From positions 1 to 37,036 of the IMG/VR virus record IMGVR_UViG_3300024320_000845: a stretch of DNA of 37,036 nt. One strand, written 5' to 3'. The notes under the pieces were generated by a model. The model had not been told where the DNA came from. It ran no database searches and was given only the letters and a program-made list of their open reading frames with translations. This document shows, one piece after another, positions 1 through 37,036 of this stretch. Origin of the DNA: a virus. Both the position numbers and the translations under genes were made by a program. The stretch's first letter is position 1. Each line of letters begins with the position of its first letter.

Positions 1-2829
1 CGGGTCTCAATCGAGGATTTTGCCAATAATGTGAATGTTTGGCTCGACAAACAGGCACCGAAGTTTCGATTGAACTTCTTTGTAGATGAAGTCGGGCAGT
101 ATATCGCCGAGAACGTCAAGCTGATGACGAACCTGCAAACGATTGCCGAAAGCCTGAATACAAAATGTAAGGGCCGCGCCTGGGTCATCGTCACGTCACA
201 GCAGGACATGGAAGCCATTATTGGCGATGGAAAAGCGTTCCAGTCGCAGGATTTTTCGAAGATCATGGCGCGCTTCGGTGTGAAAATGCCGCTGAACTCT
301 GCCGATGTTGCTGAGGTTATCCAGCGCCGCCTTCTGTCGAAGACCGACGAGGGCCAGGTACGGCTTGGCAACCTGCACGACCGCGAGGAGAACAACCTCA
401 AGACCCTGTTTGATTTTACGGATGGGTCGATCAAGCTGAAGAACTTCGATGGGCGCGCCCACTTTGTCTCGAGCTACCCATTCCCGCCCTACCAATACAT
501 GCTGTTTCAGATGGCGATCACGTCGCTTTCCCAGCACAACGCCTTTGAAGGGAAGCACAGCTCGGTCGGGGAACGCTCGATGCTGGGCGTGTTCCAAGAG
601 GTCGCCAAGAAGATGGCAGACCAACCCGTGGGCGGTCTTGCCACCTTTGATCTCATGTTCGAGGGTATCCGCATGGCCCTCAAATCTGCTGTACAGCAGT
701 CGATCCAGATTGCCGAGAAGGAAATCCAGGACATCGATCCCTTCGCGGTTCGTGTGCTGAAGGCGCTCTTCCTCGTGAAATACGTCAAGGAGTTTAAGCC
801 CACGGTGCGCAACATCAGCGTGCTGCTGCTCTCCGAGTTCGACACCGATCAGGTCAAGCAGCGGCGCAAGATCGAGGAGGCCCTGTCTTTCCTCGAGCGC
901 AACACGCTTATTCAGCGCAATGGCGAGGTCTATGAATTCCTGACGAACGAGGAGAAGGACGTCGAAGCCGAAATCAAGGCGCTGGATGTCGACCCGTCAG
1001 AGCTTTCGAAGGAAATGGAAACGCTGGCGTTCGACACGATCCTGAGGCATCGCAAGATCAAGCATCTGACCACCGGCAATGAATACAGCTTCAGCCGGAA
1101 GCTCGATGACCACCTCTTGGGCCGGGAATACGAGCTTTCCATCAACGTGATCAGCCCGTTCAACGATGATGTCGCATCACCTGAAGCCGTGCGCATGCGG
1201 AACATGAGCCGAGAAGAACTGGCGGTGGTGCTGCAGCCCGATGTGCGGTTCATCCGCGATCTTACGCTCTTCAAGCAGACGGATAAGTTCATCCGTCAGG
1301 CCCGTGCGGGTTCCCAGCAGCCAGGCCGTGATCGCATCGTGGCTGAGAAGGGCGATCAGAACAGCCGTCGCTATAAGGATCTCGAACTCCGCCTGCGCAA
1401 GCTGATGGCTGAGGCGCGGATGTTCGTGCGGGGCGATGAGCTCGACATTGGTGGCGAAGAGCCCCAGGACCGGATCGTGAAAGGCTTCCAGGGCCTTGTC
1501 GACAAGGTCTATGTTAACCTGCCAATGCTGCGGGGCGTGACCTATGCTGAGGCCGATATCCTGAAGGCAGCAACGCCCGAAAGCGGGCTCTTCGGCAACA
1601 ACGGTGAAGGGCTGACCGAGGCGGAGCAGGACGTTCTGAACTACGTCCAGTCTCAGGCTCGGAATGGCGTGAAGGTCTCGGTGAAATACCTCACCGAACG
1701 CTTTGGCGGCAAACCCTACGGTTGGCCGACGACGGCAATTCTGTGCTTGGCTGCCAGCCTGTCAGGCAAGGGCAAGGTTGAAGCCCGATCCGACGGCACC
1801 GTGCTCGAGCGCGCAGAACTCGCCAAGGCGCTGAACAACAGCCATGCTCTTGCCAATATCCTGCTCACCCCGCAGACCGAGTTTACCTCTGCCCAGATCC
1901 GGAAGGCGAAAGAGCTCTACAAGGAGCTGTTTGATTTGCCATCGGATGGGACTGACGCCCGGACCATCGGTGCGGAATGGCTGGAGAGCACGCGGACGCT
2001 GTCAGAAGATCTGGGTAAGATGCTGGCGCAGAAAGCGCAGTATCCGTTTGTCGTGGCGCTCGAGCCCCTGGCCGCGAAAATTGCCGCGATGGTGGGCAAG
2101 CCAGCCACTTGGTACATCACCGAGCCCGCGGCACAGGAAGATGACCTGCTCGACGCCAAGGAAGAAGTCCTCGACAAAATCCGCAGCTTCATGGGTGGTG
2201 CCCAGCGCGAAATCTATGACGACGCCCGGGATTTCTTGCGGGACCAGGAGGCCAATATTTCCTATGTGGATGCGGCCGCCGGCGAAGCACTGGCCCGTGC
2301 CTTGGCCGACCCTGCTTGCTACAAGGGCACGGCCATCCAGTTCCTGAAATCCGATCTCTATGGGTTGAAAGACCGTGTTGAGCTGACCGTGCTTGAGGAA
2401 CGCAAAGCTGTCATCGCAGCGGTCGAGGATTGCGCGGCCAAGGTCACGCAGACGCCAGAGTTCCAGGCGCTATCTGAAGATGACCAAGCCCACATCAAGC
2501 GCAATATCGATAGCCACAAATTAGGGCTCGACAGCGTGAAGATGATCCCGATCCTGCGCGATCGGGCGAATGGCGCGAGGCTCGATCTTCTGCCGCGCAT
2601 TTTGGCAGAGGTTGAGCGACTGAACCGACCGGTTGTCGATCCAAAACTCGTCCCGCCCGGGCCGCCGCAGCCAGAGCCCCCGCAGACCACTTACGTCAAC
2701 GCCTCTGAAATCAAGGTGGGCTTCGCCAAGCCCTACCTGACCGAAGAGGCTGACGTCGAACAATACGTCCAAGAAATGAAAAAGACCCTTCTGGTGCAGA
2801 TCCGCGCGGGCAAGAAGGTGATTGTCTGA
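1..2829 (+). CDS. brxC: BREX P-loop ATPase BrxC, C-terminal 942 residues (5' end outside the window)
   Basis: BrxC is the large ATPase of BREX phage-defence systems and is needed for both methylation and phage exclusion. The frame is open to base 1 (the GTG at 31 is an internal codon), so the gene starts outside the window. Known BrxC proteins are about 1,200 residues, so roughly 250 residues, including the Walker A loop, are missing here. A Walker B-like run NFFVDEVGQ (acidic D29/E30 of the fragment) is followed by a sensor-like strand RAWVIVTSQQ. The rest is a long, charged, mostly helical body without further motifs I can name. It ends TGATG, sharing bases with the start of the first pglX, which supports translational coupling. 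The call rests on the sequence style plus the unmistakable PglX-PglX-PglZ-BrxL genes that follow. Confidence 0.88.
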   Translation, partial: RVSIEDFANNVNVWLDKQAPKFRLNFFVDEVGQYIAENVKLMTNLQTIAESLNTKCKGRAWVIVTSQQDMEAIIGDGKAFQSQDFSKIMARFGVKMPLNSADVAEVIQRRLLSKTDEGQVRLGNLHDREENNLKTLFDFTDGSIKLKNFDGRAHFVSSYPFPPYQYMLFQMAITSLSQHNAFEGKHSSVGERSMLGVFQEVAKKMADQPVGGLATFDLMFEGIRMALKSAVQQSIQIAEKEIQDIDPFAVRVLKALFLVKYVKEFKPTVRNISVLLLSEFDTDQVKQRRKIEEALSFLERNTLIQRNGEVYEFLTNEEKDVEAEIKALDVDPSELSKEMETLAFDTILRHRKIKHLTTGNEYSFSRKLDDHLLGREYELSINVISPFNDDVASPEAVRMRNMSREELAVVLQPDVRFIRDLTLFKQTDKFIRQARAGSQQPGRDRIVAEKGDQNSRRYKDLELRLRKLMAEARMFVRGDELDIGGEEPQDRIVKGFQGLVDKVYVNLPMLRGVTYAEADILKAATPESGLFGNNGEGLTEAEQDVLNYVQSQARNGVKVSVKYLTERFGGKPYGWPTTAILCLAASLSGKGKVEARSDGTVLERAELAKALNNSHALANILLTPQTEFTSAQIRKAKELYKELFDLPSDGTDARTIGAEWLESTRTLSEDLGKMLAQKAQYPFVVALEPLAAKIAAMVGKPATWYITEPAAQEDDLLDAKEEVLDKIRSFMGGAQREIYDDARDFLRDQEANISYVDAAAGEALARALADPACYKGTAIQFLKSDLYGLKDRVELTVLEERKAVIAAVEDCAAKVTQTPEFQALSEDDQAHIKRNIDSHKLGLDSVKMIPILRDRANGARLDLLPRILAEVERLNRPVVDPKLVPPGPPQPEPPQTTYVNASEIKVGFAKPYLTEEADVEQYVQEMKKTLLVQIRAGKKVIV

Positions 2830-4235
2830 TGGACACGAACGCGCTGAAGAAGTTTGCCCAGTCCGCCCGTAATCTGCTGATCGATCAGGTGCGATCCAAG
2901 CTGGATCTGGTGCTCAACCCTTCATCGCCCGCGCGGCGGGAACATCCGCAGGTGATGAAGGAGCTCGATGCTGCGATCGCGCGGGATGGCAAGGCGCAGG
3001 TTATCGAGCAGGTGGCCTACACCTGGTTCAACCGCTTCACCGCGCTGCGCTTCATGGATGTGAATGGCTACACGGCTGTTGGGGCTGTGTCCCCAGCAGA
3101 AGGGCAGACACGGCCAGAAATCCTTGCCGAGGCGATGGCGGGGAACTTGACCGACGGCGCGCCTAGCAGCATCGCGGCGCTGCTTGATGGCCGCACGCCG
3201 TCCTCTGATCCGCAGGGTGAAGCTTATCGACAGCTCTTGGTGCATGCCTGCAACCAGTGGCACGGGCCTATGCCGTTCCTGTTCGAAGAGCTGGACGATT
3301 ACACCGAACTCCTGATGCCTGAGGATCTTCTGTCGCAATCCTCGATCCTTGTCGAGCTGCGCAAAGTGATGACCGAAGATGCCTGCCGCGAGGTCGAGAT
3401 CATCGGCTGGCTCTACCAGTTCTACATCTCCGAGAAGAAGGATCAGGTCTTCGCGGGCCTCAAGAAGAACCAGAAGATCACGGCCGATAACATCCCCGCC
3501 GCGACGCAGCTGTTCACCCCGCACTGGATCGTCCGCTATTTGGTCGAGAACTCGCTGGGGCGCCTCTGGCTGCTGAACCGACCGGGCAGCCGTCTGGCCG
3601 AGCGGATGGACTATTACATCGCCCCCGAAGAGCCCGAGACGGAGTTCCTGAAGATCACCAAGCCGGAAGAGATCCGCATCTGCGATCCGGCGGCGGGCTC
3701 GGGGCACATGCTGACCTATGCTTTTGACCTGCTCTACGCCATCTACGAGGAAGAGGGATATGACGCGACCGAGATCCCCGCGCTGATCCTGACGCACAAC
3801 CTGACCGGGGTGGAGATTGACGACCGCGCGGGGGCGCTGGCGGCCTTTGCGCTGGCGATGAAAGCGGCGGCCAAGCTGGGGCGGCGGCGGTTCCTGCGGA
3901 TGGGGGCGAAACCCGACATCTGCGTGTTGCAGAACGTGGCCTTTACCGCCGAGGATGTCCGGGACGTGGCCGCCGTGGTGGGCAAGGATCTGTTCACCGA
4001 TGAGCTGCGCGAGACGCTGGGCCAGTTCGAGCAGGCCAAGAACTTCGGCTCGCTGATCGTGCCGAAACTGCGCGATCCGGCAGAGACGCTGCGGGTGGTC
4101 GAGGCGCGGGATTTTGGTGGTGACCTGCTGTTGAATGAGGTGCAGGCGCGCGTCATCGCAGTGCTGCGCATGGCCGAGGCGCTGTCGCCGAAGTATCATG
4201 TGGTGGTGGCCAACCCCCCGTATATGGGCGGCGGC
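2829..4235 (+). repeat. 5' homology block of the pglX duplication (partner 6278-7684)
   Basis: The first about 1,400 bases of pglX copy 1 are repeated in direct orientation at the start of copy 2, with long runs of identical bases around the SAM motif. The match breaks down just after the NPPY codons. The spacing between the copies is 3,449 bases, and the block is long enough for homologous recombination. Confidence 0.9.
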
Positions 4236-6278
4236 GGTATGAACGGTGTTCTTACAAATTGGCTAAAGGACGGATATCCATCGACAAAAAGCGATCTGTT
4301 TTCGGCATTTGTTGAAAGGCTGTTGGGCATAATAAAGCCAGATGGGTTTGCGGGCATAGTCACGCCCTTCACTTGGCTATACATTTCAACATTTAAGAAA
4401 CTGCGGCGTCTAGTTTTAACAAGAAGCCATGTCCAGTCTTTCGTTAAGCCGTCATATACAGCTTTTTACGAGTCAGCGATCGTTCCACTCATGGCATTAG
4501 TCCTTCGTGAGGGTTCTGCGCCCAACTACAAAGGAAAATTTTACGATCTTGGATACTTGGGCACTGGCGCTCAACAACCTGGCCTTTTCTCATCCAAGAT
4601 CGAGCAAAATGACTACGTCCTAAGGAGTGCTTCGCAATTTCTGTCCTTCGAAGGCAGCGAAATGGCATACAACCTACCTACCGGATTGGTCGAGCGCATT
4701 GAGAGCCGAACAAAGTTTGGGGAAATATGTAGCATCTCCGAAGGCTTGAAGACTGGTGAAAATGACCTTTTTATACGCTTCTGGCAAGAAGTCAGTTATG
4801 CAAAGACTGAAAAATTTGGAGCGGGTGAGAAGTGGGTTCCGCATGCAAAAGGTGGTGACTTTCGCCGTTGGTATGGAAACCTAAGCTGGGTGGTAAATTG
4901 GGAGAATTCCGGCTCGGAAATGCGAACGACAGGAAAAGCTGGTTTTCAGGGTCAATCGAACTACGGAAAACAGGGCGCTGTCTGGTCAAAAATCTCCACC
5001 AGCTATTTTAGCGTGCGATACCAACCTGATGGGTGCATATTCGACTCTGCATGTCCTGGTCTCTTTGTTAACAAAACTTTAACGCCACCACAGTCCGTCG
5101 CGGTTCTCTGCTCGAAAGTCGGCCAATCGTTCATCAAATCCCTTAACCCAACGATGAATTTTCAAGTTGGAAACATAGCAGGGATGCCACTTTCGGATGA
5201 TCTTTCATGGCGCGACGAGGTCGAAAAGATCGCCACTAAGGCGATTAGCCTGACCAAATCTGACTGGGACGCCTACGAAACCTCCTGGGATTTTGCCACG
5301 CTCCCGCTGCTTTCGCCCGATCATCGCGGCGAGACGCTGGAGGACAGCTACGCTACCCTCCGCGCCCATTGGCAGTCCAAGACGGACGAGATGGAGGCCT
5401 TGGAGGAAGAGAACAACCGCATCTTCATCGACGCCTATGGTCTGAAAGACGAGCTGACCCCCGAGGTGCCGCTGAACGAGATCACCCTCACCTGCAACCC
5501 CGCCTATCGCTATGGCATCAAGAACGACGTGGAGGCCAACGAAACCCGCCTTCGCGCCGACACCATGGCCGAGTTCCTTTCCTACGCCGTGGGCTGCATG
5601 TTCGGCCGCTACAGCCTCAACACCGCCGGCCTTGTCCTCGCCAATCAGGGCGAGACGCTGGCCGACTACCTCGTCCGCATCTCCGAGCCGAGTTTCATGC
5701 CCGACGAAGACAACGTCATCCCCGTGCTCGACGCCGACTGGTTCGCCGACGACATCACCGAGCGTTTCCGCCTGTTCCTGCGCACCACTTTTGGCGAGGC
5801 ACATTTCCGCGAGAACCTGCGCTATATCGAGGACGCTCTTGGCAAGGACATCCGCAAATACTTCACCAAGGATTTCTACGCCGACCACGTGAAGCGCTAC
5901 AAGAAGCGCCCGATCTACTGGATGTTCGCCAGCCCCAAGGGCACATTCAACGCGCTGATCTACATGCACCGCTATCGGGCCGACACGGTGTCGGTCATCC
6001 TCAACGACTACCTCCGCGAGTTCATCAGTAAGCTTGAGGGGGAGCGCGGGCGTCTGGAAAAGCTATCGGATGACCCCAGTGCCAGCCAGGGCCAGCGTAC
6101 CAAGGCGCTGAAAGACATGGCCATCATCGCCAAGCAGATCGACGAGCTGAACGAGTGGGAGCGCGATGTCGTCTTCCCACTGGCACAGGCCAAGATCGAG
6201 ATCGACCTCGATGACGGGGTGAAAGCGAACTATCCGAAGTTCGGCACAGCGTTGAAGAAAATCACGGGGCTCAGCTGA
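2829..6278 (+). CDS. pglX: BREX adenine-specific DNA methyltransferase PglX, copy 1
   Basis: PglX marks host DNA by N6-adenine methylation at a non-palindromic site and so separates self from phage DNA. The 1,149-residue protein has the SAM-binding motif DPAAGSGH (residues 286-293) and the catalytic NPPY motif (462-465). These are flanked by an N-terminal helical part and followed by a central target-recognition part (about 470-810). The C-terminal part from about residue 812 starts with DWDAYETSWDF. The ATG overlaps the brxC stop (TGATG), and the gene ends TGATG with the second copy. The central part is clearly AT-richer than its flanks: by hand count line 4261-4320 is about 45% GC and line 3841-3900 about 75% GC. 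The N- and C-terminal parts are close to identical to copy 2, while the centre differs. No frameshift is seen, so both copies look functional. Confidence 0.95.
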   Translation: MDTNALKKFAQSARNLLIDQVRSKLDLVLNPSSPARREHPQVMKELDAAIARDGKAQVIEQVAYTWFNRFTALRFMDVNGYTAVGAVSPAEGQTRPEILAEAMAGNLTDGAPSSIAALLDGRTPSSDPQGEAYRQLLVHACNQWHGPMPFLFEELDDYTELLMPEDLLSQSSILVELRKVMTEDACREVEIIGWLYQFYISEKKDQVFAGLKKNQKITADNIPAATQLFTPHWIVRYLVENSLGRLWLLNRPGSRLAERMDYYIAPEEPETEFLKITKPEEIRICDPAAGSGHMLTYAFDLLYAIYEEEGYDATEIPALILTHNLTGVEIDDRAGALAAFALAMKAAAKLGRRRFLRMGAKPDICVLQNVAFTAEDVRDVAAVVGKDLFTDELRETLGQFEQAKNFGSLIVPKLRDPAETLRVVEARDFGGDLLLNEVQARVIAVLRMAEALSPKYHVVVANPPYMGGGGMNGVLTNWLKDGYPSTKSDLFSAFVERLLGIIKPDGFAGIVTPFTWLYISTFKKLRRLVLTRSHVQSFVKPSYTAFYESAIVPLMALVLREGSAPNYKGKFYDLGYLGTGAQQPGLFSSKIEQNDYVLRSASQFLSFEGSEMAYNLPTGLVERIESRTKFGEICSISEGLKTGENDLFIRFWQEVSYAKTEKFGAGEKWVPHAKGGDFRRWYGNLSWVVNWENSGSEMRTTGKAGFQGQSNYGKQGAVWSKISTSYFSVRYQPDGCIFDSACPGLFVNKTLTPPQSVAVLCSKVGQSFIKSLNPTMNFQVGNIAGMPLSDDLSWRDEVEKIATKAISLTKSDWDAYETSWDFATLPLLSPDHRGETLEDSYATLRAHWQSKTDEMEALEEENNRIFIDAYGLKDELTPEVPLNEITLTCNPAYRYGIKNDVEANETRLRADTMAEFLSYAVGCMFGRYSLNTAGLVLANQGETLADYLVRISEPSFMPDEDNVIPVLDADWFADDITERFRLFLRTTFGEAHFRENLRYIEDALGKDIRKYFTKDFYADHVKRYKKRPIYWMFASPKGTFNALIYMHRYRADTVSVILNDYLREFISKLEGERGRLEKLSDDPSASQGQRTKALKDMAIIAKQIDELNEWERDVVFPLAQAKIEIDLDDGVKANYPKFGTALKKITGLS
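5262..6278 (+). repeat. 3' homology block of the pglX duplication (partner about 8733-9754)
   Basis: The last about 1,000 bases of the two pglX copies match again from the DWDAYETSW codons to the stop. Together with the 5' block this frames each variable centre, so a crossover in either block could delete one copy or exchange the recognition part. Confidence 0.88.
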
Positions 6279-9200
6279 TGGACACGAACGCGCTGAAGAA
6301 GTTTGCCCAATCCGCCCGCAATCTGCTGATCGATCAGGTGCGCTCGAAGCTAGATCTGGTGGTCGATCTTGCCTCGCCCGCGCGGCGGGAGCATCCGCAG
6401 GCCATGAAAGAGCTCGACGCTGCGATCGCGCGGGATGGCAAGGCACAGGTGATCGAGCAGGTTGCCTACACCTGGTTCAACCGCTTCACCGCGCTGCGCT
6501 TCATGGATGCTAATGGCTACACGACGGTCGGGGTTGTTTCGCCGGCTGAGGGGCAGACACGGCCCGAGTTATTGGCTGAAGCGATGGCGGGCAACTTGCC
6601 TGAGGGCGCGCCGGGTAGCATCGCGGCGTTGCTGGATGGCCGCACGCCGTCTTCTGATCCGCAGGGCGAAGCTTATCGACAGCTCTTGGTGCACGCCTGC
6701 AACCAGTGGCACGGCCCCATGCCGTTCCTGTTCGAGGAAATCGACGACTACACCGAGCTGCTGATGCCCGAGGATCTGCTGTCACAGTCCTCCATCCTGT
6801 CAGAGACGCGCAAGGTGATGACAGAGGACGCCTGTCAGGATGTCGAGATCATCGGCTGGCTCTACCAGTTCTACATCTCAGAGAAGAAGGATCAGGTCTT
6901 CGCGGGCCTCAAGAAGAACCAGAAGATCACGGCCGAGAACATCCCCGCCGCGACGCAGCTGTTCACCCCACATTGGATCGTCCGCTACCTGGTCGAAAAC
7001 TCGCTGGGGAGCCTCTGGCTGCTGAACCGACCGGGCAGCCGTCTGGCCGAGCGGATGGACTATTACATCGCCCCCGAAGAGCCCGAGACTGAGTTCCTGA
7101 AGATCACCAAGCCGGAAGAGATCAAACTTTGCGATCCGGCTGCGGGCTCGGGGCACATGCTGACCTATGCCTTTGACCTGCTCTACGCCATCTACGAGGA
7201 AGAGGGGTATGACGCGACCGAGATCCCCGCGCTGATCCTGACGCACAACCTGACCGGGGTGGAGATTGACGACCGCGCGGGCGCGCTGGCCGCCTTTGCG
7301 CTGGCGATGAAGGCGGCGGCGCGGCTGGGGCGGCGGCGGTTCCTGCGGATGGGGGCGAAACCCGACATCTGCGTGTTGCAGAACGTGAGCTTTACGCCTG
7401 CCGAGATGCAGGACGTGGCCGCCGTGGTGGGCAAGGATCTGTTCACCGATGAGCTGCGCGAGACCTTGGGGCAATTCGAACAGGCCAAGAACTTCGGCTC
7501 GCTGATCGTGCCGAAACTGCGCGATCCGGCAGAGACACTGCGGGTGGTGGAGGCGCGGGATTTTGGCGGCGACCTGCTGCTGACGGACGTTAAGGCGCGC
7601 GTTTTGACCGTTCTACGCATGGCAGAGGCGCTGTCGCCGAAGTATCATGTGGTGGTGGCTAACCCGCCGTATATGGGGCGAGGTGGCATGAACCCCACTC
7701 TTATGACGTGGACCGAAGCCAATTACTCTGATTCAAAGTCTGATCTCTTCGCAATGTTTATGGTTCGCTCGCTCATGCTGAATGTCCAAGGCGGGTTCAT
7801 GGCCATGATCAACATGCAGTCTTGGATGTTTCTCTCGTCCTTTGAGAAAATGCGTGGATGGTTGCTTGCATCGTCTCATCTTACTTCGATGGCACACCTT
7901 GGAGAGAGAGCATTCGATACAATTGGCGGGTCAGTCGTGTCGACAACTGCTTTTGTCTTCGAAAAGTCTCGGAAAGCTTCCAGTGCTGGGTACTTTGTTC
8001 GCTTGGTAGATGGGCGGAACGAAAATGAAAAACTGGAGGCTTTAAAAAGAGCCGCCTCAGGAGCGGATGACGAAGTTTACAAAGCAAGCACCACCGAGTT
8101 TGAACGGATCCCGGGCTACCCTATCGCATACTGGATATCTCAGACTGTCGCAAATGCATTCCTTGAGGATAAGCTCTCTTCAGTTGGGAGCACGCGCCGA
8201 GGACTTCAAACTGGAAACAAGGACCTTTTCATCAGGCAGTGGTCAGAGGTTAGCTCTGAGCAAACAGACTTTGATAGTCGTAACCGCGTCGAGGCACTTC
8301 AACGTTCCGAAAAATGGTTTCGATTCAATAATGGTGGCGACTTTCGGAAGTGGGCAGGTGGTATTGATCTAGTAGTGAACTGGCAATCGGATGGACGCGA
8401 CATTAAGGCTAGCGGTAAGGCCATTATCCCCAGCGAAGACCTGTATTTCAAAGAGGCCGTTTGCTGGGGGCGAATTTCAAGCGGTCCAGAGGCATATCGC
8501 CTCCATGAGGGCGGACTGCTTCCGGGAGACCTCTCGCCATGCTATTTCTCCGATGCCCCCTACTTTTCATTGGCTTACTTCAACTCGCCTGTCGCGCGCA
8601 CGTTCAAAAACGTTGTAAATCCTACGATCACCAATACAGTTGGAGATCTCGCCAAGATTCCGGCTCCCACGCGCGCGACCCCACAGAACGCAAGTGTTGA
8701 GCGCGTCGTCCGGCAGCTTGTGGCCTCGCATACAACCGACTGGGACGCCTACGAAACCTCCTGGGATTTCACCACGCTCCCGCTGCTCTCGCCCGATCAT
8801 CGCGGCGAGACGCTGGCGGATAGCTACGCCACGCTCCGCGCCCAGTGGCAGTCCATGACGGACGAGATGAAAGCCTTGGAGGAAGAGAACAACCGCATCT
8901 TCATCGACGCTTATGGTCTGCAAGACGAACTGACGCCCGAGGTGCCGATCGAGGAGATCACCCTCACCTGCAACCCCGCCTATCGTTATGGCGTGAAGGG
9001 CTCCGAGGAAGCCAATGAGGCCCGCCTGCGCGCCGATACCATGGCCGAGTTCCTGTCCTACGCCGTGGGCTGCATGTTCGGGCGCTACAGCCTCGACGCG
9101 CCGGGCCTGATCCTCGCCAACCAGGGCGAGACGTTGCAGGACTATCTCGCCCGCATCCCCGAGCCGAGCTTCATGCCGGACGAAGACAACGTCATCCCCG

Positions 9201-9754
9201 TGCTTGACGCCGACTGGTTCGCCGACGACATCACCGACCGCTTCCGCCTGTTCCTGCGCACCACCTTCGGCGAGGCGCATTTCCAAGAGAACCTGCGCTA
9301 CATTGAAGACGCGCTTGGCAAGGACATCCGCAAGTATTTCACCAAGGATTTCTACGCCGACCACGTGAAGCGGTATAAGAAGCGCCCGATCTACTGGATG
9401 TTCTCCTCACCCAAGGGGACGTTCAACGCGTTGATCTACATGCACCGCTACCGCGGCGACACGGTGTCGGTACTGCTCAACGACTACCTGCGCGAGTTCA
9501 TAAGCAAGCTGGAAGGCGAACGCGGGCGGCTGGAAAAGCTGTCAGACGACCCGAGCGCCAGCCAGGGCCAGCGCACCAAGGCGCTGAAAGACATGGCCGT
9601 GATCGCAAAACAGATCGACGAGTTGAACGAATGGGAGCGCGATGTCGTCTTCCCGCTGGCGCAAGCCAAAATCGAGATAGACCTCGATGATGGTGTGAAG
9701 GCGAACTATCCCAAGTTCGGAGCCGCGCTGAAAAAGATTGTTGGGGTGAGTTGA
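6278..9754 (+). CDS. pglX: BREX adenine-specific DNA methyltransferase PglX, copy 2
   Basis: This is a second full PglX of 1,158 residues, directly behind copy 1 and coupled to it by TGATG. The SAM motif DPAAGSGH (286-293) and NPPY (462-465) lie at exactly the same residues as in copy 1. The proteins match closely up to NPPYMG and again from about residue 819 (DWDAYETSWDF) to the end. Between these, the recognition part is different, sharing only scaffold pieces such as GDFRKW/GDFRRW, a VVNW strand and an L(K/Q)TG.(N/K)DLFIR run. This pattern suggests that the two enzymes methylate different sites, or that one is a spare specificity module. The central part is again AT-richer. The gene ends TGATG, coupling it to pglZ. 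An alternative is that only one copy is used at a time. Confidence 0.95.
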   Translation: MDTNALKKFAQSARNLLIDQVRSKLDLVVDLASPARREHPQAMKELDAAIARDGKAQVIEQVAYTWFNRFTALRFMDANGYTTVGVVSPAEGQTRPELLAEAMAGNLPEGAPGSIAALLDGRTPSSDPQGEAYRQLLVHACNQWHGPMPFLFEEIDDYTELLMPEDLLSQSSILSETRKVMTEDACQDVEIIGWLYQFYISEKKDQVFAGLKKNQKITAENIPAATQLFTPHWIVRYLVENSLGSLWLLNRPGSRLAERMDYYIAPEEPETEFLKITKPEEIKLCDPAAGSGHMLTYAFDLLYAIYEEEGYDATEIPALILTHNLTGVEIDDRAGALAAFALAMKAAARLGRRRFLRMGAKPDICVLQNVSFTPAEMQDVAAVVGKDLFTDELRETLGQFEQAKNFGSLIVPKLRDPAETLRVVEARDFGGDLLLTDVKARVLTVLRMAEALSPKYHVVVANPPYMGRGGMNPTLMTWTEANYSDSKSDLFAMFMVRSLMLNVQGGFMAMINMQSWMFLSSFEKMRGWLLASSHLTSMAHLGERAFDTIGGSVVSTTAFVFEKSRKASSAGYFVRLVDGRNENEKLEALKRAASGADDEVYKASTTEFERIPGYPIAYWISQTVANAFLEDKLSSVGSTRRGLQTGNKDLFIRQWSEVSSEQTDFDSRNRVEALQRSEKWFRFNNGGDFRKWAGGIDLVVNWQSDGRDIKASGKAIIPSEDLYFKEAVCWGRISSGPEAYRLHEGGLLPGDLSPCYFSDAPYFSLAYFNSPVARTFKNVVNPTITNTVGDLAKIPAPTRATPQNASVERVVRQLVASHTTDWDAYETSWDFTTLPLLSPDHRGETLADSYATLRAQWQSMTDEMKALEEENNRIFIDAYGLQDELTPEVPIEEITLTCNPAYRYGVKGSEEANEARLRADTMAEFLSYAVGCMFGRYSLDAPGLILANQGETLQDYLARIPEPSFMPDEDNVIPVLDADWFADDITDRFRLFLRTTFGEAHFQENLRYIEDALGKDIRKYFTKDFYADHVKRYKKRPIYWMFSSPKGTFNALIYMHRYRGDTVSVLLNDYLREFISKLEGERGRLEKLSDDPSASQGQRTKALKDMAVIAKQIDELNEWERDVVFPLAQAKIEIDLDDGVKANYPKFGAALKKIVGVS

Positions 9755-12255
9755 TGTCGGATCGGATCACCACCAGCCTGGAACGCCTTTTTGACGAGCA
9801 TCGTATCGTCTTTTGGTATGACGCAGCACGCGACATGCGGGGAGAGTTCGAGGCAGTCGATTTGGCTGGTGTGACAAAGGTGGAAGTCGCCAACAACCAG
9901 TTTGGGCTGAAACATCGGATGCTGCGGCAGGAGCCGACGGCAAAGTTTCTGGTGTTCCATGATGGGCCTGAGCCTGAGAATGCCGCGAACTGGCTTTTGG
10001 ACGTGCAGTTGGCAACGGCAGTTTTCAAGGCGGATCAAGCCGGCATCTGGCTGGGTGAGCTGGGCCTGCCGCCACAGTTCGAAAGCGTCGTGCGCGATCA
10101 CCTGGAGTTTTATCGCTCTAAGGTGCGCGTGGCGGAGCTTAAACGGCTATTGCATGCGGCAGATACGCAGTCCCAAGTGCGGCTGCGCATGCTCGCCGTC
10201 TGTGCCGGTGCTGAGGGTGGGCTTGATACAGTTGTCGAGGCACTCCTTGGCGAATTAGCCGATGGCAGTGAGGATGCGATGCGGCTCATTGAGCGATCCG
10301 GCCTGACCGAGGTGTTTTGGAAGCAGGTTGGAAACGCCTATGGCTATCAGCCGGACCAGCCTGATCTGGAGGATTTTGCGATCGCGCTCTTTCAGTCGGC
10401 GTATCAGCGGGCGTTGGGCGAAGATGGCAAGCTGAGCGCTGAGGCTCTTCTGGTTTTCCGGCGCTGGAAGAACAATCGCCACTGGGAAGTGGCGTTCGAG
10501 ACGCTTGCTGCTCGCTATCAGGCCTTGCTGAAGATTCCAGAAGATTTGTCCAAGCGCGACTTCCGCGCAGTCATGGCCATCGATCATTTCGAGGAAATCG
10601 ACCGCCATATCATCCGCCAACTGGTGCACGCGATGTCGACGCAGACGGTCAGCGCGTCTGAGGTCCTGAAATGGGTGCGCGAACGCCGGCAAAGCCATTG
10701 GTATGGCACTTATGAGGACATCTATCAGGCGATCGGATTTGCCACAGAATTCCAGCAGGCGCTGGCAGAGGCCAACTTGGGGATGACGAGCCCTGCCGAA
10801 GGGGTGAAGCGCTATGTGAGCAGCTGGTACAAGCTCGACCAGCTCTATCGCAAATTCATCTACCATATGCAGCGCAGCGGCCATGCCTCGCTGCTTTCGG
10901 AACTCTACGAGGCGGTTGAGAACCGGTATACTAATAGCTTCCTCTTGAAGCTGAATGATGCCTGGCAGGATCAGGTTGCCGGACTGACCGACTGGGCAAT
11001 CCCCGGCTACGCAAGCCAAAGCGCCTTTTATATCGAACAAGCCGCAGAGTTTCGCCGTCGCGATCAGAAGGTCGTGGTCATCGTTTCAGATGCCTTACGT
11101 TTCGAGGTGGCCGAGGAATGCCTACGCCGCATCCGGGCATTGAACCGATTTGATGCGGAGCTGAAGCCCATGATCAGCGCGCTACCCAGCTATACCCAGC
11201 TCGGGATGGCGGCACTTTTGCCAAACCGTGACCTGTCTTTCGCGCCTGATGGCGGCGGATCGGTACTTTCGGGAGGCGAAAGCACACAAGGCCTTGCCGC
11301 GCGCGAAAAGATCCTGGCAACGGGACGTGCAGGCGATCGCGCCAAGGCTCTATCCGCACGGGATGTTCTCGATATGCGGGTCGATGAAGGCAAAGAGCTC
11401 TTCCGCGACAATGACGTGGTCTACATTTATCACAACCTGATCGATGCGATTGGCGACAAGCTGCAGACCGAGGATCAGCTGCCCAAGGCTGCCGAAGACG
11501 CGATCGAAGAGCTAACCAAGCTCGTTCGAAAGCTGACCTCGGCGAATTTCTCGAACATCCTGATCACGGCAGATCATGGCTTCCTTTTTCAGCACCGAGT
11601 GTTGGATGAGAGCGACTTTGCTGTCGCCGATCCCAAGGGCGAAGAAATCCTGCTTCGTAATCGCCGCTTCGTCATCGGTCGTGGTCTCGAAGAAACCGCG
11701 GGCATGAAGAAGTTCAGCTCGGCGAACCTGGGCCTGGCGGGCGACCTCGATGTCCTGATCCCAAACTCGATAAACCGCCTACGCGTTAAAGGGGCGGGCA
11801 GCCGATTTGTGCACGGTGGCGCCTCACTGCAGGAAATTGTTATTCCCGTCCTCCGTGTCGGGAAACAGCGCGAAGCGGATGTGAACCAGGTTGAGGTGCA
11901 GATCATCGTATCTGGCCGCAGCCAGATCACTTCTGGGCAAACGGCTGTCATCTTCTACCAAGCGCAACCGGTGTACGAGAAAATGCAGGCGCGTGAGCTG
12001 GTCGCGGGGATCTATGCTGCCGACGACACGCTGATTTCAGACGAGCATGTTCTGCAGTTTGATTTTACCTCGGACAACGCCCGTGAACGCGAAATGCCTC
12101 GGAAGTTCCTGCTATCGCGTGAGGCGGACAAATTCAACAACCAAGACGTATTCCTTAAGTTGCGTCAGCCATACGGCAAAACGAGCCGCTTTGAGGACTA
12201 CACAAGCCACCGCTTCCAGTTGAAACGTGGCATAACAACAGATTTTGACTTTTAA
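9754..12255 (+). CDS. pglZ: BREX phosphatase-fold protein PglZ
   Basis: PglZ is the alkaline-phosphatase-superfamily protein of BREX, and it works with PglX, BrxB and BrxC. The PglZ domain lies in the second half of this 833-residue protein. It has a metal-binding-type strand VVVIVSDALRFEV with D446 and a second motif ITADHGFLFQ with D607/H608, both in the order expected for the superfamily. The N-terminal half is helical and lacks motifs I recognise. The ATG at 9754 overlaps the pglX-2 stop (TGATG); a TTG three bases upstream is in frame but less likely. It is followed after 11 bases by the BrxL-like gene, which has its own Shine-Dalgarno. Length and position agree with type 1 BREX. Confidence 0.93.
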   Translation: MSDRITTSLERLFDEHRIVFWYDAARDMRGEFEAVDLAGVTKVEVANNQFGLKHRMLRQEPTAKFLVFHDGPEPENAANWLLDVQLATAVFKADQAGIWLGELGLPPQFESVVRDHLEFYRSKVRVAELKRLLHAADTQSQVRLRMLAVCAGAEGGLDTVVEALLGELADGSEDAMRLIERSGLTEVFWKQVGNAYGYQPDQPDLEDFAIALFQSAYQRALGEDGKLSAEALLVFRRWKNNRHWEVAFETLAARYQALLKIPEDLSKRDFRAVMAIDHFEEIDRHIIRQLVHAMSTQTVSASEVLKWVRERRQSHWYGTYEDIYQAIGFATEFQQALAEANLGMTSPAEGVKRYVSSWYKLDQLYRKFIYHMQRSGHASLLSELYEAVENRYTNSFLLKLNDAWQDQVAGLTDWAIPGYASQSAFYIEQAAEFRRRDQKVVVIVSDALRFEVAEECLRRIRALNRFDAELKPMISALPSYTQLGMAALLPNRDLSFAPDGGGSVLSGGESTQGLAAREKILATGRAGDRAKALSARDVLDMRVDEGKELFRDNDVVYIYHNLIDAIGDKLQTEDQLPKAAEDAIEELTKLVRKLTSANFSNILITADHGFLFQHRVLDESDFAVADPKGEEILLRNRRFVIGRGLEETAGMKKFSSANLGLAGDLDVLIPNSINRLRVKGAGSRFVHGGASLQEIVIPVLRVGKQREADVNQVEVQIIVSGRSQITSGQTAVIFYQAQPVYEKMQARELVAGIYAADDTLISDEHVLQFDFTSDNAREREMPRKFLLSREADKFNNQDVFLKLRQPYGKTSRFEDYTSHRFQLKRGITTDFDF

Positions 12256-12266
12256 GGAGCGGCCCC

Positions 12267-14390
12267 ATGAGCGATCTCGACGCTAGGATCAATGAACATT
12301 TCGCGGGCTTTGTCGTGCGCAAGGACCTAGTGAAGGCGGTCAAGGGCAACGCGATCGTTCCGACCTATGTGCTCGAGTATCTCTTGGGTCAGTATTGCGC
12401 CACCGACGACGAGGCGTCGATCGCGACTGGAATCGAGACCGTCAAAGAAATCCTGCGTAAACACTACGTCCACCGCAGCGAAGCGGGGCTTACTCAGTCG
12501 ACGATCAAGGAAAAGGGGCGCTACAAGGTCATCGACCAGATCAGCGTGTCGTTGAACGAGAAGACGGATAGCTATGAAGCCACCTTCGACAATCTCGGCA
12601 TCAAGAAGGTTGCGGTCGACAGCGGCACGATCAAGGCGCACCCGAAGCTACTTGTGACGGGCGTCTGGTGTATTGCAGACGTGCAATATGAGTATTCCGA
12701 AGATGCGCGCATTTCGCCTTGGATCCTTGAAACCATCAAACCCATCCAGATCGCCAAGGTTGACTATGAGGGCTACCGGGAGGCGCGGGGCAGTTTCAAC
12801 ACTGACGATTGGATCGACCTGCTGATGCAGAGCATCGGGTTCAACCCGGAAGCTTTTGGGCGTCGGGCGAAGCTCTTGCAGTTGATGCGCCTGATCCCCT
12901 TCGTGGAACGGAACTACAACATCATCGAGCTTGGGCCCAAGGGCACGGGCAAGTCGCACATCTATTCGGAGTTTTCGCCGCACGGTCAGCTGATCTCGGG
13001 TGGTGAAGTGACGATCCCTAAACTCTTTGTGAACAACTCGAACGGGCGCATTGGCCTTGTCGGCTACTGGGATGTCGTAGCCTTTGATGAATTTGCCGGC
13101 CGCGAAAAGACAGCAAACAAAGCGCTCGTCGACATCATGAAAAACTACATGGCCAACAAGACCTTCTCTCGGGGTGTAAATCCCATGGGAGCTGAGGCCA
13201 GCTTCGCGTTTGTGGGCAACACAGACCACAACGTGCCCTTCATGCTCAAGAACAGCGACCTCTTTGAAGCCCTACCGCCGCAATTCCATGACTCGGCCTT
13301 CATTGATCGCCTGCATGCCTATTTGCCAGGCTGGGAAATTGATGTGATCCGGGGTGAGATGTTCACAAGTGGGTATGGTTTTATTGTAGATTATCTCGCT
13401 GAAATGTTGCGCCATCTGCGCCAGGAAGATTTCTCCAACCGGCCGGACCAGCATTTCAAAATCAGCGAGAAGATTTCAACGCGGGATCGGGATGCGATCT
13501 ACAAGACGATGTCGGGCCTGCTAAAGCTGATCTTCCCGAATGGCGGTGAGACGGCGGAAGATGTCGAAGAGCTGATGCGCCTGGCAATGGAAAGCCGCAA
13601 ACGGGTCAAAGACCAGTTGGCGCGGATCGACAGTACATATCCTGAGGTCGATTTCCACTACCTTGGCACAGATGGGACCAAGCGCCGTGTGACTACGGTC
13701 GAGGAAGAAGAATACCCGCAGTTCTACCACCTCAAGCCCGCGCTGGATCCCAAGGAGCAGGAACAGTCAGAGATGTCAGGTGGTGGGGCCACATCTGTCG
13801 CTGAAGAAGGGGCCTCGAAGTCTCGCCCCGTTTCGGAGGGGGCGCGCCCTGACAAAGCAGAGGCGAAGCCCGTTCTCGAAGAAGGCCACCATGTCTTCAC
13901 AGAGGATCGCAAGGGGATCAGCTACGATCGGCTCTTTGGCCCTTACATCGAGGGCGCGTCAAAGATCATTGTGACGGACCCTTACGTTCGGTTCTTCTAC
14001 CAGATCCGCAATATGATGGAGTTTGTTGAAATGGTCATTCGGCGAAAGTCGCCTGAGGACCAAGTCAGCGTTCATCTCGTGACTGGGCCAGATGACGGTA
14101 ATGTAGGCAAGCAACGCGAATTGCTCGACTCGATCGTAGACGCATGTGTTGGCTCGGGTGTTGAATTTACTTGGGCCTTTGATGGCTCAGGAACAGCGCA
14201 TGCGCGCGATATCATTACGGATACTGGGTGGAAAATCGTTCTCGATAGAGGACTTGATATCTTTCAAGCACCTTTGAAAACTGGTGGGTTTTCGCTCAGT
14301 GACCGATTGCAGGAGCAGCGGATTATCAAGGGTTTTTATGTTACTTTCGTTAAGAACGAAACGGGTGACGTCTCGAAACACTCACAGTAA
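12267..14390 (+). CDS. brxL: BrxL-like AAA+ protein with a C-terminal MIT_C (PLD-like) domain instead of a Lon domain
   Basis: BrxL is the last core gene of type 1 BREX. Known members are AAA+ proteins with a C-terminal Lon-protease-like domain and act in phage exclusion, not in methylation. This 707-residue protein has Walker A GPKGTGKS (223-230), Walker B VAFDEF (D274/E275) and a helical region to about 490. A low-complexity charged linker (about 490-545) follows. The last about 155 residues do not look like Lon: a run YDRLFGPYIEGA, then TDPYVRFFYQIRN, and HARDI (H645) followed by GW and DRGLDIFQ match my memory of the MIT_C domain of eukaryotic MITD1. The start is set by AAGGAG seven bases upstream of the ATG. 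The functional effect of the domain exchange is unknown. Confidence 0.85.
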   Translation: MSDLDARINEHFAGFVVRKDLVKAVKGNAIVPTYVLEYLLGQYCATDDEASIATGIETVKEILRKHYVHRSEAGLTQSTIKEKGRYKVIDQISVSLNEKTDSYEATFDNLGIKKVAVDSGTIKAHPKLLVTGVWCIADVQYEYSEDARISPWILETIKPIQIAKVDYEGYREARGSFNTDDWIDLLMQSIGFNPEAFGRRAKLLQLMRLIPFVERNYNIIELGPKGTGKSHIYSEFSPHGQLISGGEVTIPKLFVNNSNGRIGLVGYWDVVAFDEFAGREKTANKALVDIMKNYMANKTFSRGVNPMGAEASFAFVGNTDHNVPFMLKNSDLFEALPPQFHDSAFIDRLHAYLPGWEIDVIRGEMFTSGYGFIVDYLAEMLRHLRQEDFSNRPDQHFKISEKISTRDRDAIYKTMSGLLKLIFPNGGETAEDVEELMRLAMESRKRVKDQLARIDSTYPEVDFHYLGTDGTKRRVTTVEEEEYPQFYHLKPALDPKEQEQSEMSGGGATSVAEEGASKSRPVSEGARPDKAEAKPVLEEGHHVFTEDRKGISYDRLFGPYIEGASKIIVTDPYVRFFYQIRNMMEFVEMVIRRKSPEDQVSVHLVTGPDDGNVGKQRELLDSIVDACVGSGVEFTWAFDGSGTAHARDIITDTGWKIVLDRGLDIFQAPLKTGGFSLSDRLQEQRIIKGFYVTFVKNETGDVSKHSQ

Positions 14391-14438
14391 AATTAAGCCT
14401 AAGGGCTGCTTTAAGTGCATTACCGTAAGAGAGAATTG

Positions 14439-17400
14439 ATGGAAGAGATACAACGGTCCCAAAATTTATCGGCACTCCTCGATGATGCGCGTCGTCGCCT
14501 CGTTGAAACAGGAACTCGTAACCGATTGGTGCATGTGAATAGATCAGCTAAGCGGGCCAATGCGCTTGATGTTGTAGAAGAGCGCAGTGCTGACATCTAC
14601 AATCTGCTAAAATCTAATGGCAAGCGCATGCGCTTTCTGGCGCGTGACGAAGAAGAGCCCGATGAAGAGGTTGAAGTCGACGGTCCAATCTTAGCCTTAG
14701 ATGAAGACGACGGCTCAGATCGTGAGGCTAGGTACCTGGATCTCTTTCTTGAAACGCGTCTGGGCCAAGAGGCCTTACAGCGCCGTCTGTTGCGTTTGTT
14801 CACAGATGCTAGGACTTCCGAAGAGGAGCAGGGTGTTAACATCCTTTATCTGGCAATGGGATTTTTACGCTGGTTCGAAAGTGACAATTCCGAAACCCTA
14901 AGGGAGTCACCGTTGATCTTACTGCCGGTAGAGTTGGTGCGAGATGAGCGTCGGGCAACGTTCAACTTACGGGCACGTGATACAGAAATTGTAACCAACT
15001 TGCCGCTGCAAGAGCGATTGCGGTCAGATTTTGGGCTCGAATTGCCGGAGATTTCTGAGGATGAAACGTTTTCCCCTGAAATCTATTTTGACGAGGTTGC
15101 AGCGCGCATCGAAGGTCGAAACCGTTGGACGATTGATCGTGATGGTATGCAGCTTGGATTCTTCTCGTTCTCTAAGCTCTTGATGATGCGAGACCTTGAG
15201 CCAGAACAATGGCCAGAAGGCGCATTTGAGGATCACCCAGTTCTCGGTGGACTTCTTGGGGGCGGGTTCGAACGGTCTGAACCGCTTTTTGGTCCTCAGG
15301 AGCCGCTTGACCCTCGGCTTGCTCCGTCTGATTTGCTGCATGTCGTACCAGCGGACGCGTCACAAACTCGCGTTATCGAGGAAGTTCGTGCGGGACGAAA
15401 TCTCGTTGTTCAAGGACCGCCAGGAACAGGCAAGTCGCAGACAATTGCGAACATCATCGCGGGCGCTGCCCATGACGGCAAGACCGTGCTTTTTGTCGCC
15501 GAAAAGATGGCAGCGCTTTCGGTCGTGCATGATCGATTGCAGAAAATTGGCTTGGGCGACCTGTGCCTTGAGATTCATTCACGCGCTGCAAACAAGAAAG
15601 TATTTCTAGAGGAACTCGCTCGAACGTTAAATGCTGGGCGAGCAATTCCTGAACTGCCTGAGGCGCCAGATGCTTTGCGTGAGGCCAGAGATAAGCTGAA
15701 TAGTGTGAGCGCTCAATTGCATGAGCCCGTCTCTGGGCATGGATTTACACCGTATAGGGCGATGGCAGAAATCGCACGTTTTGTAGGAATGGAGATGCAG
15801 CCACCAAGGCTTGCACGTGGCGGGTTGGCCGATCTTGACGATGCAACCCGAAAAAATCTTGCAGAGCGTGTATCAACCTATGTGGACCTACTTAAAACAG
15901 CTGGTCCTCGGTTGAACCACCCATTTGCGGGTGTTGGCTCAACGAGATTGCAGCCAACCGACCTTCAACGGCTGGAGCCTGATCTGCGTCAAGTGTCCGA
16001 GGCAATAAAGAAGTTGCAGGCGACGGCCTCGCATGTGGCAGTGTTGGCGCATCGACCGGAACCCTCCACACTTTTGGAATGCATCAGCTTGCGAAACCTT
16101 CTGCGCGCGGCGGTGCAAAGGCCAGCAGATGCCCAAGAGGCGAGCGCGGCGCTGCTGTCGCAAGTGCATGATGCTCGGCTTCAAGAAGCTCTTGGCGCGG
16201 GCCGCGCCTGGATCGAAGCGCGGGAAGCGGCAAGCACGCGTTTTGAGGAGCCGGCGTTTGGGATACCAGCCGATACGTTACGAGGCAAATTGGCACCTGG
16301 CGTGAGTTCGGTCTGGGCGAGGCTCTTCGGCACCTATCGTGGTGCCAGCAAAGAAATCGCTACGGTTTTAAGTGGTCCCTTACCCAGTGCACCTGCAGAT
16401 CGTCTGCAGCTTGTTGATGAATTACTTAGCGTTCAGCAACGCCGCAAAGAGTTGTCCGATGAGGAAAGCTGGCTGAAAGAGGTCTTGGGGAGCGCGTGGC
16501 GTGGCGAGCGAACCCCTTTCACAGCGCTCTTAGCACAGGCTGAATGGCTTGGCCAAATGGCTACGATCGTCCCGTCCGCTGACGCTGAAAGTCTTGAGCG
16601 CATTAGCGCTGCAGCAGACCGTGAAGCTGAATTGAGCGCAGCTTTGGATGGCTTGGGCTTGGTTTTGGACCCACTTGTTGCAAGGCTTGAGATCAAGTGG
16701 CCGGAAGGTGACGATATTTCCCTCAAAATGCTGGTGCAGCGGACAGATGCCATGTGCGTTGCTCTTGATCGTTTCGGCGAATGGGCTCGTCTCACACATC
16801 TTTCTGCTGAACTGCAGAGCAGTGGCCTTGGGTCCTTAGTTGCCATGTTGGACGCAGGCGAGCTTTTGCCTGAAAAGGCAGTTGACGAATTTCTTTATGC
16901 GACCGCTGAAGCGCGATGGGAAACAGCGCGCAATCTATTTCCAGGCCTAGACGAGCTGGCTTATCTTGATCGACACGCGCTAGTTGAGGCCTTTCGCGGT
17001 CTTGAGGTGGAACGTCTCGCCGAGACCAGACGACTTGTTCGTGCTAAACATTTAGCGCAACTGCCCACAGGCGCTGCAGGCCAGATGGGCTTCTTGCGCG
17101 GAGAGATGGCCAAGAAACGTCGGCATCGGCCTATCCGTCAAATGATGAAAACTGCCGGGCAGATGGTTCAAAGGATTAAACCGGTTCTTCTCATGAGTCC
17201 TATTTCTATCGCGCAGTATTTGCCTACGGGGGCCGCAGAATTCGATCTTTTGGTTATCGACGAGGCCAGTCAGGTGCGGCCAGAAGAGGCGCTTGGCGCG
17301 ATTGCGCGTTGCAACCAAATTGTTGTGGTCGGCGATCAGAAGCAGCTTCCTCCTACCAGCTTTTTTGACAGGGTCGCTGGCCCTGATGAAGCGGATTTAG

Positions 17401-19112
17401 ACGAGGAGGCAGAAGATGAGGTTCGTACGGCGACTGCGACGGAAATGGAGAGCGTTCTGACGCTCTGTGAAGCCCGCGGCCTCAATCCAGCAATGCTAGA
17501 ATGGCATTACAGGTCACGCGATCCATCACTCATTATGGTGAACAACGCTGAGTTCTATGATCACCGTTTGATCCTTCCGCCGTCGCCAGTTCAAAATGAT
17601 CCGGAGTACGGGCTCGCCTTCCAGCGCGTGCCTGGCGTCTACACGAGCCGGTCTCGCGGATCAGGTCGGCCAGGCACTAATCGGATTGAGGCAGAGGCCG
17701 TGGCAAAGGCGGTCGCTGAACATGCGCGCAACCGTCCAGACCTTTCCCTGGGTGTGGTCGCCTTCTCTAAGGCACAATCTGACATGTTAACTGAGGTGTT
17801 CGAAGTCGCCCGGCGCCAAGACGAGATCCTAGACGACTTCCTACGTGAGGGACGTGCCGAGGACGTGTTCGTCAAGAACATCGAAAACGTGCAGGGCGAT
17901 GAACGCGATGTGATCCTGATTTCGGTGGGGTATGGTCCGGCCGAGCCAGACGGGCGCCTTACGTCGATGTCGTTCGGGCCCGTGAATGGTGAGGGCGGTG
18001 AGCGGCGCTTGAATGTTCTCTTCTCGCGCGCCCGGGCGCGCTGTATCGTCTTCTGCTCTTTTGATCCCAACGACATCGATACCAGTCGAACCAGTCGTGA
18101 TGGGCCAAGAGTCCTCAAGCGGTTCCTCGAATTTGCGCGTAGCGGGCAGATAGCCCAGCCACAGGCGACAGGTGAGTTACCTGACAGCCCGCTCGAGTCC
18201 GATGTGGCTAACGTAATTAAGGGTCTTGGCTATCCTTGCGATTACCAGGTCGGAGCTGCCGGATTTCGGATCGATTTAGGAGTGCGGCACCCTGACCAAC
18301 CTGGCCGCTATATTCTCGCCGTTGAATGCGATGGTGCTACCTATCACTCTGCACTCTGGGCCCGTGAACGGGATCGCCTTCGCCAGGATGTCTTGGAGGG
18401 TCTTGGTTGGCGTTTTCATCGGATCTGGAGCACGGATTGGTTCCACCGTCGGGGGGCAGAAATTGACCGCCTTAAAGCGGCGCTTGAAACTGCGGCAAAT
18501 GCTTCGGGGCCAGAATCATCTGGTGCTAACGCTGGAGGGCTAGCGGCTCCTGTTGAGGAAGCTGTGACGGATAACTCACCCACAGCAATATTACCGCCAC
18601 CACCGGAGCATTTTGCTCCAGCTTATGAACTGTCGAATGCAAATGTGAATATGGACGTGGAACCTCACGATGCACCAATCAATGTGTTGGTCGATCTGGT
18701 GAATAAGATTGTCAATGATGAGGGGCCTATCCACAGGGCATTGATCGCGCGCCGGGTCGCTTCAGCTTTTGGGAAATCGAGAACAGGAGGGCGCATACAG
18801 GATGCATCAAATCAGGCTCTCAACCGAGCAGCAAAAACTACAGGTCTCATAATGGATGGAGACTTTGCTATGACGGATGCCCAGCGTGACGATTGCCCGG
18901 TAAGAGATCGATCAGGAGAAGGTGCACCGACGAAAGCTGATCTTATCCCTCCACTTGAGATACGTGCTGCGGCTGCTCAGGTGATTGCCGAAAGTGGGGA
19001 AATGTCCCGCGAAGATCTCGTTGTTTCGATAGCACGCACTCTCGGCTTTGCTAAGACTGGTAGGGAGCTGCAAAGCTACATTGAAAAGGCGCTTCCCAAA
19101 GGGTCATTGTAA
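14439..19112 (+). CDS. DUF4011/DUF3320-type SF1 helicase with fused Vsr-like endonuclease
   Basis: A large nucleic-acid-dependent ATPase of 1,557 residues. Superfamily 1 motifs appear in order: Walker A GPPGTGKS (326-333), Walker B VIDEAS (DEAS 941-944), VVGDQKQLPP (motif III), EWHYRS (motif IV), NVQGDERDV (motif V) and LNVLFSRARAR (motif VI, about 1190). About 600 residues of helical insert separate the first two motifs. A PD-(D/E)XK/Vsr-like nuclease follows (about 1250-1345), with LESDV, RIDLGV and AVECDG as probable active-site strands. Two DUF3320-like winged-helix units close the protein (about 1410-1557). Proteins of this design are common in defence islands, but their action is not well known. 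The ATG at 14439 is preferred for its purine-rich leader; an in-frame GTG lies at 14415. The gene reads less GC-rich than the BREX genes, suggesting a separate origin. Confidence 0.85.
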   Translation: MEEIQRSQNLSALLDDARRRLVETGTRNRLVHVNRSAKRANALDVVEERSADIYNLLKSNGKRMRFLARDEEEPDEEVEVDGPILALDEDDGSDREARYLDLFLETRLGQEALQRRLLRLFTDARTSEEEQGVNILYLAMGFLRWFESDNSETLRESPLILLPVELVRDERRATFNLRARDTEIVTNLPLQERLRSDFGLELPEISEDETFSPEIYFDEVAARIEGRNRWTIDRDGMQLGFFSFSKLLMMRDLEPEQWPEGAFEDHPVLGGLLGGGFERSEPLFGPQEPLDPRLAPSDLLHVVPADASQTRVIEEVRAGRNLVVQGPPGTGKSQTIANIIAGAAHDGKTVLFVAEKMAALSVVHDRLQKIGLGDLCLEIHSRAANKKVFLEELARTLNAGRAIPELPEAPDALREARDKLNSVSAQLHEPVSGHGFTPYRAMAEIARFVGMEMQPPRLARGGLADLDDATRKNLAERVSTYVDLLKTAGPRLNHPFAGVGSTRLQPTDLQRLEPDLRQVSEAIKKLQATASHVAVLAHRPEPSTLLECISLRNLLRAAVQRPADAQEASAALLSQVHDARLQEALGAGRAWIEAREAASTRFEEPAFGIPADTLRGKLAPGVSSVWARLFGTYRGASKEIATVLSGPLPSAPADRLQLVDELLSVQQRRKELSDEESWLKEVLGSAWRGERTPFTALLAQAEWLGQMATIVPSADAESLERISAAADREAELSAALDGLGLVLDPLVARLEIKWPEGDDISLKMLVQRTDAMCVALDRFGEWARLTHLSAELQSSGLGSLVAMLDAGELLPEKAVDEFLYATAEARWETARNLFPGLDELAYLDRHALVEAFRGLEVERLAETRRLVRAKHLAQLPTGAAGQMGFLRGEMAKKRRHRPIRQMMKTAGQMVQRIKPVLLMSPISIAQYLPTGAAEFDLLVIDEASQVRPEEALGAIARCNQIVVVGDQKQLPPTSFFDRVAGPDEADLDEEAEDEVRTATATEMESVLTLCEARGLNPAMLEWHYRSRDPSLIMVNNAEFYDHRLILPPSPVQNDPEYGLAFQRVPGVYTSRSRGSGRPGTNRIEAEAVAKAVAEHARNRPDLSLGVVAFSKAQSDMLTEVFEVARRQDEILDDFLREGRAEDVFVKNIENVQGDERDVILISVGYGPAEPDGRLTSMSFGPVNGEGGERRLNVLFSRARARCIVFCSFDPNDIDTSRTSRDGPRVLKRFLEFARSGQIAQPQATGELPDSPLESDVANVIKGLGYPCDYQVGAAGFRIDLGVRHPDQPGRYILAVECDGATYHSALWARERDRLRQDVLEGLGWRFHRIWSTDWFHRRGAEIDRLKAALETAANASGPESSGANAGGLAAPVEEAVTDNSPTAILPPPPEHFAPAYELSNANVNMDVEPHDAPINVLVDLVNKIVNDEGPIHRALIARRVASAFGKSRTGGRIQDASNQALNRAAKTTGLIMDGDFAMTDAQRDDCPVRDRSGEGAPTKADLIPPLEIRAAAAQVIAESGEMSREDLVVSIARTLGFAKTGRELQSYIEKALPKGSL

Positions 19113-19144
19113 GCACTCGGTTTCGAAGGAGAAATCTCTGAATA

Positions 19145-19675
19145 ATGTTTGGCTTGGGCAAGAAAGACGAAGACGGAAAACAGGTTCGGATCGAACATCG
19201 CGGCAAATACACGCGCGCGTCTCGGACAGGTGGCGTTGCAGTGCGTGTGGAGAAAGAGGTCGGCCCGCTCAACTTGACGGCCAACTCGTCGAAGGGCCTG
19301 CGGGCGTCTACACGGATTGCAAATGGCACGCGCGTCGCCCTTCAAAACGGGCGGCTTCAGTTAATCGGCCGATGGCGGGCGGGTCCGCTAGGCTTCAATC
19401 TGTCGAAGACAGGAGTAAGCGCATCTTTAAAGAACAAGGCCGGCACTTTTAACTTTCTGAAGCCGCAATACTCGTCTTTTAAGTTTGCGGGTGTTCAACT
19501 TCGCGGTAAAAAAGCGGCGCAGCTACAGGTAATTTACATGCTGATTATGGTTGCTGTTTTTTTGATGGCCGCGATATCACGAGCTTTTGTGTTTGTGCTG
19601 TGGCTTGCAACTTTGCCCTTACTATTGCTCTGGGACATCCTTGTTGGCTTTGTGCGGGGGCTGCGTGGTTCATAG
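19145..19675 (+). CDS. Small membrane protein with DUF4236-like N-terminal part
   Basis: A 176-residue protein of unknown function. The start has AAGGAG 11 bases upstream and lies 32 bases behind the helicase-nuclease gene, so the two are probably cotranscribed. Residues 1-125 are soluble, basic and rich in short beta-type repeats, including GFNLSKTGVSASL, which recalls DUF4236 proteins; that match is weak and from memory. Two hydrophobic segments follow (about 129-142 and 146-168: VIYMLIMVAVFLMAAI and VFVLWLATLPLLLLW), so the C-terminus is probably in the inner membrane. Its place at the end of a defence island suggests an accessory role, but nothing in the sequence proves this. It is the last plus-strand gene before the convergent prophage genes. 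Confidence 0.7.
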   Translation: MFGLGKKDEDGKQVRIEHRGKYTRASRTGGVAVRVEKEVGPLNLTANSSKGLRASTRIANGTRVALQNGRLQLIGRWRAGPLGFNLSKTGVSASLKNKAGTFNFLKPQYSSFKFAGVQLRGKKAAQLQVIYMLIMVAVFLMAAISRAFVFVLWLATLPLLLLWDILVGFVRGLRGS

Positions 19676-19708
19676 TAGGATCGTCATCCAGGGCTCCGCC
19701 AAGTGGCA

Positions 19709-20932
19709 TCAATCTAGTTGCTCTACCCCAACCACCACCATCCCGGTCAAATGCGACACTGCCGCCATCATGATCCCCATATTAAACGCAAACTCGTTGG
19801 CGCAGCTTTGCTTGAAGAAGTCGCCCTCGAGGAACATGCAGGATCCTTTGCAGAGTTGGACGACGGGGCACGACATGCACTCGTCTCGGAAGGCAAAATG
19901 CGTCGCGGTAGTGAGTGCGATCGCATCAATGTCATCAACATGGCCGATCTTGTGCTCACCCTTCGCCCCTGTGTTCTGGCAGGTCATGACGTTGCCGCGC
20001 AGATCAACGGCGATCGTGTCTTCTCGATCCATACCGCACTTTTGGCCTAGCGCCTCAATGGGTCTTTGCCGCTGGATCGAGGCGTAAAATTCGTCGATCC
20101 GCTCGCCCAAGCCAAAAGCATTCGGGTCCTCAACCAGGGCTTCAAAGATTGACCGGGTAAGTCTGTTTAGCTCAGTTGTTTCAAACCGCCCTGTGCCAAT
20201 CGCGGTCGCAGCATCATAGACGTTCACAACGCCCTCGAGGCCGACGTGGATACCCGATCCCACCCGATCCGCAAACCAGGCCTTCAGCGCCTGTAGATCA
20301 TGATGCTCCCGTGTCAGCACCGCGTTAAAGCCTACCTGGTCTGCGCGCTCGGCCAACAGGGCTTCAATCCAAGCGCGCGTTTCGGGATCATCGAACGGAT
20401 CGGGCCCGCGCAGATGCTGACCGGGCCCGTCATGGGAGATTGTTATTGCGATGTCATGCGCGGCAATGAAGTCCAGCTTTTCGCGGTTGAGAAGAGAACC
20501 ATTGGTAATGATCGAGAAGCAGGCACCGGGAAAGCGCGCGGCCAGAGCCGGCACTAAGCGTTTAATCTTGGCCCAATACAGAAACGGCTCGCCGCCCCAG
20601 ATTTCAATTTGCTCTGGGGCTTGCGTGATCCAGCCGTCAAGCTGGGTTAAGAAGTGTTCCACATCGGCAAGCTTTGAGACCGTCGCATCCTCAATCTGGA
20701 AGGCCTGACTGCAATAGCTGCAGCTATAGTTGCACGAGAGCCCGAGCTGGATTTTCAAAACACGCGGTGCGCGGGATTTGCCCAGGGGCTGGTCTTTTGC
20801 CACACGCGGGACAGACGCGAACTCTCCGGGATCGACAGGCAGGGGCAGCCCTTCGCATTCTGAAGTGTGGGTGTTGTAGCGCAGAGTTTGCTGGGCACCG
20901 TCACGGGCCTCTAGGGTCAATTCAAACCACAT
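19709..20932 (-). CDS. Radical SAM/SPASM enzyme at the end of the tail-fibre cluster
   Basis: A 407-residue radical SAM protein. The CxxxCxxC cluster motif is C67, C71, C74 and the GGEP motif is at 113-116. The C-terminal end has SPASM-type cysteines: C299 and C318 (pattern C-x13-G-x4-C), then C352, C355, C361, C365 and C377 (C-x2-C-x5-C-x3-C-x11-C). The last spacing is shorter than the usual x17. SPASM enzymes carry two extra Fe-S clusters and mostly modify peptides or proteins, for example sactipeptides and sulfatase maturation. The ATG overlaps the stop of the 2OG oxygenase gene (TGATG), so the two are coupled. The first 55 residues are not radical SAM and show no clear peptide-binding RRE fold by eye. 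I infer that the substrate is the Cys-rich peptide (21567-21863) or a nearby fibre; this is untested. Confidence 0.88.
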   Translation of the reverse strand: MWFELTLEARDGAQQTLRYNTHTSECEGLPLPVDPGEFASVPRVAKDQPLGKSRAPRVLKIQLGLSCNYSCSYCSQAFQIEDATVSKLADVEHFLTQLDGWITQAPEQIEIWGGEPFLYWAKIKRLVPALAARFPGACFSIITNGSLLNREKLDFIAAHDIAITISHDGPGQHLRGPDPFDDPETRAWIEALLAERADQVGFNAVLTREHHDLQALKAWFADRVGSGIHVGLEGVVNVYDAATAIGTGRFETTELNRLTRSIFEALVEDPNAFGLGERIDEFYASIQRQRPIEALGQKCGMDREDTIAVDLRGNVMTCQNTGAKGEHKIGHVDDIDAIALTTATHFAFRDECMSCPVVQLCKGSCMFLEGDFFKQSCANEFAFNMGIMMAAVSHLTGMVVVGVEQLD

Positions 20933-21564
20933 CAGTCAAAGAGCCTTTCTTCAAGCGCGTCGGGCAGGTTGACGCGGAAGTTCGCGACGACCTGCACGTG
21001 GGGCGTGCTCCCCTGATAGGGGTGCTGGTTGTGAGGGATATGCGACGGGAAGAAGACCGAGAGCCCTGGTCGCGGATTAACCGAGAAGCCATGCCGCGCC
21101 TCGAAGGGCAGCCGTCCTTCGTCGAAGTAACGCGATGGGTCCTCGATCACGAAGCGGGGATTGCCAACTGAGTTCACCAGTTGCCCCGCACCACTTCCCG
21201 TCAGGAAGTGGACGCAGGTGAGATCCCCCTCGCGGCTGTCCTTGTGGGTCGAGATGAAGCCACCAGGCTCGATGACGAGGGCGCGGTTTTCGCAGTGGTC
21301 GGGGTCTAGATAAGAAGCCCATTCACCAAGGAAGGATCGAGCACAATCAAAAAGGTGCGCCTTGAGCGCCTGGCCTGCCGCGCTCCAATCCAAAATCCCG
21401 CGGACCCGCCGCTTGGACGCGCTGCGCGCGTCTTTGGTGTCCATCTCTCCAACGGCTGCTATCGCTTCCTCCGCCAGTTGGCGGTTCACCTCCCAATCCC
21501 CGGGCGTTTCAAAAAAGCTGATATGGGTGGGCCATAGCTCACAGCTGGTCTTGCACACCTCCAT
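20932..21564 (-). CDS. 2OG-Fe(II) oxygenase, second of two
   Basis: A 210-residue protein with the double-stranded beta-helix signature of Fe(II)/2-oxoglutarate oxygenases. HxD is H107/D109 in ISTHKDS after an EPGG turn, the distal histidine is probably H178 in FPSHIPHNQHPY, and R198 in VVANFRV is a good candidate for 2-oxoglutarate binding. Such enzymes hydroxylate proteins or small molecules. The ATG at 21564 lies two bases behind the stop of the Cys-rich peptide gene; an in-frame TTG at 21579 is a poorer start. The gene ends TGATG with the radical SAM gene. The substrate is unknown; in a fibre cluster, proline, asparagine or aspartate side chains of fibre proteins are the natural guess. 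Confidence 0.8.
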   Translation of the reverse strand: MEVCKTSCELWPTHISFFETPGDWEVNRQLAEEAIAAVGEMDTKDARSASKRRVRGILDWSAAGQALKAHLFDCARSFLGEWASYLDPDHCENRALVIEPGGFISTHKDSREGDLTCVHFLTGSGAGQLVNSVGNPRFVIEDPSRYFDEGRLPFEARHGFSVNPRPGLSVFFPSHIPHNQHPYQGSTPHVQVVANFRVNLPDALEERLFD

Positions 21565-21566
21565 CC

Positions 21567-21863
21567 TCAGCACCGGCAATTGCAGTTACAATTAAAACTA
21601 TAGCGATTGGCTGTAACGGTCACCGCCCCAGAGGAGCCTCCGCCTGAGAGGCTATGAACCGTACAATTCGCCACGCAGTTACAATTTCCACCGTGCTGGT
21701 AAATGACTCTCGGCCAAACTGACCCTCCAGATGTTGGGCTGCCGTTGCTTACCGTCACAGAGGTAATATCGCCTGTCCCAATGGCGGGTTTGTTTTTGAT
21801 GCGCGACCAATCCACTCGACCGCTGTCATCGATCACGATGGTCGTTCCAACCTTATAGGCCAT
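21567..21863 (-). CDS. Fibre-like peptide with Asn-Cys repeats (7 Cys), candidate modification substrate
   Basis: A 98-residue protein. The start is set by AAGGAGG four bases upstream of the ATG; a longer open frame upstream is a shadow of the neighbouring oxygenase gene. Residues 1-30 (YKVGTTIVIDDSGRVDW followed by RIKNKPAIGTG) look like the opening of phage tail-fibre trunk modules. The rest is Gly/Ser/Thr/Val-rich. Cysteines occur only in two clusters: C61, C63, C67 and C92, C94, C96, C98 at the very C-terminus. Most are preceded by Asn (N60, N62, N66, N91, N93, N95), giving the ending NCNCNCRC. It overlaps or abuts a 2OG oxygenase gene on each side, followed by the radical SAM gene. It may be a precursor for modification (RiPP-like), or a fibre tip held by disulfides or a metal. 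I recognise no family for the C-terminal part. Confidence 0.75.
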   Translation of the reverse strand: MAYKVGTTIVIDDSGRVDWSRIKNKPAIGTGDITSVTVSNGSPTSGGSVWPRVIYQHGGNCNCVANCTVHSLSGGGSSGAVTVTANRYSFNCNCNCRC

Positions 21864-22593
21864 GAGGGCCTCCTTGTGCCTGATGGGCCAGGATCTCGGT
21901 GAGCCCCGCCTTGCAGTGAGAATTAGGAAGATCGAGGGAGCAAAGGACCGGAATGCACATCCGCTCCTCGCCCTCAAAATACGTGCTGTCATGGGGCACA
22001 TGGCCCTCGAAGACAATCATGGAGCCCGTCTTGGGCTCCACCGCATACCAGCCGCCGACATAGGCGTCGGGGTTGTTGCAGGGCCACAGCCGCTTGCCGA
22101 CGTTTGCCGGATCGTAGAAGCGTACCGAGCCCCGATGGAGCGAGGTCTCCGGGCAATCCGCATCCAAGACCACTCGTGGATAATAAGTGCACACGATATC
22201 GGTCTGCATATGGGTGTGGGTGTTAATCCCGACGTTTTCCTTCTCAGCCCGGCGCTGCCAAAACGTGTCCGACATCATCGAGATATCCCCGGTGTGTTCG
22301 TACCCATAGGCCAGTTGCAGGTACTCTCTCACCGCAGCCGCAACCATTTCAGCGAGGGCTGCAAGTGCAGGGTCCTGCCGGTCCATCAGGAAGTTGTGGC
22401 GCAAATGACCGAGGTGATTGGTTTGATCGCCCACATTGCGGCCGTCGTCCGCGTCATTGATGCGGTTGGCCACCGCGTCCTCGGCCGCCAATGCGTAAAG
22501 CCGGTCATTGAACCCCTCGGGCATTTCCCAATGCTTGTGCATCACGAAGGCCGGGTAGATCATCTGCATCTCAGTGGTAGTTTCGATCTCCAT
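21853..22593 (-). CDS. 2OG-Fe(II) oxygenase, first of two (TIGR02466-like)
   Basis: A 246-residue protein resembling the putative 2OG-Fe(II) oxygenases found in marine bacteria and phages. The probable iron site is in NTHTHMQTD (H126/H128 and D132), then a strand of YYP type, and a distal histidine in HVPHDSTYF (H198 or H201), with R211 as candidate 2-oxoglutarate ligand. Which His pairs with the metal cannot be settled by eye. The ATG at 22593 overlaps the stop of the 303-residue gene (TGATG); an upstream TTG adds one residue only. Its 3' end overlaps the start of the Cys-rich peptide gene by 11 bases. Only about 20% of residues seem shared with the second oxygenase, so this is not a recent duplicate. 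Confidence 0.75.
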   Translation of the reverse strand: MEIETTTEMQMIYPAFVMHKHWEMPEGFNDRLYALAAEDAVANRINDADDGRNVGDQTNHLGHLRHNFLMDRQDPALAALAEMVAAAVREYLQLAYGYEHTGDISMMSDTFWQRRAEKENVGINTHTHMQTDIVCTYYPRVVLDADCPETSLHRGSVRFYDPANVGKRLWPCNNPDAYVGGWYAVEPKTGSMIVFEGHVPHDSTYFEGEERMCIPVLCSLDLPNSHCKAGLTEILAHQAQGGPHGL

Positions 22594-23504
22594 CAAACGA
22601 CCTCCAGGAGGATCTTGCCGATGGCTGTGTAATGTTCGGTGTTCACCTTCACGGCGATCTGATCGCCGGGGCTGAGGCCAAGCGCTTCAATCGCAAAACT
22701 GCTCACACCCTGCTCATCCGTTACCAATCGTCGTTTGGGCAAATAGCCTGCGTCGCTCTCTAGCTTCAGCGCCAGTTCATAGGCGCAGGGCGCGCTATCC
22801 CCATTCCAGAATAGCGCAATCGGCACATCAACCCGGCCGCCAGCAGGCACTGAAAGAGGCGCCCCACCTGATGCATCTGCGTGGAAGTAGAACTGTTTAA
22901 ACCACTGTCCGTCGTTTGGGATCGTCGCATCATCAATCCGCCCCGCTACACGCGTTCCGTTCAGCAGGATTGGTTCCTGCTCACACAGTACTTCCACACG
23001 TGCGTTCGACAGGGTACCGGCGATGGGCATGAAGACCACCAAAGCGTTGGAGCACTGTGTTCGGGCCCTATGCCGAAAGGAAAAGTCCACTTTTTCGCGC
23101 GCCGATTGTGCAAAGCGGTTCCGCCAAGGAAGTGGAAACCCCGCCTCGTTGGTCATGATGTCGATGAGCGCATAGTGGGTAATTTCATCATGGCCGATCA
23201 TTCCATCCAGGAACACGTAGGATCGGCCTTTATAGATCGCGCCATAGTTCAGGCCCGGAAGGTCTGGAATAAATACGCCGTTCCCGCGCATATCGACAAA
23301 GCCTGCTGCATTTGAGCGATCATAGGGTATCTCAAGTTCGGTTTTCAGCTCTGCCCATGGCAGTGGCTCGATACCAACGCGCTGTCCTTCGCCATTCTCG
23401 CAGGGATCGAAGACGGCGATACCCGCATAGCTGTCTTGGACATCGACGGCGTAATGCAGGCGCGAGCCTGTGTTATAGATGACATGCAAACCTGTCTCGA
23501 TCAT
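22593..23504 (-). CDS. Unknown 303-residue protein of the fibre cluster
   Basis: I do not recognise this protein. It has no signal peptide, membrane segment or collagen repeat. It is rich in beta-prone runs and turns, with segments such as [15 protein letters not shown] and [11 protein letters not shown] that resemble Ig-like or carbohydrate-binding sandwiches. The start overlaps the end of the collagen-like fibre gene (23501) by four bases, and the end overlaps the oxygenase gene (TGATG). It therefore belongs to the same translation chain. A role as receptor-binding tip or fibre-attached domain is an inference from position only. Confidence 0.7.
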
Positions 23505-24559
23505 TTCGCGGTCCTTTTGAGCTGCTCGACCTCCTCCGAGAGGTCTTTGATTGCTTCGACGAGAAGCCCGACGAGGTTGCCGTAAGCCAGGCGCAACAGG
23601 CCTTCTGCCTCGACGACGGCCTCGGGGGCGACAGCCTGCACATCTTGGGCGATCAAACCCATTTCTCGGCTTCCGCCCTCGATCATGTCATAGGTAACGC
23701 CTCTTAGAGCTTGCACCTTTTGAAGAGCGCCAGAGATTGATGTGACCTTTGTTTTCAGCCGCGCGTCAGAAGACGACACAAAGTTCGGTGCTGTGACAGT
23801 GCCCGAGAAAGTGGCGCCTGAAAGCCGAGCAAACGAACTCGCGTGCAGGCCATCCAGCTTGTCGGCATCAATGCCCGAACCAGACCCATCCACGGTTTTG
23901 AGTTTGTCGCGCACTTGCGCGGCGGTGTCGGGTGATCCGTTAGCCCCGGCGGGTCCTTGAGGCCCAGCCGGGCCGGTGGCACCAGTTGCCCCCGCAAGCC
24001 CTCGTGGGCCTGTTGGTCCTGCGGGGCCTGTGGCGCCTTGGGGACCCGCTGGACCCGTGGCACCGGTATTACCAGTGTTACCCTTGGGACCGGTAGCTCC
24101 TGTGGCCCCTTTGAGGTTCACATACGACCCCCAGGCCGTTCCGGTGTAGAACCGCAGACTTGTCCCAGACCACTGATGCGCAGGCGTTGGACCAGTGGCG
24201 CCCGTAGCACCTTGTGGCCCGGTGCTCCCGGTGTTGCCCTTCGGACCTGTTGGACCTGTTGGACCTGTTGGACCTGCGGGGCCCTGTGGTCCGCTAGGCC
24301 CGATCTCACCCTGTAGTCCAGTAGCTCCTGTCGCCCCCGTATTTCCTTTGGGCCCTGTTGGCCCACGCGCACCCGTCGGCCCCGCTGGTCCTTGTGGCCC
24401 AGTCTGTCCCAGCTCCACCACGCTTTCCGACCCAGAAACGCGTTTCAAGAACAGCTTTCCGTCGGTGACATTCATTGCCAACTCACCTGGGGCCAGCTGC
24501 GCCGTGCTCGGCACCCGGCCCGCGACCGTCGTGCGTTTGACCAATACGGTATTCGCCAT
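23501..24559 (-). CDS. Tail fibre with collagen-like repeats and C-terminal S74 chaperone domain
   Basis: A 352-residue fibre protein. Residues 1-50 form an attachment module with the pattern [17 protein letters not shown], shared with the next fibre upstream. Two collagen-like Gly-X-Y blocks (about 54-125 and 151-219) flank a short insert ([14 protein letters not shown]). A short linker leads to a Peptidase_S74 intramolecular chaperone (about 250-352), with the self-cleavage-type site SSSDARLK (S254/D255). It is followed by a C-terminal coiled coil ([17 protein letters not shown]). The S74 domain trimerises the fibre and is then cut off. The nucleotide sequence holds perfect 9-base tandem repeats within the first collagen block, so its length may change by slippage. 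The gene starts two bases after the stop of the upstream fibre gene. Confidence 0.9.
24243..24278. repeat. 9-base tandem repeat (GGACCTGTT) in the collagen-like fibre gene
   Basis: Three perfect copies of GGACCTGTT are followed by a fourth altered copy (GGACCTGCG). On the minus strand they encode Gly-Pro-Thr triplets. Gain or loss of one unit keeps the frame and changes only the length of the collagen rod. Confidence 0.85.
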
Positions 24560-24561
24560 GA

Positions 24562-25545
24562 TCAGAAGGTCCCCCCATCCAGAGCAATCCCGGTGATCGA
24601 TCCACCGGTGATTGCGACATTGCTGGAGGCTTGCGTGGCCATTGACCCAAGCCCAAGGTTTGACCGGGCTGTCCCCTTATTGGGTAGATCAGACAGGTTT
24701 GAGCCCGCCGCCAGTTTGCCCGCCAGAGCATTGGTCACTGAGCTCGCAAAGTTTGGATCATCGCCCAGGGCTGCCGCCAATTCATTGAGCGTGTTCATCG
24801 CACCGGGGGCAGCATCAATCAGCGCAGCAATCGCTGCGGCGACAAATCCCGTGGTCGCAATTTGCGTCGTATTCGTCCCGGTAGAGGCCGTAGGCGCCGT
24901 TGGGGTGCCGCCAAAGGCTGGCGAGGTCAGTGATGACTTCCCATTAAGTGCGCTTTGCAGCCCGGTGACCTGCGCAATCGAATGGCTATGGCTGGAGGGC
25001 GTAAAGCTCGTAGGCTTACCGGTGATGCCTGACCAAGGCACAGCATCGGCCACTTCTGCGGCATCCACCTTACCATCACTGTCACTATCATAGGTGGAAC
25101 GGGCCATATCGCCGGCCCCAAAGCCCACAATTGCGTCATTGACGAAGGCGGTGGTTGCGATCTGCGTGGAGTTGGTGCCGGCCACTGGGGTTGGCGCTGT
25201 CGGAGAACCGCTAAACCCAGGCGAAGCCAAAGGCGCTTTGCCTGCGAGTAAAGCATCGAGCTGGGACTTGCGCACAAGGTCCGTCCCGTCGCTTGCGTCT
25301 TGGCTCGACTTTGGGACCAGTGAGAAAGTCTTGGTCCCAGCGATGCTCTGACTGCCCACACGGGTGACAAACCCACCAGAGCCTGCCATGGGCACAATCG
25401 ACGTGGCATTGCCTGCACCATCATCGCCTTTGCCGACATAGAGCGTGTCATCAACCTCGTTATGAGCAAGCTCGCCCGATTTTAGGGCGGCCGGCGCGCC
25501 GGCGACGCCCGAGACGCGGCGCTTGAGTTGAATGGTATTGGCCAT
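24562..25545 (-). CDS. Phage tail fibre with duplicated fibre module and EF-hand-like loop
   Basis: A 327-residue fibre. The N-terminus shares MANT(I/V).LKR and a .[16 protein letters not shown] module with the following fibre. Two copies of a typical tail-fibre repeat are present (about 106-141 and 206-240), with the pattern (S)P.F.G.PTAPT...GTN(S/T)TQIATT.FV. Between them lies [12 protein letters not shown] (D143, D145, D147, D151, E154), a dockerin/EF-hand-like Ca2+ loop. The C-terminus has a LGLGSMATQ segment common in fibre ends. The ATG at 25545 overlaps the stop of the small collagen-like gene (TGATG); the longer open frame upstream is a shadow. Likely a structural fibre; no catalytic motif. 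Confidence 0.88.
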
Positions 25546-25781
25546 CAGAAGAAGCCTCCGTTGATAGGTGTGTCTGTGGGAAGAATGGTGATGCCAGGAT
25601 CGCCTTGATCGCCCTTGTCGCCTTGAGGACCGGTTTGGCCGTCCGGACCTGGGGTGCCCAAAAGCCGGATGCGTATGGCCCCCGTGGCAATGCGGATTTT
25701 GATGGGCGCGGCGCCGGAAGACCCACTGGGCCCCAAGCTGGGGAATGGCGCGCGCGCGCTCTGTGTAGGACAAGCACTCAT
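25545..25781 (-). CDS. Small collagen-like tail protein
   Basis: A 78-residue protein with a beta-type first half (APIKIRIATGAIRIRLLG) and a short collagen-like stretch (about residues 43-64, G.PGPDGQTGPQGDKGDQGDPG pattern), ending in a hydrophobic INGGFF tail. It overlaps the gene before (25778) by four bases and the fibre after it by TGATG. Probably an adaptor or short spike that joins the baseplate to the fibre; this is an inference from order. Confidence 0.75.
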   Translation of the reverse strand: MSACPTQSARAPFPSLGPSGSSGAAPIKIRIATGAIRIRLLGTPGPDGQTGPQGDKGDQGDPGITILPTDTPINGGFF

Positions 25782-26125
25782 GGTAGGCCTCTGGTTACGG
25801 GCAGCATCACGGGGATCTCCAAAAGAAAGCCTAAAGGCAGAGCGGGACGGACATCGACGCGGACCATGTCCAGCACAACAGAACCTGGCTCAAAGTGGCT
25901 CGTGTCTTGTGCCGGGATAGTCAAAGACATCAGGCAATCGCTTTGGCGGACTAGCGTGCCCTCTGCGGTTGTGAGGGTGGCCAGGATATCAGTGGCCGAC
26001 GGTTTGAGGCGGACCTGCGCGACCATCTCGGCCAACGCTGGAAACAACAACGCCTCGCTTTCCACATCCAAACGGTAGGCATAGCCAATGAGAATGGCGG
26101 GACCTTCCACGATCGCAACGCTCAT
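25778..26125 (-). CDS. Conserved phage protein of unknown function, baseplate/fibre-adaptor candidate
   Basis: A 115-residue protein starting at an ATG that overlaps the Rz1 stop (ATGA). It ends in strands LDMVRVDVRPALPLGFLLEIPVM, with a beta-sandwich look similar to the N-terminal domains of baseplate upper proteins; this likeness is weak. No signal peptide or membrane segment. It stands between the lysis genes and the fibre genes and is chained to the small collagen-like gene by a four-base overlap, so I place it with the fibre set. Confidence 0.6.
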   Translation of the reverse strand: MSVAIVEGPAILIGYAYRLDVESEALLFPALAEMVAQVRLKPSATDILATLTTAEGTLVRQSDCLMSLTIPAQDTSHFEPGSVVLDMVRVDVRPALPLGFLLEIPVMLPVTRGLP

Positions 26126-26325
26126 GGCGCCCACCCGCAGAGATCTGCACCCAGCTCATTATGGGCCAGGATTTGGGCCAGTGTAGGGTCCGTGAGCACA
26201 TCTTCGCGCGAGGGCTGGATGGGCGCGGCCCAATCGCAATCTGCGCGCAGCCCCCGCGGATCAATCGCGCATCCAGCGGTCAACCCGGCGCTCAAGATCA
26301 GCGCGGTCAGCGTTGTGTACCTCAT
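26122..26325 (-). CDS. Rz1-like outer-membrane spanin lipoprotein
   Basis: A 67-residue lipoprotein. A signal sequence MRYTTLTALILSAG is followed by the lipobox LTAGC (C20), the lipid-bearing cysteine of an o-spanin. The ATG at 26325 has AGGAGA six bases upstream. It starts inside the Rz gene in another frame (65-base overlap), which is the usual arrangement of two-component spanins. The mature part is short, with Pro, Asp and Cys. It acts in the last lysis step by fusing inner and outer membranes. Confidence 0.82.
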   Translation of the reverse strand: MRYTTLTALILSAGLTAGCAIDPRGLRADCDWAAPIQPSREDVLTDPTLAQILAHNELGADLCGWAP

Positions 26326-26518
26326 GGCGGATCTCCTGTGATGTTTGCAGTGCCCGGATGCGCGCATCGGCGCGGCGAATGGCGAGGTCTGCCTCTGCGG
26401 CGTGGCGGCCCTGGCGGAAGGCAATCCAGAGGGCAGCAAAGAGGGCAAAGACAATGGCGCCGTAAAAGGCAGCCCGACGGCTCAGGCCACCAAGCAATGT
26501 GCCTAAGACATGGATCAT
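26261..26518 (-). CDS. Rz-like inner-membrane spanin
   Basis: An 85-residue protein with one N-terminal membrane segment (about 15-34, AAFYGAIVFALFAALWIAF). A highly charged helical periplasmic part follows (AEADLAIRRADARIRALQ and onward), as in i-spanins, ending DLERRVDRWMRD. It starts with a four-base overlap with the endolysin gene and partly overlaps the Rz1-like gene. Its partner is the lipoprotein encoded at 26122-26325. Confidence 0.78.
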   Translation of the reverse strand: MIHVLGTLLGGLSRRAAFYGAIVFALFAALWIAFRQGRHAAEADLAIRRADARIRALQTSQEIRHEVHNADRADLERRVDRWMRD

Positions 26519-27447
26519 GGTGTTTTTCCGGTGCGGTGGTCTTCGATCCGAGCAGCTTTAGCGCGCAGGGCATAGATGACGACGCCGGCAAACACGGCCG
26601 CGCCAATCCAGGGCAGAGCGATCGTGAGCCAGGCCTCGAGACCAGTCAGTGCGAAGATCCGAGACGCGGTGTCTTTCGCGCGCTCCGCTTCAACGAGAGC
26701 CGGTGCGATCTGAGCCCCAACAGAACCCGCCGTCCCAAGAACCCCGAGGCCAATCTGTGCATTGGATGCCGTCACGATGCGACTGTCTATTGGTACACCG
26801 GATGCGCGCTCAGGGACGATTGCACGCGGCGCGGCAGCCTCAAGTTCTTCGGTGAGAGCCACATCGATGATGGGGACAAGCGGCAGGCTGTTGTCATTGC
26901 GGAAGGCCAAAATCGCAGCGCTGGTTCGAGGCCCAGCAATCCCGTCGATGTTGCCGACCTCGTGATAGCCGAGATCCTTCAGCCGCCGCTGGACCGCCTC
27001 AACGGGCAGCGTCACGCTCGGTGCAACATTGCCCGCACGCCTCACTCCGAGCAGCTTTGAGACGGGATAACGTTTGATGTTCACGGCATCACTCTGATTA
27101 CCGCCAAGCCCCCAGACCCAAGCACCCTCAATCCGATCGATGAAGAAGACATGCCCCTGCCAGCTGGACCTACCGCGCGGGATCACACCGATGTCGCCTT
27201 GCTGGGCATCCGCGATCTCGATGGTGATGCCCCAGTTGAGATAAGACCGGGCGGTCAGCTTGCGTGTAGAGCGAATGCCAGCCTGCTCAAGGCAGTGCCC
27301 GACGAATGCCGCGCACCAAGCGACGCTATCATGCTCGACCCAGTCGTGGCCGACCGAGGTGTACATCTCCAGAATGGCCGGATTGTCGGCAGGGCCCGGG
27401 CCCTCGCTCAAACCGATGTAGCTGCGGGCAATGTCGAACGGTGTCAT
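26515..27447 (-). CDS. Endolysin: CHAP-type (TIGR02594-like) amidase with peptidoglycan-binding domain and C-terminal membrane segment
   Basis: A 310-residue lysis enzyme. The CHAP/TIGR02594-like domain (1-135) has the catalytic-type C45 in VAWCAAFV and H99 in WQGHVFFID. A peptidoglycan-binding domain_1 follows (about 145-195: VQRRLKDLGY, IDGIAGPRTSAAI). The last part is unusual, with a membrane segment (about 274-294, LTIALPWIGAAVFAGVVIYAL) and a short basic tail. The ATG at 27447 has AGGAG seven bases upstream; 12 extra in-frame residues upstream lack a ribosome site. A hairpin terminator lies 25 bases upstream, so this gene may have its own promoter or be limited by attenuation. Confidence 0.85.
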   Translation of the reverse strand: MTPFDIARSYIGLSEGPGPADNPAILEMYTSVGHDWVEHDSVAWCAAFVGHCLEQAGIRSTRKLTARSYLNWGITIEIADAQQGDIGVIPRGRSSWQGHVFFIDRIEGAWVWGLGGNQSDAVNIKRYPVSKLLGVRRAGNVAPSVTLPVEAVQRRLKDLGYHEVGNIDGIAGPRTSAAILAFRNDNSLPLVPIIDVALTEELEAAAPRAIVPERASGVPIDSRIVTASNAQIGLGVLGTAGSVGAQIAPALVEAERAKDTASRIFALTGLEAWLTIALPWIGAAVFAGVVIYALRAKAARIEDHRTGKTP

Positions 27448-27471
27448 ATGGCGCTCCTTTACAAATGCAAA

Positions 27472-27493
27472 CAGCCGCCCCAAGGGGCGGCTG
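27472..27493 (-). terminator. Perfect 10-base inverted repeat, probable terminator/attenuator before the endolysin gene
   Basis: CAGCCGCCCC-AA-GGGGCGGCTG on the plus strand forms a GC-rich hairpin. Read on the minus strand it is followed by TTTGCATTTG, a weak U tract. It lies between the small gene ending at 27534 and the endolysin start, so it may lower or time lysis gene expression. Confidence 0.6.
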
Positions 27494-27533
27494 CGATCAT
27501 AGTGTTAGATTTTTGGGCTTCAGGCGGGCGTTC

Positions 27534-27770
27534 TTACCCTGTGCCGGCGGCTTCAAAGACCGCGTCTTTGGCCTGCATCAGCCAATCATCCACGGCGGCG
27601 GCAACAGACGGGCCTATACCCGCCAGACCCATGAGTTGGATTTCAAAGAGGCCTTTGGCATTCTCTGGGTCACACCACTGCCCGCCGTGTGCGAGAACTA
27701 ACCGCTTGACTGCTTCTACGGGATCTTTCGATTTCTGGATTTGCGCTAAGATAGCTGCGATCTCAGTCAT
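27534..27770 (-). CDS. Small hypothetical protein in the lysis region
   Basis: A 78-residue soluble, mostly helical protein (ILAQIQKSKDPVEAVKRLVLAHGG, then a helix ending VDDWLMQAKDAVFEAAG). It has GAGGG before the ATG. No signal peptide, membrane segment or known motif. It lies between the holin and endolysin genes and just upstream of the hairpin at 27472-27493. I do not recognise the family. Confidence 0.6.
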   Translation of the reverse strand: MTEIAAILAQIQKSKDPVEAVKRLVLAHGGQWCDPENAKGLFEIQLMGLAGIGPSVAAAVDDWLMQAKDAVFEAAGTG

Positions 27771-27855
27771 AGTTTCACCCTCTGTTAGTCATTTCTTGAG
27801 CCCTAAATGGGCGGCATAATTGGCCGCTTCAAGTGCGTGCATACAGTCTGCACCG

Positions 27856-28167
27856 CTACTTTTTGCGACCAAGCCAGGTTGCGAGTAGCGCTTCAGCTCC
27901 GCGCGGACCCAAATAGGCAAGCGTGGCCACAAACCCGGTGGAGACGGGCTGCGAGAGCCCAATGTAGCGCGCCGCAGCCTCTCCAATCAGCGCCATGCCG
28001 ACGGCCACGGGGATTTCCCAAAGGAGTTCTTTGCCAAAGAAGCGACGGTTGCCGAGCTTGACCTCACCCGAATGCCACATCAGTCGCCCCGTAAAGGCGC
28101 CGATTAGTGTGGTCACAGCGCCTCCAAAAACCGAGTTGATCATCTCAATAAACCCACCGTCATTCAT
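27856..28167 (-). CDS. Putative holin
   Basis: A 103-residue membrane protein with three likely hydrophobic segments: MINSVFGGAVTTLIGAFTG, IPVAVGMALIGEAAARYIG and VSTGFVATLAYLGPRGAEAL. It has a charged loop (HSGEVKLGNRRFFGKEL) and the C-terminal charge cluster GRKK. Size, topology and place before an endolysin and spanins fit a holin. It overlaps the S74 fibre gene by four bases (ATGA). No catalytic motif. Confidence 0.7.
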   Translation of the reverse strand: MNDGGFIEMINSVFGGAVTTLIGAFTGRLMWHSGEVKLGNRRFFGKELLWEIPVAVGMALIGEAAARYIGLSQPVSTGFVATLAYLGPRGAEALLATWLGRKK

Positions 28168-28823
28168 GAGCGCGCCTCCTCTAATGCCGCAACACGGGCG
28201 GTCAGTTCTTTGACGGCCTCAATCAACAGACCGATGATATTGCCGTAGGCCACCGAGAGCTGACCGGTGTCCACATCCGCCCGCACCACCTCGGGGAGCA
28301 CCGCCTCAACCTCCTGGGCAACCAGCCCAATCTGTCTGTTGCCATCCATCGTAAAGCGCACGCCGCGCAGGGCCGAGACGAGAGCCAGTGCATCCGCAAT
28401 GGTCTCGACCTCCGACTTCAGCCGGGCATCAGACGAGGAGACGAAGTTTGGGGCGGTCACCACGCCAGTAAAGCTCGCCCCAGACAGTGCCGCCTTGGCC
28501 GCGATTGCTGCGTCATAATCGGCGGCGGATTTCGTGGCCATTGTCCCGAGGCCAAGGTTCGTTCGAGCGACGGCGTTGTTTGCTAGCCCGGCTAAATTGC
28601 CAGCTGCATCAAGAAGCGCGTCCCAGCCGGTGTTCGTGGCGTTCCTCCGGCGAAGAACTGGTGGCGAGACCGAGGTATCAACCCAGAGCATGCCCGCCAC
28701 TGTCGCGGATGGCGCCGACGCCCCAGCATTCGTCGATTGTAGGGCCGCGATCACCTCATTGATCCGCGCCCGCACCGCGGCGCCTGCGTCGTTCGCAATT
28801 GTAAAACTCGCTGTCTGGGACAT
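28164..28823 (-). CDS. Tail protein with S74 chaperone domain
   Basis: A 219-residue fibre-type protein. The N-terminus (MSQTASFTIANDAGAAVRARI) and the run GMLWVDTSVSPPVLRRRN are typical of phage tail proteins. A Peptidase_S74 domain begins near 117 with SSSDARLK (S131/D132), and the C-terminus ends in a coiled coil (LIEAVKELTARVAALEEA). The S74 domain is clearly related to the one encoded at 23501-24559, sharing [15 protein letters not shown]. The ATG at 28823 is chosen over an upstream TTG at 28844. It follows the tail tip gene and probably trimerises there. Confidence 0.85.
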   Translation of the reverse strand: MSQTASFTIANDAGAAVRARINEVIAALQSTNAGASAPSATVAGMLWVDTSVSPPVLRRRNATNTGWDALLDAAGNLAGLANNAVARTNLGLGTMATKSAADYDAAIAAKAALSGASFTGVVTAPNFVSSSDARLKSEVETIADALALVSALRGVRFTMDGNRQIGLVAQEVEAVLPEVVRADVDTGQLSVAYGNIIGLLIEAVKELTARVAALEEARS

Positions 28824-28925
28824 TTCTGCGCTATCCGTTTTCAATCAATTAGATATGTAGCCATTTGCGCTCAACGCAGAGCCGTGAGGCAACGAAGGTA
28901 CGCGCCTCAGTCATGGAACGCGTCT

Positions 28926-31472
28926 TCAGGCGACCTCATCGGCATAAAGCCGCAATTGGCTGACGATCGGCGTGTAGGACGCGTCCTTCGTCATAAGATG
29001 CGCCCGCGCTTCCACCGCGCGGGCTTCGATTTCGTGGTTGTCGAGCCGGCCCCAGGGACCCCAACTGGGGGCGCCAGCCGGATCATCGTCGGTTTCCCGG
29101 ATCTCAAAGAGCACGTCGATTTCTGCGCCAGCGGACCCATCAAAATCGGCCCAAGTGTCCATGAGCGCCGTGCGCGCATCGATCCGATCGTTGAGTGCCA
29201 GTGCTGCAACGCCGATCTCGGAGCGAAGCCGCACGCGTGTTACAGCGCCAAGATCAAGCCCGGCGGCGAAGGCGTATTGCCCCTCCATCGCTGTCACTTG
29301 CGTCACACCATTTGCGGTTGCTGTGCCAAGCGTCAGGTTTGACCCTGTCACTTGAAGACCGTTTTTTGTGCCAACAAAGCCAGGATCGGCTTGCAGAAAG
29401 TCCAGTGTTGAGAAGGCCAGTACTTGCGCGCCCTTGGTCGTAACGCGGGTTTCAGGCCCGGCGCGGCCGCCGCTGTCCTCGGCGCGCACCAGATAGGTGC
29501 CAGGTTTGAGCGGCACGACGGCGATGGCCTCCCCACCCGAGACCCGATCCATCGAATAGCTGTCGGCCCAAGTGGCGGTTGCCTCCTTGGAGTGCCGGAT
29601 CACGATGTTGCCGCCCACGCGCACATCTGGATCGACCGAGCGGGACCATTTCAGGATGGCGAGGCCACCGGCCGTTTGCAGCGTCACATTCTCAAGCCCC
29701 GCCGGAGGGGCGGTGAGCCCGAGGATTTCGACCGCTGTCTCCTGCCAGGGCGAGGAGACGCCCAAGACCGAGATCGCTTTGACGCGAAACGACCAGTTGC
29801 CAGGAGCAATGTCACGGATCTCAAGCGTAGTGCCGTCGGTGCGGCCATAGTCGATCCAGTCGACCGCGCCAGCAAGTCTGCCTTGCAGCTGATAGGCCGC
29901 AACAAATCCTGAAGGTGCCGCTTCCCAGCTAATCTTGGCCAGAACCTTCAGCCCGCCGCCATCCCGCGTGACATAGAGGTCTTCAGTTACCTGCGGTGCG
30001 CCAGGTGCCGGGATGTTATAGGCATTCGGCAACGCCGTTCGTGGGGCGGCTGCATAGATTTGCTCCTCACTTGCTGACCAGTCAAAGACCAGAGGCGAGG
30101 TCTCACGCAGAACGAGCTCTGGCAAGAGGAGCGCACCGTCCCCAGAAGCCGTCAGGTCAAGGCTCACTCCGTGCACCTCAAAAGGTTTCGCAGCAAAGCC
30201 CCAGCGGGCATAGGAGAGCGTTACCACATCGCCCACCGTGGCTGCCCAGGCCGACAGTTTCCCTGACAACCGCACCGTCATTTGTCGACGCGCGCGCTCA
30301 AGCTCGATCTTCGCAAGCCGTTGAGCCATAGACGCGGAGATCGTGAAGGGCAGCGAGATGTCGCGCCACTTTTGTTCACCACCATCCTCACCCACGTAAA
30401 CAGCGCTCGCATAGGCCGGGAAGTCATCCGGCTGCCAGTCGTTCTCAGGACTGACGAACTGCCCGCGGACCCCGTTGAAGTTCGATGACATGGTCACGCG
30501 CGTGGCCAAAGTCAGCCCGCCCATCCGGACATGGTCGGAGGTGAGCGCGACATCAGGGGCCCGCCAGGCCCCGGCATGGATGCGCCAGGATCCAGCGGAG
30601 AAGGCACAGCGACCTGCGAAGGACGAGAGCATCCCCTCGATGATCGTTTTCGGAACCTCGGAGAGCGTAATCACCCCGTTGCAGGCGTAACGCGGCTCAG
30701 AGCCTCCACCGGCAAGCGGAACGGCCTCGTCGCAGATGTTGGCGGCTTCCACGAGCGACATCTCGTCAATCCCGTCGGGCTCGCCAATCCGTGCGCCGAT
30801 GCCCCAGGTCGGATTGGCCATGTAATCTGCAAGGCAAAGGGCGGGGTTTTCCGAATAGCCTGCGGTTTGGGTCCGAGGGTCCCAGATGTCGTCCTTGCCC
30901 TCCAGATCCACCGTGATGTTCGGGATCCCGCCTGGGAAGGCATCTTGGTCATAGGTCAGCCGCAGCCGGATCGCGGCACAGCCCCGCAGCCGATGGTTCT
31001 CGTTCCATTTGTCCGGCAGCGCTGATTTCAGGCCCGCGAAAGCGGTTTGGTTGGCGTCGCCAAGTTTCTTCTCGACGAGGACCTTTCCGGCCCATCGGCC
31101 TTGGGCGGTGCCGTCCGCATCAAGGGCCATTTCCCCCTCAAAATAGATAGCCCCGATGGATTTGACCCGGTGCGTGGCCAGCACAATCACAAGATCAAGA
31201 AACTTATTCTCCGATCCTGAGGAATGCAGGAAGACGATGACGCCACCCTTGCGCGTGCGCCCATAGACGAGATCGCGGGGCACCACGGGCTCGCGGATCG
31301 TCACCGTCCGCGGCTGCATCCTGGTCTGTGGCTTTGGCATCAAGGCCTGTGCTGCGGTGGACAGCAAAAGCGTGCCGCCAATCCTTAAAAGCGCCGCGCC
31401 TATGCCGCCGGCAGCCAAGGTCGCACTGATCGCACCCGCAACTGCGGTGACGGCTGTCACGATGAAGGGCAT
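28926..31472 (-). CDS. Tail tip / host specificity protein with fibronectin type III domains
   Basis: An 848-residue protein. The N-terminus has a hydrophobic glycine/alanine-rich segment (VTAVAGAISATLAAGGIGAALL) and a run VPRDLVYGRTRKGGV common to gpJ-like tip proteins. The middle contains the tip core with NPTWGIGARIGEPDGID. Two FnIII-like beta-sandwiches follow (about 487-680), ending in PLKPGTYLVRAEDSGGR. The last about 150 residues look like a beta-sandwich of ligand-binding type. It probably closes the tail tube and bears the first receptor contact, with the fibres encoded downstream attached to it. It starts 15 bases after the DUF6950-like gene stop. Confidence 0.88.
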   Translation of the reverse strand: MPFIVTAVTAVAGAISATLAAGGIGAALLRIGGTLLLSTAAQALMPKPQTRMQPRTVTIREPVVPRDLVYGRTRKGGVIVFLHSSGSENKFLDLVIVLATHRVKSIGAIYFEGEMALDADGTAQGRWAGKVLVEKKLGDANQTAFAGLKSALPDKWNENHRLRGCAAIRLRLTYDQDAFPGGIPNITVDLEGKDDIWDPRTQTAGYSENPALCLADYMANPTWGIGARIGEPDGIDEMSLVEAANICDEAVPLAGGGSEPRYACNGVITLSEVPKTIIEGMLSSFAGRCAFSAGSWRIHAGAWRAPDVALTSDHVRMGGLTLATRVTMSSNFNGVRGQFVSPENDWQPDDFPAYASAVYVGEDGGEQKWRDISLPFTISASMAQRLAKIELERARRQMTVRLSGKLSAWAATVGDVVTLSYARWGFAAKPFEVHGVSLDLTASGDGALLLPELVLRETSPLVFDWSASEEQIYAAAPRTALPNAYNIPAPGAPQVTEDLYVTRDGGGLKVLAKISWEAAPSGFVAAYQLQGRLAGAVDWIDYGRTDGTTLEIRDIAPGNWSFRVKAISVLGVSSPWQETAVEILGLTAPPAGLENVTLQTAGGLAILKWSRSVDPDVRVGGNIVIRHSKEATATWADSYSMDRVSGGEAIAVVPLKPGTYLVRAEDSGGRAGPETRVTTKGAQVLAFSTLDFLQADPGFVGTKNGLQVTGSNLTLGTATANGVTQVTAMEGQYAFAAGLDLGAVTRVRLRSEIGVAALALNDRIDARTALMDTWADFDGSAGAEIDVLFEIRETDDDPAGAPSWGPWGRLDNHEIEARAVEARAHLMTKDASYTPIVSQLRLYADEVA

Positions 31473-31487
31473 GGCTTGGTTCCGAGG

Positions 31488-31901
31488 TCAGATGGGCCAG
31501 GAAAGGCGACAGGACGTCAACGGCACAGTCACGAGGCCTTCAGGGGCCATCCCAACCGCTGAGGCCCCAGTGCAGATACCGAAGCCAAGACCGCTGTCGG
31601 CGAGAACAAGATCACCGCGCTGCGCCAGAAGTACGGTTGAGCGCGGGTCTCCAAGGAGCGCCATGCCCATCTCCACAAGCGAGGCCCAGCCCAGACGGCG
31701 CATCACGCGCTGCCCGCCGAGCGCGGTGGTGTAGCGACCCCGCCAAAGAGCAGCGACATCCTCACCACCGGTCAGGATCATCCGCGTCTCGAAAGCAAAG
31801 GTTGGGCAGTCATGGACGCCCCAAACGAAAGGCTTAGCCCGTGCCGTATCGATGGCTGCGGCGAGAAGGCGTTCCCAGTGGTCAACGCGGGGGAGTATCA
31901 T
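31488..31901 (-). CDS. DUF6950-type phage protein (NlpC/P60-like tail hydrolase candidate)
   Basis: A 137-residue protein with the pattern FVWGVHDCPTFAFE (C in HDC), LWRGRYTTALG and QRGDLVLADSGLGFGICTGA. This is the pattern I know from DUF6950 proteins next to tip genes of Rhodobacterales phages. The arrangement of HDC and GDLV recalls NlpC/P60 cysteine peptidases, which in tails cut cell wall during entry; the catalytic function is inferred. It overlaps the preceding gene by four bases (ATGA). Confidence 0.78.
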   Translation of the reverse strand: MILPRVDHWERLLAAAIDTARAKPFVWGVHDCPTFAFETRMILTGGEDVAALWRGRYTTALGGQRVMRRLGWASLVEMGMALLGDPRSTVLLAQRGDLVLADSGLGFGICTGASAVGMAPEGLVTVPLTSCRLSWPI

Positions 31902-32458
31902 CCGCGCCCCCAGGTAATTTCGCGATCCTGGATCGCTGTGACGTACTCAAATCCAAGATCGCCCTGGAACAAGACCTGCTGGCTTTCATGGGTGTAGCGC
32001 CAGGTCCGCGCCACGGTCAGATCAATGAGACGGCTCTCATAGCTGATGGTGATCGTACAGGTGTCCGCATCATCCTTGATTTCTGGCACATCAAGCCGGC
32101 CCGAGAAGGCCTGAACCGGATCAGCAATGATGCTGCCATTCTCGGCCAGAAGCCCCAACCAAATGCGGCCCGGCAGGCCCTGACGTGCCTCCTCGATTGC
32201 CATTTGAACGAGATCGAGCGGCACGCCGGACAGCGACACGGCCGTGCCGCCGGCCACAACCTCTCCGGTTTCATCAAGCGAGCCGAGGCCTAAGAGCGAT
32301 CCAGCCCCAGCCCAGCTTTGGCCGTTCCAACTCACCTCTCCCAGCCCCGACCAGATACGCACCCAGCCCGTGGCGAACTGACCCTCAAAGAAGATGACAG
32401 GCCGCAGGCTTTGATCGGCCAATGCGGTTGCGAAGGCGACGGTGACATCACGGCTCAT
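31898..32458 (-). CDS. Phage distal tail/baseplate protein (DUF2163-like)
   Basis: A 186-residue protein with repeated beta-prone runs: IFFEGQFATGWVRIWSGLGEV, a WNGQSWAGAGSLLG run and a C-terminal segment SRLIDLTVARTWRYT. The arrangement before a NlpC/P60-like gene and the tip gene matches the tail-tip modules of gene transfer agents and Rhodobacter phages, where this place is held by a DUF2163-like protein. No catalytic residues are apparent. It shares one base with the stop/start junction to the gene before it. Confidence 0.7.
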   Translation of the reverse strand: MSRDVTVAFATALADQSLRPVIFFEGQFATGWVRIWSGLGEVSWNGQSWAGAGSLLGLGSLDETGEVVAGGTAVSLSGVPLDLVQMAIEEARQGLPGRIWLGLLAENGSIIADPVQAFSGRLDVPEIKDDADTCTITISYESRLIDLTVARTWRYTHESQQVLFQGDLGFEYVTAIQDREITWGRG

Positions 32459-33045
32459 CAGAGCGCCTCCCGCGCTGAGATCGTAAATCGGTGCTGATCC
32501 GCCCGGCCGATAACTGAGGGGACCGGGGCCGTCAGGCGTAACAGGACCGATGGAGCATTAAGGCCGAGCAGTGTTCCGACCGGTATGGAAGACCGAAGCG
32601 ATGGCACGAATGCGAGTGTGGCCTCACTGCCCAAAGGCGTCACATCCGCCGTCAGCTGATAGAGTCGCGTGGTGGCATCACTGCCCAGCTGGAAGAAGTC
32701 ACCAGCGCGCAGACCAAGCCCCCAACCTGCCGAGCGCAAGGTGGAGGCTCCCGCAACTTGCGCCTCGGTCACGTAGGGATTGCCCGCCGCCATCGGCACC
32801 TCGATTGAGGGATCAGGAAAGAGGAACCGACCCCGCAATCCACCAAGGGCGGTGAAGAACGCAGAGAGCCGCCGGGCCTTTGCCCCCTGGGTCACTGCCA
32901 TCTCGATCTGGTATTCCCACCAGGACGCGCCCCAGTCTTGGATCTGGGACGTGCCGGTGAATGGCGAGCGTGCCTCTGCGACCGACGTAACCAGCCGCCG
33001 CTCGAGTGAGGACACGAGCGTCAGCGACAAGACAGGAATGCTCAT
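32458..33045 (-). CDS. Phage distal tail protein (DUF2460-like position)
   Basis: A 195-residue protein. The ATG at 33045 lies one base past the tape measure stop; the longer open frame upstream is a shadow of the tape measure gene. It starts MSIPVLSLTLVSSLERRLV and contains WWEYQIEMAVTQ, then LGGLRGRFLFPDPS, and closes with RADQHRFTISAREAL. This is a beta-rich distal tail type known from alphaproteobacterial prophages. It probably forms the hub between tail tube and tip. Family assignment is from position and style. Confidence 0.7.
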   Translation of the reverse strand: MSIPVLSLTLVSSLERRLVTSVAEARSPFTGTSQIQDWGASWWEYQIEMAVTQGAKARRLSAFFTALGGLRGRFLFPDPSIEVPMAAGNPYVTEAQVAGASTLRSAGWGLGLRAGDFFQLGSDATTRLYQLTADVTPLGSEATLAFVPSLRSSIPVGTLLGLNAPSVLLRLTAPVPSVIGRADQHRFTISAREAL

Positions 33046-33046
33046 C

Positions 33047-35488
33047 TCAGAACACCTGACCCCGTCGCCGGCCATCAGCCACGCTTTCCTTGGCGATGCG
33101 GGCGATCTCAGGCATGGCTGCACGAAGCCGTGCATCAATCTGCTCGGCCACGCCCATCTGCGCCCCGCGCGCATCGATATTGACAGTTACTCCCGCACCA
33201 GCACTGCCGCCGTGGCCATAGCTTGCGGCCTCGCGTCGGTTCAGCACCCGTTCACCCCGTTGCAAGATTGTTGGGACCTCGTCAGGGCGGAGACCAGCCC
33301 AACCGCCAGAGTGCATCCGGGGCGCTGCTGCGAACGACATGGCTGGTACCTGCCGCGTATGGCCCGACAGCCCAACGATGCCGCCCGCATGCGAGACAGC
33401 CGCCGCGACGGACCCGCCGCCAAAGATGCCCGAGAGCGCCGAGGCGATGGGCCCCAGCACAGTGCGCTTGAAGGACAGGACCGCGAGGTCTGCCATGATC
33501 GAGCGCACGAGGCCCTTGAAGTCGAACTTGCCGGTCTCAACAAAACTTCGGAACGCGCTTTCCGCGCCGCTGAAGGCACCGGTTAAGGTTTCACCAAGAC
33601 CCTTGCCCCAGTTCAGGGCATCCGTGGCATAGGCCTGAAGAGACTCGGAAACCGCACGCCACCCCGTGGCGATCCGATCCCCGGCGCTGCCAGCCGCACT
33701 ACCAGCACGGCCCATGGCATCTGACAGACGATCTGCTGACCCAGCCGCCTCATCCAGCGCAGCTGCACCTTCTTCACCCGTGCCCGCAACAGCGTCACGA
33801 AGCGCGCGCCAGGAGGTCAGTGGAGCAGTTGCGCCGTTCGCGAGATCGACCGCAGCCTGACGGTAGGTGTTCGAGGTGGCCAGCGCCTCAGCGGCAATCC
33901 CATCAAGTCCCAGATCGGGCGCTGTTAGCGGGTTATCTTCAAAAGCCCGCCGGAAGGCATCTGCAGCGGCGCTTCCAGCATCCGCTGTCGCCCCCGCGAA
34001 AGGATTATCGATATCGCCAAGACTGATGTCACCGATTTTGCCGAAGGTGGTCTCGATCCCTACAGCCGCGAGCGCATCGCGGATCTTGCCCGTAAAGGCA
34101 TCAATCCGGGCGATTGCGCCATTCAGCATGGCCTCGATCCCGCCAAGCATGCGGTTTGCTGCCGCGTAAACTAGATCTCCGATCACGGCTGGTAGGCGGG
34201 ACCAGATTTCTCGGACGGCGAGAAGCGCGCCCTCGAAGGTATTGGCGGTGGCGTTACCAAAGGCAACAACGCTCTCGATCGCGCCCGCCATGCCGGTGGC
34301 GGCATCAGCTTTCAGATTAAAGAACATCGCCGTGGCGCGCGCACCTGCGGCCGCGGCGCCCATCTTGATCCGGTCCCATACCTCGACGGCGACATCGTTC
34401 AAGAGGCCCATCGCCTCACCGAAGCCGCCAGCGCCAGAGGCCAGCCGGGTGAACCAATAGACCAGTTCGCCTGCGCCCACGATCAACGCGCCAATGCCGG
34501 TGCGGATCAACGCGCCCTTCAGAACCACAAGCGTTGTAGCCAAACCCCGCACCGACAGGGCGGCCGCCGCCATCGCCGCGACCCAGCGACCAGCGAGGAA
34601 GGTGGCGAAAGTCCCTGCATAGATCGCCAGCCGGTCGAGATTGGCCAGCACCGCATCAAAGGCTCGGGCAATCGGGCTGGTGCTGGACGCAAGGGCGACA
34701 AACGCATTGGCCACCGCCTCCAGCGACGGGGCGAGCGCCACGGCAATCCGGTTGCGCACCTCAGCGAAGACTTGCCCAATGCTGACCAGCGCGAGTTCGG
34801 ATCGTCGCATGGCTGTAATAGCATCCGCATCAAGTACCGCACCCAACGCCTGCGCCTGCGCGCCAAGCCGGGTCATCTCTGCCCCGCCGTTTTGCAGAAG
34901 CGGGATCAGCTGCGTGGCGTCCGAGGCCATGGCCTCGAGATAAAAGGTCATCTCCTGTTGGCTGACGCCCGCGCGCTTAAGGCTTTCCACGTATAGTTGC
35001 AGGGCTTCAGGACCTGAGAGCCGGGCAAACTGATCGGCGGTGACGCCCACACGGGGTGCGATGTTTTCAAAGAAGTCCGCCATCGGACCACCACCCGTCT
35101 GCAGGAAATCCCCCACACGGTCATTCACGTCCTTCAGGATATCGGCGAGCTTCTCTTGCTCGACCCCCACCGTGGCGGAGGCTGCGGACCACCGCTGGAA
35201 CACCTCTGGTGCCGCATTGGCAACCTGGGAGAGCTGATTGATCTCATTGGCGGCCATGATCGTCGACCGCGTCATTGCAACAACAGCACCGGCCAAAGCC
35301 GCCGCAGCAGCGGTGGCTGCGATGCGCGCACGGCGCGCGAAAGCTGCCATGCGCGCATTGGCTTGATCCAGCTCCCGGCTCAATCGCCCCATGCCGCGTG
35401 ACCCAGCCGCACCGACGCCCTCTAGCTCGGCTCGCACTTGGCGCCCGCCAGTCGCGGACAGGCGGACGGATACTCGTTTTTCAGCCAT
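33047..35488 (-). CDS. Phage tail tape measure protein
   Basis: An 813-residue protein that fixes tail length and helps DNA entry. It opens MAEKRVSVRLSATGGRQVRAEL and continues with an Ala-rich helical region. Hydrophobic helices (AATAAAAALAGAVVAMT and a central FATFLAGRWVAAMAAAAL segment) and a GVGVTVNID-like C-terminal region with Gly-rich loops follow. The length predicts a short to medium siphovirus tail. The promoter-proximal side is a divergent spacer shared with the higB gene, with the palindrome at 35505-35525 only 17 bases before the ATG. The start has a weak AGAG ribosome site. Confidence 0.9.
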   Translation of the reverse strand: MAEKRVSVRLSATGGRQVRAELEGVGAAGSRGMGRLSRELDQANARMAAFARRARIAATAAAAALAGAVVAMTRSTIMAANEINQLSQVANAAPEVFQRWSAASATVGVEQEKLADILKDVNDRVGDFLQTGGGPMADFFENIAPRVGVTADQFARLSGPEALQLYVESLKRAGVSQQEMTFYLEAMASDATQLIPLLQNGGAEMTRLGAQAQALGAVLDADAITAMRRSELALVSIGQVFAEVRNRIAVALAPSLEAVANAFVALASSTSPIARAFDAVLANLDRLAIYAGTFATFLAGRWVAAMAAAALSVRGLATTLVVLKGALIRTGIGALIVGAGELVYWFTRLASGAGGFGEAMGLLNDVAVEVWDRIKMGAAAAGARATAMFFNLKADAATGMAGAIESVVAFGNATANTFEGALLAVREIWSRLPAVIGDLVYAAANRMLGGIEAMLNGAIARIDAFTGKIRDALAAVGIETTFGKIGDISLGDIDNPFAGATADAGSAAADAFRRAFEDNPLTAPDLGLDGIAAEALATSNTYRQAAVDLANGATAPLTSWRALRDAVAGTGEEGAAALDEAAGSADRLSDAMGRAGSAAGSAGDRIATGWRAVSESLQAYATDALNWGKGLGETLTGAFSGAESAFRSFVETGKFDFKGLVRSIMADLAVLSFKRTVLGPIASALSGIFGGGSVAAAVSHAGGIVGLSGHTRQVPAMSFAAAPRMHSGGWAGLRPDEVPTILQRGERVLNRREAASYGHGGSAGAGVTVNIDARGAQMGVAEQIDARLRAAMPEIARIAKESVADGRRRGQVF

Positions 35489-35504
35489 TTTGATCTCTTG
35501 ATTT

Positions 35505-35525
35505 ATGTATCACGTCATGATACAT
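35505..35525. promoter_or_regulatory. Palindromic candidate operator for HigA
   Basis: ATGTATCA-CGTCA-TGATACAT: perfect 8-base arms with a 5-base spacer. It lies between the divergent tape measure and higB starts, just before the higB ATG at 35532. HigA-type antitoxins bind such palindromes to repress their own operon. Confidence 0.65.
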
Positions 35526-35531
35526 GGACGT

Positions 35532-35813
35532 ATGATCAATAGTACGCGTGGAAAGCTTGCCGCAGGAGCGGTCCAGGACCGCCTTGGCAAGGGCTTTCCA
35601 GCGGATATTGTGAAAAGCACGCGCGCAATGCTTTCGGCACTCGATGCCGCGGTCGTGCTGGAAGATTTAAGGTTTCCGCCAGGCAATCATCTTGAAGCCT
35701 TAAGCGGGGATCGCTTAGGACACCATTCGGTGCGCATCAACGGACAATGGCGCATTTGTTTTATCTGGACCGATCAAGGACCTGCAGAGGTTGAGATCGT
35801 GGACTATCACTAG
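35532..35813 (+). CDS. higB: HigB-type toxin (RelE/ParE superfamily)
   Basis: A 93-residue mRNA-interferase-type toxin. The C-terminal signature is complete: SALDAAVVLEDLRFPPGN, LEALSGDRLGHHSVRING, WRICFIW and VEIVDYH at the end. The start at 35532 gives the usual HigB length; an in-frame ATG at 35505 falls inside the palindromic operator and is rejected. The higA gene follows after 11 bases. The pair is the only plus-strand transcription unit in the tail region and is a cargo (moron) unit of the prophage, perhaps for stabilising it or for phage exclusion. Confidence 0.9.
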   Translation: MINSTRGKLAAGAVQDRLGKGFPADIVKSTRAMLSALDAAVVLEDLRFPPGNHLEALSGDRLGHHSVRINGQWRICFIWTDQGPAEVEIVDYH

Positions 35814-35824
35814 GAGGGCCTGAC

Positions 35825-36115
35825 ATGAGTCTGATTACCAATCCATCCCACCCAGGCGAAGTTCTGGCTGAGCTGTACCTGTCCCCACTCGATATGAGCG
35901 CAATCACGCTTGCCGCAAAACTTGGCGTGCCGCGCACCCGGATTGAGCGTCTTGTCAAAGGCCAGACCACCATCACGGTTGACACCGCGATGCGTTTAGC
36001 ACGCTTTTTTTCGACAACGCCAGAGTATTGGATGAACCTCCAGCGCGCTTGGGATCTGGCGCGTGCGCGCGAGACCATCGACGTCTCAGGCATCAAACCC
36101 CTCCAGGCCGCTTGA
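35825..36115 (+). CDS. higA: HigA-type antitoxin (HTH)
   Basis: A 96-residue DNA-binding antitoxin. It opens TNPSHPGEVLAELYL, the HigA hallmark, with a helix-turn-helix (about 26-50: ITLAAKLGVPRTRIERLVKG) and the C-terminal run ARFFSTTPEYWMNLQ. AGGAGG lies seven bases upstream of the ATG. It probably neutralises HigB and represses the pair at 35505-35525. Its last 30 bases overlap, on the opposite strand, the end of the frameshifted tail chaperone. Confidence 0.92.
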   Translation: MSLITNPSHPGEVLAELYLSPLDMSAITLAAKLGVPRTRIERLVKGQTTITVDTAMRLARFFSTTPEYWMNLQRAWDLARARETIDVSGIKPLQAA

Positions 36116-36789
36116 ACTCGACTGCTCGCTCAACTTGCGCATCATCACCGCCTCAATAGGCGGCAAAAGCTCTGCTATGATCATGGGTGAGAGCCCGAGG
36201 GCTGCCCCAAGCTGAAGGGAAGCGCTCATGTCCCAACCGAGGACAGCGCCTCCGCTCATGCCGCCTGCAACGCGAACTTGCCCGCCAAGCCGCTGAACAA
36301 GATCCCAGATCTGCCAGCCCTCGAGGGTGAGCGGTTTGTGAAGGCTGCGTGGGCAGTCTGGACATAAGGAAGGGCATGCCGCGCAATACTCACCGCCCCC
36401 ACCGAACTCCCAGTCGGCGAGAGCGGTCAGGCGTTTTTTTCCGCGTCCAGTATCAGCGCACCCGCGATGTATTTTGTCTGAAACGCCTCAAAGATTGGCC
36501 AGAGTTCCAAGAGCGCGTCGATCCCCTCAGGCGTCAGTGGCATAGGTTTTCCGTCCTCGTCTCCGACGCCTTCCCAGTCTTTTACAACAATGCGCGCGAC
36601 AGCTTTGGCCACGATACGCGCAAGATCGTCGTTGGAGGCGCTGGTTTCAGCATCGGTTGCGGCGGCAACAATCGCCGGATCGCTGCGCGCCGCCAGCATG
36701 ATGGCAGTGGTGAGGGGTTCGACAAACAGCCGTACGCCATGGCCAAGATCAAGCCATTGCGGCTCGGTAGACAGGTTCAATCGTAGCAT
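36086..36789 (-). CDS. Frameshifted long form of the tail assembly chaperone (G-T type, about 234 residues)
   Basis: The short chaperone (36427-36789) ends in codons GAA AAA AAC GCC TGA. The -1 frame is open for 115 more residues to a TGA at 36086. It encodes LTALADWEF, a CxxCxxxCxxC cluster (EYCAACPSLCPDCP), then TLEGWQIWDLVQRLGGQVRVAGG and ALGLSPMIIAELLPPIEAV. That frame has no ATG, GTG or TTG before residue 59, so it needs a -1 shift (or the unusual CTG two codons in). This is the gene pair expected just upstream of a tape measure gene. The long form recruits the tape measure protein to the tail tube subunits. A separate gene starting at CTG remains possible. Confidence 0.8.
36427..36789 (-). 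CDS. Tail assembly chaperone, short form (G type)
   Basis: A 120-residue protein starting MLRLNLSTEPQWLDL and containing MLAARSDPAI and TPEGIDALLELWPIFEAFQTKYIAG, a style common in tail chaperones of alphaproteobacterial phages. The ATG at 36789 shares a base with the stop of the tail tube gene (TGATG). The longer open frame upstream reads through the tube gene and is a shadow. It ends directly behind the slippery heptamer (36433-36439). Confidence 0.82.
   Translation of the reverse strand: MLRLNLSTEPQWLDLGHGVRLFVEPLTTAIMLAARSDPAIVAAATDAETSASNDDLARIVAKAVARIVVKDWEGVGDEDGKPMPLTPEGIDALLELWPIFEAFQTKYIAGALILDAEKNA
36433..36439 (-). promoter_or_regulatory. Slippery heptamer A AAA AAC for programmed -1 frameshift
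   Basis: Read on the minus strand, A-AAA-AAC stands in the correct phase (X XXY YYZ) two codons before the stop of the short chaperone. It is part of a run of seven A, and the classic motif for tail chaperone frameshifting. Confidence 0.85.
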
Positions 36790-37036
36790 CAGTAATCCTC
36801 GCGGTCGTTGGCCAGTGTGACGGTACACATGCGGCCAACCAGCGGGTCGCTGGCCGCCTGCCAATCAAATGTGGCTTGCACACCTTGTGGACCCGAGATT
36901 TCGATCCGTGGGCGTGGGAGATAGACGGCGTGCGCCGTGACGATCAGGTTCTCGCCAGTGGGCAGCGTATAAGAAAACGCAAGCTCGCAAGCCTCGCCAT
37001 TGATCGCCTGCTGCACCAGTTTCTGGTCGGCGAAAC
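36789..37036 (-). CDS. Phage tail tube protein, C-terminal fragment
   Basis: The frame is open to the window end, so the start lies outside; 82 residues are visible. It reads YTLPTGENLIVTAHAVYLPR, IEISGPQGVQATFDWQAA and RMCTVTLANDRED at the end, the beta-rich close of a tail tube subunit. Order (tube, chaperone, tape measure) supports it. It ends TGATG with the chaperone gene. Confidence 0.75.
   Translation of the reverse strand, partial: FADQKLVQQAINGEACELAFSYTLPTGENLIVTAHAVYLPRPRIEISGPQGVQATFDWQAASDPLVGRMCTVTLANDREDY

Follow-up and report, generated by a model that had tools for sequence, protein, structure and literature searches.

A type-1 BREX BrxL protein with an MITD1-like MIT_C domain in place of its Lon-like tail

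Introduction

In BrxL proteins of the Lon type, a hexameric or heptameric ring binds DNA in an ATP-dependent manner and an inactive Lon-like C-terminal domain mainly dimerizes the rings (PMC10164562). A second type was reported in Nucleic Acids Research in January 2026 (PMC12839542). That paper, which credits an earlier Menshen paper (NAR 2025, gkaf357), describes 1030 of 2913 type-1 BREX taxa in which an HKD-endoDNase takes the place of the LonP domain in BrxL. There the HKD lysine is an arginine, the HKD-endoDNase is proposed to degrade invading DNA, and HKD fusions are stated to be specific to type-1 BREX.

The BrxL protein described here was compared with both types. The Acinetobacter BrxL of the Lon type (PDB codes 8emc and 8emh) was aligned with its residues 3–481 end to end (E about 1e-142), whereas the inactive Lon-like fold at the Acinetobacter C-terminus was absent. 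The BrxL-HKD variants share with it the ATPase core, the swap site, a PLD-type domain with the HRD motif, and a type-1 operon with PglZ; MIT_C and MITD1 are not named in the available passages on them. The replacement of Lon by MIT_C is an ordinary architecture of type-1 BrxL and is already published. The swap had thus not gone unnoticed: PMC12839542 assigns an HKD-endoDNase to roughly one in three type-1 BrxL proteins. A literature search for BrxL and MITD1 in one paper returned none.

Genomic context of the BREX operon

The window, the whole 37,036-nt stretch of IMG/VR record IMGVR_UViG_3300024320_000845, contained a BREX operon on the plus strand from the first bases of the record, with the phage tail genes on the minus strand to its right. 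By profile matches within the window, the gene order was brxC (partial)–pglX–pglX–pglZ–brxL (Table 1). brxA and brxB were not seen; their positions would fall beyond the record start. The BREX-1 PglX model (NF033452) and the PglZ type A model (TIGR02687) were both matched well above cut-off, which placed the operon in type 1, and brxL adjoined the pglZ, pglX, and brxC genes.

Table 1. Features of the BREX operon and of its BrxL protein in the window
Feature	Coordinates	Strand	Evidence or remark
brxC, 5' end missing at record start	31..2829	+	BrxC model positions 243–1172 matched
pglX, first copy	2829..6278	+	NCBIfam, PADLOC matches
pglX, second copy, N6-adenine methyltransferase	6278..9754	+	NCBIfam, PADLOC matches
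pglZ type A	9751..12255	+	NCBIfam, PADLOC matches
brxL, 707 aa	12267..14390	+	Last core BREX gene in operon; ORF, Pfam, NCBIfam, PADLOC
BrxL_N (PF20442), residues 10–141	12294..12689	+	Pfam E 1.9e-48
AAA+ ATPase BrxL_ATPase (PF13337), residues 152–463	12720..13655	+	Pfam E 1.7e-128
Linker, low-complexity, disorder-prone, about residues 482–545	13710..13901	+	Composition and length, 140 distinct proteins
MIT_C / PLD-fold domain (PF16565), residues 550–696	13914..14354	+	Pfam, PDB search, fold model
HARDIITD = HxRx4D (H645, R647, D652), HKD-like with K replaced by R	14199..14222	+	Sequence; conservation

The tandem PglX proteins were 73% identical overall. Their first ~470 and last ~320 residues were nearly identical, while the middle (about residues 480–830), which we take to be the target-recognition part, had strongly diverged. 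A diverged middle between near-identical ends suggests dual site specificity of the pair.

Directly 3' of brxL, a plus-strand gene (14415–19112) encoded a 1565-aa protein with DUF4011, SF1-type helicase domains, an MTES_1575 nuclease, and DUF3320. This product, which is related to Hhe, was matched by PADLOC PDC-S37 at 1771 bits and by NCBIfam ProA at 1324 bits, below the ProA cut-off of 1500. The tail module (19709–35488, minus strand) read toward the BREX operon and comprised a tape measure (33047–35488), distal tail and fibre genes, a tail-tip J-like protein (28926–31472), and a collagen-repeat and peptidase S74 protein (23501–24559), followed by 2OG-oxygenase-like and radical SAM genes. A HigB-like toxin gene (35505–35813, plus strand) lay on the strand opposite to the tail genes. 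No tRNA was found in the window, and none of the phage and plasmid records searched matched its tail half at high identity, so that the BREX operon may be either part of the phage or host DNA adjoining a prophage.

Domain organization of BrxL

The brxL reading frame started with ATG and was preceded by AAGGAG. Three libraries (Pfam, NCBIfam, and PADLOC) agreed on the assignment to BrxL, and the protein was composed of BrxL_N followed by an AAA+ core, a linker, and a C-terminal domain, the last three as the initial annotation had described. The ATPase domain contained a Walker A motif (GPKGTGKS at residue 223) and a Walker B motif (DE at 274–275). The BrxL model TIGR02688 covered residues 8–456 (E 3e-182). 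The PADLOC model PDLC02508 was matched over its full length (positions 1–696 of 698, 1170 bits); this is a detection model, which says nothing on the C-terminal domain.

The C-terminal domain was identified as MIT_C by a whole-domain Pfam match (E 1.4e-38; 132.5 bits against a cut-off of 25; profile positions 1–142 of 142). A Lon-type C-terminus was ruled out by Pfam, NCBIfam, and the PDB sequence search, as the alignment to the Lon-bearing model TIGR02653 stopped at residue 481 with a score below its cut-off, and the Lon-bearing structures 8emc and 8emh matched up to residue 481 only by phmmer. In the same phmmer search, human MITD1 (PDB codes 4a5z and 2ymb) matched residues 545–671 with an E-value of 1e-14, which improved to 1e-36 with a profile made from 11 bacterial domains.

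The model of the domain was of high quality (pLDDT 93, pTM 0.89) and was superposed on human MITD1 by Foldseek with a TM score of 0.87 and an r.m.s.d. of 1.5 Å. The second tier of Foldseek matches after MITD1 consisted of PLD-superfamily enzymes, namely Zucchini, PLD2, phosphatidylserine synthase, and PLD3; these matches, including the nucleases Zucchini and PLD3, were weak (E about 0.003–0.02). In the full-length AlphaFold model the AAA+ core was poor (mean pLDDT 64) and residues 489–535 had pLDDT values below 50. Because of the poor AAA+ core, this model was left out of domain placement.

The protein was thus confirmed as a type-1 BREX BrxL whose Lon-like tail is replaced by an MIT_C domain. 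The swap and the MITD1-type fold named in the initial annotation were both borne out: the match to MIT_C/PLD folds was strong and no Lon domain came out. The motifs that it had listed were all present (YDRLFGPYIEGA; HARDI, residues 645–649; GW, 654–655; RGLDIFQ, 661–667). Taken as a whole, the earlier interpretation was partly supported.

Conservation of the HxRx4D motif

The spacing of the HxRx4D motif is that of the PLD active site, HxKx4D. The histidine and aspartate are kept and the lysine is replaced by arginine, so that the domain is not a canonical HKD enzyme. When 124 distinct bacterial MIT_C domains from several phyla were compared, the histidine was present in all 124, the arginine in 123, and the aspartate in 119. 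The arginine was replaced only in a Tenacibaculum BrxL (L017:11998-14004), where cysteine stands in the motif HDCFIATD and the aspartate is kept. The aspartate was replaced by Asn in L141, L226, and L227, by Glu in L210, and by Ser in L224, which lies in a broken BREX locus. Outside this motif, the arginine of DPYxR was found in 123 of 124 domains, and the glutamine of the DPYxR motif and the Arg, Gly, and Asp of RGLD in every one. Human MITD1 keeps all of these conserved residues except the motif aspartate, which is Asn. Near-invariant polar residues besides the triad, in the numbering of the window's BrxL, were Asp571, Tyr573, Arg575, Gln579, Asn582, Arg661, and Asp664. The near-absolute conservation of His, Arg, and Asp in the 124 domains argues for a working pocket.

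Distribution of the two BrxL tails

The MIT_C domain recurred in more than 120 distinct sequences, and its presence in the window is therefore not due to chance. Among 39 sampled BrxL proteins without MIT_C, 37 had a Lon-like tail and two ended after the ATPase. In 140 distinct proteins, the linker from the ATPase region (equivalent of residue 480) to MIT_C was 41–104 residues long (median 59), richest in Glu, Ala, and Pro, and disorder-prone, whereas the Lon-like part of other BrxL proteins spans roughly 190–205 residues. The two tails are therefore alternatives, because the linker is too short for a Lon-like part and the BrxL proteins without MIT_C are Lon-type or truncated. Since MIT_C was the only tail in the samples that was neither Lon-like nor truncated, the published HKD class is almost certainly the MIT_C class.

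In Pseudomonadota, the phylum of L018, MIT_C was found in seven of 17 sampled genomes with BrxL over the cut-off (six of 16 without the seed genome). It was rare in the phylum of L093, a record titled Clostridiales, where 41 genomes had BrxL and a strong MIT_C match occurred in two, including the seed, plus one fragment. A search of annotated phage records for the domain found none. Weak PF16565 matches (E about 1e-3 to 1e-5) in most of L112–L138, except L116 and L117, were set aside; the two that were inspected (L113 and L122) were chance matches to an ABC-transporter ATPase sequence, THD..EAL...DRIAVLDKGHI.

MIT_C was present in L192, L210, and L223, in which the ATPase search did not flag a BrxL, and on short frames outside BrxL in L030 and L085. 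In a plasmid of Hymenobacter sp. BRD67 (L224:5409-7450), brxL was annotated in several pieces, and beside it MIT_C, its motif degenerate, was annotated as a separate gene. Judged by the short frames or the fragmented neighbouring brxL, these last three loci (L030, L085, and L224) look like interrupted brxL genes.

Two real carriers of MIT_C outside BrxL were found. The plasmid pTs485 of Candidatus Thiodictyon syntrophicum encodes a 947-aa protein with a dynamin-like GTPase and a C-terminal MIT_C of motif HDRYVVCD (L225:4619-7462). In a Paenarthrobacter plasmid (L226:6422-7471), IF2_N is joined to an MIT_C of motif HGRTITAN.

In the tree of BrxL cores, the MIT_C-bearing proteins did not form one clade, and L140 and L215 were placed among short, type-4-like BrxL proteins (100%). 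A single MIT_C clade including L140 and L215 was rejected by the AU test (p-AU 9e-5), whereas a single origin without these two was not (p 0.26). The tree was a quick one with long branches; with the care that this calls for, MIT_C appears to have been added to BrxL in no fewer than two separate lineages. The setting of L140 (L190:80-17681) comprised a Schlafen/AlbA-ATPase protein, an SspC/BrxC-like protein, a divergent PglZ, BrxL with MIT_C, and an Avs3a-like gene; no PglX was seen there. The L190/L140 locus may be read as type 4 from its ATPase clade. Together with L215 it would be an apparent exception to the restriction of HKD fusions to type 1 that is stated in PMC12839542.

Relationship to human MITD1

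The MIT_C domain of human MITD1 was 34% identical to the domain of the window and 45% identical to BrxL domains of the HDREIR type (L116 and L016), and the highest identity reached 50% over 121 columns (L209). Both the human protein and the domain of the window have a PLD-fold MIT_C with DPYxR, Gln, Asn, His, Arg, GW, and RGLD. MITD1 differs by an N-terminal MIT domain, which is missing from the BrxL of the window (Pfam), by the absence of an ATPase, by Asn for the motif aspartate, and by its work with ESCRT-III.

In the domain tree, MITD1 fell within a fully supported set (100/99) together with twelve HDREIR-type domains. As the human sequence was the only eukaryotic one and had a long branch, the tree does not establish the direction of transfer. 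We tentatively propose, while regarding it as somewhat doubtful, that the PLD-like domain of this animal ESCRT-III partner was derived from the C-terminal domain of HDREIR-type BrxL and captured by eukaryotes with nearly all of its active-site-like residues, the bacterial module being an HRD phosphodiesterase mounted on several chassis (two BrxL lineages and a dynamin). A literature search for MITD1 and horizontal gene transfer found no paper linking the two.

Putative function of the MIT_C domain

On balance, the BrxL of the window is likely to be a tethered PLD-type phosphodiesterase, acting as a nuclease effector on a DNA-loading AAA+ ring, and its substrate would probably be DNA. Its N-terminal and AAA+ domains would form an ATP-dependent ring around double-stranded DNA, as is known for BrxL of the Lon type. 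The active site of PLD enzymes is built from two halves, supplied in tandem or by a dimer, and the BrxL of the window has one PLD-type motif per chain. From the general behaviour of PLD enzymes, we infer that the domains pair up on their flexible tethers of about 60 residues. The paired domains would form H-R-D sites that attack phosphodiester bonds in the ring-bound DNA, which would make this BrxL a nuclease effector. The tether would give the PLD domain more freedom both to contact DNA and to pair, and MIT_C may also stand in for the ring-to-ring contacts of the Lon-like domain.

A nuclease is favoured by the conserved HxRx4D motif together with the weakly matching PLD and nuclease folds that come next after MITD1, by the occurrence of MIT_C in two BrxL lineages, which would be expected if the module contributes an activity, and by the same reading reached independently in PMC12839542. 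It is weakened by arginine at the position of the canonical lysine in all domains but one, which has cysteine, and by the exceptions to the triad in L017, L141, L226, L227, L210, and L224. No reported activity of an HRD-type MIT_C was found in the literature.

The arginine would also suit a PLD fold that has lost catalysis but still binds a ligand, either nucleic acid or a phosphorylated compound, and serves only in assembly or sensing, like the inactive, mainly ring-dimerizing Lon-like domain that it replaces (PMC10164562). MITD1 has lost the motif aspartate, and binding without catalysis could likewise conserve the pocket. However, His, Arg, and Asp each occur in more than 95% of the 124 domains, across several phyla, which is more than a structural role predicts, and we consider a dead fold unlikely.

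It is rather improbable that the domain, by binding lipids in the manner of MITD1, anchors the BrxL ring at the inner membrane at the site of phage DNA entry. The PLD-like fold of human MITD1 binds membranes, and this binding is needed for abscission (PMC6015221); PI(4,5)P2 is listed for MITD1 (PMC9776629). The identity of 34–50% between the MITD1 and BrxL domains points the same way, and the dynamin-like GTPase with a C-terminal MIT_C keeps a membrane role alive. Both a membrane-binding MITD1, with the same fold, His, and Arg and with Asn for Asp, and the dynamin fusion weaken the case for a nuclease. However, simple tethering would not require an almost invariant HxRx4D motif, which catalysis fits at least as well, and the gene partners are DNA-modifying and DNA-binding BREX proteins. 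To our knowledge, PI(4,5)P2 is generally missing from bacteria. The net charge of the MIT_C domains was negative (median -3) and does not discriminate between membrane and DNA binding, as the MITD1 domain is negative too. The suggestion in the initial annotation that BrxL could contact lipids, for which homology to human MITD1 was the one basis, was not sustained.

The PLD superfamily spans lipid, DNA, and RNA substrates, and the second tier of Foldseek matches mixes lipid enzymes with nucleases, but a phosphodiesterase whose substrate is RNA, a nucleotide signal, or the headgroup of a lipid and not phage DNA is very improbable, given that the AAA+ ring protein which carries the domain binds DNA and belongs to a DNA-methylation-based defence system.

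Conclusions

Beyond the literature found, the analysis adds the grouping of MITD1 with one BrxL subclade, MIT_C on type-4-like BrxL, and the MIT_C-dynamin plasmid gene. Should the HRD domain prove to be an active nuclease, roughly one in three type-1 BrxL proteins, by the count in PMC12839542, would contain an effector of their own that cuts DNA, in addition to PglZ, and this would bear on the way in which BREX blocks the replication of phages. Of these findings, the kinship with MITD1 most deserves attention: it would give a cofactor of human ESCRT-III a possible origin in bacterial defence and a conserved pocket as a candidate site of catalysis.

Follow-up and report, generated by a model that had tools for sequence, protein, structure and literature searches.

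A putative fibre-tip maturation cassette in phages: cysteine ladder proteins accompanied by a radical SAM/SPASM enzyme

The window analysed here, which is the whole 37,036-nucleotide stretch of IMG/VR record IMGVR_UViG_3300024320_000845, possesses a packed operon on its minus strand coding for a 2OG-Fe(II) oxygenase (2OG-A), a 98-aa protein ending in a ladder of alternating cysteines, a further 2OG-Fe(II) oxygenase (2OG-B) and a radical SAM (rSAM) enzyme with a SPASM domain. The pairing of such a ladder with an rSAM of this family is far wider than this one locus. It spans proteins of different build, in which the ladder prefers the extreme C-terminus or a site before a Hint domain. As asparagine-cysteine ladders occur on fibre-like proteins of many phages and prophages with an rSAM gene nearby on the same strand, often together with a 2OG gene, these viruses probably subject the tips of their attachment fibres to chemical remodelling. 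The operon is described here as a putative fibre-tip maturation cassette, a reading considered somewhat more probable than not. Judging by titles and abstract openings, none of the open-access papers listed in literature searches reports phage fibres on which a cysteine ladder is paired with a radical SAM enzyme.

Organization of the locus

The genes of the cassette are tightly linked (Table 1). The gene of the ladder protein overlaps the 3′ end of that of 2OG-A by 11 bases and has AGGAGG just 5′ of its start, the ATG of 2OG-B lies two bases past its stop, and the rSAM gene overlaps the stop of 2OG-B by one base. The same gene order is present in 17 of 17 close relatives. The set of a cysteine peptide, two 2OG oxygenases and a SPASM radical SAM enzyme that had been noticed in the sequence-only reading is confirmed. 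The nearest relatives of the rSAM are found in Rhodobacteraceae. No protease or exporter was recognized among the window genes scanned against Pfam, PHROG and NCBIfam.

Table 1. Features of the cassette and of the genes upstream of it in the window
Feature	Position	Strand	Remarks
Radical SAM/SPASM enzyme, 407 aa	19709..20932	-	phrog_1802; Pfam and NCBIfam matches; AlphaFold2 model
2OG-Fe(II) oxygenase B	20932..21564	-	ATG start at 21564, alternative TTG at 21579; phrog_81
98-aa protein, inferred substrate	21567..21863	-	ATG at 21863, stop at 21567
Terminal ladder NCNCNCRC, inferred modified segment	21570..21593	-	NCNC invariant in 20/20 homologues
First Cys cluster NCNCVANC, optional	21663..21686	-	Missing or reduced in some homologues
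2OG-Fe(II) oxygenase A	21853..22593	-	ATG start, alternative TTG extends to 22596; phrog_81
303-aa protein of unknown family, located after the collagen-like fibre and directly upstream of the cassette	22593..23504	-	Unmatched at 0.1 in Pfam, PHROG and NCBIfam
Collagen-like fibre with C-terminal S74 chaperone domain	23501..24559	-	Pfam Collagen 72.5 bits, Peptidase_S74 56 bits
Tail fibre protein	24562..25773	-	PHROG tail fibre families, best E-value 9e-48

The ladder protein

The 98-aa protein consists of a conserved N-terminal module (MAYKVGTTIVIDDSG..W.RI), a middle part and the C-terminal ladder. Of its seven cysteines, the segment NCNCVANC (residues 60-67) contains three and the NCNCNCRC at the end (residues 91-98) the other four. 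This count agrees with that given from the sequence previously, but the arrangement in two clusters is not a conserved feature: the first cluster is missing from four of 20 aligned homologues (L101, L103, L104, and L106) and reduced in a further three (L085, L087, and L092), whereas the terminal NCNC is fixed in all 20. As the latter is constant while its codons differ synonymously, and as the gene order recurs, the ladder is not a product of chance.

Besides the ladder, the N-terminal module is the best-conserved part of the protein. It had been taken for a tail-fibre module, an assignment which is left without any family match, as Pfam, PHROG and NCBIfam gave nothing below 0.001 for the 98-aa protein, tail-fibre families included. 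Its best PHROG match (0.0047) is to a family of unknown function, and tblastn against 50,697 phage records gave zero matches. The AlphaFold2 model is of low confidence (pLDDT 58), with no structure given to the last block, the ladder (pLDDT 38), and is too weak for a fold search. The protein does have the features sought in a RiPP precursor, being the product of a short gene beside a maturase-like gene and having a C-terminal Cys-rich segment.

Homologues of the peptide would be expected without the enzymes in most genomes if their link were fortuitous; instead, a 2OG gene lies upstream of all 25 viral homologues, and the rSAM is present with 20 of them. In four of the remaining five, the sequence ends 167-674 bases past the start of the peptide, before the rSAM would begin, while in the fifth (L101) the rSAM can be followed for its first ~60 codons, after which the sequence no longer resembles the family.

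The radical SAM/SPASM enzyme

The enzyme is a member of the radical SAM superfamily with a SPASM domain, matching Radical_SAM of Pfam (PF04055, 38 bits, cut-off 29.5), SPASM of NCBIfam (TIGR04085, 32.3 bits, cut-off 27) and phrog_1802 (E-value 5e-58). It has the CxxxCxxC motif at residues 67-74 (C67-x3-C71-x2-C74), and the seven SPASM cysteines (residues 299, 318, 352, 355, 361, 365, and 377) are conserved without exception in the 27 relatives aligned.

The AlphaFold2 model has a pLDDT of 94.5 and its nearest solved structure is the thioether synthase CteB (5wgg, Foldseek 6e-15, Z 23.6, 19% identity), with ChlB, anSME (Z 21.5) and TigE also being near folds. The top NCBIfam match is PapB (NF047865, 2.6e-18), with 66.4 bits against a cut-off of 340. 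Scores with the QhpD maturase (TIGR03906, 53 bits, cut-off 453), anaerobic sulfatase maturases (TIGR03942, 43.3 bits, cut-off 349) and SCIFF maturases (TIGR03974, 34.3 bits, cut-off 425) are likewise below their cut-offs, and among the matches listed the enzyme reaches that of no characterized peptide maturase.

When compared with the 50,697 phage records, the rSAM matched 25, but cover reached at least 80% in only three of them, which belong to two phages. Three further rSAM queries returned just those three records at 1e-20.

The 2OG-Fe(II) oxygenases

Both oxygenases match phrog_81 (2OG-A, E-value 2e-11; 2OG-B, E-value 6e-7) and both lie below the cut-off of PF13759 (27 bits), with 26.2 and 16.7 bits, respectively. 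In alignments of 10 sequences each, H127 and H202 of 2OG-A are invariant and R212 nearly so, as are H112 and H183 of 2OG-B (invariant), the window protein of which has an HKD motif. A PDB sequence search with 2OG-A gave no convincing relative. Passages of PMC11288001 and PMC7029224 read phage 2OG enzymes as being involved in DNA repair or nucleic acid modification.

Association of ladder and enzyme across viruses and genomes

Viral contigs were scanned with a DNA pattern for NCNCxCxCxC only, a search blind to the enzymes, which gave at least 120 loci; with the codon order of the pattern scrambled, a single match was found in the collection. An in-frame ladder ORF is present at 111 of 120 ladder-pattern loci. 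At 88 of the 111, an rSAM of the window family lies within the fetched stretch, always on the strand of the ladder (88/88) and at a median gap of 1.18 kb. Another 11 have it elsewhere on the contig; as phrog_1802 finds a match in every one of 14 control genomes when the threshold is as permissive as 0.001, it is worth mentioning that each of these 11 contigs matches it with an E-value of 4e-54 or better. The total is therefore 99 of 111, these viral loci not being independent samples. Of the 12 ladders lacking the enzyme, eight run off their contig within 1.4 kb downstream and four look like chance repeats. Neither rSAM nor 2OG was found at any of 120 control loci with collagen. The link between ladder and rSAM, which had earlier been drawn from gene order alone, is supported by this contrast between 99/111 ladders and 0/120 controls.

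A 2OG gene is present at just 48 of the 111 ladder loci. The oxygenases are accessory, not obligatory, in such loci, a correction to the earlier reading.

The reverse search, starting from 80 viral rSAM loci, found a ladder of at least four cysteines at 65 (L019 being doubtful), a ladder of three at seven, and neither at eight. L019, which is also inside the count of 48 distant loci with ladders, looks degenerate, its third radical SAM cysteine being replaced by serine and its ladder-like ORF being of doubtful type. In a genome set of 80 rSAM loci, a ladder was identified at 53 (L370 doubtful) and none was seen in the stretch at 23, several of which are fragments by length and position. Others, from Ramlibacter, Variovorax and Magnetospirillum, are not fragments and still show no ladder in the stretch. 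One Variovorax homologue of the rSAM (L369) adjoins YcaO, a nitroreductase and a 71-aa Cys-bearing peptide.

An Asn-poor pattern (ACDCACDC) gave 15 loci, eight of them plausible ladders, while the other seven look like chance and were dropped. For four of these eight, the stretch includes the rSAM; another of them (L436) shares its contig with L037, which has one. The system is also carried by two isolated Achromobacter phages (JWF and 2-1), and Thalassobacter stenotrophicus CECT 5294 has three complete cassettes (L357, L358, and L361).

Proteins bearing the ladder

Of 113 ORFs, 88 have the ladder at most five residues from their C-terminal end, and the longest ladders reach 11 cysteines. At its X positions (n = 825), asparagine (464) is followed by alanine (167) and aspartate (100). 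The share of aspartate is 9% with and 16% without a 2OG gene, a difference confounded by lineage and not used here.

The biggest of the 13 clusters of ladder proteins includes a T7-type tail fibre (L049), a collagen fibre (L113) and other PHROG tail fibres, and nearly all ladder proteins shown to match tail-fibre families sit in this one cluster. Ten proteins taken as representatives of other clusters (membership having been looked up for most of them, L136 and L150 excepted) gave no tail-family match: at 0.001, nine are without a PHROG match and L038 matches families of unknown function. Of ten ladder proteins compared with NCBIfam, nine are without a match and the tenth has only a weak one to an intein-type model. 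The proposal that the modified product is part of a fibre or virion is supported for the biggest cluster, with its recognized tail fibres, and for the cluster of the window it draws on the neighbouring fibre genes.

In phage JWF, gp28 has a Hom_end_hint domain (47.5 bits, cut-off 32.1) from residue 308 on, which is the end of its ladder. With a Hint domain in this position, self-cleavage would turn the ladder into the new C-terminal end. Four other candidate Hint proteins (L024, L037, L413, and L039) are below the cut-off or unmatched.

Proposed role of the cassette and alternatives

The 98-aa protein would be a small tail-fibre or fibre-tip subunit, the last eight residues of which form the ladder of alternating Asn/Arg and Cys. 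The SPASM rSAM would modify this ladder within the infected cell, either ahead of virion assembly or in the course of it, and that the ladder is its substrate is very likely. The most likely bond would join a cysteine sulfur to a carbon of an adjacent Asn, Ala or Asp, a thioether with a loss of 2 Da each; that the enzyme makes thioethers is given slight preference. The 2OG oxygenases, where present, may carry out hydroxylation, most simply of Asn or Asp in the ladder segment, and the chances that they act on the ladder are put at even. The fibre would thereby end in an adhesive tip that is compact, withstands proteases and is oxidation-proof. For the window protein, location in the virion together with a role in receptor binding or tip stability is judged somewhat probable. 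More generally, and with a similarly modest degree of confidence, a portable (N/A/D)C ladder on differently built proteins may be converted by a phage SPASM rSAM, often with 2OG hydroxylation, into a cross-linked tip, possibly metal-loaded and possibly inter-chain, as a dedicated and widespread fibre maturation in tailed phages.

The ladder could alternatively serve as a metal site. Its cysteines, alternating on one face of a β-strand, would bind a column of metal within a trimer, with the rSAM and 2OG enzymes adding or tuning ligands (e.g., β-hydroxy-Asn/Asp), and the tip might then make use of metal-uptake receptors. The CxC alternation does parallel that of HxH, ladders have up to 11 cysteines and these are mostly C-terminal. 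Nevertheless, an rSAM is not required for a simple metal site but accompanies 99 of the 111 ladders, AlphaFold2 gives the ladder no structure, and cysteine thiols oxidize in aerobic water unless protected. This option is considered unlikely. The HxH motifs of phage fibres and a Trojan Horse idea are described in PMC11705849. Equally doubtful is that the rSAM modifies the ladder while the 2OG enzymes hydroxylate another target, such as prolines of the collagen-like fibre upstream in the window. Phage 2OG enzymes resemble the prolyl hydroxylase EGLN3 in a published survey (PMC12774648), and collagen is slightly commoner at ladder loci with a 2OG gene (33/146) than at those without (10/82). However, this difference (Fisher p 0.077) and the collagen control, where a 2OG gene is found at none of 120 loci, do not support a collagen target; 113 of the 146 loci with 2OG have no collagen in the stretch, and the peptide gene of the window sits between both 2OG genes, overlapping one of them.

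That the 98-aa peptide is instead a free, secreted modified peptide (a bacteriocin or lysogenic-conversion factor) outside the virion is improbable. It is small and has no fibre-family match, as is the case for ladder proteins of several other clusters, and a cellular relative of the enzyme is located in a YcaO cluster; against this, the window genes with matches include no export or protease gene, the ladders of the biggest cluster sit on large fibres, T7-type and collagen-like ones included, and the window gene comes after fibre genes in the same operon. The possibility that the rSAM is an auxiliary metabolic gene of the anaerobic sulfatase-maturating type, to which the ladder is unrelated, is very remote. 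The anSME fold is among the nearest and GenBank names the JWF gene a sulfatase-maturating enzyme, but the anSME equivalog score is far below its cut-off (43 against 349) and the ladder ORFs travel with the enzyme as described above.

If fibre-tip maturation is borne out, phages equip their virions with modified, RiPP-like structures of their own making at the site of host contact, and this would add a new type to the known modifications of virion proteins. One class of radical SAM genes in phages, as well as some of their 2OG oxygenases, would then have an explanation, and stiff protein tips that are cross-linked or carry metal could be made by a new enzymatic route. As the two isolated Achromobacter phages and named strains such as T. 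stenotrophicus CECT 5294 carry the system, the question is testable in culture.

Comparison with known systems

Like the rSAM of the window, CteB and the other SCIFF maturases (TIGR03974; 5wgg, 5why), its nearest solved fold, combine radical SAM and SPASM domains. They make thioethers on cysteines of a ribosomal peptide, the same type of reaction as that proposed here. The CteB substrate differs, however, being a short leader-core peptide rather than a fibre-like protein, and identity is low. PapB forms thioethers from Cys to the β-carbon of Asp across spacers of 0-6 residues, the reaction being incomplete with spacers of 0 or 6 (PMC9413430). This linking range fits a ladder with C beside N, D or A, although the PapA motif is CX3D in place of (N/A/D)C repeats and the PapB product is not part of a virion. 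QhpD, which matures quinohemoprotein amine dehydrogenase, introduces cross-links into a structural protein subunit. It thereby resembles the proposed enzyme in being an rSAM acting on a protein subunit, its substrate being the subunit of an enzyme.

Hint (hedgehog/intein) domains end some ladder proteins and are absent from the window, the ladder of which is C-terminal from the start. The iron needle of T4 gp37 with its HxH motifs and related tips share with the ladder the alternation of ligand residues in a fibre tip, the ligands being His in gp37 and Cys in the ladder, and the passages of PMC11705849 considered here mention no maturase. The two oxygenases of the window, both matching phrog_81, are found here in the company of a peptide-maturase-like enzyme.

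Genomic context of the cassette

The window is a virus contig of 37,036 bases. The gene calls on the minus strand place the cassette where the sequence-only reading had located it, with a gene for a Cys-rich peptide between two 2OG oxygenase genes, followed by that of a radical SAM/SPASM enzyme (rSAM). From the gene of the 303-aa protein, possibly a fibre part, through to rSAM, each gene shares 1 to 11 bases with the next or is separated from it by a gap of 2 bases. The opposite strand carries a BREX-type defence operon, which may belong to the phage or to host flank, and directly 3′ of it a protein matching PDC-S37, a candidate defence family, over nearly its whole length.

Predicted genes of the cassette region and of the opposite strand
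Feature	Position	Strand	Remarks
BREX-type operon	31-14390	+	BrxC (5′ end cut by window edge), two successive PglX methyltransferases, PglZ, BrxL
1565-aa protein	14415-19112	+	PDC-S37 match
Radical SAM/SPASM enzyme	19709-20932	-	phrog_1802 (5e-58); NCBIfam SPASM above cut-off
2OG oxygenase B	20932-21564	-	phrog_81 match
98-aa Cys peptide	21567-21863	-	
2OG oxygenase A	21853-22593	-	phrog_81 match
303-aa protein	22593-23504	-	No known family; between collagen-like fibre and cassette
Collagen-like fibre with S74 chaperone domain	23501-24559	-	
Tail fibre	24562-25773	-	First in transcription order of this stretch

The rSAM alignment, compared with one genome per species for 84,980 bacterial and archaeal species, gave 213 relatives, of which 80 were kept. 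The closest twelve among these 80 (79-86% identity over most or all of their length) are found in Marivita, Marinibacterium, Thalassovita, Nereida, Thalassobacter, Thalassobius, Pseudorhodobacter and a Rhodobacteraceae bacterium, the named genera being members of the same family. Since the closest relatives sit in these genera, the window most likely derives from a Rhodobacteraceae phage or prophage.

Conservation of the peptide and its association with the enzymes

In an alignment of 20 homologues, the window's included, two stretches are largely invariant, namely the N-terminal module MAYKVGTTIVIDDSG..W.RI and, at the other end, NCNC. Of the two Cys clusters earlier noted in the peptide, the terminal one, an alternating run termed here the ladder (NCNCNCRC in the window), is thus conserved, while the first is missing (L101, L103, L104, L106) or reduced (L085, L087, L092) in seven of the 20. 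Synonymous variation occurs at each of six ladder codons compared, the sole amino acid change being Asn to Ala between two Cys; as the codons vary while the amino acids are nearly fixed, the ladder is kept by selection at the protein level and is no simple DNA repeat.

Homologues of the peptide neighbour the enzymes, as had been proposed for checking: a 2OG gene lies just upstream in 25 of 25 viral loci encoding a relative, and rSAM is present in 20. In four of the five exceptions (L086, L091, L099, L100) the sequence stops 167 to 674 bases past the peptide start, short of the expected rSAM start ~0.9 kb along. The fifth is L101, which runs for 1192 bases past the peptide start. Its rSAM gene (6887-7193) begins normally, leaves the family after ~60 codons and then meets a stop, a break or an assembly joint; a rearrangement or an insertion would also account for this.

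In the other direction, the best 80 of 180 rSAM relatives in viral contigs comprised 17 close and 63 distant ones (36-50% identity). In all 17 close relatives the genes run 2OG, ladder peptide, 2OG, rSAM. Among the 63 distant loci, 48 have a ladder of at least four Cys (one, L019, doubtful), seven have a three-Cys ladder and 30 have 2OG genes nearby; a ladder of either size was not found in eight. Nothing upstream is visible in five of these eight, because rSAM starts no further than 70 bases into the stretch. Two more, L076 and L078, have no ladder within the 2.1 and 3.6 kb upstream, respectively; in L077, which resembles them by gene lengths, the ladder ends ~3.7 kb upstream. The last, L044, has ample sequence and no ladder, the nearest being a protein ending CNCAGGACDCG. 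Among the 80 bacterial and archaeal loci kept, a ladder of at least four Cys is present in 53 (one, L370, doubtful) and a 2OG gene in 50.

A DNA pattern for NCNC plus three more alternating Cys was also run over the viral contigs blind to enzymes, giving at least 120 loci, against one match in the collection when codon order was scrambled. The ladder lies in an open reading frame at 111 of the 120 loci listed. With an rSAM profile built from L001-L106 (loci retrieved by rSAM or the window peptide, pattern loci excluded), rSAM was detected in the fetched stretch at 88 of the 111 among the matches listed, on the ladder strand in all 88 and at a median gap of 1181 bases; a 2OG gene was found at 48. 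Searching the whole contigs of the remaining 23 gave a phrog_1802 match (4e-54 or better) in 11 more, hence 99 of 111 among the matches listed. In eight of the 12 others (L131, L132, L139, L143, L158, L180, L182, L222) only 161 to 1400 bases of contig remain downstream, and four (L171, L200, L221, L224) have low-complexity ladders at least 26 residues from the C-terminus and are probably chance frames.

As a control, 120 collagen loci (GPPGPPG stretch) were picked by the same procedure, these being richer in proline codons, and hence in GC, than the ladder loci; neither rSAM (E 0.001) nor a 2OG gene was found in any of the 120, whereas 120 of the at least 120 ladder-pattern loci gave rSAM at 1e-10 in 89 and a 2OG gene in 49. 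The central idea of the sequence-only reading, that the cassette enzymes are tied to the Cys peptide, finds strong support at the level of genomic association (rSAM with 99 of 111 ladder loci against 0 of 120 controls) and is corrected in its details, with the viral counts including many near-duplicate contigs and so not being independent events.

Architecture of ladder proteins

With the ladder removed, single-linkage BLASTP at 1e-3 placed 244 of 245 ladder ORFs (one was too short) in 13 clusters, a method which merges proteins of quite different build and also splits relatives (singleton L037 resembles, by eye, L031 of another cluster). Members of the largest cluster (110 ORFs) include a tail fibre of T7 type that also has collagen repeats (L049), the collagen fibre of L113, the fibre of cultured Achromobacter phage JWF and other PHROG tail-fibre matches. 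The window's cluster has 59 ORFs. No tail-family match was found for ten proteins given as representatives of clusters other than the largest; members of the window's cluster and of the remaining ones are at most candidate fibres.

Of the 113 ladder-bearing ORFs from the pattern scan, among the matches listed, 88 have the ladder within five residues of the C-terminus. A wider set of 194 distinct ladder ORFs, partly pattern-selected and with a few doubtful members, has 148 with a C-terminal ladder and 17 in which a Hint-like motif comes after it. Ladders in this set have 4 to 11 Cys, and their 825 intervening positions comprise N (464), A (167), D (100) and R (32) among others, the Asn share being inflated by the NCNC pattern; an Asn-poor pattern returned the same kind of locus in part of its matches.

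Hint domains cut themselves off. In the JWF fibre, NCNCDCNCNCS is directly followed by CFPAGTMVLMADG, and Pfam Hom_end_hint starts at residue 308, the last ladder Cys (47.5 bits, cut-off 32.1); the fibre of 2-1, also a cultured Achromobacter phage, is similar, and four other proteins with a Hint-like motif are below the cut-off or unmatched. Self-cleavage would make the ladder the C-terminus of the fibre, thereby converging with the C-terminal design of the majority, which points to a need for the ladder to sit at the tip.

Other builds were also seen. Three successive ladder proteins with different bodies occur in L150 (6202-7114), L152 (9632-10544), L179 (4251-5182), L167 (5156-6517) and L441 (2603-3982), as if one phage made several modified tips. 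Proteins of L112 (2383-2754, minus strand), L124 (211-582, minus) and L173 (13487-13930, minus) have an NCNCDCNCNC ladder preceded by many repeats of the QKCQTCQGC type and adjoin more distant radical SAM enzymes, being perhaps a separate branch. A third architecture (L043 7299-8174, L075 7482-8378 and similar) has an internal ladder and then a conserved SKI[IV]C.KL..G.....I..ADQ.YG-like segment; the L043 protein, the only one of this type searched, overlaps the end of the rSAM gene and gave no match in Pfam or PHROG. In very large proteins, the longest of 2081 aa, of L038 (1-5661), L195 (1-3144, same contig as L038) and L132 (3914-10159), the ladder lies mid-chain, ~590 residues from the C-terminus, with no Hint-like motif just after it; the protein of L038 matches phrog_358 (function unknown).

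Predicted enzymes and proposed chemistry

The AlphaFold2 model of rSAM (27 sequences; pLDDT 94.5, pTM 0.90) was compared with solved structures using Foldseek and VIA-align. The nearest is CteB, which forms thioether bonds (5wgg; Z 23.6, 355 residues, rmsd 4.1), followed by ChlB with precursor leader (9gm3, Z 22.3), anSME (Z 21.5), TigE (Z 18.5), SuiB (Z 15.2) and SkfB (Z 15.1, level with viperin-like enzymes). Viperins excepted, these neighbours presumably all act on peptides or proteins. Sharing a fold does not by itself prove the reaction. In Variovorax L369 (3290-8275) an rSAM relative (45% identity) adjoins a protein with YcaO and nitroreductase parts and a CGC-containing peptide of 71 aa, likely a cellular RiPP cluster.

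PapB is the best NCBIfam match of rSAM, far below the PapB cut-off. PapB joins Cys sulfur to the Asp beta carbon and tolerates 0 to 6 residues between the two (incompletely at 0 and 6), with links either nested or in line (PMC9413430). Every ladder Cys stands next to Asn, Ala, Asp or Arg, and our preferred product is a ladder of PapB-like Cys-carbon pairs that would zip into a compact rod. The main rival is a metal ladder resembling the HxH iron needle (PMC11705849); it could be combined with the covalent cross-links.

Each oxygenase alignment has two invariant His, and that of oxygenase A a nearly invariant Arg, as expected of a predicted 2OG fold. The oxygenases would most likely hydroxylate Asn or Asp of the ladder, a target favoured because 2OG genes accompany ladders but were not found at any of the collagen control loci. 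They are accessory, as no 2OG gene is present in the 19-kb stretches of JWF and 2-1.

Comparison with known systems

Among 50,697 phage records, an rSAM relative with at least 80% cover was found in only three (two phages; 37-39% identity), a scarcity that may explain why the association seems not to have been described. No fibre system with ladder and rSAM was found in the open-access literature by title and beginning of abstract. Two papers assign phage 2OG enzymes to the repair of DNA or the modification of nucleic acids (PMC11288001, PMC7029224). Judged from sequence, the cassette is confirmed and the ladder-enzyme association strongly supported; the chemistry, the virion location of the window protein and its role are proposed. 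Pelagimyophages have been noted to carry radical SAM cassettes within their host-recognition cluster (PMC7029224), which agrees with this picture. Peptide maturation by SPASM enzymes is already known; its use on virion fibres, if shown, would count as virion maturation of a new kind.
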